DNA of 64,000 bases from Neoarius graeffei. Its lineage: Eukaryota > Chordata > Actinopteri > Siluriformes > Ariidae. A program made the translations under genes and the position numbers. Position 1 is the first letter of the stretch, and each line of letters starts with the position of its first letter. The notes below the pieces were generated by a model, which saw only the letters and a program-made list of their open reading frames with translations, had not been told where the DNA came from and did no database searches. The DNA lies in the NCBI RefSeq assembly GCF_027579695.1, contig NC_083571.1, forward strand, positions 71,981,779-72,045,778, written 5' to 3'. Below, in pieces: positions 1 through 64,000 of the stretch.

Positions 1-1128
1 AAAGTATTTTTCAAATTTTTACATAAAAAAATAGATTTTGACTTAGTTTCTAAGAGCAATGTTCGTTTCTGGATCATATATCCAAAATTATTCATGATAT
101 AGAGTTGAAATTTGGTATACATTTTAAGAAGGTGATGTAGAAATTTCTTAGTATGAATTTTCTTTATACTAAGAAATTTGAGAAATTTTAATTTTTCATG
201 TTTCCATGGAAACAATTTCAGACTTAATCTCTCAGGTTTTGTTTCCGGAGCAGAACTTGAAAAATATGAGTGGTATGGTCTTGAAAGTTGGTATATGTGT
301 TGATTAAGTAATGTATATGTGCCTTTTTATACTAAGAAATGTGAGGGATCTTAATTTTTAGCTCAACTGGACCAAAGGTCCGGTGGGTTTATGCCATGGG
401 CTGCTGAGGTCAGTATAAAGAGGTAGGGTTGGTTTCCTGCAGCAGAACTTGAAAAATGTGACAAATAATATCTTGAAATTTGGTATGTAGTTGGTATATA
501 GGGCGGGGGATATGACTCTGTCATCTTGTTTATTCTGTATGTAGTACATGCTTTCTTTACTTTGGCTGATAGTTTTTCTTTACAGTAAATCACCACAAAT
601 AAATTTTAGCCTTTTTGAAGAACTAAACATATAAGATGAATTGTTTTGTAAAATTCTTGTCTATTCACCACAGATTGAGCATAAAAGACTGGCATATGTA
701 TTGTATTATATGTATATTATGCAAAGAGTTTCTCTTTCAGGTGATCTTTTGTAGTTTGTATAGTTTTTGCCATCTTGTGTGTTGAGTGGAAAGTCAGTGG
801 GGGAGTAAACATCACAGTGGGATTTTAGACGGTTAACCACTAAAGCAGTAAAGCATGTTGTGCATGGAGCCCCAGTTCTGTGCATAGATGCATTTTCACA
901 ATGCACGGAAACTGACCAAGAAGCTATACAGGAAAGCAAAGCCACTCTTACAACAATAGCTACCATAATCTCATGATGAAATGGAATTAGCAGGTGATTT
1001 ATAATCATAATAATAATAGCAACTGCTCATACACCATACTGTCAGTATAAAATAATACGAATAACCAATTACTTTAAAATTTATTACAGGTACATTTCAA
1101 ATATAAGGTTAAATATGAGAGAAATATA
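1..1128. other. AT-rich non-coding stretch, no gene seen
   Basis: No open frame here looks like a protein family. Two stretches (about 235-360 and 430-505) share the phrase 'agcagaacttgaaaaat', suggesting decayed copies of one repeat. A small hairpin has 14-bp perfect arms at 141-154 and 166-179, both built on TACTAAGAAATTT. The segment ends at the TA target of the Tc1 element. Confidence 0.5.
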
Positions 1129-1329
1129 CAGTGTCTTGCAAAAGTTTTCATCCCCCTCAGTGTTTGTCCTGTTTTGTCACATTACAAGCTGGAATTAAAA
1201 TGGGGGGGGTTAGCACCATTTGATTTACACAACCTGCCTACAACTTTAAGGTGCTTTTTTTGTGACACAAACAATTAAGATGAAAAAACAGAAATCTGGA
1301 GTGTGTATAGGTATTCACCCCCCACAAAG

Positions 1330-2330
1330 TCAATACTTTGTAAAGCCACCTTTTGCTGCAGTTACAGCTGCAAGTCTCTTGGGGTATGTCTCTGTTAGCT
1401 TAGCACATCTACATGTAGCCACTGGGATTTTTGCCCATTCCTCAAGGCAAAACTGCTCCAACTCCTTCAAGTTAGATGGGTTGTGTTGGTGCACAGCAAT
1501 CTTCAAGTTATGCCACAGATTCTCAATTGGATTCAGGTCTGGGCTTTGATTAGGCCATTCCAAGACATTTAAATGTTTCCCTTTAAACCACTCCAGTGTA
1601 GCTTAACGGTATGTTTAGGGTCATTGTCCTACTGGAATGTGAACCTTCGTCCCAGTCTCAATCCTCTGGCCGACTCAAACAGGTTTTCCTGCAGAATTGC
1701 CCTGTATTTAGTGCCATCCATCTTTCTTGTCCTTGCAGATGAAAAACATCCCCACAGCATGATGCTGCCAATACCATGCTTCACTGTCAGAACGGTGTTC
1801 TCAGGGTGATGGGAAATGTTGGGTTTGCACCACACATGGTGTTTCCCATGATGACCAAAAAATTCAATTTTAGTCTCATTTGACCAGAGAATCTTCCATG
1901 TGTTTGGTAAGTCTGCCACATGCGGTTGGGCAAACTCCAAACATGTTTTCTGATTTTTTTTTTCTTTAAGCAATGGCTTTTTTCTGGCCACTCTTTCATA
2001 AAGCCCCGCTCTGTGGAGTGTATGACTTAAAGTGGTCCTATGGACAGATGCTCCCATCTCTGCTGTAGATCTTTGCAGCTCCTTCAGTGTTATCGTTGGT
2101 GTCTTTGTTGCATCTGATTAATGCCCTCCTTGCCTGGTCTGTGAGTTTTGGTGGGCAGCCTTCTCTCGTCAGGTTTGTAGTGGTGCCATAGTCTTTCCAT
2201 TTTGCTATAATGGATTTAATGGTGCTCTGTGGGATATTCAACGTTTGGGATATTTTTTATAACCCAACCCTGATCTATACTTCTCCACAACTTTGTCTCT
2301 GACCTCTTTGGAGGCTCCTTGGTTTTCATG
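1330..2330 (-). pseudogene. Tc1-family transposase, frameshifted and catalytically changed
   Basis: Three minus-strand frames cover the protein in order: an N-terminal paired-type HTH piece (about 2241-2038, NIPQSTIKSIIAKWKDYG), the middle of the DDE domain (about 2057-1629, with GCFSSARTRKMDG) and the C-terminal end (about 1563-1330, [19 protein letters not shown]). Tc1 transposases are about 340 aa with a DDE/D catalytic triad. The usual WSDET motif around the first Asp reads WSNET here, so a metal ligand appears lost, and at least two frame changes break the chain. A methionine near 2330 (MKTKEPPK) resembles the family start but needs a frame change to join. The copy is dead; its ends could still be moved in trans. 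Confidence 0.88.
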
Positions 2331-2506
2331 TTGCTTGCTTAGTAGCGTTGCAGAGTCAGGGTCCTTCCAGAACAGGTTGATTTATACAGACATCATGTGA
2401 CAGATCATGTGACACTTTGATTGCACACAGGTGGATATTAATCAATTAATTATGTGACTTATGAAGTGAATTGGTTGGACCAGCTCTTATTTAGGAGTTT
2501 CATACA

Positions 2507-5500
2507 GTTCAGTTCAGTTATGGTCCGCATCTAAGAAGATGATCGGGGACCCTTCTCACGACGTCGTCGACGCCTCGCTGCTGCTCGTTCCATGAGCTGA
2601 TGCTCTGACAGGGTTCGACCAAGCTTCACCTGGGCATGCCATGCCGTTCTGTCAGCCGCCACCTCAAACCAATTGTTGCCGAAGCAGAAGATTTTCAGGT
2701 CTTCTTTCGCGCAGTCTTTCCATCTTTTAAGGGGACGGCCTCTCGGTCGGGTGCCGTGCGAGAGTTCACAGAAGAGGAGCTGCTTTGGGATCCTGTTGTC
2801 ACCCATCCTACAGACGTGACCCAGCCAGCAGAGTCTATTAGCTCGAATCATAGTTTCCATTGTAGTTGAGTTGGCACGTGACAGGACCTCTGCGTTCGTG
2901 ATGTGATGCCACCATTTAACTCTGAGGAGTTTCCGCAAGGATCATTGATGGAAACTTTCTAGCATTTGCAGTTGCTTTGAGAGAGTTGGCCATGTCTCAC
3001 TGCCGTAGAGCAGAATCGGTAGTATAATGGCTCTGTACACTGTCAACTTGGTGGTGGTGGACAGTCCATTTCTGTCCCAACATCTCGTAGCTAGACTGCG
3101 GAATGAGTGAGCTGCTCGGCTAATTCTCTTCTTAACCTCGGCTTGAAGGCTCCCATCGTCGCTGAGGTTGCTACCCAGGTACACAAAATTGTGTGCCCGC
3201 TTGAGTTTGAAGCCATCTAGGAGGATCGGTGGTGGTTCTGGGCACTGAATGTGCATTACCTCGGTCTTGGGTTTGCTGATGGTGAGGCCATAGTCGCTAC
3301 ATGCGTTGTTAAGGGCTGTTGTAACATTCTGTAGAGAGTTAAGGTCTGCAGTGGCTAAGGCTGCATCGTCGGCATACAGGAAGCCGCTCAGTGTCGTTTT
3401 GGATGCTGATTTAGACTTGAGGCGGCGAAGTTGGAAAAGCTTGCCGTCCAACTTGTGTCGTATCTCAACTCCACAGTCTTGCATTTCCTTATGTGCATGG
3501 CGAAGCATGAAGGAAAAGAAAAGGATAAACAGCGTGGGTGCGAGAACACAACCTTGCCGTAGTCCAGAGGAGACTTCAAATGCTTCAGTGAGTTCGCCTT
3601 TGATAGAGACTTTGGCCTGCATGCTGTCATGGAAGCTGCTGATGATGGCCACCAGCTTAGGGGGGATTCCAATCTTGCGCAGGATATCCCATGTGAGAGA
3701 CCTATCCACTGTGTCAAACGCTTTGACAAGGTCAATGAAGATGATATGGAGCTGCTGGTTCTGCTCACGGCTCTTCTCAATCAATTGGCGCAGGGCAAAG
3801 ATCATGTCATTGGTTGAGCGCCCTTCTCTGAAGCTACACTGTGCCTCTGGGATGTGCTTTTCTATGCTTGGCCAGATACGATTCAGGATCACTCGTGCAA
3901 ACAATTTTCCGGCGATAGATAACAAGGAGATGCCACGATGGTTTCCACATGTAAACCTGCAATTCTTCTTGAAGAGTGTCATGATGTTGCCATCTTTGAA
4001 GTCTTGGGGCACTCTCTCTTCCTGCCAGATTGTGAGCAGAAGCTTGTGGAGCTCGTTGGTGAGAGCGATGCCACCGGCTTTGAGAACTTCCGCAGGGATA
4101 CAATCCGGGCCAGGTGATTTGTCGTTCTTTAAGTGTTTTAGTGCCTTCTGCACTTCATCAAGGAGCAGTGGTTCAGCAAGGTCATGTAGGATTGGCTCTT
4201 GGGGAATGTCATTGAGAACTGATGGATCAGCGCTGCTTGGTTGGTTGAGCAAAGTGGCAAAATGTTCTTTCCAGCGAGCTAGTATGTCATCTTTCTCGGT
4301 AAGGCGAATACCGTTAACATCGTTGATGGGACCAAGGCCAGATGAACGCCTCTGCTGAACCATCTTCACTGCCTTAAAGAAACTCTGTGAGTCATGTTTC
4401 TCCGCATGTTCTTCTATCTCGCTAGCTCTGTTGCGCAAAGCTCTCTGGCACTCACTACATGCCTTCCTGTATCTCTGGCGGTTCTCGGGGGTTTCATTCT
4501 GTAAGACCACTTGGAAACTGTCACGCTTCCTCTTCAAGAGGTCCTGGATGGTTAGGTCGTTTTCGTCAAACCAGTCGCGATGATGTCTCTTCTGTAGCCC
4601 AAGAATGTCCTTGGATGTGGAGTACAAAACATCTCTCAAGGATTCCCAATGATCTTCTAGGGATGATGAGTTGATGTCTCCGAGCCTTTGCGTGATTGAT
4701 CCCTCAAGTATTTTCATGACCTCCGGATCTTTGAGCCTGGTTGTGTTTAGGCGCTTAGCACCGGGATACCGACGTCTTTGAGTGGAGATATGGAAACGTA
4801 GCTTCAAGCACGCACACACCATTCTGTGATCCGTCCAACAATCAGCTGAGTGTTTTACCTGGGCATCGATCAGGTCACTTTTGTAGTGGTTATGTACGAT
4901 GATGAAATCGATCATGTGCCAGCGTTGTGATCGTGGATGCATCCAAGTGCCTTTGTGAATGCCCCGATGTTCAAAAAGGGTGTTGGAGATTGTGAGTCCA
5001 TAACGCACGCAAAGCTCGAGAAGCATGATTCCTTGTTCATTGGAGTCTCCTAATCCGTGGTTTCCGATGACGTCTGGCCACGTTGTGGTGTCCTTGCCAA
5101 CTCTAGCATTGAAGTCACCGAGTACAAAGAGTCGGTCATAACTGGGCACTGATGAAAGGGCTTCAGACAGTTGGTCGTAAAATAGGGTTTTTTCTTCGAG
5201 GGGTCTTTTAAATGTAGGTGCGTAGGCACTTATTACAGTTGCTTGGCAGGACTTATTGAGCTTGATCCTCATCATCATAATGCGGGAGTTGATGCCCTTC
5301 CACTTGGTTACCAGCGGGCGCAGGGAGGTCTTGATTGCAATCCCAACTCCTTCCTGTCTAGGCTGGACACTTGGTCTGCCTGAGTGGAGAAAAGTAAAGT
5401 TGCCCTCAATAAACTCTCCCTCCTCAGGGATGTGACCCTCACTGAGTCCACAGATGTCGATGTTGAATATCTTCAGTTCGTCTGCGACTAACGCGGTTCT

Positions 5501-5977
5501 TCTTTCAGGGGCTTGGCGTCTGGAGGTGGTTCTGTCAGATAGGGTTCTGACATTCCAGGAGGCAAGCTTGATTGATTTTATCGTGTTGCGGGCATGCATG
5601 GGTGAGTCAGAGCCAGGGGGTCCTTGCGGCTTTCCCCTTGGTCCGTCATATGTGCGGTGTCGCCGCCCATCCGTACGATGCTGATTCAAATTATACTGTG
5701 ATGGATCTGTAGCGGGTATCAAGATCCTCAGGCTGAGGGTGAGCAGGCTGCCCTCTTCCGTGCTCACGTCCTCCGTGGGCAGTTGATGCAGAGTGGCCTC
5801 AGGGAGACACGTATCACAACATCGTATGTCCAGGAGCGGTCAGAAAAGTAAAGGTCAGTGGGCCGACCCAGGCAGGGACTGACCTTAGGCATGCTGGCCA
5901 TTGGGACTGCAGAAAGACCTCTTCCGCCCTATGGTGGTATGCCCAGCACACATATAACTGCTCTTGGTCTGGCCTGT
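2507..5977 (-). mobile_element. Near full-length non-LTR retrotransposon (RTE-like LINE) inside the Tc1
   Basis: The LINE runs on the minus strand: its 5' end is near 5977 and its 3' end near 2507, where a short repeat (gttcagttcagtta on the plus strand) forms the tail, as RTE-type elements often have instead of poly(A). It is bracketed by a direct repeat of about 79 bp (2428-2506 and 5978-6057) that is Tc1 sequence, so the insertion duplicated or retained an unusually long target segment. No second ORF is seen. Confidence 0.85.
2531..5767 (-). pseudogene. LINE endonuclease/reverse transcriptase ORF with one in-frame stop
   Basis: One minus-strand frame of about 1078 codons, broken only by TGA at 2942-2944. 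An APE-type endonuclease comes first (LASWNVRTL near residue 68, GDFNARVG near 220), then the reverse transcriptase (KNDKSPGPDCIPAEVL, FREGRSTNDM, and the catalytic LYADDAALA near residue 797), then a C-terminal tail (LLYGSETWPTL, then WWHHITNAEVLSRANS and GHVCRMGDNR after the stop). The EN type is the one often labelled craniofacial development protein 2-like, which points to the RTE group; I cannot settle the clade without a tree. The stop sits where relatives usually have Arg, so CGA to TGA is the simplest cause. One stop in more than 3.2 kb suggests a young copy. Confidence 0.88.
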
Positions 5978-6159
5978 CAGGTGGATATTAATCAATTAAT
6001 TATGTGATCTTATGAAGTGAATTGGTTGGACCAGCTCTTATTTAGGGGTTTCATACAAAAGGGGGTGAATACCTATGCACACCAGATTTCTGCTTTTTCA
6101 TCTTAATTATTGTTTGTGTCACAATGAAACAACAATTTGCACCTTTAAAATTGTAGGCA

Positions 6160-6545
6160 GGGGTGGCACGGTGGTGTAGTGGTTAGCGCTGTCGCCTCAC
6201 AGCAAGAAGGTCTGGGTTCGAGCCCCCATGGCCGGCGAGGGCCTTTCTGTGTGGAGTTTGCATGTTCTCCCCGTGTCCATGTGGGTTTCCTCCGGGTGCT
6301 CCGGTTTCCCCCACAGTCCAAAGACATGCAGGTTAGGTTAACTGGTGACTCTAAATTGACCGTAGGTGTGAATGTGAGTGTGAATGGTTGTCTGTGTCTA
6401 TGTGTCAGCCCTGTGATGACCTGGCGACTTGTCCAGGGTGTACCCCGCCTTTCACCCGTAGTCAGCTGGGATAGGCTCCAGCTTGCCTGCGACCCTGTAG
6501 AACAGGATAAAGCAGCTAGAGATAATGAGATGAGATGAGATGAAG
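6160..6545 (+). mobile_element. V-SINE (mermaid/DANA-like), full length, in Tc1 end
   Basis: tRNA-like head with A-box (GTGGTGTAGTGGTTAGCG) and B-box (GGTTCGAGCC), conserved body (TTTGCATGTTCTCCCCGTG, CAGTCCAAAGACATGCAGG), then a tail of GATAATGAGATGAGATGAG repeats. Target duplication TTGTAGGCA at 6151-6159 and 6546-6554 shows retrotransposition into the Tc1 terminal repeat. Confidence 0.93.
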
Positions 6546-6661
6546 TTGTAGGCATGTTGTGTGAATCAAAAATCCCCCAAAAATCCATTTTAATTCCAGC
6601 TTGTAATGGGACAAAACGGGACAAACACCAAGGGGGATGAATACTTTTGAAAGACACTGTA

Positions 6662-7479
6662 ACTAGTAGTCGTTGTAAGAGGTGTTTGTTGTTGTACTAG
6701 TTTTGGACCTAATGATGTTATAATTATTTCCAATTGGGAAATTTACCTCATCAGTTTGGCTGGAGTTGGTTGGAGTGATTTACATTTCTTAGGTCCTGTG
6801 CAGTGAGCTGCTGCTGAAATCAGATGGTTTGTAATGTCAGCATTTTCACACTTTTGTTCCTGGCGTAGGTTAGCGATAGTCAAAAACAAAGTACAATCTC
6901 GTGTGATTCTGTTGTTTTTTTTTTTTTATTAAAGTGTAAACAAACAAATAACCAACCCCGGGTCACAAAAAAAAAAACAGAATGCAATATTATATTTAAC
7001 ACAATTGTTATTCGGGCCCTGACTTTAAAAAAAAAATTTGAAGGAAGGTGTGCTTTCTTTTTCTCCATAACTGTAAGTAATAAAAATGGCAGATTTCCCC
7101 GTCTACCTCCTGCCACCAGTTTCTCTGTAACCGTGACTTAGTGGAACAAAAGAATGCAAGAAAACACACAAAAATACAGCAAAACATTTACTGAATAAGG
7201 GTTTTTCAAGTATGACAGCATTATACTGTAATTTCCTGACTTTTAGTTCCTGAATAAAATGTGACCGTAGTCCTAGATTATAAATTGGGAAAATATAGGA
7301 AGGTCAAAGCTTGGTGTTGAAGAAAATTTATAAAGTCCATTTGACCATAAATCAAATGGGAATCTCTGAATTAATGGGAAACATTGATTTAAAGTTAAAG
7401 AAATGAAATATTACACACTTTTAAAAACATTTTTATGATGACTCTTCTATGAGACTCTCAGATCTGTTCTCTCTTTCAG
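6662..7479. other. Non-coding stretch upstream of gene A V exon
   Basis: AT-rich, with A and T runs near 6910 and 6968; no signal-peptide exon is visible. Similarity to units B and C begins only at about 7434 (TTATGATGACTCTTCTATGAG); to the left the units share nothing I can see, so the promoter and first exon of gene A are not here. Confidence 0.5.
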
Positions 7480-7785
7480 AGATCTTCAGCTCTGTTGGTG
7501 GATCTTCAGTTCAGGAAGTGATCGGTGCTGTAGGCGAGTCTTTTACATTCCATACCAGTGTCCCTGTTTCTGGCAATTTAATTTATAAAAGTGACACAGT
7601 TGTACAGGTATTTAATAAATATAGCGACTTAAACCTGAGTGAGAAGTTTGTGAATCGTCTTCACTGGGACGGTCAGAGTGGGTTCTTCACTCTCACAGAC
7701 CTGAGAACAGAAGATTCAGGACTTTACACAGTGGAGAGCACTAAAGAGGTGAAGGGAAAACAGGATTATCAGTTGGAGGTGTACG
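7480..7785 (+). CDS. Gene A: V-like Ig exon of a CD2/SLAM-family receptor
   Basis: This 102-codon exon is bounded by ctctttcag and gtgagtgt, phase 1 at both sides. It encodes the membrane-distal, ligand-binding Ig domain: SSVQEVIGAVGESFTF, then FVNRLHWDGQSGFFTL and the F-strand RTEDSGLYTVES. The domain has no cysteine, so it lacks the usual V-set disulfide, as is normal in CD2/SLAM receptors. The family are leukocyte surface proteins that bind one another and signal through SAP-type adaptors. An ATG at 7449 is upstream of the acceptor and is probably intronic; the real signal exon, seen in genes B and C, is missing from this unit within the window. Family assignment is firm, orthology is not. 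Confidence 0.85.
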
Positions 7786-7865
7786 GTGAGTGTGTTTCAG
7801 AGATTTTAGATATAAAGAATCTTCAATTCTTAACTTCTCAGATTGTTCATGATGTTTCTGTACAG

Positions 7866-8150
7866 AGAGAGTTTCAGCTCCTCAGGTGGTGAACACATCC
7901 TCCAATTCTTCAGAGTTCTGTTCGTTACTGTGTTCTGTGAGGAACGTCAGAGGACTGAAGCTCTTCTGGTCTAAAGAAAATGATGTTTTATTAAACTACA
8001 CCAGCAGCAGCAACTCATCCAACATCACACTGAGTCTTCATCTAGAAATAAAGACGGCAGACATTCACACGTTCAGCTGTGTGGCTTCCAACCCAGTCAG
8101 TAATGAGGCAACCACAATCACCATCACAGACTACTGCTCTCTGAACTCAG
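7866..8150 (+). CDS. Gene A: C2-like Ig exon of a CD2/SLAM-family receptor
   Basis: A 95-codon exon, phase 1 to 1, only 80 bp after the V exon (acceptor tctgtacag, donor gtatga). It begins RVSAPQVVNTSS and has four cysteines: the pair in EFCSLLCSV, the one in FSCVASNPVS and one in TDYCSLNS. Two disulfides plus the NPVS motif after the F-strand Cys are the signature of SLAM-family membrane-proximal domains. N-glycosylation sequons are present (NTS, NSS, NYT, NIT). The domain holds the V domain off the membrane. The exon is intact. Confidence 0.87.
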
Positions 8151-8795
8151 GTATGAGATGAGACTACAAAATATAGTGTTTAATGTGATCATTAAGAAAT
8201 AAAAATTGTGTGGTGCTGTTATAGTACAATAATAAGTGTAACATATCAGAACAAGGGCAATAATATAAAGCTGCACTATTGTCAGCTGCTGTTACAGAAA
8301 ATTAATCAACACCTTCTGACCAATCAGAGTCTAGAATTCAACAGCAGAGTGTTGTAAATAGATAAAGTTAAATTCTCTCCAACTGATAATTATAAATTTG
8401 ATAAAGATATGAGCATCTGTTACAGGTTGACCCCTAATATCATGACTGTAACTCTGACATGATGTGAGGACCGTGTTAGTTATTTGTCCTGAATGATTAA
8501 TATCTTAATATCATAGAGGCGTGTAGCTGCATGTGGATTCTTCCAGTGAATTACTGATATTATACTTTATAATCTACAGTACTTCATGTTCCCATGACCC
8601 TCTACTAGTTTCGGTTCTTTGTAACTGTATCTACATTTTTCCCCATCCTCAGTTTAACACTGCTGCTGATCTGACACTGACTGCAAAACCGTGATTTATT
8701 TCTGACCCATAAATGTCTGTATCACATCCTCAGTGACTGTGCAGTGAAATCTATTACTCCCCCTTCATGATGACCTCCGTGTATTAAATTATGTA

Positions 8796-9008
8796 TGAGG
8801 GTAAGTCAAAACATTCTAAGACAGATGTTATAATTTCAAAAGGTGTGAAAGACATCCACCAGAATTCTACACAGAAGGAATTCTCCGATGGAAACACCAC
8901 TTGCAGAAATGTTTAGACTTAAATGGAGGATATGTAGAGAAATAGCTTTGTTATTTTAATAAATAATTTTATTTTCAACTTGTCTTAGAATTTTTTGACT
9001 TACCCTCG
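8796..9008 (+). mobile_element. Short mariner-like remnant
   Basis: Inverted ends GAGGGTAAGTCAAA and its complement, each next to TA (8794-8795, 9009-9010). The interior still encodes a transposase C-terminus-like string, HPPEFYTEGILRWKHH then CLDLNGGYVEK, followed by a stop. An internal deletion derivative of a mariner with most of the transposase gone. Confidence 0.75.
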
Positions 9009-9294
9009 TATAATGTAAATCCTGACTGGTTAAGTTAAACCCTCAGTACAGATCAGTGAGTTGGTACTCCCTTTATGTCCTCTTTAATCCTGAAGATAAT
9101 TTAGACTTTACTGTTCATTTGTGCTCAGAATTTGGTTTACCTGAAATGCCCATTTTTTGACACAATCTTTGAAAGTCAGTCTGTCTTTCTGAAAGATGTT
9201 ATCTTCTGAAACTGGATCTACATGTAGAGCTACAGTACTAACAAAGCCCAAGACTGGTCCGTAATGCTATTCAAAATAATGATACAAATTTATT

Positions 9295-9946
9295 AGGCAT
9301 GTAGTGATATATTGTATCATGATAAATCACGATACAAATGTATGACGATTCAAAATCTGTGCATTAAAAAAATGAATGGTGATTATTATCAGGCTGTGTA
9401 ATCACTGAGATTTTCTGAGCTGTAATTGCGTTGTTTAGGCAAAATAATGTACAATTGCAATGATGCACATGACTTTACTGTAGGCAGAAATAACACGGCT
9501 CTAATGCAGAAAACATACAAAAACGGAAATAAAATGTGAAAGAGATGCCGTGTGATTGTACAAATATTTTACCAAGAAATCAGAGCTCTCTTTTTACAAA
9601 CTGCTGAAAGATAAAGAAAAGAGAAGCAAATGGAGGCAGAATAAATGTTCAATAAAAGTTTGAGAAAAGGAATATTAACTATTTCATTTTTAATAAAAGG
9701 AATATTTAAATGAATAGGCTGTTATATTTTACTCCAACCTTTATAATAATTATTGGTTATTAAGAAAATGAAGCAATTATTTTAATTTAACAAAAAAAAT
9801 TTAAGTTGATAAAGAATAAGAAAATAAATGTTGCATTTTTTTTTTTGGTAAGAATTTTCTTCCTTTAATTTGTTTTTTTTGTTTTTTTTTTTCAAAAAAT
9901 ATCATGGGAAAATTGAATTGTGAATTGAGTGAATCATTACATGCCT
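9295..9946. mobile_element. Non-autonomous DNA element with AGGCATGTARTGAT ends
   Basis: The left end AGGCATGTAGTGAT matches the inverted right end ATCATTACATGCCT. The interior is AT-rich with poly-T runs and no transposase. The terminal style suggests hAT; the target duplication is not clear by eye. Confidence 0.55.
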
Positions 9947-10361
9947 AAAACATATAAAATTGTAATGTACTTTATAAAGGCCAACACCACGATATAAATG
10001 AAGTATTTTTCCCAATGTGAAGCTGTGGGAATGTCAATTCATGCCATGATCACACCAGGTTTCACCTTGTCAAACTCATGACAAATTATTTTATGATGTT
10101 TGATATTTCTCTACATTAAAAAAAAACAGATTAAATCATACAGTATTGTATGGAAATATGAATAAACCAGTTTAGCAATGTTCATCTCTAAAAACACACT
10201 GGACTTTATTTCTACAATTTTTACCAACATACATACCGTACTATCGCAGACTTAATAAATTTATTATTATTATACCTGGACGACACTAATGATGCTGCTT
10301 TTTTATCTGACATAAATGTGTTTCATTTGATCATTTATTTATTTATTTATTTATTTTACAG

Positions 10362-10490
10362 ATGTTTCTCATCAGCAGAGGACTGTGATTGTTCCAGTTG
10401 TGGTGTCTGTGCTTTTAGTCGTGCTAGTAATCGTGACGTATGTGTATCTGCGGAGAAAGAAATTAAATGGACCCTGTCGGCGTAAAGAAG
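10362..10490 (+). CDS. Gene A: transmembrane exon, with GC donor (alternative GT donor to 10494)
   Basis: Acceptor ttattttacag. The exon encodes DVSHQQRT, then a hydrophobic helix VIVPVVVSVLLVVLVIVTYVY, then the stop-transfer LRRKKLNGPCRRKE. The last bases are GAAG|GCAG|GT. A GC donor after 10490 leaves phase 1, which matches the next exon and continues into the tyrosine tail (KED-SSATEG). A GT donor after 10494 leaves phase 2 and reads RLFCN then stop, deleting the tail. Both fit splice consensus; GC-AG introns are a known minor class and often alternative. Gene B keeps the same arrangement. Confidence 0.8.
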
Positions 10491-10902
10491 GCAGGTATTT
10501 GTCTCATTATTTGTCTGAAAGAATAAGAGCAGAAGTGAAATTTACCTTGATGCCTTTTATCTCATTTCTTACTAAACCTGCATTACTGCAAATAATTCCA
10601 GTTTTGTTATTTGGGAATTTACTCATATCTTGAAAAAACAAATTCTGCATTTGACTTTTTTTATTTTAAATTGCAATTCTAACAAACATGTACACAACAG
10701 CATCACACACAGTCTACATGATTAGGAATAACTTTCAATTTACACACATAGCTTTGATTTCTTTATTTTAATAATTTTCACATCACTTTTACCAATCTTA
10801 TTTTTCCTGATCTATGAGTCAGTGTCTGTCAGTCTCTCATTATCGACCAATAAAAAACCTTTACTGATTGCTATAAAAGCTTTTTTTTTTTTATCTTTGC
10901 AG

Positions 10903-10973
10903 ACTCTTCTGCAACTGAAGGCCTGAATGAAGAAGTACAGTATTCTGAGATAAATCATAATAAACGCACTCAG
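10903..10973 (+). CDS. Gene A: first cytoplasmic exon, ITIM-like VQYSEI
   Basis: A 71-nt exon (acceptor tctttgcag, donor gtcagt), phase 1 in and phase 0 out. It encodes SSATEGLNEEVQYSEINH NKRTQ. VQYSEI fits the ITIM pattern (I/V/L/S)xYxx(I/V/L), a phosphotyrosine docking site for SH2 phosphatases or, in SLAM receptors, SAP-type adaptors. The frame is correct only if the preceding GC donor is used. In gene B the same exon is preserved but its acceptor is mutated. Confidence 0.75.
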
Positions 10974-11372
10974 GTCAGTAACTGATGGACTGACAGACAG
11001 TGACAAATGTTTTACTCTGAAAATAAAAATAAAGCCCGACAGTTCAGTGTGATGTGCAGCAGTTTTTCTCACAGAGAACTCGAGTTTCACAACATGGAGG
11101 ACTTTAGTGTGGTTAAAGTTCTTGTGAAAGCTGTGGTCTGAGTGGATTTAGATGTTACTGAGCTCATGTGTGTGATGTTTGAGAGCCGTCTCACAGCTTT
11201 AGAAGTGTCTACAGTAGACTGTAGTTGACTCTGATGAAAGACGACACTGTTGAATTAAGAAATGTTGGAAAGTCCCTCCTCATAGAGTTACAGTATTTAA
11301 TAACAAGCTATTATTCACAGTTACTCTCAGATAAATGCACGGAATTTCTCTCTCTCTCTCTCTCTCTCTCAG

Positions 11373-11480
11373 GGAAATATACCAGAACGTATCTCTCAGG
11401 AAGCATGTCCACTAACAACGATTTATGACCAACTTAGGCCAGAGAGAACTGCGGACTGCAGCAATAGAGGAACAGAATAA
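11373..11480 (+). CDS. Gene A: last coding exon, ITSM-like TIYDQL and stop
   Basis: Follows a long (TC)n polypyrimidine tract and AG at 11371-11372; phase 0 fits the previous donor. It encodes GNIPERISQEACPLTTIYDQL, then RPERTADCSNRGTE and TAA at 11478-11480. TIYDQL matches TxYxxL, close to the SLAM-family switch motif TxYxx(V/I). The (TC)n tract is itself a microsatellite, so its length could tune splicing. Gene B has no counterpart of this exon. Confidence 0.72.
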   Translation, partial: GNIPERISQEACPLTTIYDQLRPERTADCSNRGTE

Positions 11481-11567
11481 ACCAGACCCAAAGCCTGCTT
11501 ATTTTATTCTTTTTTCATTTAAAGGTCACAAAAATGCACTGATAAAAAAGGATTTAAAACCATTTTA

Positions 11568-11573
11568 AATAAA
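11568..11573 (+). promoter_or_regulatory. Candidate poly(A) signal of gene A
   Basis: AATAAA 88 nt after the stop codon of gene A. Another AATAAA overlaps the stop (11476-11481) and one lies near 11712. The position fits a short 3' UTR. Confidence 0.45.
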
Positions 11574-12506
11574 ACACTGCATTGTGCTTAAACATGATTC
11601 TTATTCATATAAAGGAAGGTTTTATGCTTAACAGATGCTTTTTTTTGTTTGTTTGTTTTTTTCCAGTTTAATGCTTCAGGCAAAAAAAAAATCAATGATG
11701 GTATTTATTTAAATAAACCCCTTCATCTACAACAAAAAAAGTGTTTCGGTTATGGTTATTTCCAACCTTCTGCTTTTCATGTGAACATTCTCCCAATGTC
11801 AACACTCCCACAGTCAGTGTATTATTTATCACTCAGCTTTGCAGCTGCTGTTCTTTATCTCATGTCGTTACTAAGCAATACGGTTATCAGGATGCGGTTA
11901 TTGTACTTCCTAGTAGGGTGGGAATGAGCCCAGGTGGATCTTTATATGAAGAGAAACGTGCAGGTGAAGCTGGACACACTGACAGTCTGATAAACCCAAT
12001 TATTTAATATTTTATCACCAATTACATAGATTAATTGTGAGACAACTTAATGACCTGGATAACTAAAATTATTTGTAAATCATAAAGCACATTTCAGATC
12101 AAACTTGTCCACTCCCACACCATCCACCCTGTAAAATGTCCAAAGCAACACCCACAGCACCATCAGTCTGGCGTGATCCAGTTTCCACTTGTAGTAATGG
12201 AACTTTATTATTTGTCTGTTCTGTCATCTGACCAAATTTTATACAAACTCCTGAGAAATCTTTATACACTACAGGACTTCTCAGATCACTAGTTTCATTT
12301 TTGTCACTCACATCACCTGCAGCTTTTCTGAATTTGCATATTATTTGAATAACCAGTATTAGCTGGGGCGCTCTTTCATCCAGCACTGTTTGTACTTTTT
12401 GCTTTTGTCTTGTGCTTTTATGTGACTTAAATATTGCTGGGCTGTCATACATTTGCTTAAATGGTTTCCCCTAAGGTCCTGTAATTATTCTACCCTTACT
12501 GTATAT

Positions 12507-12507
<1 letters not shown>

Positions 12508-12555
<48 letters not shown>
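12508..12555. repeat. Compound microsatellite (TC)n(AC)n
   Basis: Seven TC repeats run directly into about 17 AC repeats. Confidence 0.95.
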
Positions 12556-12557
<2 letters not shown>

Positions 12558-12574
12558 GCGACAGGTGACTTCAT

Positions 12575-12768
12575 CTCATCTCATCTCATTATCTCTAGCC
12601 GCTTTATCCTTTTACAGGGTCACAGGCAAGCCGGAGCCTATCCCAGCTGACTACGGGCGAAAGGCGGGGTACACCCTGGACAAGTCGCCAGGTCATCACA
12701 GGGCTGACACATAGACACAGACAACCATTCACACTCACATTCACACCTACGGTCAATTTAGAGTCACC
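12575..12768 (-). mobile_element. V-SINE, 5'-truncated, with target duplication
   Basis: Tail-first on the plus strand (CTCATCTCATCTC, ATCTCTAGCCGC), ending abruptly at TTTAGAGTCACC in mid-body, so the tRNA head is absent. AGGTGACTTCAT is repeated at 12563-12574 and 12769-12780. Truncation with an intact duplication means reverse transcription stopped early at insertion. Confidence 0.9.
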
Positions 12769-12869
12769 AGGTGACTTCATTTCTTACTGAATTGAACTTT
12801 CTCTGGCAACTCGGTATGGCACTGTATCATAATCAATCTAAATGCATTAATGATTCCTCAGACCAGTCC

Positions 12870-13100
12870 AAGTACATGATTGCACCTTTAGGGGTACAGC
12901 AGCTTGTCACTGGGGCAATATCCTCGAAGGTACTTATCTGTACCGTTTATATACTGATTGGGAATGTATATGTACCTTTTTGGCCCTAAAACTGTACGAA
13001 TAGTTACCTTGAGTTCCAATAATAAGCCTGAGGGAGTGCATTGTACCTTGGGGGACAGAAATAGTCTCCTATTGTACCTTTATTTCTGATAGTGTACGGT
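12870..13100. repeat. Probable MITE with GTACCTTT/AAGGTAC ends
   Basis: Contains repeated TTGTACCTT and AAGGTAC/GTACAG phrases in inverted layout, as in a common family of short fish DNA elements. Exact ends are not clear by eye. Confidence 0.4.
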
Positions 13101-13559
13101 GTGTATGGGCTAATATTTCTTTCAGTTTCCCACAACTTTAGTTCCTATCTTCATTTAGTTTCCATTTACTGTTTAACACAAGAATGGAAGAATCATAGTT
13201 TCAACTTCTCAGGTCGTATATAGGATCTCTCATTAAATGTGTATAAAGACCTTAGGAAGCAAAATAAATCTCGAAATGAAGTAGCAGAGATCATTGGCAG
13301 TGTGGGGAAATAAGGAATTTTAAGCAGACTGTCACTGGACAGACAAGTTTGAAATGTTCTCTGTCCATCCAAATTTCAGCCTGTCCGAATGATGGGTCAA
13401 AGGCTTGGAATAATGTGGCTGAAGGTCCGGGGCCTGCCTTAGGGACCAGGAAACTGAAGGGCTCTAGATGTCTGGCGATGGCTTCTCAGCTATTTCCAGG
13501 CATATTTTTGTGATCTTCAAAGGCCAAATTACACTAGACATTAGTTGCTAATTACACTA

Positions 13560-14014
13560 TCCATCCATCCATCCATCCATCCATCCATCTGTAGCTGCTT
13601 ATCCTGTCCTACAGGGTCGCAGGCAAGCTGGAGCCTCATCTCATCTCATTATCTCTAGCCGCTTTATCCTGTTCTACAGGGTCACAGACAAGCTGGAGCC
13701 TATCCAGGCAAACTATGGGTGAGAGGCAGTGTACACCCTGGACAAGTAGCCAGGTCATCACAGGGCTGACACATAGACACAGACAACCATTCACACTCTC
13801 ATTCACACCTACGGTCAATTTAGAGCCACCAATTAGCCTAACCTGCATGTCTTTGGACTGTGGGGGAAACCGGAGCACCCGGAGGAAACCCACGCAGACA
13901 CGGGGAGAACATGCAAACTCCGCACAGAAAGGCCCTCGCCAGCCGCTGGGCTTGAACCCAGGACCTTCTTGCTGTGAGGCGACAGTGCTAACCACTACAC
14001 CACCGTGCCGCCCA
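13560..14014 (-). mobile_element. V-SINE with extra tail segment in one target duplication
   Basis: Full SINE (13636-14014, head at the right: CACGGTGG complement) plus a second partial 3' tail (about 13560-13635, with a (CCAT)n end). CTAATTACACTA occurs at 13548-13559 and 14015-14026, so both pieces lie within a single target duplication. Confidence 0.88.
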
Positions 14015-14026
14015 CTAATTACACTA

Positions 14027-14504
14027 CAAATTTAATATAATTTACAAGAAAGTGTCAGAAGATTCAAGAAAAACATGCTTAAAGTTATACCCAAGAAAAC
14101 AGTAGCGCACACAGGTCAGTTCCACGTCTAGAAAAAAGTATGGGGGCAAGGATGTTCCAGTTGGTTACAACTTACTGGTACTCATTTATAGGTACAATAA
14201 TAACACTCATGAAACATTGTCAACAATGACTTTTTTATAGTATGTTTATAATAAGTCTATAAGAAATGTAGTAATTAACAACACAACTATTCTTGCATAA
14301 TACAGTTAAAGTTTTGAGTATAAGATTCCAAGTAACTTTGGAACAAAATGACTTTTAAAATAACTCAAAACTAGACATAGGAATATCATTTGGCATTCAG
14401 ACTAAAATCTACTGCACTAGAACTTAGAAAAGAGAACAAAATAAAAACTCTATTAAAATATAAATCGACATCCTCCAAAGCATACGACTACGACTGTTGT
14501 TCTT
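14027..14504. other. Intergenic, nothing recognised
   Basis: AT-rich sequence with no coding signal, RNA gene or terminal repeat that I can see. Confidence 0.5.
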
Positions 14505-15130
14505 CTCATCTCATCTCATCTCATTATCTCTAGCCGCTTTATCCTGTTCTACAGGGTCGCAGGCAAGCTGGAGCCTATCCCAGCTGACTACGGGCGAAAG
14601 GCGGGGTACACCCTGGACAAGTCGCCAGGTCATCACAGGGCTGACACATAGACACAGACAACCATTCACACTCACATTCACACCTACGGTCAATTTAGAG
14701 TCACCAGTTAACCTAACCTGCATGTCTTTGGACTGTGGGGGAAACCGGAGCACCCGGAGGAAACCCACGCGGACATGGGGAGAACATGCAAACTCCACAC
14801 AGAAAGGCCCTCGCCGGCCACGGGGCTCGAACCCGGACCTTCTTGCTGTGAGGCGACAGCGCTACACTGCAAAAAACTGAAAACTGAATTTGAGGAGAAA
14901 ATTACTTAATACTAGTGAAAATATCTTGCTGCATGGACAGATATTTTTACTTGATAAGACGTCTTAGAATAAGTTGGTTGCAATCAAGAACTAAGTTTAA
15001 TAATCTCAGAATTGGTGTCTTGTATTCTTCTAATAGGAAATGCTAGATCGTTTTAACTATTTTCAAGATATTTTCACTTGCTAAGACATTATTTTTTGCA
15101 GTGTAACCACTACACCACTGTGCCGCCCCC
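14505..15130 (-). mobile_element. V-SINE interrupted by a CACTG-ended MITE
   Basis: The SINE tail (CTCATCTCATC) starts near 14505 and the head ends at about 15130 (GTGCCGCCCC). The head is cut at AGCGCTA and resumes at TAACCACTAC after a 239-bp insert. Confidence 0.9.
14865..15103. mobile_element. Short MITE, CACTGCAAAAAA inverted ends, TA target
   Basis: Left end CACTGCAAAAAACT, right end TTTTTTGCAGTG, flanked by TA (14863-14864, 15104-15105). The known SINE sequence around it gives a single TA at the empty site. No coding capacity. The family is a common teleost short element; superfamily uncertain. Confidence 0.85.
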
Positions 15131-16266
15131 CTATTATTATTATTATTGCTTTATTTAGTGTGCCACTTGGGGAGAGGGATGTGCCTGTAAATTTTGGCGG
15201 GGCTAGGAACATCCATGGCCAAGTTATGAATTCTTAAAATCACGCCCACAGGGTCCCCCATTTTACAGGCCATGCTATAACAATGTATTCACCCAGTGTA
15301 ACATTTGGAAGAAAAATAAAAAGTAGATTAGACCCATATCTTTACAATTTTTTCTTGGGCCATCCAGTTTGATGCTTTTGAAATACAGACGGATACATTT
15401 GAGTTATTTTTTTATCGGCCATCCACTCTAATGCTTTTGAAATACAGATGGACAAATGCGAAAATTACTGGTAAATATCTGCCGGTCCGGCCTTATTTCC
15501 CACACTGATTGGTGTCTCTGGTGAGTGTATGTACCTGTTTCTGTTAGTTTATTTTGCTAATCTAATATGCCAACAAAGTTAGTACAAAGCTGATCATGGA
15601 ACATAAATAAAGTTACCAATTTTTATTCTGATTCCTGTTTTAATTACTGTGTTTAAGTGAGATATATATATATCTCACACACACACACTGTCCACTGGAC
15701 AGGCCACACCCACTAGCAACAGCAGTGTCAGCTACTATATGCTCCAGGCAACAACTCGATCACGTCCTCATGTGAACTCAGAGATCAACTTTTTCCAAAC
15801 AAGTGCATGCTAATTGTATTGAAGCCGACACTACGTTATACTACAAGATCATATTCGTACATTTGTCTTTTTTTTGTTAATTTTTTTAGAGAATGACATG
15901 TCACAATGTCTGTAATATGATTTTAACACAAAGTTTGATGTTTGAAAAGTTACAAGTTAATAATGAGATGTTTGCAGGATGTAGAATGTAGCTGATCTTT
16001 ACAGCAATACTGCAGTAGGTCAGAGGATTACAAACTGTCTCATACTTCAGCTCTTCCTGTGCATTTCACAGAAAACCCACAAGTGTGTGTGGTTTCGTCC
16101 TCACAGTGTCACCAATGGTTGTCAGTGTGTGTACCTCGCAACACAGTTCATACTGTACACCAGAGCTGGCCTGTGGCAAAGGTGTCATCGGTGGCTGCTC
16201 AGGCGCAAAATGTCAGGGGCCCAAAAGTTTCTGTAGAAAAGGAAGTCTAGCAGTGCACTATTCTTA
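15131..16266. other. Intergenic DNA, no gene
   Basis: Contains two near repeats of ATGCTTTTGAAATACAGA about 65 bp apart (about 15373 and 15432) and a TA/CA simple repeat near 15663-15690. The stretch near 16050-16115 (CAGCTCTTCCTGTGCATTTCACAGAAAACCC as a pattern) recurs at about 47090-47150, one of the marks of collinearity between units A and B. Confidence 0.5.
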
Positions 16267-16994
16267 GACCCCGTCCACACGTAGCCGGGTATCTGCTAAA
16301 TCGAAGATATTTTTCTATGTTTTGGCCTGTCATCCACATGAAAACACATCAAAAACGAATATTTAAAAAAACTCCAGGCAAAGTGAAGATTTTTGAAAAC
16401 TCCGTGTATGCCTTTTCGTGTAGACAGAGATAACCGGAGTTTTGTGTTTTAGAACGTCACAATCTGCGCCAAAAAAATTACAACAAATCTGCCCTGACGT
16501 CAAACGCGCGACCTTTGTTTACTGCAGAAGCCAGATTAAGCATGGACAAAGAGTAATGGATCGGAGTAGTGCCTTGAAAGCGTTAATTATTGTGCAGGTG
16601 CTATTTACATGTTTAATTTTAGAAGCCCAACTACTGATAAGATTCCCAATCAACGTTTTCTTGCGTCTTTTGAAGTTTATACTCCAAAATTGTGTTTAGA
16701 AGCAATTCTGTCTCCGAGTCTGTCCAGACGAACGAGCTTGGCACCATGTTTTATGTTTAGGCAGAAGTGACGCCAACAGAGGGCTATTCTGATGTGATTA
16801 GGGGGTAGGATTTGGGGAAATAATGCCATCTACAGGTTTGGAATGCTTATGAATGTGATTGAAAACGCAGATGTTCGGTTATGTGTGGAAGGGATTTTTT
16901 TCGAAGACAAGGTGGTGTGGATAAAACATTTTTATAAACAGAGGGGGGGAAAATGTTCGGTTTTAAAAATACCCGGCTACGTGTGTACATGGCC
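16267..16994. mobile_element. PIF/Harbinger-like non-autonomous element
   Basis: Ends GTCCACACGTAGCCGGGTAT and the complement of GTACACACGTAGCCGGGTAT, with TTA at 16264-16266 and 16995-16997, the usual Harbinger target. A short frame from 16556 (MDRSSALKALIIVQ) resembles the start of a first exon but no transposase follows. It landed exactly at the edge of the neighbouring hAT. Confidence 0.7.
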
Positions 16995-17628
16995 TTAGAG
17001 TGACCAGATTTCCCGAGTCTAAAACCTGGACACTTTGCGCGTGACCGTGATACTCGTGCATGCGCACGCGTTTTGATGTAAACATGCGCCGGCTCAAACC
17101 ATGGTTCAGACAGGTGCTTTTATCATTTTGTAGAAGCTCACTTTTATCAACATTTCAGAGAATAATCAAGTATTTTCTTGTTATCTACATGTACTTCTAT
17201 CACAATTCAGTTAAAGTGAGAAAATCAGACAACAGATGTAATGATAGGGAATAGGCCAATAGCCTAAATTTCAACTGATTTATTTCACCTTTGTGAAAAC
17301 GCCAAGAAAATGCATTGCTTGCATATTAACATCAGCATCTTATGCAATTAACTTTTTTTTAAACAATAGGCTATGCATTGTAACAGGAACGAGCACATGA
17401 GCCTAATCGTTGTCACCTCCAAACGTTTACCCAAAATGCCTCTGTTTAATCTTAACCAGTGTAGGCTATTAACTAGTTTGAAAACATGAACCCTGAGTTG
17501 ACAACAGCATCAAACAAGTCAAGACAATCTGTGATACAGATTAAAGACAGATGAAACAGATGAAAGACAACAAAAAATGTTTCAGAAACACAGCCACCCA
17601 ACCCACCCAGCCTAAAGAAGATGCCATT

Positions 17629-18246
17629 TTATTGCATATATTTACATGATGAGTGAATTTGCTCCAGTAGCGCTTTATTGCCCGAGAGCCTGCTGTGAAA
17701 CTGCGAGCAAGTATCGTCGAAATTGGCCCGGGTAATGAGCAAGGCTTTGAGAGTAGGCACGGTCATGCGATTCCTCTCGTCAGTCCAGGTGTTGCTCATG
17801 AGTGAAAATATTCGCTCAACTGGAGCATTGGTGCCAGGTAGGCACATGGCAAACTGGCAAAGCTGGCTGGCATTGCTGTAAGGAATCTCCCTACTCTTGA
17901 AGTGCATGAACATCTCTGCCCAACACTCATCCGTTGGCTTGCCATCAGTGCTCCACTGAGCCACCTTCTCAGTGGTATATAGCCGCACAAATGATGTCTT
18001 GTCAAACAGCTGGGTCTCGTCAATGTGACACTGATGCAATCTTGACGACACGTACTGGAGGGACGATTCAACCTCATCCCATTGAGGGACAGTGTTGAGG
18101 AGAGTCCAGGAGAGGACCTCTATCTCCTTAAACGGAGCTCCCCATTCCTTCAAGTATGAAATGCAACACTCGTAAAAGGCGCAGATGGTGTTGTGAAATT
18201 CCGCTGCCTTTCGTGGATTATCAAGGGCGCTCAGAAGATTCTTCAC
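17629..18246 (-). pseudogene. hAT transposase C-terminal exon with dimerisation domain
   Basis: An open minus-strand frame of about 206 codons following a plausible acceptor (tttatag before GTGAAGAATC). The end contains SNASQLCQFAMCLPGTNAPVE then RIFSLMSNTWTDERNRM, the hAT C-terminal (Dimer_Tnp) pattern in which a short Ser/Thr-Asn-A-x-x-E/SVER-type box precedes the FS core. It ends HSSCKYMQ and stop. The frame is unbroken, suggesting moderate age, but the N-terminal part of the protein is gone from this copy. Confidence 0.82.
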
Positions 18247-18736
18247 CTATAAAAGCGAATAATTTCCCAATTTTCCAAATTATTAACAAATAAATAAGTT
18301 TCAAATCACTTTATTGGCTAATGTTTCATGTTTATTTCCACACACTATGTATAACCTAAGCCTAATGTTAGGGCAAAGTAGGAAGAATTATGCTTTATGG
18401 AGATGCTGATTTCATTCATCCAGCAGGACTTGGCACCTGCCCACACTGCCAAAAGTAGCCTAATACCTGGTTAAATTACAATATTCTAATTTTGTGAGAT
18501 GCTGAATTTGAGATTTTCTTTAGTTGTAAGCCATATCAAAATTAGCACAAATAGGCTCATGGCTAGAAATATTTCACTTACTTTCTAAAAACTTATTTTT
18601 TTTTTCCTTAGCCTTTATTCCCTGATCATTTTCCTCTTTTATTTTAACTGCTCAGTCTTCAATTTGATTTCATTATTGTATTGTGTACAAAGATGGTATA
18701 GTGTAGGCCTATTTTTAAATTATATTTTTCTGCAGG

Positions 18737-19114
18737 GGGCGGCACGGTGGTGTAGTGGTTAGCGCTGTCGCCTCACAGCAAGAAGGTCCTGGGTTCGAGC
18801 CCCGGGGCCGGCGAGGGCCTTTCTGTGCGGAGTTTGCATGTTCTCCCCGTGTCCGCGTGGGTTTCCTCCTGGTGCTCCGGTTTCCCCCACAGTCCAAAGA
18901 CATGCAGGTTAGGTAAACTGGTGACTCTAAATTGACCGTAGGTGCGAATGTGAGTGTGAATGGTTGTCTGTGTCTATGTGTCAGCCCTGTGATGACCTGG
19001 CGACTTGTCCAGGGTGTACCCCGCCTTTTGCCCGTAGTCAGCTGGGATAGGCTCCAGCTTGCCTGCAACCCTGTAGAAGGATAAAGCGGCTAGAGATAAT
19101 GAGATGAGATGAGA
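18737..19114 (+). mobile_element. V-SINE, full length, in hAT intron
   Basis: Head GCGGCACGGTGGTGTAGTGG, tail ATAATGAGATGAGATGAGA. Target duplication TTTTCTGCAGG (about 18726-18736) and TTTTCCTGCAGG (19115-19126). Confidence 0.92.
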
Positions 19115-19157
19115 TTTTCCTGCAGGGGGGCAGATGTCTTTGGGCTTTCATGTTTAC

Positions 19158-19379
19158 CTTGAGACCTGTGAACACAGCCAACTTTCTCTCCTGCAGTTTG
19201 CCTTGTAGGTTGCGCAGGTGATGGGCCGAGTGCACGGCTGTGTTTTTCTGCCTCTCCAGCGCCTTGACGGTATCGTTGAACAACGACAGCTGATTGTGCA
19301 GAAACCACATCCAGGCCTCATTAAGCGGGTTCTGTAAGAATTCAGTGATCGCCACAGGCAGTCCTCTCAATAACTGCCG
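19158..19379 (-). pseudogene. hAT transposase internal exon
   Basis: Minus-strand frame reading LPVAITEFLQNPLNEAWMWF then LHNQLSLFNDTVKALERQ and ERKLAVFTGLK, followed by a GTAAAC donor. The 'FLHNQLSLF' block is typical of the helical insertion domain of ZBED-like hAT transposases. Joined to the 17629-18246 exon it gives a continuous C-terminal half. The 5' side is cut off near 19440. Confidence 0.7.
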
Positions 19380-19475
19380 GCAACCGGCGATTTTGCTGCC
19401 TACAAATGCTCCATTGCCGGCTACTCACAGTGGTTTTTCAAAGAATTGAAATTCATAAGTTTTTACTTGATAATT

Positions 19476-19868
19476 TCTCATCTCATCTCATTATCCTCAT
19501 TATCATTATCTCTAGCCGCTTTATCCTTCTACAGGGTCGCAGGCAAGCTGAAGCCTATCCCAGCTGACTACGGGCGAAAGGCGGGGTACACCCTGGACAA
19601 GTCGCCAGGTCATCACAGGGCTGACACATAGACACAGACAACCATTCGCATTCGCATTCACACCTACGGTCAATTTAGAGTCACCAGTTAACCTAACCTG
19701 CATGTCTTTGGACTGTGGGGGAAACCGGAGCACCCGGAGGAAACCCACGCGGACACGGGGAGAACATGCAAACTCCACACAGAAAGGCCCTCGCCGGCCA
19801 CGGGGCTCGAACCCGGACCTTCTTGCCATGAGGTGACAGCGCTAACCACTACACCACCGTGCCGCCCC
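19476..19868 (-). mobile_element. V-SINE, full length
   Basis: Plus-strand order tail to head, with an expanded TCATTATCCTCATTATC tail. Ends at GTGCCGCCCC. Confidence 0.9.
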
Positions 19869-19884
19869 TACTTCATAATTTATC

Positions 19885-20264
19885 TCTCATCTCATCTCAT
19901 TATCTCTAGCCGCTTTATCCTGTTCTACAGGGTCGCAGGCAAGCTGGAGCCTATCCCAGCTGACTACGGGCGAAAGGCGGGGCACACCCTGGACAAGTCG
20001 CCAGGTCATCACAGGGCTGACACATAGACACAGACAACCATTCACACTCACATTCACACCTACGGTCAATTTAGAGTCACCAGTTAACCTAACCTGCATG
20101 TCTTTGGACTGTGGGGGAAACCAGAGCACCCGGAGGAAACCCACGCGGACACGGGGAGAACATGCAAACTCCACACAGAAAGGCCCTCGCCGGCCCCGGG
20201 GCTCGAACCCAGGACCTTCTTGCTGTGAGGCAACAGCGCTAACCACTACACCACCGTGCCGCCC
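19885..20264 (-). mobile_element. V-SINE, full length, start of 923-bp tandem unit 1
   Basis: Tail at the left, head ending GTGCCGCCC at 20264. It is followed by ATGCGTGTACATGCTATT, the same flank as the SINE at 51195-51560, so the insertion predates the duplication that made units B and C. Confidence 0.9.
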
Positions 20265-20402
20265 ATGCGTGTACATGCTATTATTTATAATTATATATAA
20301 TGTTTAACTCCAAAGTTATTGGCACCCTTCAAGAGAATTGGTAAACTGATGGGATAAAAATGTTACACAAAAGTATTCAAATTTTCCTGGAGAAACTATA
20401 GT

Positions 20403-20490
20403 TTGCATTCTTTTGAGAATTGTTTTGCTTAGAGCAAAGCTTAGTATACTAAGCTTTGCTCTAAGCAAAACAATTCTCAAAAGAATGCAA
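20403..20490. repeat. 88-bp perfect palindrome (unit 1)
   Basis: Arms of 44 bp centred on AGTATACT, beginning TTGCATTCTTTTGAGAATTG. No spacer. The second copy is at 21326-21413. At about 51691-51733 only the right arm is present. Confidence 0.93.
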
Positions 20491-20810
20491 GTGGCAAAAT
20501 TAACAGCACTTATATATATGTGGATTAATGCTGCTCAGCACTGCTTTAACATCAGTGGGGGAGAGTGTTAGGGGTTGGTGGTCTATAGTCAGCCTTGCCC
20601 TGGATGCAGACTCCTGGTTGTCCTTCTCAAACCGAGCATACACTCAAAAAAAAAAAAAACATTGGATTTACTTAACCGAGTTATGGCAACCGGTCCCACG
20701 AAACTGTGTTAATTTAGATGTATTGAATACAGTTATGTTGAGTTATTCAAAACATAACTGTATTCAATACATCTAAATTAACACAGTTTCGTGGGACCGG
20801 GTGCCATAAC

Positions 20811-21187
20811 TCATCTCATCTCATTATCTCTAGCCGCTTTATCCTTCTACAGGGTCGCAGGCAAGCTGGAGCCTATCCCAGCTGACTACGGGCGAAAGGC
20901 GGGGTACACCCTGGACAAGTCGCCAGGTCATCACAGGGCTGACACATAGACACAGACAACCATTCACACTCACATTCACACCTACGGTCAATTTTAGAGT
21001 CACCAGTTAACCTAACCTGCATGTCTTTGGACTGTGGGGGAAACCGGAGCACCCGGAGGAAACCCACGCGGACACGGGGAGAACATGCAAACTCCACACA
21101 GAAAGGCCCTCGCCGGCCCCGGGGCTCGAACCCAGAACCTTCTTGCTGTGAGGCAACAGCGCTAACCACTACACCACCGTGCCGCCC
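20811..21187 (-). mobile_element. V-SINE, full length, start of tandem unit 2
   Basis: Begins directly at the duplication junction; head ends at 21187. Differs from the unit 1 SINE by a 2-nt indel, a 1-nt indel and a few substitutions. Confidence 0.9.
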
Positions 21188-21325
21188 ATGCGTGTACATG
21201 CTATTATTTATAATTATATATAATGTTTAACTCCAAAGTTATTGGCACCCTTCAAGAGAATTGGTAAACTGATGGGATAAAAATGTTACACAAAAGTATT
21301 CAAATTTTCCTGGAGAAACTATAGT

Positions 21326-21413
21326 TTGCATTCTTTTGAGAATTGTTTTGCTTAGAGCAAAGCTTAGTATACTAAGCTTTGCTCTAAGCAAAACAATTCT
21401 CAAAAGAATGCAA
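21326..21413. repeat. 88-bp perfect palindrome (unit 2)
   Basis: Second copy of the 20403-20490 palindrome, apparently unchanged. Confidence 0.93.
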
Positions 21414-21563
21414 GTGGCAAAATTAACAGCACTTATATATATGTGGATTAATGCTGCTCAGCACTGCTTTAACATCAGTGGGGGAGAGTGTTAGGGGTTG
21501 GTGGTCTATAGTCAGCCTTGCCCTGGATGCAGACTCCTGGTTGTCCTTCTCAAACCGAGCATA

Positions 21564-21770
21564 CACTCAAAAAAAAAAAAAACATTGGATTTACTTAACC
21601 GAGTTATGGCAACCGGTCCCACGAAACTGTGTTAATTTAGATGTATTGAATACAGTTATGTTGAGTTATTCAAAACATAACTGTATTCAATACATCTAAA
21701 TTAACACAGTTTCGTGGGACCGGGTGCCATAACTCGATTAAGTAAATCCAATGTTTTATTTTTTTGAGTG
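21564..21770. mobile_element. Palindromic MITE, CACTCAAAAAAA ends, TA target
   Basis: Long inverted arms (CATTGGATTTACTTAA and complement; GAATACAGTTATG and complement). Flanked by TA (21562-21563, 21771-21772). The paralogous site at about 51880 reads GAGCATAGAAATTG with one TA, an empty site. A truncated duplicate starts at 20641 in tandem unit 1. Confidence 0.9.
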
Positions 21771-21772
21771 TA

Positions 21773-21927
21773 GAAATTGTTGAGCTCATTGAGAAAGGAG
21801 ATAGCAAAGGATGGGGGGAAGGGTTGTTGGACTTGTAGTCGCTGAGGACCTGAATGCCTTGCCACATATGTTGGGGGCTGGAGTTGGAGAAATGCTCCTC
21901 AACCTTCTGTTTGGAGCATTGAATGAA
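21773..21927 (-). pseudogene. LINE fragment (linker between endonuclease and RT)
   Basis: The minus strand reads CSKQKVEEHFSNSSPQHMWQ then GIQVLSDYKSNNPSPHP, a typical jockey/L2-type LINE segment. It matches 51885-52034 in unit C, where more of the LINE remains. Confidence 0.75.
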
Positions 21928-21934
21928 GTATTGA

Positions 21935-22313
21935 ATGAAGAGTAATGGTGGTAACGACCGTTGGTAACCTGTCTCTAAAATGTGTAGTAGGGGATGGAGG
22001 CAATTTAACACCATCTACATGTTTGCCGTGCTCTGATTTTCTTTTATTGACCAGGAAAATAATAGATGTATATTGGGGAAAGGTCTTCGATGTAAAAACT
22101 GCTCTGGGTGTTGCCAGGTTTCCAATGCTGAAACAACTTTTTTACTGCTTTGCTGTGCCTCCCACAGAGCAGTGCAGATAGTGAGAGGGCTTTTTCATTG
22201 GTTAGGAAAATTCATACTGAGTACAGAAAAAATATGGCTGCAGACACATTAACTGCATATCTGCAAATTAAAATGAACTGTGATAAGGAGCTACAACTGC
22301 TACCCAAGCAGTG
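21935..22313 (+). pseudogene. hAT transposase C-terminus (unit B copy)
   Basis: Plus-strand reading, with frame changes, of ARFPMLKQL and SADSERAFSLVRKIHTEYRK then TLTAYLQIKMN and stop. The hAT dimerisation box is clear. Paralogue of 53017-53385 with the N-terminal part deleted; the extra T in the ACTTTTTTAC run (around 22140) breaks the frame here but not in unit C. Confidence 0.78.
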
Positions 22314-22329
22314 ATATTATAGCTAGTGC

Positions 22330-22975
22330 CAAATCTGCAACATCTTTGTACAACAAAGAACACTCCAAAAAGGAATAAGATTTAAATTCTTGTTGTAAAT
22401 TACTGGGAAGATTTTCAATTTAACTTCATAATTTATTAATTTTTCACTTATCCTTGTTTACATAATATACTTGATGTGGTTCAGTCATCTTTAGTTGGAT
22501 CTAACACTGCTTGCGGCGTCAACACTTTTTTCTCAAATGGAACTTTTACTAACCTTCATTTACTGTTTGACATGATTATATATAATTTATTACATGTAAC
22601 CTACTGTTATATTTCAAATAATTTTCTTTGGTGGAATGTAATATTGTAGGTGATGTCAACACTTGTCAAACAGAACTTTGTGTAATTTTTATGAACTATT
22701 TAATATTAATACATTTTATTTGCAAAATTTGCATCAATATTTTTATTACTGATACAATGTACAATACAATAATTAAGTTTATAGTTCAGTCATTCTCTTT
22801 AGTAGATAATTGTTTACTTGACTGTACATACAGTCCTTTTTAATTCAGTTGTTTTCTCTGGGATCTAAAATTTCTTTTTATTCAGTCCATGCTTATTTGA
22901 TCCCTTTAACTTGATGCAGTGTGATAAATATGCCTATTACAAAAGGAGTGTATAATGTGCAATAAAACAGTTGGT
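22330..22975. other. AT-rich 3' part of hAT element
   Basis: Non-coding, collinear with about 53400-54050 in unit C. Confidence 0.6.
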
Positions 22976-22994
22976 GCTTTGGATTATCTCATCT

Positions 22995-23585
22995 TAGTCT
23001 GGCCAACGCGACAAAGCTCTACGAGCTATTGGTCTGGCCAAGATATTAAGCCCAACCGTTTCCCAGAGCCCGTGGTTGACCCGCCTCCCTGAAATGCCTC
23101 AGTTTGCTACTGGTCGAAGCCAGAAAAGGCTGTGACGAAGCTTAAACCAATCACATCACTCTTTCCTCTGACATATGCGACGCAACGGGGCTAACTGGTA
23201 GATTAAACTCTTACCGAAGCCGGTCGGGAGCAAGGCGAAAACGTCCTTCCTTTCAATAAATACCTCCAGGGCTGCTCTTTGCTCCGTTTTCAATGAGAAC
23301 TTCCTGTTGAATGCTTTCAATACAGCATCTATGCGTAATAGATGCGGAACCGTGAATGAAGCGCTTCCAGGATAGATTCTGTAAACAATCTATGGCTTCC
23401 GGTCGCAGTTCTACTACGTCAGTGCCTTGAACACGCCTCTACCCAGGGCCGTTGGAGATGCTCAAAGTTGATTGGTTCCCGATTTTTCGGGAGCTTGGAA
23501 GAGCTGTAGATAGCTTGCCTGGCCAGACTAAGCTTGCAACAGGCCCTCGTGTTGCGTCACGCTTAGGATGGGCGGGCCCAGGCTA
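22995..23585. mobile_element. DNA element with TAGTCTGGC ends and 9-bp target duplication
   Basis: Left end TAGTCTGGCCAACGCG, right end GGGCGGGCCCAGGCTA. ATCTCATCT is repeated at 22986-22994 and 23586-23594. A 67-bp deletion derivative of the same family at 38450 also has a 9-bp duplication. Nine bases is typical of Mutator-like elements rather than hAT (8). No transposase. Confidence 0.85.
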
Positions 23586-23721
23586 ATCTCATCTCATTAT
23601 CTCTAGCCGCTTTATCCTTCTACAGGGTCGCAGGCAAGCTGGAGCCTATCCCAGCTGACTACAGGCGAAAGGCAGGGTACACCCTGGACAAGTCGCCAGG
23701 TCATCACAGGGCCGACACATA

Positions 23722-24410
23722 TGCCGCTTTTCCACTACCAACGCGGCTGAGTTGGGCTGAGCCGTGCCATGCTGAGTCGGGCTGAGTCGAGCTGAGCGGG
23801 GCTGTTGGAGTTGCATTTCGACTACAACCGTGCTGAACCGTGCTGGCTGGAAGTGGGTGGACACATTGGGTGGAGTTAGCGAAAGTGGGTGGACGTCAGG
23901 TGATGTCGTTAGGCGGCGCAAACAGTGACATCAGTGATCTTTTAAGCGGTAGTCTCACGACCCGGATAGTAAACAATAAACATGGAGGACATGGAGTCGT
24001 TAGTGTTGGTCTTGGTGCTGTGGCTTGTTGTCACCGACAACGCCAACAGATACTGGCAAGAGCGTATAGATGAGGCGAGGCGCATAAGGCTTCATAATTC
24101 TCGTAATTCGTAATTCTCCTTCTTCCGGGTTTATGGTGTTTACAGATCCCAGCGTGCTCGCGGGGTGTGTGTGGGCATGTGAGGACACTCCTCCTCACCA
24201 ATCAGTGCACAGGGGAGTGTCTGCTCACGCCCCTAGCCTCACTCAGCTCGGTTTGGCTTGCTTCAGCCCCACTCCAAAACCATGCGAGTTTTGGGGGCTG
24301 AGCAGGGCTGAAGCGAGCTGAGTCGTGCTGTTCTTAGATAGTCGAAACGCGAGCCGTGTCGGGCTGAAGTGAGCTGAAGCGAGCTGAAAAAGGGTAGTGG
24401 AAAAGGGCCA
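23722..24410. mobile_element. Harbinger-like element, copy 1 of 3
   Basis: Ends TGCCGCTTTTCCACTACC and the complement of TGGCCCTTTTCCACTACC; ATA duplicated (23719-23721, 24411-24413). The interior has many GCTGA repeats and a short frame MEDMESLV near 23980 that resembles a Harbinger first exon. Inserted in a SINE. Confidence 0.88.
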
Positions 24411-24645
24411 ATAGACACAGACAACCATTCACACTCACACCTACGGTCAATTTAGAGTCACCAGTTAACCTAACCTGCATGCCTTTGGACTGTGGGGGAA
24501 ACCGGAGCACCCGGAGGAAACCCACGTGGACACGGGGAGAACATGCAAACTCCGCACAGAAAGGCCCTCGCTGGCCACGGGGCTCGAACCCGGACCTTCT
24601 TGCTGTGAGGCGACAGCGCTAACCACTACACCACCGTGCCGCCCC

Positions 24646-25776
24646 GCTTTGGATTATATATTGGAATTTTTTCTCGTGTATAAGGGCTCATGGGTGTATG
24701 TAAGGGAAAAGTACAAATTTTGTAAGGGCATGGGGAACTAAAGGTTGACATGTCTTCATTATAGGTTTCACACGTTGGATGAGTGGTGAGTACTTAGGGG
24801 TGAGAAACAGAGAAAGGTGATCTGACTGTCCTATATATAAACGTATGAAACGACAATTTGTCAGAATTTATGAATTTTATTTTTTATATAATTTTTTTAT
24901 CTCAGAATATGTTTTGTAGATAGGGATTGTATTGTGTGGTTTGCTTAAAACCTCCTGATGCAGCAGCGCCCTCTAGTGGGACTGCCGCTGAACCCGGAAC
25001 GAGGGCATTTTTTTAAATTCATCTCATCTCATCTCATTATCTCTAGCCGCTTTATCCTTCTACAGGGTCGCAGGCAAGCTGGAGCCTATCCCAGCTGACT
25101 ACGGGCGAAAGGCGGGGTACACCCTGGATAAGTCGCCAGGTCATCACAGGGCTGACACATAGACACAGACAACCATTCACACTCACATTCACACCTACGG
25201 TCAATTTAGAGTCACCAGTTAACCTAACCTGCATGTCTTTGGACTGTGGGGGAAACCGGAGCACCCGGAGGAAACCCACGCGGACACGGGGAGAACATGC
25301 AAACTCCACACAGAAAGGCCCTCGCTGGCCACGGGGCTCGAACCCGGACCTTCTTGCTGTGAGGCGACAGCGCTAACCACTACACCACCGTGCCGCCCCG
25401 CTTTGGATTATATATTGGAATTTTTTCTCGTGTATAAGGGCTCATGGGTGTATGTAAGGGAAAAGTACAAATTTTGTAAGGGCATGGGGAACTAAAGGTT
25501 GACATGTCTTCATTATAGGTTTCACACGTTGGATGAGTGGTGAGTACTTAGGGGTGAGAAACAGAGAAAGGTGATCTGACTGTCCTATATATAAACGTAT
25601 GAAACGACAATTTGTCAGAATTTATGAATTTTATTTTTTATATAATTTTTTTATCTCAGAATATGTTTTGTAGATAGGGATTGTATTGTGTGGTTTGCTT
25701 AAAACCTCCTGATGCAGCAGCGCCCTCTAGTGGGACTGCCGCTGAACCCGGAACGAGGGCATTTTTTTAAATTTAT
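24646..25776. repeat. Tandem duplication of about 754 bp with SINE at the junction
   Basis: 24646-25019 is repeated at 25400-25773 with no difference I can see; the copies are separated by the SINE 25020-25399. Unit C has a single copy (about 54048 onward). Confidence 0.85.
25020..25399 (-). mobile_element. V-SINE, full length, at tandem duplication junction
   Basis: Tail CATCTCATCTCATCTC at the left, head ending GTGCCGCCCC at 25399, directly followed by the second GCTTTGGATTAT copy. Confidence 0.9.
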
Positions 25777-26500
25777 TAATTTAATTTAATTAGCTTTGCC
25801 ATAGTGAGATATACATGTAGATACATTGTGGCTGGGAAACCACTACAGCTTACGCCAATTACAGGGGCCCCATTAGTGACATCTCACTTTATTTCATCTA
25901 ACAACTAACCTAAACAACACAGAACTATAAAAAGTGAACCAGCTTCATTAGCACCAATACTGCAACAAACCCACCTAATGTCACTCACCGGTGTCCTTCA
26001 GTTCATTAGAAAACAATCACAGAAGAACCCTCTCTCGCCCCCTGCTGCCTGCATTGAGTCATGACTAGTCATTTAAATCGTTCATTTAAACATATTTTCG
26101 TTGCCAGAATGTCTAATTTTTTGCTATTAAAAATAATTTTCTACCAAAAAAAACCTAAATGATAAGACTGTAGTTTAACTTACGACATAATATTTTTTAT
26201 TTATTTATTTACTCACCTAACACTCAAACATGCATCTTTTTAATTTTCCCTATAAAAAATGAGTGTCCTCTTCTCAAACTAATAGCGATTACAAAAAAAA
26301 AAGGCCAGAATACTCAAAGCCACAAATGTCTTCTACGAGTCTGCACAGTTAATTTTCTCTCAAAAACAAAATGTTCCTTGTTTCATGGTCGTTTTTACCG
26401 TGTTCTACCGATACAAAACCCACTTCCAGGAGAGACGTGCCCTCACAAACATGGCTGTTTCTCGCGTCCAAGTCCGCTTAAGTGATTGACACTTATTTTA
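25710..26500. repeat. Dispersed repeat R, copy 1
   Basis: Begins CCTCCTGATGCAGCAGCGCC and ends near TTTTAGCCAATAG. Related copies lie at 40611-41305 (gene B intron) and about 54750-55850. No coding potential; family unknown to me. Confidence 0.65.
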
Positions 26501-26522
26501 GCCAATAGAACTTATGCTCAGG

Positions 26523-26567
26523 TTTGAAAGTGGCCAATCAGGACATGATGATTGGCCACTTTCAAAA
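26523..26567. repeat. Inverted repeat, 18-bp arms
   Basis: TTTGAAAGTGGCCAATCA and its exact complement separated by 8 nt. Conserved at 55875-55918. The arms contain CCAAT/ATTGG, an NF-Y-type box on both strands. Confidence 0.85.
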
Positions 26568-26709
26568 GGGTGTGAAAAAAAGGAACAGAAAGCTGCAGCT
26601 CTTCCTCTCCTCTCTTACCTTCCCGTTACACAACCCCACCATCCCTTTGCTCCCCCTGGCGGGGGTTGAATGTAATAACAGCACATTTCAAGCAAGGGAA
26701 ATGTTATAT

Positions 26710-26785
26710 AGAGAGCGTGCACGTGACGTCACGAGGTCACGTGATATTTGTTTATCTGCCATCTTGGACGGCATGGCCGCGCATA
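26710..26785 (+). promoter_or_regulatory. Left-end promoter module of THAP element
   Basis: GCACGTGACGTCACGAGG contains overlapping E-box (CACGTG) and CRE (TGACGTCA); GGTCACGTGAT is a second E-box; GCCATCTTGG is a YY1-like site. Together they look like a housekeeping promoter for the THAP exon, which begins about 60 bp further on when the later insertion is removed. Confidence 0.5.
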
Positions 26786-26792
26786 GAACTTA

Positions 26793-27481
26793 TGGCCCTT
26801 TTCCACTACCCTTTTTCAGCTCACTTCAGCTCGCTTCAGCTCACTTCAGCCCGACACGGCTCGCGTTTCGACTACCAAAAACCAGCACGACTCAGCTCGC
26901 TTCAGCCCTGCTTAGCCCCTTAAACTCGCACCGTTTTGGAGTGGGGCTGAAGCGAGCCAAAGCGAGCCGACTGAGGCTGGGGGCGTGAGCAGACACTCCC
27001 CTGTGCACTGATTGGTGAGGAGGAGTGTCCTCACATGCCCACACACGCCCCGCGAGCGCGCTGGGATCTGTAAACACCGCAAACCCGGAAGGAGAAGAAT
27101 TACGAGAATTTCTGAAGCCTTATGCGCCGCCTCGCCTCATCTATACACTCTTGCCAGTATCTGTTGGCGTTGTCGGTGACAACAAGCCACAGCACCAAGA
27201 CCAGCAACACTAACGACTCCATGTCCTCCATGTTTATTGTTTACTATTCGGGTTGTGAGACTACCGCTTAAAAGATCACTGATGTCACTGTTTGCGCTGC
27301 TTAACGACATCACCTGACGTCCACCCACTTTTGCTAACTCCACCCAGTGTGTCCACCCACTTCCAGCCAGCACGGTTCAGCGCGGTTGTAGTCGAAATGC
27401 AACTCCAACAGCCCCGCTCAGCTCAACTCAGCACGGCACGGCTCAGCCCGACTCAGCCGTGTTTGTAGTGGAAAAGCGGCA
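26793..27481. mobile_element. Harbinger-like element, copy 2 of 3
   Basis: TTA at 26790-26792 and 27482-27484; ends TGGCCCTTTTCCACTACC and its TGCCGC-type partner inverted. The empty site is at about 56141 (GAACTTAGACG). Related to 23722-24410 and 59939-60621. Confidence 0.93.
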
Positions 27482-27532
27482 TTAGACGAACCCGTTCTAA
27501 TTATCAAGTGTGTGGGAGTAGATCTTTCGAGA

Positions 27533-27710
27533 ATGGTTATATCTTGTTCAGCATTTGGTTGTACCAATAGACAGGGCCAAAAGGAGGGCCTGTCATTTTA
27601 TAGATTCCCCGCAGACAAGGAGAGACGCGCAAAATGGGTGTCCACTGTGCGAAGAGAAAACTGGTACCCCAGTTATACCAGCCGAATTTGTAGTGAACAC
27701 TTCATATCAG
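27533..27710 (+). CDS. THAP zinc-finger first exon (element gene 1, unit B)
   Basis: From ATG at 27533 the frame reads MVISCSAFGCTNRQ, then LSFYRFPADKERRAKWVS, then RRENWYPSYTSRICSEHF and a donor gtaggtg after 27710. C-x4-C near the start and C-x2-H near the end, with the RFP and W between, define the THAP (C2CH) DNA-binding domain. THAP fingers occur in host transcription factors and in P, Kolobok and related transposases. The AVPTF-like tail of the domain would fall in the next exon, which I cannot find. The exon follows the left terminal repeat of the element directly once the later insertion is removed, so it is element-borne. Intact here; the unit C copy is broken by a SINE. Confidence 0.8.
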
Positions 27711-28257
27711 GTAGGTGTAATCTTCTAATTCAATACTCCTAGTACATCTGTTAAGTTTATTTTCGGACTGAATGATAACTGCATACTTACACTACGTTCA
27801 GACTGCAACCTGAAACGACCCATATCCGATTTGTTGTGAAATCCGATTTTTTTGTTAGGCCGTTCACATTACCAATTATATGAGACTTGTATGCGATCTC
27901 CAATATGAACGGAAAACGACCCAAAAGTGTCCCGCATGCGCAAATTGACACGTAATAAGCACATCTACGTAATACTTAAACCATGGGCGTAACCACCATA
28001 GGCACTGGGGGGGACATGTCCCCCCCAATATTGGGAAAGTACCAATCTGTCCCCCCCAATATTTGGTGTATTAAATCAATATGAGACAAATAATATGCCA
28101 TCCTGAACCATGGCTATATAATGAATCCTTCACTTGTTATGTCCGATTTACTTTCAATTTAGGAAGCACAGAGAAACAAACAAACAAAAAAAAAACTTTG
28201 CGACCACCCCCTATGATTGTGCACTTGGGTCAGCCCATGACGCCGTAGTGCGGCTTA

Positions 28258-29451
28258 GGCTGGGCAGACACTGTGCGATTTTTTCAATCACGGTATTCAG
28301 CTGCTGCTCACACTGTACGAGTGAATCGCAGGGGTAAACAGCACGCAGCTTACGATTCCTGTTCTCACACTATACGATCCGATGCTCGGATGCGATCTGA
28401 CTGCTCACACTGTACTTCCATATTTCCAGATTCTTGTATCCGGAACTGCAACGTGATATAGTGTTGTGACGTTCGCGAACGAACCGATTCTTTTGAACGG
28501 CTCCTAGGCATGAACGATGAGAACCGAGTCTCGAGCTGGGGGAGCCGTTCTTTCTGTCGTTCTTTTTCTGTACTGTGTTTCAGATAGTTTATAATGTTGT
28601 GTGATATTAATGATAATATTGTGGGAAAATTACTTTGCATGGACGTTCATTTAATTTATTCTATCGTCATTTTGTTTGTTCCATTTTTGTGTATTTTATT
28701 TATTTATCTGTTTTGTATCTCAGACTTAAATATTTTTGTAAAACAAGTGTTTTTCTATAAAATATTCTTGCGTTCTTGATAACTATGTTCTTGAGTGGGT
28801 TCTTTTTTTTTTTACAGAAAAGCTGTTCTGCATGGACATTCATTGAAGCCCTCATTGTTTTTTAATGGTTATTTATGAGCGTTTAGGGGTTACAATAATG
28901 TAAGTCTAGGTTACTTTATATAAAAGGTATGTCCAGAAATATTGATGTCACTGTCTAAGCAGAGGGATCTGGCTTCTTTAGACGCTGTCTTCTTAAAACT
29001 GAATAAATATTTAAAAAGAGCCAAATGAGCCAGTCTTTTGAACGGCTCTTTTCAAAGAACGGATCACAAAGATGCGGATCCCATCAAAGAGCCATAAATC
29101 CCATCTACGTGAAGAAGAAGAGGAGACCGGAAGTGCTGCTCAGTGTTTGTTTTCTCTTCCGTATCTGTGTTCGCGCATGTGCAGTGTGACAGGTTGAGGT
29201 AAATCGGCTCGTGACACTGCTTCAACAGTGCGATAGCCTCACGATGGGCGACCAGGATTTCAAACATGTTTGATTTTCATCTGATCGATCGGGAGGAGGT
29301 CGTGAGGTGTTAATCGCTTGTCGTTACCCCATGTATACTACACGATCCGAGACGCACGATTGAGCCAAAAATCGGCCCGATCTCCAAAATAGTCACACGA
29401 GTGAAAATCGTGTCAAAATCGGGCCAAAAATCGCACAGTGTCTGCCCAGCC
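28258..29451. mobile_element. Element with GGCTGGGCAGACACTG ends
   Basis: GGCTGGGCAGACACTGTGCG at the left, its complement at the right (ending 29451). The interior is dominated by a further element (about 28460-29100) with TTTTGAACGGCTC near both ends, a hAT-like pattern. No coding sequence recognised. Confidence 0.6.
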
Positions 29452-29616
29452 CAGTTTGGATACAAACTAAAAAAGCTGGTAGAAACCGTATGTAATGAAT
29501 GAAATCGAAATGTAAGCTGATCTCTTACAATACACCACAGCACTTGCGAATCCGCATGGGACTGAACTGAGATTCTCATTGAATACCCCTCCCACTGCCA
29601 ATGCTTTATCCCAAAA

Positions 29617-30655
29617 CAATAGAGGGATTTCACTGACGTCACCCGAAACCGGAAGTAAACAGACCCTGCGCCATTTTGGAAGACCAACAAACTCGTGATT
29701 AGGGGGAAATAACGGCAGCGGTATGTGAACCCACGAGAATAAAGTGGAGTGGCAAACGACTTAAATAAACAAATCTGAGCTGTTTTATTTATGATTTATT
29801 GGCCCAACAGTAGACTTGAAAGAAACCTGTGTGAGACTTGGCAAAAAACTGTGGATATAATGGATAAGTCTGTGCATGATCTGCGGACACTTTGAGGTAA
29901 GCAAACGCAAGAAATTCAGATTTAAAACATGCTAAATTGGCCCCAAGTTGATAACTGTATGAGGAGCAAGCCTCCCAGACTTCTACAATTTAATAATAAT
30001 AATAATAATTTAGGATGGTTTGGGGCTTGCTCTCCCTCCTATTATATAAATAAAGCATAGTTGTTGTGTAGGCATATATCATAAATACATATGTATAATT
30101 TGGATAAATTAACCTAAATTATGGATACCTTAATTGGAACAAAAAGTATTAATTTTTCAACTGAAAAGATATATTATTAAAAGATAAATATCAACAAGAT
30201 TACCTTGGCCATAACGATGTGTAGGTTATTCTTAATAACAGCTGTAATATCACGAACCAAGCCACTAACAACATAATTGTAAGCCTGTAGCCCTTTGTAG
30301 GCCTTCAAGTCATCAGCAGTATAGGCACTGGGTGTAAACAACAAATAGTTTACAATGTCTGGGTAGCAAACAGATGGCAGAATTGGTGTCCGGTCCTCCT
30401 TATGTTTCAATTCTCCCTTGCCCCGAGTCTTATCATATGGGTCAAACCCATCAATCACAGCCAGTTTCTCCACATACCGTGCCCTTTCTGCAGCTGGTAA
30501 TGTACTCACATAACCCGAATTATCAGCCATCGTGTCACTTCACTCTCGCTCGTAGTTTGTTTTATATTGTATGTATGTATGTACTTGAGGTCTTCCAATA
30601 TGGCGCCCTAACAAAATCTCGTGGTATGGTGACGTCACGCGGGGTAGCCCTCTAT
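29617..30655. mobile_element. Small element with AATAGAGGG ends carrying an inward exon
   Basis: Left AATAGAGGGATTTCACTGACG, right complement of AATAGAGGGCTACCCCGCG. Both ends carry TGACGTCA and a CCATNTTGG-type site. One first exon (30204-30530) reads inward on the minus strand from the right end. The resemblance to the ends of the 26709-36727 element puts both in one superfamily. Confidence 0.6.
30204..30530 (-). CDS. First exon of an element-borne gene, related to the 61331-61714 exon
   Basis: ATG at 30530, 109 codons, then a GTAATC donor in phase 0. It reads MADNSGYVSTLPAAERARYV, then PSVCYPDIVNYLLF, then AYTADDLKAYKGLQAYNYVV and ends IVMAKV. The (L/S)KAYK(G/S)L(Q/E)AY(N/K)Y(V/F)V pattern is shared with the exons at 36284-36642 and 61331-61714. 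I recall this N-terminus from large fish and invertebrate proteins that later carry a SWIM finger and YqaJ-like nuclease domain; that link is memory and no such domain is in this window. The function is unknown. Confidence 0.55.
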
Positions 30656-31140
30656 TCTTGAATGCCTCCATATTTTTGGGCCAAGATAAAGTCAATATAT
30701 TTTCTACAAAGTTCTATGTTGTTTTGACCTATTAACCAGGGTAATGCTCCTTTCTATTGCTTTGGTAGCCATTTTTTTGTAGCAATTTGGCATTTCTGCA
30801 TTTGTGTGTGTGTGTGTGTGTGTGACTAGCTCTGGTGTGACAGATTTTCATGCAATGTTTTACATGTTTTTTGTATGTTGTATTGCGTTACATGTTTTGC
30901 AGTTGCACATTGTGTTGTTTTGTGTTTTGCCTGATACACAATAAAAAAAACAAGATATAAATGTTAACATGTTCATTGGTAATTGTATTAATCAAAACAA
31001 TGTTCTAGATAAGCACATCTTTATCAATAGCCCCATATGAAAATTGCGCGAAATGCACTTAAAAATATTTTGGGAAGGGCTCAAATTTGGACACCCCCCC
31101 CCCCCCCCCCCCCAATATTTATACCATGGTTACGCCCTTG

Positions 31141-32166
31141 ATGTAAACCAAAAAAAAGCGCACTCTTCATGTTTAATGATTTCTTTTTTTTGTTTGTTTG
31201 TTTAATTATCTGGTTAGTGTTAAAGTGTGAGGTCTCGTGTGTGTTTTTGTTTCTGAACTGAAATGAAAACGTGTAGCCTGGTAACGAGGGTTGACTCCTA
31301 AATGTCTCTCTAATTTCTATATAAGTGCACTACATGTTACTAGGAAGTAATGGATTTTTAAACTCTATATAGTGCACTCGAGCTTCAGTAGGCAGTCATT
31401 TGGGATACGGCCGCTGTATTACCAAACTCTTAATTCAGGCTTAATAATTTGCACATATTTATTTCTTCATATTAATAAACTTTTTCTACATTTTTATAAA
31501 TATTTATTTAGATTGTTTATAGCCAGCTGAATTCTGCAACTTCTCTCAGCACTGGATCAAGGTGCAGAAACACCAGTGCAGTTTGCTATGGAGATGAGGC
31601 AAGACCTGGCGATGTGGTTTTTGTGGTGGTGGCGGAACTCACACAATAATCTGATTAATGTGGGCAGCAGACTAATGAGACCGAAGGTGTCAAATTACTG
31701 GAAATTTCCAGAACAATCTTATAATCTTGTAATACAGGATGGTTTAAGTTATAAATCAGTTATAGAAACTGTTTTATTTAATCAGGCTAACAGATCAACA
31801 TCCAGGTCTGTACCAAATCCACCATTAGCTTGATCAATTCTATAAAAGTCTATTTAAATTCTGAAAACTGTACAACTGTTGTTGTTTTCCACCAAAGAGG
31901 CGGGATTAGCCAACGCAGAATAGTGACGTTTGTCTCTTGCTGATGACGTGTAGGTCGCATGAATGCGACCTGTCCGGTCAGACTGCAGTCGCATGTGAAA
32001 ATATCGGATATGCATCAGAATTAGGACCACATATCCAAGCGGCCTGGGTCGCATGTGAAAAAATCGGATCTGTGTCGTTCAGATTGTCAATAACAAATCG
32101 GATACAGGTCGCATTTGGGCAAAAAATCGGATATGGGTCGTTTCAGGGTGCAGTCTGAACGTAGTC
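31141..32166. other. Right arm of Harbinger-like element, no gene
   Basis: AT-rich, with a plus-strand frame from about 31576 (MRQDLAMWFLWWWRN) of no recognisable family. Nothing else seen. Confidence 0.4.
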
Positions 32167-32630
32167 TTAGAAACTAGACAGTACAGTGTTTGTGGCCGTC
32201 AGTCTGCTTGATCTCTAACGTTTAAAATGGCTATGCCTAGCCCTACTACCCTGGCCTAGTCTGACGATGTTTTATCTTTTTGGCTCATATATGCCTTTGA
32301 AAGGCTAATCCATAGTAGGGACGGCGAAAACTAAAAAAAATCTTGACCGACCACCGAGCCTCAGTAGCCGGTTCGGTTAACCTATGAGTTTAAAGGATAT
32401 GGGACATGGATTTTTTTCTGGGCATAATTATGTATAAAGCACATAAGAAATGCCATCTAAATCACTGCAGGGCGTCAAAAATGTGAAAATCATCACATTA
32501 TTCAAGTTTTTTTATACATCAGCGTAAAACAAGGATTCGTTAATGAGCTAGGTGGTCACGTGACCCGTGACGTAACAAAAACTTTCCAAGGAGCCAGCGC
32601 TTGGGAATCTAATGTAAACAGGTTACCGAA

Positions 32631-32821
32631 ATGGACACCATCGACAGTGATATTACCGATGTTTCACAGAGATGTGAAGTTAGACCCTATCAATTCGAAC
32701 CGATAGCTGGAAATTCACATGAACATAGATCTTGTTACTCTGACGGGTCAGATGATTCTGAGAGTGAGGGTTCATTCAATCCCCATGAAACTGAAAGCGG
32801 TCGGCTCGATAACACTTCCTG
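32631..32821 (+). CDS. First exon of a P2X7 C-terminal (ballast) domain-like protein
   Basis: ATG at 32631, then MDTIDSDITDVSQRCEVRP, YQFEPIAG, an acidic Ser-rich stretch (SDGSDDSESEGS) and GRLDNTSW at a gtaagtt donor in phase 2. In fish proteins that share the zinc-binding C-terminal domain of P2X7, a Y-x-(F/Y)-E-P block and an (N)T-x-W immediately before the first Cys cluster are usual; the Cys-rich exon would come next but is absent. It starts about 90 bp from an E-box/CRE pair in the element end. A sister exon with YLYEP lies in the element at 39364. Family call is from memory. Confidence 0.55.
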
Positions 32822-33257
32822 GTAAGTTAAAAACAATTCTGCTCAAAGGCTAATGATCTGTTGAAAGAAGTATTATTTTTGTATCATACATTGAAAGTTC
32901 ATCATAGATCTAGCTAAAGTCCGTTGCAAGCTATTTTTTTTTTGCTGATATTTTTCGAGATTGATTGAGATACAATGCTTCCAGAGTCCATTTACAGAAG
33001 TAAAAGCAAAACAGTAAACGATAGATAATAAAATTACATAAAATAAATGGGGAAGAAAAATAATAAGAATTAAACAATAGTAGAAATAAAATATAGAATA
33101 ATAAAATGAAATAAAAGTTTAAAAAAAACTCTTCTACAACTTCACCACAACTCTTCGATTCGGTACGTAAACAAAGAAGGACAGATATAAGAGTAAATGA
33201 GTCAGAATTATGATAATCAATAATTGATACACCCAAAATTATAATACTAATCCTTAC

Positions 33258-33617
33258 CTCGGCTTTCAGACGCTTAGTGAATGCACCTCGTGGTGGCCGT
33301 AGCACTTCTGGTTTCACTCCGTCGTCTTGTTCCTGAATTGGGACGTTGGGAACGGCTCCATCTTTAAGTAGCCTCTTAAATTTGGCTTGGCAATTAATTT
33401 CGTTCAGTACCTGAGTATTAATGTTGAAAGAATCCTCTGTGAAATGGTCCGAACACAGTTTGTGGGAAACAGTAGGTGCAAAGTTTTTTCTACGGCAGTA
33501 GTGAGCCCACACTTTCCTCAGCTTCGGGTCCTTGGGGAATGCAAAAAAACTTACTCCAGGGCATTTCTCATTGGAATTATTGCAACCATAAGCAGCACAA
33601 TACACCATGATGTCCAA
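33258..33617 (-). CDS. THAP-domain first exon in TTAA element
   Basis: ATG at 33617 (or 33608), 120 codons, ending phase 0 at a GTAAGG donor (complement at 33252-33257). MVYCAAYGCNNSNEKC, then FFAFPKDPKLRKVWAHYCRR, then LCSDHFTEDSF give the C-x4-C ... C-x2-H zinc ligands, the FP and W of a full THAP domain, followed by a linker ending PPRGAFTKRLKAE. The frame beyond the donor is intronic. It reads inward from the right end of the element and is the likely DNA-binding part of a transposase or its regulator. No catalytic domain follows here, so the copy is non-autonomous. Confidence 0.82.
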
Positions 33618-33970
33618 TGTACTTTAAAGACTATAAAAACAATTTTCTTGTCATCCACTTCTCCATTCATCTACCCGCTTGTGCTGTGCCCGAAAGTTTT
33701 TGTGACGTATGATCACGTGACAGCGGCTCTTCCGGTTGTAGAAAATGCATATCGGAAGTCGAGCAGAAATGCCATATAATCATCACGAATATAACGATTT
33801 TGCTGAATTTAATAGATGATTTTGTATTTGTTGATGCAATTAATTCATATTTTTAATGGAAAGAAACTGATATAGCGTGCTTTTATGTTTCATGTCCCAT
33901 ATCCTTTAAACAGGGATGCAAACAGCGGATGCGCCTTTTTCACGGCTGAATCGCGCAGATCCGATTTTTT

Positions 33971-33989
33971 TGGGGGGGGGGGGGGGGGG
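33971..33989. repeat. Poly-G run
   Basis: About 19 consecutive Gs after a T run; unit C has a shorter run near 61042. Confidence 0.9.
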
Positions 33990-34059
33990 CGTTGGAGTGT
34001 CTGAATAATTTCATCAGAGTAAATTCTGTATTAAAATCACTAAATAAGCAAATGGCACA

Positions 34060-34180
34060 GTCCATGAAACATGGGAAGTATGAGAAGAAAACAGTAAATC
34101 AGAAAGCTGCGCACGTTTTTGCGGATTTACTGTTACTGATTTACTGTTTTCTTCTCATACTTCCTATGTTTCATGGACTG
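34060..34180. repeat. Large inverted repeat in the THAP element (unit B)
   Basis: Left arm AAACATGGGAAGTATGAG... and right complement ...CATACTTCCTATGTTTCA: about 41-bp arms with one mismatch around a spacer that itself contains ATTTACTGTTAC. The unit C version (about 61122-61253) has longer arms and a different centre. Confidence 0.85.
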
Positions 34181-34287
34181 AGTTTAGATTTCGAACATTC
34201 CTGCGATAAAACGTCCTGCATAGTCTCTTTATGATAAACGTCTTAATGCCACTTACCCGTGAGGTTATCAAGTAGACATTCTTCTTC

Positions 34288-36283
34288 CAGGGTTCCCGCG
34301 GGGTCTAAAAAAGTCTAAAATGTTAAATTTTAGGCCTTAAAATGTCTAAAAAACACACATTTTCATCCCAGGTCTAAAATTTAATTTATCCAAGTCTAAA
34401 ATTCTTACATCCGCTCAGTCCGTTCCTAGAAGTGCCTGCAAAACATTAATAAAAAAATGTGCCGGTTGCGTTGTTGTCTGCCTGCTAAAAAACTTCAATC
34501 ACCAATGATCGCGGCAAGTATGCAACGGTCCAGTTTGTCCACTACGCCTACCGTAGTTCTACCTTCTAAGTTCCCGCCGAGTTTATGCAGTCTGTGGCAG
34601 TCAGAGAAGGTTAGCGGTTGTGTTGGCAGTGCCATGAAGAGTGTGGATAGCGCGTCAAATAATAGTGAGTAAAATGGGAAAGTGTCAGTTTAATGAAGCT
34701 TGGCTTGAACGTGAAGAATTTTGAAACTGGTTAGAAGCCGCAGCAGGTGATAGGTATGCGGCTCGCTGCAAAGTCTGCAGGAAAATAATTCAGTTGGGGA
34801 CTTTAGGCATGAAGGCCCTGGAGTCCCACGCTAAAGTTGGAAAACATCAGATTGCTGTGAAGAGTTCGCAATGTTGCCAGCTGATCTCAAGCTTTTTGTC
34901 AGTATCCCAGCCAACATCGCTGCCTGATCCAGCTGTTCAACATTCGCCAAATAACAGTCAGGCGACTTTCGGGTCCACAGAGACGTCAAAAGCTGAGGTA
35001 CTTTGGATTCTACACACAGTGACCTCTCATCTATCATACAAGAGCAGCAGCAACATTAACGGCCTTTTCCAGGCAATGTTTCCTGATTCTACGATTGCCA
35101 AAACGTTCGCCTGCGGACCTAACAAGATCGCCTATATTGCAAGATTCGGCCTGGCAGACTTTATAAAAAGAGAGCTGGTGAAGTCAATTAGCGGCCAGTA
35201 TGTGCTAATGTTTGACGAGAGCTTCAACACATCGACCAAATCCAAACATCTAGACCTCCACATTCGTTTCTGGAGCAATGGAGAGGTGCAGTCGCGTTAC
35301 ATGGACTCTCAATTCATGGGTCATGGAACCACACAGGACCTTCTGATGCACATACAAGTAAGTGAGCTGTATAAACAAGTGTTTTTTTACGTCGAAAAGG
35401 TGGGACTTAAGTTTGCCCGTGTAAGCTGTGTTCTGCTCACACTCTCTTGATAACTTGCTACCTCCACGGGGAAAATGTCCATTAGTAATATGTTTTGTGT
35501 GTAATGTAATGTGTTAAGTGCTAATCTTTTTCATCAGTGAATTGGAGAATGTGTAAATATGTGAATGAATTGATTTCTACGTGTAGATTTCTTTGTTTAA
35601 TGGCGTGTAGTGTGCTGAGTTGTTGCAGTTTTGCTCATTTTCCACCTTTCAACTCAGCTTTTAAGAAGCAAGGCTCCTCTCATAAAAACGAGTTTATTCA
35701 GTGTTAAAGCACTGGGCAATTGACATACAGTATGTCACCCTGTATTCATTTTGTGTTGGGCATCATTTCCCACAGTTGTTCAGTGGTCATTCAGCGCCAT
35801 CTGCTGATCACTAGTGGTATGTATCACTAGAAATTGTCTTCTACTTGATTGTCAGTTTGACATTTACAGACGCAATACAAAATTACATTGTTTTTGAGAA
35901 TTGAACTGATTTTTTGGTCGGTTTTTTTGGGGGGGAGGCTGTAATCCTTCAGGTTGGTCAATCCGAGGAACTTGGATACTGTATAGATTGTGTGCATCAC
36001 TCTATTGTCTTGTACTTTTGTTGCTATGTGACATAATGTACTAATGTTGTACTAATGTTGCCATATGACCTAAATAAGCACACAATCAGTTTGTATCCCT
36101 GATAGTCAGTTTACCAATACAAATGACTTTGTTTTGAGAATTGAACTCGATTGTCTTTTTTTGGGAAGGGCGGGGGTAGGGCAGGTTGTAATTCTTCGTG
36201 TTGGTCTAAAAAATTTTCATAATGGTCTTAAAAAGTCTAAAAAAGGTCTAAAATTTAACTTACTGAATCCTGCAAGAACCCTG
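34288..36283 (+). mobile_element. hAT element, CAGGGTTC ends, absent from unit C
   Basis: Left CAGGGTTCCCGCGGGGTCT, right complement of CAGGGTTCTTGCAGGATTC. Both ends are followed inward by AAATTTTA-type sequence. The filled site interrupts the exon that is continuous at about 61360 in unit C. The flanking duplication (TTCTTC / TTCTTT) is imperfect. Confidence 0.88.
34674..35365 (+). pseudogene. hAT transposase N-terminal exon with in-frame stop
   Basis: From ATG at 34674: MGKCQFNEAWLEREEF, TGA stop, then NWLEAAAGDRYAARCKVC RK and GMKALESHAKVGKHQ, a BED-type C2-H-x-H finger, followed by the transposase (TFACGPNKIAYIARFGLADF, LMFDESFNTSTKSKHLD, SRYMDSQFMGHGTTQDLL). A donor-like GTAAGT follows HIQ at about 35360. 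The DESFN block holds the first catalytic Asp of hAT enzymes. No further catalytic exons lie in the element, so it is defective by both stop and deletion. Confidence 0.82.
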
Positions 36284-36649
36284 TTCTTTGGAACCTTCCA
36301 GAGGTATAGTTGGGTTACCCATCCCGCAACAAAATATTTATAAGCTTCCAGGCTCTTGTAAGCTTTGAGGGCTTTGCCAGTGTAACACAATTCACGATTA
36401 ACAAGAAAATTGTAAATGTCGTGGTAGGCCAGATCGGGCAAATCGCTGGCACCGCAGCTCCGAATTTCCCTGAACAAGGATTGCGGCAAGTTGTACGGAT
36501 CTGCAATCCCCAACCTGGAACACTTTTCCACGTAACGCTGCCTCACGTCACCTTCAAGATGCTGAACAAACTTAGATAAGTAATCGTGCGATGTAGATGG
36601 GGTATTTTCCGAATTTTCTTGGGGATTACTCCCTGGATCCATTACGCTC

Positions 36650-36727
36650 GCGCAAGGTAAACAATCTTGATGCCGTCCAGTATGGCGGAGTATACGCGGA
36701 TGGGTCACGTGACTGCACATCCTCTAT
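36650..36727 (-). promoter_or_regulatory. Right-end promoter module of THAP element
   Basis: Reading inward on the minus strand: TATAGAGGATGTGCAGTCACGTGAC (E-box inside), then CGCCATACTGGACGGC (degenerate YY1-like), then the ATG of gene 2. The same layout is at 61725-61800. Confidence 0.45.
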
Positions 36728-37089
36728 AGGTTTGGATAGTTCTAAAGATTTCGTGTGAAAACTGCCGTGTAAAATTTGTAAATCTTTATCTGTCTGTTTC
36801 AAAATTTATACACATTCTGTTAAGATGTTTTTGAATCAAGAAATGTAATTTTTAGACGATTTGGTCTCTCAAACCCTGTTCTACACTAAGTGAATAAGCT
36901 CAGTGTTAGAAGTCTGATGGATCTGTGTGGAGAGAGTTGTGTTTATGAAGGTTTATTCTGACAGCAGGAAGTGAATCATTTAACAACAAGTTGAACGAAC
37001 GAGTCTTTAAGAGTCACTTCACAGAATCATTTGGCCTCCATCAGTCACATTATTGCTGACAAAATCAAAAGCCAGAACGAGACAGCAAA
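36728..37089 (+). promoter_or_regulatory. Probable promoter and 5' UTR of gene B
   Basis: Follows the THAP element directly and is nearly identical to 61801-62161 upstream of gene C. ACAGCAGGAAGTGAATC (36961 on) contains an ETS/PU.1-like GGAAGTGA, common in leukocyte promoters. No clear TATA box. The element boundary only about 360 bp upstream means the element's bidirectional end could influence the gene. Confidence 0.5.
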
Positions 37090-37141
37090 ATGAGGAAACG
37101 TTTTCATCACAGCCTGAGTCTACTTTTCCTTTTCCTGTCAG
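37090..37141 (+). CDS. Gene B: signal-peptide exon
   Basis: ATG at 37090; MRKRFHHSLSLLFLFLSG, a basic start and a run of Leu/Phe ending in small residues, a classical signal sequence. 52 nt ending in phase 1 at gtatgg, which joins in frame to the V exon at 39010 (Glu across the junction). An identical architecture precedes gene C at 62162. The start is the only ATG with a hydrophobic core in frame. Confidence 0.85.
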
Positions 37142-37147
37142 GTATGG

Positions 37148-37186
<39 letters not shown>
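37148..37186. repeat. (ATT)n microsatellite
   Basis: About 13 ATT repeats right after the signal-exon donor; reduced to a trace in unit C (62219-62240). A second (ATT)n run is at about 37551-37584. Confidence 0.95.
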
Positions 37187-37188
<2 letters not shown>

Positions 37189-37548
37189 GAGGGAAATGAT
37201 CCTTTTCCCAGAGTAACAGGTAAAATAATGTATTTTAGATTTCTCCACGAATTGTTGAGTGATTTTTTTTTCCTAAACACTTTATTCACAGATACAGAGA
37301 TGCTTTTTGCTGAAAATTTCATTGTGAAGCATAAAGTAACAGAGTAAACTATTCGAATTAAGACCTCATTATTTTAACTCAGCTTCAATAAAAGAACAAA
37401 TGTATAAATCTAATTTAATACACAATATCTTTTTTCAGAACAAATTAATGACTGGAAATTGCTTATTTTCTAGCAAAAAAAATGTTCAGAGTTTAATCAG
37501 CTACATGAAACATTCCAGGTATAAAACACGTCCTCATTTATTCTGATA

Positions 37549-37584
<36 letters not shown>

Positions 37585-37595
37585 GTTCCTGCTTG

Positions 37596-37974
37596 GGTGG
37601 CACAGTGGTGTAGTGGTTAGTGGTCAGCGCTGTCGCCTCACAGCAAGAAGGTCCGGGTTCGAGCCCCGTGGCCGGCGAGGGCGTTTCTGTGCAGAGTTTG
37701 CATGTTCTCCCCGTGTCCGCGTGGGTTTCCTCCGGGTGCTCCGGTTTCCCCCACAGTCCAAAGACATGCAGGTTAGGTTAACTGGTGACTCTAAATTGAC
37801 CGTAGGTGTGAATGTGAGTGTGAATGGTTGTCTGTGTCTATGTATCAGCCCTGTGATGACCTGGCGACTTGTCCAGGGTGTACCCCGCCTTTCGCCCGTA
37901 GTCAGCTGGGATAGGCTCCAGCTTGCCTGCGACCCTGTAGAAGGATAAAGCGGCTAGAGATAATGAGATGAGAT
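37596..37974 (+). mobile_element. V-SINE in gene B intron 1
   Basis: Target duplication GTTCCTGCTTG at 37585-37595 and 37975-37985. The same insertion is in gene C (62634), so it predates the B/C duplication. The A-box region has a short internal duplication (GTGGTTAGTGGTCAGCG). Confidence 0.95.
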
Positions 37975-38449
37975 GTTCCTGCTTGTAAATAATTACAGAA
38001 ACTATTCCGTCATTAAACTTCACCAAAACCTCCATGATCAGCTTTCTGCCTTTCAGACTGTGACTTTAAAAGACACACAGCTGAATTTAATGCAGAATAA
38101 AAAAATTACACATATTTACATTGTGTAGATTTGTTTTATATATAACCTGTTGTGTGTATATTTATTTTTCATGCTTTGTTTTGTGTTTTGAGATTATCAG
38201 CTGAGGTTTTTCTAAAGTAGATGATGATGATGGTGATAATAATTATCGCCATTATTATGGCATACTGCAGGCTCAGCTGTTTGTAAATGTTTTTAGGTGT
38301 AATTAGATTGTATTCAGCACAAAAAATAACTTAAGCACCTCATATGATACACACAAAAAAATGGAAGTGCAGTTGAATACATTTTCCACTCAATGTAGTA
38401 AACTGGGGGATTTTGTTAAGATGTAAATCAGTACACTTTAGACCTGTAT

Positions 38450-38516
38450 TAGTCTGGCTAACGCGACTTCAAAGCCCTCGTGTTGCGTCACGCTTAGGAT
38501 GGGCGGGCCCAGGCTA
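38450..38516. mobile_element. 67-bp deletion derivative of the TAGTCTGGC element
   Basis: TAGTCTGGCTAACGCG joined to CCCTCGTGTTGCGTCACGC and GGGCGGGCCCAGGCTA. GACCTGTAT repeated at 38441-38449 and 38517-38525; gene C has the empty site near 63487. Only the termini of the 591-bp relative at 22995 remain. Confidence 0.92.
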
Positions 38517-38562
38517 GACCTGTATGAAGAAATAGAGTACAGTAATGTAATTATACTATAGA

Positions 38563-38563
38563 G

Positions 38564-38597
<34 letters not shown>
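38563..38597. repeat. (TG)n microsatellite
   Basis: TG repeats followed by ACACACAC, forming a short inverted pair; shorter in gene C (63535-63565). Confidence 0.9.
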
Positions 38598-38599
<2 letters not shown>

Positions 38600-39009
38600 A
38601 CACACAAAGACCTTCTCAGGTGCAGCTTTGCGAATGTTTTCTGGTCATCGTTATTACAGGACAAACTCCGACTGTTTCTGAGTGAATTGGAGAGTTGCTG
38701 TATATTTGTTGGCTTTTGTGCAGATTTTATTTCGGAATATAACAGTAAAAGGTGTTAAGTGTGTGTAGGATTTCAGACATTGTTTCACTTCAGAGCTGCA
38801 GTCACACAAAATAAAATTGTGTCAAGAGAATCAGGAAACATATACATGTGTTCTAAGACTCTCAAGTGAAATTAGTCAATAATCAGAAACCTGATGATGA
38901 TGATGGTGATGGTGGTTTTATTCTATTTGAATGATTTATAGCAATCGACGAATGCATTGTATTTATGATGACTCTTCTATGAGACTCTCAGGTCTGTTTT
39001 CTCTTTCAG

Positions 39010-39315
39010 AGACCTTCAGCTCTGTTGGTGGCTCTTCAGTTCAGGAAGTGATCGGTGCTGTAGGCGAGTCTTTTACATTCCATACCAGTGTCCCTGTTTC
39101 TGGGATTTTAATTTATAAAACTAACACAGTTGGACAGGTATTTAATAAATACAGCGACACAAACGTGAGTGAGAAGTTTGTGAATCGTCTTCACTGGGAC
39201 AGTCAGAGTGGGTTCTTCACTCTCACAGACCTGAGAACAGATGATTCAGGACTTTACACAGTGGAGAGCACTAAAGAGGTGAAGGGAAAACAGGATTATC
39301 AGTTGGAGGTGTACG
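39010..39315 (+). CDS. Gene B: V-like Ig exon
   Basis: 306 nt, phase 1 to 1. Colinear with the gene A exon: GGSSVQEVIGAVGESFTF, YKTNTVGQVFNKYSDTNVSE, FVNRLHWDSQSGFFTL, RTDDSGLYTVES. No cysteine, as in CD2/SLAM V domains. Differences from A cluster in the C-C'-C'' stretch (ILIYKTNTVGQ against NLIYKSDTVVQ; TNVSE against LNLSE), the face that contacts ligands in the family; T-N-V-S adds a glycosylation sequon. The donor gtgagtgt is intact even though a 906-bp element sits 49 bp into the intron. Confidence 0.86.
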
Positions 39316-39363
39316 GTGAGTGTGTTTCACAGATTTTAGATATAAAGAATCTTCAATTCTTAA

Positions 39364-40269
39364 AGGAGTTCGGGATTTTTGACATGAATCTGTATGGCAT
39401 CCCCATCAATAGTGTCATGCAAACACACTGACTTACCCCTGACAGCATCCTGTGAGTCCAGTTCTTGTCCAGTTTTGGTCCAGACGAAAGTAGTCCGGCA
39501 AGTTTGTTGGGGTCACGAAAGTAAAACGTTTTTCGTCTCAAAACAGTATGTGTTCAAAAGAGTGATATATTTGCATCACAAAACCGTTGCCAAATAAAAA
39601 GTCAGACCTCGAAATCGCTTGGCACTATTTTCTCTCCCTTCTTATCACTGCGCGCTGCCGCCAGGTGACAGCCACGGCTGTTTCATTTATTGTTTACTGC
39701 TAGCAAAGTTAGCGACAACATGTCTGACTACGACAGCGACATTGAAAACATTGACTTCATCTCGCAGCCAAAGGGATATCTTTATGAACCCGAATATACA
39801 GATGAAGAAATTCGCCAGATGGAGTTAGAACGGGCAGAGAGAGAAAAGGTGGACAGAGAAGTGGAAGAAGGTGAAGCTGGAGCCGCAGCTTGTTAGCGCC
39901 GCTGATCTGAACTCCTAATCACTGCCAAACAATGGGAAAGGCGTTGATTCCTGCGCAGATGTCAACATGACAGCGCGCAGTGATACCGAGGGAGACAAAA
40001 TATAGCGCCAAATAATTGCGAGGTCTGACTTTTTATTTGGCAACGGTTTTGTGATGCAAATATATCACTCTTTTGAACACATACTGTTTTGAGAAGAAAA
40101 ACGTTTCACTTTCGTGACCCCAACAAACTTGCCGGACTACTTTCGTCTGGACCAAAACTAGACAAGAACTGGACTCACAGGATGCTGTCGGGGGTAAGTC
40201 AGTGTATTTGCACGACACTGTTGACGGGGATGCCATACAGATTCATGTCAAAAATCCCGAACTATTGCT
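39364..40269. mobile_element. TTAA-target foldback element in gene B intron 2
   Basis: TTAA at 39360-39363 and 40270-40273; gene A has the uninterrupted TTCTTAACTTCTC. The arms of about 300 bp are inverted copies (GTTCGGGATTTTTGACATGA and complement), differing by a few bases. The centre holds a short coding exon. It enlarges an 80-bp intron to 990 bp. Confidence 0.92.
39720..39896 (+). CDS. Small P2X7-ballast-like leader ORF inside foldback element
   Basis: From ATG at 39720: MSDYDSDIENIDFISQPKG, YLYEPEYTDEEIRQMELER, AEREKVDREVEEGEAGAAAC, then TAG. The acidic start, the YLYEP box and the EEI-RQMELERAEREK helix resemble first exons of fish proteins with the P2X7-type zinc domain, as does the exon at 32631. 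It reads through to a stop without an evident donor, so it may be a retained fragment. It lies between the two arms, in the same orientation as the receptor gene. Confidence 0.5.
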   Translation: MSDYDSDIENIDFISQPKGYLYEPEYTDEEIRQMELERAEREKVDREVEEGEAGAAAC

Positions 40270-40305
40270 TTAACTTCTCAGATTGTTCATGATGTTTCTG
40301 TACAG

Positions 40306-40590
40306 AGAGAGTTTCAGCTCCTCAGGTGGTGAACACATCCTCCAGTTCTTCAGAGTTCTGTTTGTTACTGTGTTCTGTGAGGAACGTCAGAGGACTGAAG
40401 CTCTTCTGGTCTAAAGAAAATGATGTTTTATTAAACTACACCAGCAGCAGCAACTCATCCGACATCACACTGAGTCTTCATCTAGAAATAAAGACGGTAG
40501 ACATTCACACGTTCAGCTGTGTGGCTTCCAACCCAGTCAGTAACGAGTCAACCACAATCACCATCACAGACTACTGCTCTCTGAACTCAG
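40306..40590 (+). CDS. Gene B: C2-like Ig exon
   Basis: 285 nt, phase 1 to 1, acceptor tctgtacag, donor gtacga. Almost the same as gene A: RVSAPQVVNTSSSSSEFC, LLCSVRNVRGLKLFWSK, FSCVASNPVSNESTT, TDYCSLNS. All four disulfide cysteines and the SLAM-type NPVS are kept. Three or four changes from A, such as NSSNIT to NSSDIT, which removes one sequon. Confidence 0.88.
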
Positions 40591-40610
40591 GTACGAGACA
40601 AATGTTTAAC

Positions 40611-41305
40611 TCCTGATGCAGCATCGCCCTCTAGTGGGACCACCACCGATCCTGGAACGAGGACATCTCACGTCCTGTAATCTAATGACTAACTAAATAA
40701 TACAGAACTATAAAAAGTGAGCCAACTTCATTAGCAATAATACTGCTACAAACACACCTAATGTCACTCACCTGTGTCTTCAGTTCACTAGAAAACAATC
40801 ACAGAAGAATCTTCTCACGCCCCCTGCTGCCTGCATTTAAAACGTCCATTTTAACGTTTTCAATGCCAGAAGGCCCGATTTTTTTTTTTTTTTTGCTATT
40901 AAAAATAATTTTCTTTCCAAAGAACTAAATAATAAGACTGAGTAGTTAAACTGATGACAGTAATAGTACATACTTTATTTGTTTACTCACCTAATCCTAG
41001 AACGTCTTTTTTTTTTTTTTACATAAAATATGAGCGTCCTCTTCTCAAACTCGTACTGATCACAAAAATGTGGTTTTTTTCAACAACATGCCGAATATTC
41101 AATGACAAAAACGTCTTCTATGAGTCTATACAGTTAATTTTCACTCCAATACACCATATTCTGTTTCCATATTGATAGCCATTTTCACGTGTAGTGTGCG
41201 TCCCAAACCCACCTCCGGTATAGACATGCCCGAACAAAGATGTCCATTTCTCATTTCTGGTTCCTCTTTTCTCACTAACACTGATTTTAGCCAATAGTAC
41301 TCAAA
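40611..41305. repeat. Dispersed repeat R, copy 2, in gene B intron 3
   Basis: Begins CTCCTGATGCAGCATCGCCC and ends near TTTTAGCCAATAGTAC. Diverged from the copies at 25.7 and 54.75 kb. It replaces the first 1.8 kb of the corresponding gene A intron. Confidence 0.7.
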
Positions 41306-41603
41306 TTGTAATGTACTTTATAAAGGCCAATTCACACCATGATATAAATGAAGTATTTTTCCCCATGTGAAGCTGTGGGAATGTCAATTCATGCCATGAT
41401 CACACCAGATTTCACCCTGTCAAACTCACGACAAATTCTTTTATGATGTTTCATATTTCTCTGCATTAAAAAACAAAGAAAAAACAGATAATCATACAGT
41501 ATTGTATGAAAATATAAATAAACCAGTTTAGCAATGTTCATCTCTAAAAACACACTGGACTTCAGATTTCTACAATTTTACCAACATGCATACTATTGCA
41601 GAC

Positions 41604-41648
<45 letters not shown>

Positions 41649-42155
41649 GGGCCGCACGGTGGTGTAGTGATTAGCACTGTCGCCTCACCCCTTACAGAAA
41701 AAACACATGAATTTCCCATGTATTTCACATGTGATCACATGTTACCATGTGGTAACATGTGGAATACATGGTATCAGATTTTGTAACATGTGTTACCATG
41801 TAGAGCACATGTGGAAAACATTCCACAAAAGCAAAAGTCACGTGAAAAATCACATGTGAAGTTCATGTGGTTTTTCTGTAAGGGACGGCAAGAAGGTTCT
41901 GTGGGGGTGCTCGGGTTTCCCCCACAGTCCAAAGACATGCAGGTTAGGTTAACTGGTGACTCTAAATTGACCGTAGGTGTGAATGTGAGTGTGAATGGTT
42001 GTCTGTGTCTATGTGTCAGCCCTGTGATGACCTGGCGACTTGTCCAGGGTGTACCCCGCCTTTCGCCCGTAGTCAGCTGGGATAGGCTCCAGCTTGCCTG
42101 CGACCCTGTAGGACAGTATAAGCGGCTACAGATAATGGATGGATGGATGGATTGA
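41649..42155 (+). mobile_element. V-SINE interrupted by a CCCTTACAG MITE
   Basis: Head GGGCCGCACGGTGGTGTAGTG, body from about 41885, tail (GGAT)n then AATAATAAT rather than (GAGAT)n. The insert at about 41688-41884 cuts the body just after CGCCTCA, and about 80 bp of the body near it are also missing. Confidence 0.85.
41688..41884. mobile_element. MITE with CCCTTACAGAAAAA ends
   Basis: CCCTTACAGAAAAAACACATG at the left, CATGTGGTTTTTCTGTAAGGG at the right. The interior is rich in CATGTG/CACATG half-palindromes. No coding; superfamily unknown to me. Confidence 0.8.
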
Positions 42156-42274
42156 TAATAATAATAATAATTTATTATTGTTGTTATTATTATTATTATT
42201 ATACATGGACAAAACTAATGATGCTGCTTTTTCATCTTACATAAATTTGTGTTAATTTTTTTGTTAAATTACAG

Positions 42275-42406
42275 ATGTTGTTTCTCATCAGCAGAGGACT
42301 GTGATTGTTCCAGTTGTGGTGTCTGTGCTTTTAGTCGTGCTAGTAATGGTGACGTATGTGTATCTGCGGAGAAAGAAATTAAATGGACCCTGTCGGCGTA
42401 CAGAAG
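42275..42406 (+). CDS. Gene B: transmembrane exon with GC donor (GT alternative to 42410)
   Basis: Acceptor aaattacag. DVVSHQQRT, then VIVPVVVSVLLVVLVMVTYVY, then LRRKKLNGPCRRTE. One codon longer than gene A (extra Val). The end is GAAG|GCAG|GT, the same dual donor as in A, so the arrangement predates the A/B duplication and has been kept. Confidence 0.8.
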
Positions 42407-42773
42407 GCAGGTGTTTGTCTCATTATTTGTCTGAAAGAATAAGAGCAGAAGTGAAATTTACCTCGATGTCTCTCATCTCATTTCTTACTAAACATGCATT
42501 ACTGCAAATAATTCCAGTTTTGTCATTTGGGAATTTATTCATATCTTGAAAAAACAAAAATTCTGCATTTTATTTTTTATTTTCAATTGCAATTCTAACA
42601 AACATGTACAGAACAGTATCACACACAGTCCACGTGATTAGGAATAACTTTCAATTTACACACACAGCTTTGATTTCTTTATTTTAATCATTTTCACATC
42701 ACTTTTACCAATCTTATTTCTCCTGATCTATGAGTCAGTGTCTGTATATATATATTTTTATATATCTTTGCAA

Positions 42774-42844
42774 ACTCTTCTGCAACTGAAGGCCTGAATG
42801 AAGAAGTACAGTATTCTGAGATAAATCATAATAAACGCACTCAG
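42774..42844 (+). pseudogene. Gene B: first tail exon with destroyed acceptor
   Basis: The coding bases (SSATEGLNEEVQYSEINH) are unchanged from gene A and the donor gtcagt is intact, but the acceptor tctttgcAG is tctttgcAA (42772-42773), so this exon cannot be recognised at its usual 5' edge. The next AG, inside ACTGAAG, would start an exon 17 nt later in the same phase and would save VQYSEI. Otherwise it should be skipped. Confidence 0.75.
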
Positions 42845-43168
42845 GTCAGTAACTGATGGACTGACAGACAGTGACAAATGTTTTACTCTGAAAATAAAAA
42901 TAAAGCCCGACAGTTCAGTGTGATGTGCAGCAGTTTTTCTCACAGAGAACTCGAGTTTCACGACATGGAGGACTTTAGTGTGGTTAAAGTTCTTGTGAAA
43001 GCTGTGGTCTGAGTGGATTTAGATGTTACTGAGCTCATGTCTGTGATGTCTGAGAGCCGTCTCACAGCTTTAGAAGTGTCTACAGTGGGCTGTAGTGGAC
43101 TCTGATGTCACTATTTCAGATAAACGTACTGATTTCTCTGTCTTTTCATTTTCTTTTTTTCCAAACAG

Positions 43169-43227
43169 AAGAAATCATGACTCTGTATGTGACAACAGAA
43201 GTTTATTACCAGGTTTATGTGCAGTGA
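43169..43227 (+). CDS. Gene B: candidate last exon, tyrosine-rich, different from gene A
   Basis: Strong acceptor (pyrimidine run then ccaaacag). Entered in phase 1, as it would be straight from the transmembrane exon, it reads EEIMTLYVTTEVYYQVYVQ then TGA at 43225. It has four tyrosines in 13 residues but none in a canonical ITIM or ITSM. Entered in phase 0 from the first tail exon it stops after KKS. No similar exon is seen after gene A. It is a prediction from splice signals and frame only. Confidence 0.5.
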
Positions 43228-43360
43228 TTGCAGCAGCAGCAACAGCGGAACAGAATCAACTGGAACTGAAGACTGATCATCAGATTATTATCAGACCAAA
43301 GAAAAGATAGTGCTAGATATTTTATTGTTACTTTTGTTTTACACAAACACAGTCATCAAT

Positions 43361-43916
43361 GTGGGGTGGCACGGTGGTGTCGTGGTTAGCACCATTTCCT
43401 CACAGCAAGAAGGTCCTGGGTTCGAGCCCAGCAGCCAATGGAGGCCTTTCTGTGTGTGGAGTTTGCATGTTCTCCCCGTATCTGCGTGGGTTTCCTCCGG
43501 GTGCTCCGGTTTCCCCCACAGTCCAAAGACATGCAGGTTAGTGTTAATTGGTGGCTTTAAATTGACCGTAGGTGTGAATGTGAGTGTGAATGGTTGTCTG
43601 TGTCTATGTGTCAGCCCTGTGATGACCTGGCGACTTGTCCAGGGTGTACCCCGCCTTTCGCCCGTAGTCAGCTGGGATAGGCTCCAGCTTGCCTGTGACC
43701 CTGTAGAACAGGATAAGCAGCTACAGATAACGGATGGGGCAACACGAGGAGTGTGAATGTGAGTGTGAATGGTTGGTTGTCTCTGTGTCAGCCCTTTGAT
43801 AACCTAGCGACTTGTCCAGGGTGTACCCCGCCTCTCGCCCATTGTCAGCTGGGATAGGCTCCAGCTTGCCTGCGACCCTGTAGAACAGGATAAGCGGCAA
43901 CAGATGGATGAATGAA
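43361..43916 (+). mobile_element. V-SINE with duplicated 3' part in one target duplication
   Basis: ACAGTCATCAAT at 43349-43360 and 43917-43928. A complete SINE (to about 43738) is followed by a second copy of its last 177 bp, starting GTGTGAATGTGAGTGTG, with its own changes. The tail is (GGAT)n-like. Confidence 0.9.
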
Positions 43917-43928
43917 CAGTCATCAATT

Positions 43929-44584
43929 CAATAGTGTCTAGCAAAACATTTAATCATATTTATATTATTTTCAACTATAGATGACACAGTTCTTTCACAT
44001 TTGTATATTCATTTACATAATCACCAGGCTAACTAATCACCTAGCACTATTTGAAGAACTCGTATGAGTCTTTTTAACTTTACATTCACATGAAAAATTG
44101 TCGAGAAAGCGACAGGTGATCATTCATTTTCTCTGCATGTGTATAAAATGGACCTGAGATTTCAGTGAGAACTAAACTGATGAAGTGAAACTATTTTTCA
44201 ACCCGCCTTTGAACAAAGTGTACTCAGTGAACTTGTGTGTTGTAGTGATGAAAGTTTGTGGTGAAATCGGCCTCTTTCAGCCGATGGAGACTCACCTCAT
44301 TTATTTTATTCACCATCGTAGATTTTTACTCGCATATGATGAGAGCCCGGTGCTAATTTTAGACCCTGAATTTAAAAGATATCTCGCCTTAAAGCCACAA
44401 ATGATCCCTCGGACCATTCAGTTCTCTACTCTCTCATTCAGTTCCATTTACTGTTTGACATGAATTTTCAAAAAATATACACAATAAACTCGTCATGGTT
44501 TCATCTTCTCCTGTCATTTATGACTTCTCATTAAATTTGTACAGCAACATTATGAAGGAAAATAAAGCTCAGAAGGACACAGCA
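43929..44584. other. Intergenic, partly collinear with unit A
   Basis: No gene. The stretch around 44430-44530 (TTCCATTTACTGTTTGACATG; TGACTTCTCATTAAAT-type) recalls 13150-13240 of unit A. Confidence 0.45.
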
Positions 44585-45290
44585 CATACATGTCAACCTA
44601 TACGGAATGTCCGTATTTTATACGGATTTGATTCAATAAACGTAGTATACGGGCGTACAAATAAAGTTATACGGATTCTTTTAAAAAAACTTCAATATTT
44701 ATTTAGAGCTATAATCAATTCCTACGATGATAAAATAGCGCATAACATTTACAAACGTACTGTACACCACAGAAAGCACAGACAGCCAGTAAAGAGTCTT
44801 ATGAAATCGCACGTTATCTTGTGGTAGCGAGACTTCATTCCACTTTTGATCATGCGCACACCGCATTGCGAGAATCCTGCCAACTGGGAAGCAACATTTT
44901 GTTTGAAAAGCGTATTTCCACCTGAGCGACTTTCACTAGCGACTGAAAAGATTCTGAATGGGCACTCCGGCAAGATCAACACAGACACTTGCTGTGACAT
45001 GCAGCCTCGTGAGGTATTGGTGCAGAGTGCTAAAAAAGCTGTCATGGAGTACAATTCAGAACATTAGAGTGACACTTTGTGTTTTTGTCAAACATTGGAG
45101 CTTTGTATTCATTCTGAAGGTTTATTGTTATTAATATTGAATAAAAAGTAACTTGGATATATCATTGTTAATTATCATTCAAATTTTAGGTAAATTATTT
45201 TAATTTGCATCTTATAAGGATTTTATAAGGGAAATACGGATTTTGGAGGTTGGTTATACAGGTTTGATTGACCAAAGGTTGACATGTATG
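44585..45290 (+). mobile_element. hAT-like element, CATACATGTCAAC ends, 6-bp target
   Basis: Left CATACATGTCAACCTATACG, right GGTTGACATGTATG; ACAGCA at 44579-44584 and 45291-45296. The interior reads PPERLSLATEKILNGHSGK and INTDTCCDMQ on the plus strand (44846-45067), like a decayed hAT dimerisation tail. The outer sequence is shared with the 52357 element. Confidence 0.75.
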
Positions 45291-46082
45291 ACAGCAGAGA
45301 TCGTCGGTGCCTCTGGTCAGTGGAGCTACATCACTAGTGCAGTTATCATCATGCTTTGCTAATCTAAATAGCGAGTGAAGCTCGTATGAAGTCGAGCACA
45401 TAACGTAAATCACACAACTGATTTTCACGCTGATGAGCGAGTAATTTTTGTTTAATTTGTTAGGTTTTAGAACTCCATATATACACGATACTGTTTCTCA
45501 TCAAAATAAAACAATCGACACAAATGTCTTGTGCTCATCAGACAGGTACAAGCTGCTTTGTGACAATGTCTGTTGTTAAAAGTGCTATACAAATAAACTT
45601 GACAGAACGGAGTGTTTATAAAGAGCACACTGGGGAACAGATCCAAATCATGAAGCAAAACGTAGTATCAAAAAACAGGCAAAGGTCAGGCGAGGTGCAA
45701 ACAAAATATCAGAGACAATATGGAAAGGCAAAGTCCAAACAGGTAAAGTCAGACATAGTGAACCATGAGAGTTGAAGTCTTTAAAGAGTGAGCTGTGGTG
45801 ATTGTAAACAGATGTAAATTATTAAAACTCAGGAGACTGTGAGCAGTGAAGTGCAGGGTGAGTGCTGTAGTTCGTGGCGACCGTGTTTGAAGGCCGCTGT
45901 GAATTCCGGGAAGTGGCATTTTGAGTGTAAGCAGCTGCAGACGTAACAGTGCTCTGCCAGATTGAATGTAGGTTAATAGCTGTTTTTCCAAATAAACCAA
46001 AAATTAAAAAAAATTTAAGTTGCAGTTGTATATAAGAAATTATGATGAAATAAAGTAGACAAGGCTTTGGTAGAATATAAAA
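45291..46082. other. Intergenic, with a short LINE/SINE 3' tail
   Basis: TTGTGACAATGTCTGTTGTTAAA followed by GTGCTATACAAATAAA (about 45557-45600) is a common fish retroelement 3' end. Nothing else recognised. Confidence 0.5.
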
Positions 46083-46402
46083 AGTCAATAACGAGAAGCC
46101 TTTTAATTTGTCACATGTACACTCAAGCACAGCAAAATTCCTCCTTTGCATTTAACCCATCTGAAGCAGTGAGCACACACACATACCCAGAGCAGTGGGC
46201 AGCTATGCTACAGCACCCGGGGGGCAGTTGGGGCTTAGGTGCCTTGCTCAAGGGCACTTCAGCCATGATACAGAGGGAGGGGAAAGTGCTGTGCATTCAC
46301 TCAACTCTACTCACATTTTTCATGCTGGTCCTGGGAATCAAACCAGCGACCTTTTTGGGCTCAAGGCTGCTTCTCGAACCTTCAGACCATGGCTGCCTCA
46401 TG
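46083..46402 (-). mobile_element. tRNA-derived SINE of a second family
   Basis: On the minus strand it begins GGCAGCCATGGTCTGAAGG with a B-box-like GGTTTGATTCCC, and the body carries GCCCTTGAGCAAGGCACCT and GTGCTGTAGCATAGCTGCCC. This layout is a common fish tRNA SINE unrelated to the mermaid type. Confidence 0.75.
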
Positions 46403-48443
46403 ACTTAATCTTACATCTAATCCCGGTTTTCCCATGGGACCAGGTTCTTCTGTAGTTCCTCTAAACTCCCCTTTTGTGACCAGTACAATAATGTTGATTG
46501 TACTAGTCATATCAGCCTTATAAACTGCATTTTTGTCAAAAATAAACCATTTTCCATCACAAACTCTACCAAGAACACTGTGATTTTTAATACTATCTCA
46601 GTTCAATTTTGAAAACAATCCAGCCCCCACAAACTCTCAGCTGTTGCCCTCATTATGATCAACCACTCATTTACACCGTCTTCTCGGATCTGTGTTTAAA
46701 CTCTGGTCCTGGAACCTGAAATGATGGAATTGAGAATTTTCTTCTCTTATACAATATAATAATATAATTACTTTGCAGCAAGCACAGAGAGCCTTTTTTC
46801 ATCTTTTCTTCTTCCTACTCTGTCAACAGCTGTAAATTTTATTTTAAAATCCACACTACATGTATCTCTGTCTTCATTGTTTAGAATATAAACAATAATA
46901 TACCAAAAATACACTAAAATTCAGAAAAACATCCTTTATCTGCAGGATTTACGAACACCAGTAACCTTTTAATGTTTACTTCTCTGTCTAAAGTGCAGAA
47001 TATAATGAACAAAACATGACTTTGACACAAATAGTGTTGTTCCACTTTTAAAAACCAATGCAAGCTGGACAGAAGCTTTCGACACACCAGCTCTTCCTGT
47101 ATATTTCAAAGAAAACCCACACGCGTGTGTGGTTTTGTCCTCAAATGCTCACTTCTATGTGTACACCATGTAATAATCACACAGCCTGCACCTGATCACT
47201 GCTTTAACATTTGTAGTATTTATTTTTATAATATGTTTTTATTACATAAAATACCACTCTAAGTCAATTATTTTCAGTCTAACATGAACTCCAACATAAG
47301 TGACGCCATTTAAGGCCAGTGATGGTATAAAATGTTCACTGAAGTTCTAAGTTTCTTGAAGAAAATACTCTAAACAAAATAATTCTCACAAGCACGTTTA
47401 AAAAATATTCTGTCTAAATGTAATGTGGCAAAATTTACACCATTAAATGTTTAACACAAGTGTATGGAAGCAGAGTGCAGCTACGGAGAAAAAACACTTC
47501 AGGAACTCATTATTACAAGAAAACATTACATTATTAAATGAAAAGCATTTTGTTATCATCAGAAAAAAGTTCTCAAGAACTACAAAAAATATTAAGAGAA
47601 AATTTCTCATTATTACAAGGGGGAAACACATGTAAATGTTAAAAGAAAATATCTCATATCGCGTGCCATCTAGTGACAGTGAGCGGTACTGCATATCATA
47701 AATCCTGGAGAAAGCTGAAGAAAATTTATTTTTAAATTGTTCAATTGATCATAAACATTGTAAATGAGTCCAGACATAAATTATAAAAAGCACACAAATG
47801 TTTAAGGGTCATTTTATTTAATTTCAAGGGTTTTTCAAATAAAAGTTGCTTTACTCTGGAGAGTCTCAGTGCTGTATTTCTGCTGAATGAAAAATAAAAT
47901 GGCTGCAACAAACTGTAGGTCAAGTCTCTGTAAGAAAGATTATATTTGATTATATTAATCTCTTTCTAACAAGAATAAAACAAAAACTGCTGGGTTATTT
48001 CACACAATCACTGGGTTGAGCAGGTTCAGTCATTTTGTTGGTTTATTTCTTACATTAATAGAACTTTTGGGTAATTAATGTGTAATATGTATAATATAGC
48101 CACTGGGTTGTCATCAAAATGCCACATTTGGTATAAATGTGATAATAACCCAGCATTTGGGTCAGTTTTGCTGCAGGATCACTGGATCAAAAACAATGTC
48201 CAGTCACTGTGAAAATAAGAAAAACCTCCATTCTTACTATGTACACGCATTTTTCCTCACAAATACACAAATAAATAACATTACATTACACACAAAATGG
48301 CCTTTCAGCATTATGTGTTATATAATAAAAGGAGGCGTATAGTGTAGGCTTAGTTAACACTATTAACTAGTCGCATTCGTCTGCTTTTTTTCTAGCTCTC
48401 TACTTTTATTCTGTCTCACTGGTTTTGTTGGATAATTTATTGT
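46403..48443. other. Intergenic, no gene; one MITE
   Basis: AT-rich. 47090-47150 is collinear with 16050-16115 in unit A. GCTGGGTTATTTC (about 47990) and ATAACCCAGC (about 48145) are inverted ends of a small MITE of about 170 bp. No coding frame of known family. Confidence 0.45.
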
Positions 48444-48834
48444 CTCATCTCATCTCATCTCATCTCATTATCTGTAGCCGCTTTATCCTGATCTACAGGG
48501 TCGCAGGCAAGCTGGAGCCTATCCCAGCTGACTACGGGCGAAAGGCGGGGTACACCCTGGACAAGTCGCCAGGTCATCACAGGGCTGACACATAGACACA
48601 GACAACCATTCACTCTCACATTCACACCTACGGTCAATTTAGAGTCACCAGTTAACCTAACCTGCATGTCTTTGGACTGTGGGGGAAAACGGAGCACCCA
48701 GAGGAAACCCACACGGACACGAGGAGAACATGCAAACTCCGCACAAAAAGGCCCTCGCCGGCCATGGGGCTCGAACCCAGGACCTTCTTGCTGTGCGGCG
48801 ACAGTGCTAACCACTACACCACCGTGCCACCCCA
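48444..48834 (-). mobile_element. V-SINE, full length
   Basis: Tail (CTCAT)n at 48444, head ending GTGCCACCCC at 48834. Confidence 0.92.
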
Positions 48835-49279
48835 TTACCAAAAATCATTAATTTAATTTTTTCTTTCCTACTTTATGAACAAAAATACTTTTTATATTAC
48901 TACACATGGGTCATTTAAAGTGTGATTTAAAATTAAATGTCTTAATACTATAATAACAATTTGTTTCAAGTAATTACTTTAGCAGTGAATGGGGCCAGTT
49001 ATTTATTTATTAACTATGTAGTTAGCTAAGCCAACTACAATAAAATTAGCGAACTAAAGTAGAATATGTCAACAGCTAGGTAGCTAATAGTAATTACTTG
49101 TAATTTTCTGACAAGTAATCTACTCACTCTCAAGTTAACCTAAACATAATCCATTTTTTTCTAAGGTAATGTTAGAACAATTGAAAAACATTACTTACAT
49201 GTATTAGATGGGCAAAGGGCGCTGTGCTGAGCTGTGAAATGTCTGACACAAGCACAATTCACAGTTCCCACCAAACGCT

Positions 49280-49740
49280 GTAGTAAATGCATGTGGGTCG
49301 TTTTTGACCCATGTGTGTAAACTTGATGTAGAATTACAAAAGCTGTGCTTGTTCATAACTTAAGAAAGGAAAAATAAAAATGATGATTTGTGCTAAACGA
49401 AAACAAGATATTTACTGAATATTTGGAAAAGTAAATGACAAAATGAATTTATTTCAAAAGTATATCATAGAAACACTCAGCCATACATGAAATAACCTGG
49501 AAAATGAATGCAGGTCGTTTTTGACCCATGTTGTGCATTAGAAGGGTAGTGATACAAAAAGGGTTTTTATTCAAAAAGTAAGAAAGGAAAAAATAAAATA
49601 AGGATGTATGATGATCAAAAACAAGTTAATTGAGGAATACCTTGAATACTGAATGATGGAATTAATTTATTGCAAAGATATAGAAGATAAAAACTCAGCC
49701 GGGTCACTTTTAACCCATGTTTTGCATCAAAGGGTTAATT
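49280..49740. repeat. About 200-bp unit repeated with TTTTTGACCCATG cores
   Basis: GGTCGTTTTTGACCCATG at 49288 and 49513 and GGTCACTTTTAACCCATG at 49704, each followed by AAGAAAGGAAAAA-TAAAA or TATTGAATACT-like text. The last ends CATCAAAGGGTTAA, which reads TTAACCCTTTGATG inverted, a piggyBac-type end. Confidence 0.6.
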
Positions 49741-50745
49741 TGGAAAAAAAAAAAGTTGTTCACGCCAGCCCTAGCTCTCCCATCAAAGTTGGTGTTGTCA
49801 GCACAGAACCCAACAACTTTGTCAAGAAGGTTAAAAGCTCGGAGACTGCGACTGACCTCCCCAACAAGAATGTCGGATGTCTCACCTGGAACTGCTGTGA
49901 ATTCCAGGATTTTCACCTGCACCCCCTCTGTATCCTTGAAGTAGCGGATCACGATGTGAATAAGCTTCACCGCTTTGTGATTGGATGCATTGTTAGCCAC
50001 CGAGACGTGATGAACCACTCCTAGGTCTGCCTTTAACAGATCCATGGCATGGGGTGAGATGACACTCGTCACGATCGCTTCGGCCTTGGTTCGTGCACAA
50101 GTGAAGCGTTCGTCGTAAAACTTCCTTATCAGGCCCGCGGTGCAGTCCATGGACCTGAAACTTTGGTTGTGGTTCACCAAATGATAGGCAAAAGTACCCT
50201 CCTCAGCAGCCCATTTGAGTTCAGCACTGCCAGCACTAACTTTACTGAAGTAAGTGGCCACACTGCTAGCCCCTGCCTCTACCCACCGCTTGTGCTTCAC
50301 TGTTTTGAGGTGGTCTTTAACATCAGCACTACCACCATGAGCGATGGAGAAGGAGCACTTACAGTGTGTGCAGTAAGCTTCATGTTCAGCACCCTGGACT
50401 TCTCGGAGAAAGGGGTAAGCAACCTGCAAATCTTTTGAAAATGAACATTTTCTCTTCTGCATTGTCGCGTAGTAGTTTACAGCCGCTAGCGAAAAAAAAA
50501 CGTTATAACGCGGCCTCTATATTGCAACATTGTACAAATAGATACGTTGTAAGGTTGGCTGCGCACACACGCACACTGATGCTGAATTGCTAGAAGCTTT
50601 ATCGACATCTCGTTGGCTATATATGATCACTGTAACCGGGACAGTTTGTTAGTGTTTGGTGTAAACCGGGACATTTCAGCGTCCCGACGGACCTTTGTCG
50701 GGACTGAGGACACGCAACTCAAAATCGGGACGTCTGGTCACGTTA
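49741..50745 (-). mobile_element. hAT element, N-terminal half, deleted at its left side
   Basis: The right terminal repeat, read inward on the minus strand from 50745, is TAACGTGACCAGACGTCCCG, matching TAGAGTGACCAGATTTCCCG at 16996. The transposase N-terminus is on the minus strand below it. The C-terminal half and left terminal repeat are absent. Confidence 0.72.
49764..50462 (-). pseudogene. hAT transposase N-terminal half with BED-like finger
   Basis: ATG at 50462. MQKRKCSFSKDLQVAYPFL, then AYCTHCKCSFSIAHGG and DVKDHLKTVKHKRW, a C-x2-C ... H-x5-H BED-type finger, then the catalytic-domain start (FRSMDCTAGLIRKFYDERF, HHVSVANNASNHKAVKL, VVGFCADNTNFDGRARAG). The frame runs into a phenylalanine run at the deletion edge. 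Continuous for about 230 codons with no stop. The complementary C-terminal half is at 17629-19379. Confidence 0.82.
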
Positions 50746-50799
50746 ACTATTCTGCCTCTCTGTTAACAATTCCTTAAAAAGTATTTAGAAGCCTTTATT

Positions 50800-51008
50800 T
50801 ATCACATATATATTCCAGCAGAGTGAAACTCTTTTCTCCACAGACCCCAGCTTGTTATGAAGTTGGGGTCAGAGCACAGGGTTAGCCATGAATGCCCCTG
50901 GAGTAGAGAGGGTTAAGGGCCTTACTTGGTAGCTTGAACCCACAACCTTATGATCAGTGAAGGCTCAGTAGTTAACCCAGAGCCTTTACCACTGAGCCAC
51001 CACCGCTC
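50800..51008 (-). mobile_element. tRNA-derived SINE of a third family
   Basis: The minus strand begins GGTGGTGGCTCAGTGGTAAA, an A-box, then AAGGTTGTGGGTTCAAGCT, a B-box about 50 nt later; a typical tRNA-like promoter with a body of about 130 bp. Confidence 0.78.
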
Positions 51009-51194
51009 TGCTCTTTATTATTTTTTTGTAATCATGTATTTCTTGCATTAAAGTGTTCAGTTAGAAAATGAAGTGATATTTTACTGTTCAGTTTTGGATA
51101 TGGGGCAGGGTGCAAAAATCTCTCCGAGGACTCCAACCCTGTCAGGCCTGGCCATGTTCTACATGGTTTACCATGTAGCCTGCGTGTACATGCT

Positions 51195-51560
51195 CATTAT
51201 CTCTCTCATATATCTAGCCGCTTTATCCTGTTCTACAGGGTCACAAGCAAGCTGGAGCCTATCCCAGCTGACTATGGACAAAAGGCGGGGTACACCCTGG
51301 ACAAGTCGCCAGGTCATCACAGGGCCGACACATAGACAACCATTCACACTCACACCTACGGTCAATTTAGAGTCACCAGTTAACCTAACCTGCATGTCTT
51401 TGGACTGTGGGGGAAACCGGAGCACCCGGAGGAAACCCACGCGGACACGGGGAGAACATGCAAACTCCACACAGAAAGGCCCTCGCCGGCCACGGGGCTC
51501 GAACCCCGACCTTCTTGCTGTGAGGCGACAGCGCTAACCACTACACCACCATGCCGCCCC
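51195..51560 (-). mobile_element. V-SINE at the start of unit C
   Basis: CGTGTACATGCT at 51183-51194 and overlapping the end of the SINE at about 51560. The paralogous insertion in unit A/B is at 19885-20264. It has lost a few bases in the middle (ACATAGACAACC). Confidence 0.88.
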
Positions 51561-52356
51561 GTGTACATGCTATTATTTATAATTATATATAATGTTTAAC
51601 TCCAAAATTATTGGCACCCTTCAAGAGAATTGGTAAACTGACGGGATAAAAATGTTACACAAAAGTATTCAAATTTTCCTGGAGAAACTACTAAGCTTTG
51701 CTATAAGCAAAACAATTCTCAAAAGAATGCAAGTGGCAAAATTAACAGCACTTATATATATGTGGATTAATGCTGCTCAGCACTGCTTTAACATCAGTGG
51801 GGGAGAGTGTTAGGGGTTGGTGGTCTATAGTCAGCCTTGCCCTGGATGCAGACTCCTGGTTGTCCTTCTCAAACCGAGCATAGAAATTGTTGAGCTCATT
51901 GAGAAAGGAGATAGCAAAGGATGGGGGGAAGGGTTGTTGGACTTGTAGTCGCTGAGGACCTGAATGCCTTGCCACATATGTTGGGGGTTGGAGTTGGAGA
52001 AATGCTCCTCAACCTTCTGTTTGGAGCAGTGCTTGGCCTTCTTGATGCCACGCTTCAGGTCAGCTCTGGCTGTACTGTAGGCTTGTACAGGCCTGATCTG
52101 AAAGCAGTATTGCGGGCTTTCATCACTAGACGGACATCTCTGTTCATCCAGGGTTTCTGATTTGGGTACAAGGTGATCATTTTCTGAGTGGTGACGCTGT
52201 CTACGGTGGTGGTGATGTAGTCCAGTACAGAGGAAGCATAGCTCTCAATGTCTGTGTGGGAGTGACAGGCTGCTTGAATGGCAAACATATTCCAGTCTGT
52301 GTGTTTGAATTGGTCCTGTAGCACAGAGTCTGTCCCCTCTGGCCACACTTTTATTG
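51561..52356 (-). pseudogene. LINE fragment, endonuclease end and linker
   Basis: The minus strand reads KVWPEGTDSVLQDQFKHTDW, then TTVDSVTTQKMITLYPNQKP, WMNRDVRLVMKARNTAFRSG and, further on, KKAKHCSKQKVEEHF-type and MWQGIQVLSDYK text, the segment between endonuclease and reverse transcriptase of jockey/L2-type LINEs, with frame breaks. The reading resumes across the 52357-54161 insertion as MKTIKVWP. Confidence 0.78.
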
Positions 52357-54161
52357 CATACATGTCAAGTTATATGGGTTCCCTGTATTTTGTACGGGAA
52401 AATGCAATTTTTTGGCTAATATGGCGTACACTGATTTTCATACGGGAAAATTACATTTTGTATCAGAGATTTTTTCTGTTACTCCGAGAAAATTTTCTTA
52501 GCATCCACCATTTATTTTTTCAAACACGCATGCCCAATGAAACGGAACTATTTTCGATTTATGTGGTTTTATAGTTGCACGTGGTTTTCTCAGTCATTTA
52601 AGTCCATCGGCTTGGACTGCCCAGACTTCTGTGACGGCTGCAGAAGTTATGTTCTGCCAATTTCTCGTGGAACACAACATCCCCCTGACTGTGGCAGACC
52701 ATTTTTCGTGGCTGGCGAAAAAAACAAAAAAGTTTCTCGATTCAAAGACTGCACAGGTAAGCCTTTGTTATTTATTTATTTATTTTTTAAGTTTTTACTG
52801 TTTGCATGTTGGAAAGCTTCCTCCATTATCATGATAATTTAGGGAGGAGATACTAGGAGTCGCCGTTTATACAACGGCAACTGTAGTTACTCAGCGATTT
52901 CTGGCTTCACTTGCCTAAACATTTTAATTGCTGATAGACATTATATGTAGACACAGATGACCAACACCCGTTACCATCAGTCGTCAGTAAACTGGAAAAG
53001 TACTGAATGAAGAGTAATGGTGGTAACGACCGTTGGTAACCTGTCTCTAAAATGTGTAGTAGGGGATGGAGGCAATTTAACACCATCTACATGTTTGCCG
53101 TGCTCTGATTTTCTTTTATTGACCAGGAAAATAACAGATGTATATTGGGGAAAGGTCTTCGATGTAAAAACTGCTCTGGGTGTTGCCAGGTTTCCAATGC
53201 TGAAACAACTTTTTACTGCTTTGCTGTGCCTCCCACAGAGCAGTGCAGATAGTGAGAGGGCTTTTTCATTGGTTAGGAAAATTCATACTGAGTACAGAAA
53301 AAATATGGCTGCAGACACATGAACTGCATATCTGCAAATTAAAATGAACTGTGATGAGGAGCTACAACTGCTACCCAAGCAGTGATATTATAGCTAGTGC
53401 CAAATCTGCAACATCTTTGTACAACAAAGAACACTCCAAAAAGGAATAAGATTTAAATTCTTGTTGTAAATTACTGGGAAGATTTTCAATTTAACTTCAT
53501 AATTTATTAATTTTTCACTTATCCTTGTTTACATAATATACTTGATGTGGTTCAGTCATCTTTAGTTGGATCTAACACTGCTTGCGGCATCAACACTTTT
53601 TTCTCAAATGGAACTTTTACTAACCTTCATTTACTGTTTGACATGATTATATATAATTTATTACATGTAACCTACTGTTATATTTCAAGTAATTTTCTTT
53701 GATGGAATGTAATATTGTAGGTGATGTCAACACTTGTCAAACAGAACTTTGTGTAATTTTTTATGAACTATTTAATATTAATACATTTTATTTGCAAAAT
53801 TTACATCAATAATTCTGGTATTACTGATATAATGTACAATACAATAATTAAGTTTATAGTTCAGTCATTCTCTTTAGTAGATAATTGTTTACTTGACTGT
53901 ACATACAGTCCTTTTTAATTCAGTTGTTTTCTCTGGGATCTAAAATTTATTTTTATTCAGTCCATGCTTATTTGATCCCTTTAACTTGATGCAGTGTGAT
54001 AAATATGCCTATTACAATAGGAGTGTATAATGTGCAATAAAACAATTGGTGCTTTGGATTATATATTGGAATTTTTTCTCGTGTATAAGGGCTCATGGGT
54101 GTATGTAAGGGAAAAGTACAGATTTTGTAAGGGCATGGGGAAGTAAAGGTTGACATGTATG
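52357..54161 (+). mobile_element. hAT-type element with CATACATGTCAA ends, 6-bp target
   Basis: TTATTG at 52351-52356 (overlapping) and 54162-54167; ends CATACATGTCAA and TTGACATGTATG. It interrupts a LINE frame, which closes when the element and one TTATTG are removed. The plus-strand transposase lies at 52600-53385. Unit B has only the C-terminal part. Confidence 0.82.
52606..53385 (+). pseudogene. hAT transposase, N- and C-terminal parts
   Basis: First part (about 52606-52756): AEVMFCQFLVEHNIPLTVAD, HFSWLAKKTKKFLDSKTAQ, then a gtaagcc donor. Second part (53017-53385): ARFPMLKQLFTALLCLPQ, SADSERAFSLVRKIHTEYRK, NMAADT, stop, TAYLQIKMN. The central catalytic region is missing. A TGA replaces the Leu codon present in unit B (ACATTAACT against ACATGAACT). 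Confidence 0.75.
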
Positions 54162-54333
54162 TTATTGTCTTCATTATAGGTTTCACACGTTGGATGAGTG
54201 GTGAGTACTTAGGGGTGAGAGACAGAGAAAGGTGATCTGACTGTCCTATATATAAACGTATGAAACGACAAAATTCATAAATTCTGACAAATTATTTTTT
54301 ATATAATTTTTATCTCAGAATATGTTTTGTAGA

Positions 54334-54699
54334 GGGGCAGCACAGTGGTGTAGTGGTTAGCGCTGTCGCCTCACAGCAAGAAGGTCCGGGTTCGAGCCCC
54401 GTGGCCGGCGAGGGCCTTTCTGTGCGGAGTTTGCATGTTCTCCCCGTGTCCGCGTGGGTTTCCTCCGGGTGCTCCGGTTTCCCCCACAGTCCAAAGACAT
54501 GCAGGTTAGGTTAACTGGTGACCCTAAATTGACCGTAGGTGTGAATGTGAGTGTGAATGGTTGTCTGTGTCTACGTGTCAGCCCTGTGATGACTTGTCCA
54601 GGGTGTACCCCGCCTTTCGCCCGTAGTCAGCTGGGATAGGCTCCAGCTTGCCTGCGACCCTGTAGAACAGGATAAAGCGGCTACAGATAATGAGATGAG
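54334..54699 (+). mobile_element. V-SINE, unit C only
   Basis: ATGTTTTGTAGA at 54322-54333 and 54700-54711. Unit B has the empty site near 24912 and 25665. Missing a short piece near GATGACTTGTCC. Confidence 0.93.
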
Positions 54700-54749
54700 A
54701 TGTTTTGTAGATAGGGATTGTGTTGTGTGGTTGCGGTTTGCTTAAAACC

Positions 54750-55857
54750 TCCTGATGCAGCAGCGCCCTCTAGTGGGACTGCCGCTGAACCCGGAACGAG
54801 GGCATTTTTTTAATTTATTAATTTAATTTAATTTGCTTTGCCATAGTGAGATATATATGTAGATACATCATGGCTGGGAAACCACTACAGCTTACGCCAA
54901 TTACAGGGGCCCCATTAGTGACATCTCACTTTATTTCATCTAACAACTAACCTAAATAACACAGAACTATAAAAAGTGAACCAGCTTCATTAGCACCAAT
55001 ACTGCAACAAACCCACCTAATGTCACTCACCGGTGTCCTTCAGTTCATTAGAAAACAATCACAGAAGAACCCTCTCTCGCCCCCTGCTGCCTGCATTGAG
55101 TCATGACTAGTCATTTAAATCATTCATTTAAACATATTTTCGTTGCCAGAATGTCTAATTTTTTGCTATTAAAAATAATTTTCTACCAAAAAAACCCTAA
55201 GAACCAAGTTATCTTTTGAAATTTTGAAAGCAGTAATAATGTGCATTAGAGGTTCACGCACTCCTTTCTTTAAAAACAATGAATATGAATTTTTATTGGA
55301 TTTTACTGTTAATGCTAATCTTGCTGATATTAGATAGGTTTTTTTGTTTTGTTTTTTTGTTGTTTTTTTCCAGTTTTGTTTTTTATTTTATAATTTTTAT
55401 TATTTTTCTTTGGTAATTTGTAAATATGGTGTTTTTAATTCTTAAGAGTTTATATATATTGTAAATTAGATTTTTATCAAAGAAGAGGATGAATAATAAA
55501 AACCCCTAAATGATAAGACTGTGTAGTTTAACTTATGACATAATGTTTTTTATTTGTTTATTTACTCACCTAACACTCAAACATGCATCTTTTTAATTTT
55601 CCCTATAAAAAATGAGTGTCCTCTTCTCAAACTAATAGCGATTACAAAAAAAAGGCCAGAATACTCAAAGCCACAAATGTCTTCTACGAGTCTGCACAGT
55701 TAATTTTCTCTCAAAAACAAAATGTTCCTTGTTTCATGGTCGTTTTTACCGTGTTCTACCGATATAAAACCCACTTCCAGGACAGACGTGCCCTCACAAA
55801 CATGGCTGTTTCTCGCGTCCAAGACGGTTAAGTGATTGACACTTATTTTAGCCAATA
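54750..55857. repeat. Dispersed repeat R, copy 3, with an insertion
   Basis: Collinear with 25710-26500 except for the extra block 55197-55503. Confidence 0.7.
55197..55503 (+). mobile_element. Probable short retroinsertion, unit C only
   Basis: Flanked by AAAACCCTAA and AAAACCCCTAA; ends GATGAATAATAAA just before the second flank, like an A-rich 3' end. T-rich interior. Unit B near 26147 is empty. Possibly the 5'-truncated tail of a LINE or mRNA. Confidence 0.6.
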
Positions 55858-56190
55858 GAACTTATTCTCAGGTTTGAAAGTGGCCAATCAGGACATGATG
55901 ATTGGCCACTTTCAAAAGGGTGTGAAAAAAAGGAACAGAAAGCTGCAGCTCTTCCTCTCCTCTCTTACCTTCCCGTTACACAACCCCACCATCCCTTTGC
56001 TCCCCCTGGCGGGGGTTGAATGTAATAACAGCACATTTCAAGCAAGGGAAATGTTATACAGAGAGCGTGCACGTGACGTCACGAGGTCACGTGATATTTG
56101 TTTATCTGCCATCTTGGACGGCATGGCCGCGCATAGAACTTAGACGAACCCGTTCTAATTATCAAGTGTGTGGGAGTAGATCTTTCGAGA

Positions 56191-56748
56191 ATGGTTATAT
56201 CTTGTTCAGCATTTGGTTGTACCAATAGACAGGGCCAAAAGGAGGGCCTGTCATTTTATAGATTCCCCGCAGACGAGGAGAGACGCGCAAAATGGGTATC
56301 TGCTGTGCGAAGAGAAAACTGGTACCCCAGTTCTCATCTCATCTCATCATCTCTAGCCGCTTTATCCTTCTACAGGGTCGCAGGCAAGCTGGAGCCTATC
56401 CCAGCTGACTACGGGTGAAAGGCGGGGTACACCCTGGACAAGTCGCCAGGTCATCACAGGGCTGACACATAGACACAGACAACCATTCACACTCACATTC
56501 ACAGTCAATTTAGAGTCACCAGTTAACCTAACCTGCATGTCTTTGGACTGTGGGGGAAACCAGAGCACCCGGAGGAAACCCACGCGGACACGGGGAGAAC
56601 ATGCAAACTCCACACAGAAAGGCCCTCGCCAGCCCCGGGGCTTGAACCCAGGACCTTCTTGCTGTGAGGCAACAGCGCTAACCACTACACCACCGTGCCG
56701 CCTACCCCAGTTCTACCAGCCGAATTTGTAGTGAACACTTCCTATCAG
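56191..56748 (+). pseudogene. THAP exon interrupted by a SINE (unit C)
   Basis: ATG at 56191 with the same frame as 27533: MVISCSAFGCTNRQ ... ADEERRAKWVSAVRRENWYP S, then a SINE with target duplication TACCCCAGTT, then STSRICSEHFLSG to the donor gtaggtg. The SINE separates the two zinc-ligand pairs, so no THAP domain can be made from this copy unless the SINE is spliced out. Confidence 0.85.
56333..56702 (-). mobile_element. V-SINE in THAP exon
   Basis: TACCCCAGTT at 56323-56332 and 56703-56712; empty in unit B (27663-27674). Confidence 0.95.
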
Positions 56749-57425
56749 GTAGGTGTAATCTTCTAATTCAATACTCCTAGTACATCTGTTAAGTTGATTT
56801 TCGGATTGAATGATAACTGCATACTTAGAAACTAGACAGTACAGTGTTTGTGGCCGTCAGTCCGCTTGATCTCTAACGTTTAAAATGGCTATGCCTAGCC
56901 CTACTACCCTGGCCTAGTCTGACAATCAGGGGTGTAGCACAAAATTCTGGGCCCTATGCACAAGCAGTGGCCATGCCCCCCCAAAAAAGCTCAGCAGTTA
57001 ACAATGCTGAAAGTATCTAACAACAAGGGCGTACTACCAGTCCAGTCAGTTATGTAGCCACACATTAATCTAACAACTTTTAAAATGAATAAAAAACCCT
57101 AATCACAATACTTCACTGAATCTTTGTTTTATTTGCAGAATGATTAAAAAGTTGTAACAGTAAATGCCACCATAGGTCACCAAACATAATAGGCCTGCAT
57201 GAAAATTGAGCACCTTTGCATTGGGCTGAAGAGAACAGATTTTTATCAAGTAGCTTATTTATTACATAAAAGAAAAATGCCATTTCCAGATTTCTACATT
57301 AACAAAATACTTCCTTTAGAATGAAAGGTAAACAAAACTTGACTCTCTTGTCATTTTTCATTTTAAAAAGGGCAAAAAGAAAACAGGCTTCCACAAAGTG
57401 CTAAACACTGGAATTTATACCCCAG

Positions 57426-58026
57426 TTAGTGCCCACTGGCGGGTCTTCTTGGTGGCAAAATCATTGATGAGGTCCTTAAAGTCCAGTTTTCTTGCCTCTC
57501 AAGAATCATTCTATTCTTTTCTATTTCTGTCTGTATTTGTTTCTGAATGTGGCCATCAACTCCTGTTCCAGACAATAATGAATGCTGAAGCCTTTTCCAT
57601 TTCAAATAGCATTCCTTATGAGGCATGTTTGTCTCGTGTCCTGGTAATTTTCTGTACATTTTTTGCCATTTAATGTGTGATAATTTCACACCATCCAAGC
57701 AGTTGAGAGCACTTTTAGATGGCTTTTTCAGCTCGTGAGAAAAAAAGAAGGCATGGGATGCAATACAGAATCTCTGCACTTTCACTATAGATTAGCCAAT
57801 CTCTTTTGATTTTCTCACGGCCATTGACCGACTTTGCAAATTGAAGGTAGTTAGGAAATGGTTTCCCTTCCTTGTCTTTTGCTGTAATTTGATTCGTCTT
57901 TTCTTTGCTTGCCAATCTGCGTACTATTGTGTCTCTCTCTTCACTGGTCAACTTCTCTGGCCATAGTGCTGGATCCTCTGGCTTGCACTCCTTGGCACTG
58001 CCCTGACTACTCTTCATCCCTTTCAC
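57426..58026 (-). pseudogene. hAT transposase, TTF/ZMYM1-like N-terminal region, frameshifted
   Basis: Minus strand from about 58026: CKPEDPALWPEKLTSEERDT, KPFPNYLQFAKSVNGREKIK, RDWLIYSESAEILYCIPCLL F; near 57783 the frame shifts and continues FFFSHELKKPSKSALNCLDG, WQKMYRKLPGHETNMPHKEC, YLKWKRLQHSLLSGTGVD. CIPC.LF and H...C are ligands of the TTF-type zinc finger found before hAT domains in ZMYM1-like proteins. The catalytic part is missing. Confidence 0.75.
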
Positions 58027-58868
58027 TTCTCAGAACCTTCTCTGCTTTCACTTCCTTCACTTGCATCATCCTCTATCACATCTTCTCTATCTACCTGGAC
58101 AGATCCCTCTACAAGCATGAAGCATATGATATTAGCAGGCAATGTAGCCTAACTGATGTGATTGAACATGCTTAATATATAAATATTTTGTGTAAAACTT
58201 CCTCAAACTTCATATATTCATTTGCATCATAAAAAACTATGTGGCATTTTACTTTTCTTATGGATGTGACAAAAATGTAAACTTTTAGTCTCTTATTCTA
58301 ATTAGACTATAGCCAAACATAGGCTTCAGTAAAACACAGAGCATGACTTTAGTGTTGCTTAACACATTCCAGTAAAAATAGCTAAAATTATGTGCTTTCA
58401 TTTTAAACTAAAGGCTCACCTTGTCTCAAATCCCCAGTATCAGAGGATGAGGGGTCTGTTGCTGCATCCCCCTCTGTGACGGTCTCTGAAACTGAGTGCC
58501 ATGCGTTTCACAAGTTAGCTTTGCTACTAATTTGACAACCTATCCTTATGAACCTAGGACATTGAGACTAAATTAGGCTATTAGCCTAATTATATTATGG
58601 CCCAATAATAAATATTAATTTAATTTTTGATTAGTATACTATTGCAATGCAAACAAAAAAGGCATCATGTTCTTTCTAATTTTGTGTTGTGCAGTTTTTA
58701 GCACTGACAGACAATCACGGTGGTATTGAAGCATTTATAACCGTGGGTGTTCATTTAATGTAGGCTATTTGCTTTCACATTTGGGCTCACCTTTTTTTGG
58801 GAAAGAAGTTTGTGAGCAGTTGCTTTCCCTCATTTCTTTTTTTGTCTCTTTCCTGCCTCTCTTTTCGT

Positions 58869-59751
58869 CAGGGCCGCGTTAACCCTTGCCGAGGCCCTGG
58901 GCAGACACCCCCCCGAGGCCCCACCCCCACCTGTTGTCAGCTGCGCTCAGCAAATTCACCCCCTCAGACGTGCCTGTCTAACTAGACACAGAAACTTAAA
59001 TAATGACAGTGGCACAATTAGAAATACTATTGAACGATAAAATTTTATATCCATCAACACCTATTTAATCAAGAAAAAGCAATGGTGAAATAGGCAATTG
59101 CATGGTGAAAAAATCCATCAGACATCACGGTTAACAAGTCTGGTTAACTAAAGTTTAGCTTCAAGAAGCCTTTGAATGAGTGAGTCAATGAACAACATGT
59201 CAAGAACATAACCTAGGCCTACAACAGTTTCCTTAGTATTCAGAACATTCATTTGGTATATAAGCGTTCGTTTTCATTTTGGAATCCAGGCGACTTTTAA
59301 CTTGTGAAAACAAAGAGCGATAACAAAGAAAGAAAAATATCTTGCTTCTCAGAAATAAATCTCAAAATGTTAGGCTATGTGAAACATTTCATCCTTTCAC
59401 ACACGTAATGTCCCAAACAGCAGTGGCACACAGCTTTGCGCATTCAGTTTGACAGCCATGGGTCAACTTACAAGGGCACCTTCCTACTTTTCTGGAAAGC
59501 GAAGTCATTAATTAAATCCTTGAACTCAAGCTGGCGTAGCGTGTGAAGACATGGTGGACAGTGATCATATTGACAATGACGGGTGATTTATGCGACGGGA
59601 CAAGGTGGGCTTCCTTACGGGTAGCGAAATGCATCAAAAATGTTCAAATATGATCAAAACTTATGAAAATATAGTTTCATATTTTCCGATCTCGCTACCT
59701 CCGAGGCCCTGGGCAGCTGCCCATGAAGCCCATTAGGATAGCGCGTCCTTG
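58869..59751. mobile_element. Short hAT element nested in the 56937 hAT
   Basis: CTTTTCGT at 58861-58868 and 59752-59759. Left CAGGGCCGCGTTAACCC, right complement CAAGGACGCGCTATCC. Both ends contain GAGGCCCTGGGCAG. No transposase. Confidence 0.9.
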
Positions 59752-59938
59752 CTTTTCGTTTCTGAAAATGGGATTTTATTTTCTTGTGCATCATCTTCCA
59801 TAGCACAGACAGCCTACAATGCGCATGCGCTGCTTCAGCAAAATGAACGTTATGCTAAATGCGCCTAGTTAAAAAGCCTGGTGAAAGCGGACTAAACCAT
59901 TTCGTGCAAAGGGGGGGAGGCTGTCCCCCAGACACTAA

Positions 59939-60621
59939 TGGCCCTTTTCCACTACCCTTTTTCAGCTCGCTTCAGCTCACTTCAGCCCGACACGGCTCGC
60001 GTTTCGACTACCAAAAACCAGCACGACTCAGCTCGCTTCAGCCCTGCTTAGCCCCTAAAACTCGCACGGTTTTGGAGTGGGGCTGAAGCGAGCCAAACCG
60101 TGCCGAGTGAGGCTGGGGGCGTGAGCAGACACTCCCCTGTGCACTGATTGGTGAGGAGGAGTGTCCTCACATGCCCACACACGCCCCGCGAGCGCGCTGG
60201 GATCTGTAAACACCGTAAACCCGGAAGAAGAATAATTACGAATTACGAGAATTTCTGAAGCCTTATGCGCCTCGCCTCATCTATACGCTCTTGCCAGTAT
60301 CTGTCCGCGTTGTCGGTGACAACAAGCCACAACACCAAGACCAGCAACACTAACGACTCCATGTCCTCCATGTTTATTGTTTACTATTCGGGTCGTGAGA
60401 CTACCGCTTAAAAGCTCACTGATGTCACTGTTTGCGCTGCTTAACGACATCACCTGACGTCCACCCACTTTCGCTAACTCCACCCAATGTGTCCACCCAC
60501 TTCCAGCCAGCACGGTTCAGCGCGGTTGTAGTCGAAATGCAACTCCAACAGCCCCGCTCAGCCCGACTCAGCACGGCACGGCTCAGCCCGACTCAGCCGC
60601 GTTTGTAGTGGAAAAGCGGCA
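59939..60621. mobile_element. Harbinger-like element, copy 3 of 3
   Basis: TAA before and TAT after; ends as in the other two copies. MEDMESLV frame on the minus strand near 60370. Confidence 0.88.
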
Positions 60622-61121
60622 TATATGTACCGTAGGCTAGGACACACAATTCAATCCATTAATCAAACGATTTATTTACCCAAAACATTGCATTTACATT
60701 AGTTAGCAACATATATTGTGATCTTTAAATGGTATTGATATTTAAAGGAAAATAAAATTACAGACTCCTCAAGGACCCTCCCCCCACTTGGGGCCCTGGT
60801 AACTCAGTCCCCCTTTCCTCCCCACTACGACGCCCCTGCTGACAATGTTTTATCTTTTTGGCTCATATATGCCTTTGAAAGGCCAATCCATAGTAGGGAT
60901 GGCAAAAACTAAAAAAAAATCTTGACCGACCATTGAGCCTCATTAGCCGGTTAAAGTCGGTTAACCTATGAGTTTAAACAGGAATGCAAACGGCGGATGC
61001 GCCTTTTTCACGGCTGAATCGTGCAGATCCGATTTTTTTTAGGGGGGGGCGTTGGAGTGTCTGAATAATTTCATCAGAGTAAATTCTGTATTAAAATTGC
61101 TAAATAAGCAAATGCCACAGT

Positions 61122-61253
61122 CCATGAAACATAGGAAGTATGAGAAGAAAACAGTAAATCAGAAAGCTGCGCACATTTTCGCGGAAGCTGCGCAAATGTG
61201 CGCAGCTTTCTGATTTACTGTTTTCTTCTCATACTTCCTATGTTTCATGGACT
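61122..61253. repeat. Large inverted repeat in the THAP element (unit C)
   Basis: Arms of about 53 bp, GTCCATGAAACATAGGAAG... to ...AGAAAGCTGCGC and exact complement, with about 23 nt in the centre. Lies in the intron of element gene 2. Confidence 0.9.
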
Positions 61254-61330
61254 GAGTTTAGATTTCAAACATTCCTATGATAAAACGTCCTGCATAGTCT
61301 CTTTATGATAAACGTCTTAATGCCACTTAC

Positions 61331-61714
61331 CCGTGAGGTTATCAAGTAGACATTCTTCTTCGGAACCTTCCAGAGGTATAGTTGGGATGCCCATCCCGCA
61401 ACAAAATATTTATAGGCTTCCAGGCTCTTGTAAGCTTTGAGGGCTTTGCCAGTGTAACACGATTCACGATTAACAAGAAAATTGTAAATGTCTTGGTAGG
61501 CCAGAATGGGCAAATCGCTGGCACCACAGCTCCGAATTTCCCTGAATAAGGATTGCGGCAAGTTGTACGGATCTGCAATCCCCAACCTGGAACACTTTTC
61601 TACGTAACGCTGCCTCACGTCACCTTCAAGATGCTGAACAAACTTAGACAAGTAATCGCGCGATGTAGATGGGGTATTTTCTGAATTTTCTTGGGGATTA
61701 CTCCCTGGATCCAT
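61331..61714 (-). CDS. Element gene 2 first exon (unit C), intact
   Basis: ATG at 61714 and 128 codons to a GTAAGT donor (complement 61325-61330), phase 0. MDPGSNPQENSENTPSTS, FVQHLEGDVRQRYVEKC, IADPYNLPQSLFREI, ASDLPILAYQDIYNFLVN, GKALKAYKSLEAYKYFVAGW, then LYLWKVPKKNVYLITSR. Shares the D-(I)-Y/V-N-(Y/F)-L ... LKAYKxLxAYxYxV spine with 30204-30530. Upstream in-frame ATGs within the terminal repeat are possible. I recall similar N-termini in large fish proteins with a YqaJ-like nuclease; not demonstrable here. Function unknown. Confidence 0.65.
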
Positions 61715-61800
61715 TACGCTCATGCAAGGTAAACAATCCTGATGCCGTCCAATATGGCGGAGTACACACGTGCGGGTCACGTGACTGCACATCCTCTATA

Positions 61801-62161
61801 GGTTTGGATAGGCCTAAAGATTTTGTGTGAAAACTGCCGTGTAAAATTTGTAAATCTTTATCTGTCTGTTTCAAAATTTATACACATTCTGTTAAGATGT
61901 TTTTGAATCAAGAAATGTAATTTTTAGACGATTTGGTCTCTCAAACCCTGTTCTACACTAAGTGAATAAGCTCAGTGTTAGAAGTCTGATGGATCTGTGT
62001 GGAGAGAGTTGTGTTTATGAAGGTTTATTCTGACAGCAGGAAGTGAATCATTTAACAACAAGTTGAACAAACGAGTCTTTAAGAGTCACTTCACAGAATC
62101 ATTTGGCCTCCATCAGTCACATTATTGCTGACAAAATCAAAAGTCAGAACGAGACAGCAAA
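61801..62161 (+). promoter_or_regulatory. Probable promoter and 5' UTR of gene C
   Basis: Nearly identical to 36728-37089, with the same ETS-like GGAAGTGA site near 62040. Confidence 0.5.
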
Positions 62162-62213
62162 ATGAGGAGACGTTTTCATCACAGCCTGAGTCTACTTTTC
62201 CTTTTCCTGTCAG
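62162..62213 (+). CDS. Gene C: signal-peptide exon
   Basis: MRRRFHHSLSLLFLFLSG, phase 1 donor gtatgg. One residue (K to R) differs from gene B. Intact. Confidence 0.85.
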
Positions 62214-62633
62214 GTATGGATTATTATCCATATTATTATAAAAGGATCATTTCCCAGAGTAACAGGTAAAATAATGTATTTTAGATTTCTCCACAAATTG
62301 TTGAGTGATTTTTTTTTCCTAAACACTTTATTCACAGATACAGAGATGCTTTATGCTGAAAATTTCATTGTAAAGCATAAAGTAACAGAGTAAAATATTC
62401 GAATTAAGACCTCATTATTTTAACTCAGCTTCAATAAAAGAACAAATGTATAACCCTAATTTAATACACAATATATATCTTTTTTCAGAACAAATTAATG
62501 ACTAGAAATTGCTTATTTTCTAGCAAAAAAAATGTTCAGAGTTTAATCAGCTACATGAAACATTCCAGGTATAAAACACGTCCTCAGTTATTCTGATAAT
62601 TTATTATTATTATTATTATTATGTTCCTGCTTG

Positions 62634-63019
62634 GGTGGCACAGTGGTGTAGTGGTTAGTGGTCAGCGCTGTCGCCTCACAGCAAGAAGGTCTGGGTTCGA
62701 GCTCCGTGGCCGGCGAGGGCCTTTCTGTGCGGAGTTTGAATGTTCTCCCCGTGTCTGCGTGGGTTTCCTCCGGGTGCTCCGGTTTCCCCCACAGTCCAAA
62801 GACATGCAGGTTAGGTTAACTGGTGACTCTAAATTGACCGTAGGTGTCAATGTGAGTGTGAATGGTTGTCTGTGTCTATGTGTCAGCCCTGTGATGACCT
62901 GGCGACTTGTCCAGGGTGTACCCCGCCTTTCGCCCATAGTCAGCTGGGATAGGCTCCAGCTTGCCTGCGACCCTGTAGAACAGGATAAAGCGGCTAGAGA
63001 TAATGAGATGAGATGAGAT
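62634..63019 (+). mobile_element. V-SINE in gene C intron 1
   Basis: GTTCCTGCTTG at 62623-62633 and 63020-63030; the same insertion event as 37596-37974. Confidence 0.95.
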
Positions 63020-63970
63020 GTTCCTGCTTGTAAATAATTACAGAAACTATTCCGTCATTAAACTTCACCAAAACCTCCATGATCAGCTTTCTGCCTTTCA
63101 GACTGTGACTTTAAAAGACACACAGCTGAATTTAGTGCAGAATAAAAACATTACACATATTTGCATTGTGTAGATTTGTTTTATATATAACCTGTTGTGT
63201 GTATATTTATTTTTCATGCTTTGTTTTGTGTTTTGAGATTATCAGCTGAGGTTTTTCTAAAGTAGATGATGATGATGGTGATGATAATTATCGCCATTAT
63301 TATGGCATACTGCGGGCTCAGCTGTTTGTAAATGTTTTTAGGTGTAATTAGATTGTATTCAGCACAAAAAATAACTTAAGCACCTCATATGATACACACA
63401 AAAAAATGGAAGTGCAGTTGAATACATTTTCCACTCAATGTAGTAAACTGGGGGATTTTGTTAAGATGTAAATCAGTACACTTTAGACCTGTATGAAGAA
63501 ATAGAGTACAGTAATGTAATTATACTATAGAGTTGTGTGTGTGTGTGTGTGTGTGTATACACACACAAAGACCTTCTCAGGTGCAGCTTTGCGAATGTTT
63601 TCTGGTCATCGTTATTACAGGACAAACTCCGACTGTTTCTGAGTGAATTGGAGAGTTGCTGTATATTTGTTGGCTTTTGTGCAGATTTTATTTCGGAATA
63701 TAACAGTAAAAGGTGTTAAGTGTGTGTAGGATTTCAGACATTGTTTCACTTCAGAGCTGCAGTTGCACAAAATAAAATTGTGTCAAGAGAATCAGGAAAC
63801 ATATACATGTGTTCTGAGACTCTCAAGTGAAATTAGTCAATAATCAGAAACCTGATGATGATGATGGTGATGGTGGTTTTATTCTATTTGAATGATTTAT
63901 AGCAATCGACGAATGCATTGCATTTATGATGACTCTTCTATGAGACTCTCAGGTCTGTTTTCTCTTTCAG

Positions 63971-64000
63971 AGACCTTCAGCTCTGTTGGTGGATCTTCAG
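63971..64000 (+). CDS. Gene C: start of V-like Ig exon, cut by window end
   Basis: After ctctttcag the sequence reads ETFSSVGGSS, as in genes A and B (gatcttcag here as in A, gctcttcag in B). Only 30 nt are in the window. Confidence 0.85.

Follow-up and report, generated by a model that had tools for sequence, protein, structure and literature searches.

A two-exon transposon of Neoarius graeffei is very probably an internally deleted ISL2EU-type element

The question raised by this locus is what kind of mobile element carries two unrelated exons that face inwards, each beginning just inside one of two inverted ends. The locus, unit B, spans about 10 kb of the 64,000-nucleotide stretch of Neoarius graeffei DNA analysed here (the window). 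Its outer left sequence is TAGAGAGCGTGCACGTGACGTCACG... (26709–26792) and its outer right sequence, read inwards, is ATAGAGGATGTGCAGTCACGTGACC...; the arrangement described in an earlier note is confirmed: the ends are inverted, a plus-strand THAP exon lies within the left one and a minus-strand exon unrelated to it lies within the right one (Table 1). From coding capacity and family alignments, unit B very probably belongs to an ISL2EU-type family (PHIS/Harbinger-like) as a nonautonomous copy with an internal deletion, derived from a parent with two convergent genes. It matches the 994-bp majority sequence of its family at 97–100% at 26709–26792, 27482–27754, 34177–34287 and 36284–36727. An Rfam search of 26400–37000 gave no matches.

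Table 1. Positions of unit B, its predicted parts and related features in the window
Feature	Position	Strand	Remark
Probable nonautonomous ISL2EU-type element (unit B)	26709..36727	.	About 1.4–1.5 kb of own sequence plus later nested insertions
Left terminal repeat	26709..26792	+	E-boxes, CRE TGACGTCA, YY1-like GCCATCTTGG
Right terminal repeat	36643..36727	-	E-box CACGTG, YY1-like GCCATATTGG
Target-site TATA, left	26707..26710	.	Duplicated part would be AT 26708–26709 if the ISL2EU rule holds
Target-site TATA, right	36725..36728	.	TATA common at right ends
Predicted first exon, THAP-HTH-DDE transposase gene (C2CH THAP module)	27533..27710	+	Donor GT follows
Predicted first exon, YqaJ-nuclease gene (AYKSLEAYKYFVAGW, AYK exon)	36284..36642	-	Insertion interrupts 3' side
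Nested nonautonomous element, second ISL2EU-type family	29621..30653	.	Homologous exon on minus strand
Nested Kolobok-like element	32394..33905	.	Flanked by a TTAA duplication; THAP exon on the minus strand, a second exon on the plus strand
Unit C, copy of the unit B insertion by segmental duplication	56060..61799	.	Family matches and duplicated flanks

The left exon runs from an ATG at 27533 to a GT donor after 27710, and its earlier assignment to THAP is borne out by Pfam (E = 1.8e-15). The right exon is a minus-strand open frame of 117 amino acids that starts at 36642; no Pfam family scored above its cut-off, and the PDB offered no convincing match (best E = 0.38). A longer copy from this family, at C17:66572650-66585600 (loci L058 and L059), has close counterparts of both exons, with amino acid identities of 88.7% for the THAP exon (L059) and 95.7% for the AYK exon (L058); the latter also shares 36–43% identity with its homologues in other YqaJ-type elements. 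Homology thus settles the identity of the AYKSLEAYKYFVAGW exon, whose function had been left unassigned: it is the exon with which the YqaJ-nuclease gene begins in ISL2EU-type transposons.

The longer copy contains family positions 351–994 contiguously at its right end (96.6%) and positions 26–357 on its left side (92.5%), and the two aligned segments overlap by 7 bp (TTAAATA) at the short-form junction. One strand encodes THAP (1.2e-16), HTH_Tnp_4 (2.7e-16) and DDE_Tnp_4 (4.4e-34) domains; the opposite strand encodes YqaJ (3.8e-10), downstream of the AYK exon. As had been proposed as a check, both exons therefore precede the enzymes, a transposase and a nuclease. The copy is degraded, with stops, frame breaks and inserts, and its outermost 25 left bases are unaligned. 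The same convergent layout is found in two further families: L056+L054 has THAP (1.8e-9) and DDE_Tnp_4 (1.6e-48) on the plus strand and the AYK exon and YqaJ (3.7e-22) on the minus strand, and L057+L055 likewise has THAP (8.6e-11) and DDE_Tnp_4 (1.7e-52) opposite the AYK exon and YqaJ (1.2e-22). In the YqaJ gene of the parent, the AYK exon is followed by a SWIM-like CxC...CxH stretch (read by eye), the YqaJ domain and a PHD-like stretch (match below the cut-off). No intact autonomous copy of the window family was seen among the 6 of 71 YqaJ matches read near gene starts, and neither the AYK exon nor a full CRE was seen in the fetched stretch of L061, one of three further YqaJ loci. Full-length parents were also sought among the longest loci recovered with the left end, but open frames read by eye in four of them (L040, L046, L047 and L049) showed no DDE or YqaJ domain; L040 has an LTR-type insertion, L046 and L047 have reverse-transcriptase-like frames and nothing was recognisable in L049.

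Unit C had been presented as a second example with the same ends and exons. It matches the family at 56060–56334, 56703–56792 and 61251–61799, but sequence outside the element is duplicated as well (26475–26774 versus 55825–56124 and 37963–38262 versus 63008–63307, both at 99%; right flanks at 95.2% over 1,732 columns). Units B and C are therefore one insertion inside a segmental duplication, and we rejected unit C as independent support. On the window alone, which thus holds a single independent example, a THAP-exon element and an AYK-exon element could have landed side by side by chance. This reading is refuted elsewhere in the genome: 24 of the 30 loci excised using the left end (from the best 40 of 1,315 candidates scored) have the right end as well and keep the exon order of unit B, and three families with DDE and YqaJ share the arrangement.

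These counts also bear out the expectation that the ends co-occur elsewhere at short distance: the usual two-ended copy is about 994 bp, 19 of the 24 are under 1,070 bp, and both ends are together in 12 of 15 longer stretches. The left repeat was 100% identical in 38 of 41 listed matches and 99% identical in the other 3 (best 40 of 1,315 candidates scored), and an exact 38-bp left-end pattern with TATA has 302 genomic matches, more than chance (reversed-pattern control, 0). Unit B/C retains about 0.5 kb of the parent stretch between the THAP and DDE exons that is absent from the 994-bp form, and is therefore a second deletion form. The own length of 1.4–1.5 kb estimated previously applies to this longer variant, and copies of about 994 bp are the form met most often. 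The nonautonomous copies thus make up a high-copy family in which two or more deletion forms are represented.

Among distinct ends, the outer four bases are TATA in 38 of 39 on the left and in 27 of 30 on the right. Readable empty sites have a single TATA (L013 versus 5/5 aligned units, and L016 versus L049), and the duplication is therefore AT up to TATA; divergence makes the comparisons for L026 and L036 unreadable, and the site is altered in 2/3 comparisons for L025 and 1/2 for L016. Locus L034, with AATA at the left and TATA at the right, would favour an AT duplication. That 22 of 24 two-ended copies read TA|TAGAG...CTCTA|TA (L025 and L034 are off by one base) could suggest a Tc1/mariner-type element with a TAGAG... 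terminal inverted repeat (TIR) and a TA duplication, but this identity is refuted by TATA, not TA, at the readable empty sites and by the DDE_Tnp_4 transposase with HTH_Tnp_4 in the longer copy.

As described in PMC4482050 and PMC9179366, ISL2EU elements (PHIS superfamily) occur in animals, including teleosts, and have two genes, one for a THAP, HTH and DDE transposase and one for a YqaJ protein; they target A|AT|T with duplication of AT, and their TIRs usually start with GG. The longer copy encodes the THAP, HTH and DDE transposase, of which unit B has only the THAP exon, and YqaJ is encoded by the longer copy and by two other families. We file the family under ISL2EU on this coding capacity (THAP/HTH/DDE plus YqaJ). 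It differs in its target, TATA rather than AATT, and in a TIR that starts with AGAG or GAG; a GG start is not strictly defining, because the source says 'usually'. Unit B further differs as a nonautonomous deletion form that kept the THAP exon and lost YqaJ. PIF/Harbinger elements have a similar DDE transposase and a two-gene layout, but carry Myb/SANT in the second gene and insert at TWA (PMC4482050), in contrast to YqaJ and TATA here.

Both nested insertions carry exons of related kinds. The exon of the first (29621..30653) has 89% amino acid identity to that of the DDE and YqaJ element L054, and its AT flanks lie in the A|AT|T context of the published ISL2EU target; an empty site for it was looked for and none was found. 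THAP domains also occur in Kolobok, and the second insertion (32394..33905) has a THAP exon (Pfam, 9.7e-18) and an empty site in unit C with a single TTAA. The window family is set apart from Kolobok, which has a TTAA duplication and another group of transposase (PMC9587614), by TATA at 38 of 39 left ends.

The 994-bp majority sequence places the two start codons 133 and 86 bp in from its ends and keeps both exons open, with their splice donors; a T-run/CAG acceptor-like site, read by eye, follows the THAP exon. These features would suit a short element that acts through truncated THAP or AYK peptides, such as the THAP-only repressor reportedly proposed for Drosophila KP elements. Distinct substitutions are, however, spread over the three classes in roughly the proportions that a simple model of neutrality, its weights for transitions and CpG being assumed, predicts: 16 synonymous, 34 nonsynonymous and 4 stop in the THAP exon (30 copies; expected 14.5, 35.3 and 4.2) and 29, 85 and 2 in the AYK exon (36 copies; expected 36.2, 76.8 and 2.9). 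Exons of short copies drift neutrally, with no detectable selection. Such drift after insertion is expected of any transposon copy and is compatible with function in source copies; even so, we regard a peptide function as highly improbable.

The claim that the ends contain E-box, CRE and YY1-like sites stands for CACGTG and CCAT(C/A)TTGG, found at both ends of unit B, and for the TGACGTCA CRE at the left alone. A CRE 14–18 bp from the terminus and a YY1-like site mostly at 51–53 bp, both within the terminal repeat, are found, and a CRE followed 34–37 bp on by a YY1-like site recurs at the ends of diverged families; we found no record of this pairing in print. Of 8 ends from 4 elements, 7 have TGACGTCA and 7 have CCATNTTGG, against shuffle means of 0.04 and 0.05 respectively; because both L054 ends were found through their CRE, the CRE count is biased, and leaving them out gives 5/6 and 6/6. 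CACGTG, at 2 of 8 (shuffle mean 0.42, maximum 2), is therefore not clearly above chance, and CCGGAAG is also at 2 of 8 (shuffle mean 0.11, maximum 2). Because the families are related, these ends are not independent. Several families have their CRE or E-box and YY1-like sites in the interval from the terminus to the first exon, a placement that makes it plausible that each of the two genes is driven by its own terminal repeat.

The blocks might instead bind proteins of the element itself, through THAP or HTH domains, with no promoter in the ends, and the CRE and YY1-like sites do lie inside the repeat that the transposase must recognise. We consider this unlikely, given that the sites are just upstream of each first exon and that the TGACGTCA-type block matches the host CRE consensus. 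The YY1 9-mer GCCATCTTG, which unit B has in its left end and the L055, L060 and L062 elements have in ends of their own, is the YY1 consensus quoted in PMC7481187. Both roles can also coexist: according to that paper, ProtoRAG of lancelet is a two-gene, tail-to-tail transposon with reporter activity in both TIRs, and its YY1 site (TR5, also GCCATCTTG) affects transcription and transposase binding; YY1 there represses transcription of the two genes. ProtoRAG differs in its RAG1/RAG2-like proteins and 5-bp duplications, in contrast to DDE_Tnp_4 and YqaJ; any regulatory likeness would be convergent because the superfamilies are unrelated. The layout had been thought undescribed, a claim that is not supported: the coding capacity of ISL2EU is published (PMC4482050, PMC9179366), as is a two-gene tail-to-tail transposon with TIR promoter activity (PMC7481187). 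In PMC4482050 no mention was found of promoter, orientation, opposite, SWIM or PHD, and in PMC9179366 none of convergent or opposite orientation; the comparison covers these papers.

In the ISL2EU-type account of unit B, the parent would have expressed the THAP, HTH and DDE transposase from its left end and, convergently, the AYK/SWIM-like/YqaJ/PHD-like gene from its right end. An internal deletion would then have joined the two ends, retaining terminal repeats and first exons with splice donors. Short copies carry no catalytic domain and were therefore presumably mobilised in trans by parent proteins. A further role as inward-directed promoters is probable for the terminal repeats, in which a YY1-like site together with a CRE, an E-box or both precedes each start codon. 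More tentatively, and with somewhat less than even confidence, we suggest that ISL2EU TIRs contain a conserved cassette, a CRE (or E-box) at about base 14–18 and a YY1-like site at about base 42–53, through which both convergent genes would be controlled and the recruitment of transposase tied to host CREB/CREM and YY1. If so, this would be the same regulatory solution, with the same YY1 9-mer, as in the unrelated ProtoRAG, and would fit the testis-biased expression of ISL2EU in medaka (PMC9179366). A cassette working as a promoter would give a simple account of joint expression in two-gene transposons, and would represent convergence with the transposon group ancestral to RAG recombination.

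The paired ends of unit B recur as a compact element across the genome. A search with an 89-bp left-end query (best 40 of 1,315 first-look candidates scored, 41 matches listed) yielded 30 loci that were cut out, and 24 of these contain both ends within about 1.5 kb either side, the short-distance co-occurrence that the reading in the earlier note requires. Of the remaining six, L009 is the window itself, four show both ends once a longer stretch is taken (L011 in L043, L012 in L039, L017 in L040 and L035 in L041), and L021 lacks the right end also in its longer stretch, L044. Both ends are present in 12 of the 15 longer stretches (exceptions L044, L046 and L053). The two-ended copies are 985–1,060 bp in 19 cases and 1,213–1,553 bp in 5; a majority sequence of 994 bp was derived from the 19, which differ pairwise by 4.8% on average, the left end being biased towards identity by selection on best left ends. 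An exact 38-mer (TATA plus left end) has 302 genome matches (reversed control, 0). The right-exon protein search scored 150 of 24,833 first-look candidates and so gives no total copy number. Copies L022, L023 and L038 occupy an identical position within a single repeated host sequence and include both orientations, and L026 and L036 share a site in opposite orientations; these shared places could reflect a hotspot or inversion.

Within the window, the ends of unit B are imperfect inverted repeats that enclose two inward-facing exons, as had been proposed. Later insertions form the bulk of its 10 kb; family matches cover 26709–26792, 27482–27754, 34177–34287 and 36284–36727, with more of its own sequence mid-element. 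Unit C shares this anatomy yet cannot be counted as a second independent case, because its flanks are duplicated too (99% alike in two 300-bp pieces; right flank 95.2% over 1,732 columns): units B and C are a single insertion copied by segmental duplication. A tandem segmental duplication of about 30 kb lies within 7400–64000 (roughly 7.4–38.9 kb versus 39–64 kb), and insertions that differ between its halves are usable as built-in empty sites.

Features of unit B and of elements inserted in it (window coordinates)
Feature	Position	Strand	Observation
Left end of unit B	26709–26792		imperfect inverted repeat of right end
High-copy short element between left end and THAP exon	26793–27481		37 of 40 listed matches span its start only (98–100% identity); second copy in window at about 59940–60624
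THAP exon, unit B	starts 27533, GT donor after 27710	+	Pfam THAP, 1.8e-15
Nonautonomous relative of second ISL2EU-type family (DDE and YqaJ copy, L054)	29621–30653		flanks A/AT ... AT/T
Kolobok-like nested element	32394–33905	THAP exon −, unrelated exon +	TTAA duplication; E-box and CRE-like half sites within roughly 150–210 bp of ends; the matching empty site is in unit C
Inserted element	34290–36275		open frame that by eye resembles a zinc-finger transposon protein
Right-exon open frame, unit B	starts 36642	−	
Right end of unit B	36643–36727		imperfect inverted repeat of left end

The genome holds 71 matches to YqaJ (PF09588), six of which were examined near gene starts (L054, L055, L058, L060, L061 and L062). 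L058 was picked for a same-strand right-exon match at a distance of about 5 kb, and with L059 it forms a longer copy of the window family (identity 95.7% for the right exon and 88.7% for the THAP exon). In this copy the exons lie in front of a transposase and a nuclease, the point that the earlier note had asked to check: one strand carries THAP (1.2e-16), HTH_Tnp_4 (2.7e-16) and DDE_Tnp_4 (4.4e-34), the other YqaJ (3.8e-10) with a PHD-like match below cut-off. Stops, insertions and frame breaks degrade the copy, and the outermost 25 bases at its left side fail to align. Two other families (L056 with L054; L057 with L055) repeat this order, with a THAP exon (1.8e-9 and 8.6e-11) followed by DDE_Tnp_4 on the plus strand and, on the minus strand, an AYK exon, a CxC...CxH stretch that looks SWIM-like by eye, and YqaJ. 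L054, L055, L060 and L062 have homologues of the AYK exon, 34–44% identical to that of the window (36–43% in a separate alignment); none was found in L061. Six strong YqaJ matches lie on one strand, 0.4–0.6 Mb apart, at C17:2201887-4524720, a spacing that suggests a YqaJ element duplicated on a large scale.

GAGAG.../...CTC is bordered on the outside by the four bases TATA at 38 of the 39 distinct left ends and at 27 of the 30 distinct right ends (otherwise AATA on the left; TGTA, TATG and GATA on the right). Comparison of the joined flanks with related sequence that lacks the element showed a single TATA for L013 against all five aligned units and for L016 against L049, ruling out a TA duplication. 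The L025 comparisons gave TATA in one of three and variants in two; the empty-site sequence was too diverged in a second L016 comparison and for L026 and L036. The target duplication is thus AT up to TATA. Copy L034 (AATA left, TATA right) favours AT, as in ISL2EU, and is a lone case that could be mutation.

Positions 26–357 and 351–994 of the 994-bp form align to the longer copy, and the 7-bp overlap, TTAAATA, marks the deletion joint. Units B and C represent a separate deletion form, because they keep about 0.5 kb matching the longer copy between the THAP and DDE exons and resume at position 446. With identical sequences counted once and matches to less than 95% of the exon length left out, the short copies showed 54 distinct substitutions in the THAP exon (30 sequences, 4 with indels) and 116 in the AYK exon (36 sequences, 5 with indels), split close to a simple neutral model with assumed transition and CpG weights. 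On this evidence the short copies seem to be passengers mobilised in trans, as is standard for nonautonomous transposons.

The earlier note did not recognise the two-gene layout as described, but published work on ISL2EU and ProtoRAG shows it to be known (PMC4482050, PMC9179366, PMC7481187). In coding capacity the longer copy of the window family matches ISL2EU (PMC4482050, PMC9179366); the window element is a nonautonomous family of known kind. ProtoRAG is described as a tail-to-tail transposon in which both TIRs have promoter activity; its TIR element TR5, GCCATCTTG, is bound by YY1, YY1 lowers transcription, and TR5 mutation lowers reporter activity as well (PMC7481187). Among 5.39 million papers searched, 32 of which mention ISL2EU, none pairs ISL2EU with YY1, so that within this scope the part without a print record is the recurring CRE/YY1 arrangement.

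Motifs were counted in eight ends of four elements against 300 shuffles, with L054 and the nested element belonging to one family by their exons (89%). The CRE TGACGTCA occurs in 7 of 8 ends (shuffle mean 0.04, maximum 2), as does the YY1-like CCATNTTGG (mean 0.05, maximum 1); CACGTG (mean 0.42, maximum 2) and CCGGAAG (mean 0.11, maximum 2), each in 2 of 8, are not clearly above chance. Both L054 ends were placed by their CRE, the termini of that element being undefinable; leaving them out gives 5 of 6 for CRE and 6 of 6 for CCATNTTGG. The right end of the window family has an E-box and no CRE, and the L054 right end has no YY1-like site. Where both sites are present they are 34–37 bp apart. 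L060, of the L055 family, has them at bases 16 and 53 (37 bp). In L062, a member of another family, the AYK exon lies downstream of an E-box (base 18) and of GCCATCTTG (base 42). L061 has a YY1-like site and no full CRE. A second THAP-like exon at L062:690-860 is preceded by ACGTCA and CGCCATATTGG, possibly another end with both kinds of site. The shuffles ignore shared ancestry, so the weight of the motif case lies in conservation across families whose first exons are 34–44% identical. From these sequence patterns, we infer that the CRE, E-box and YY1-like sites in the ends may act as promoter elements.
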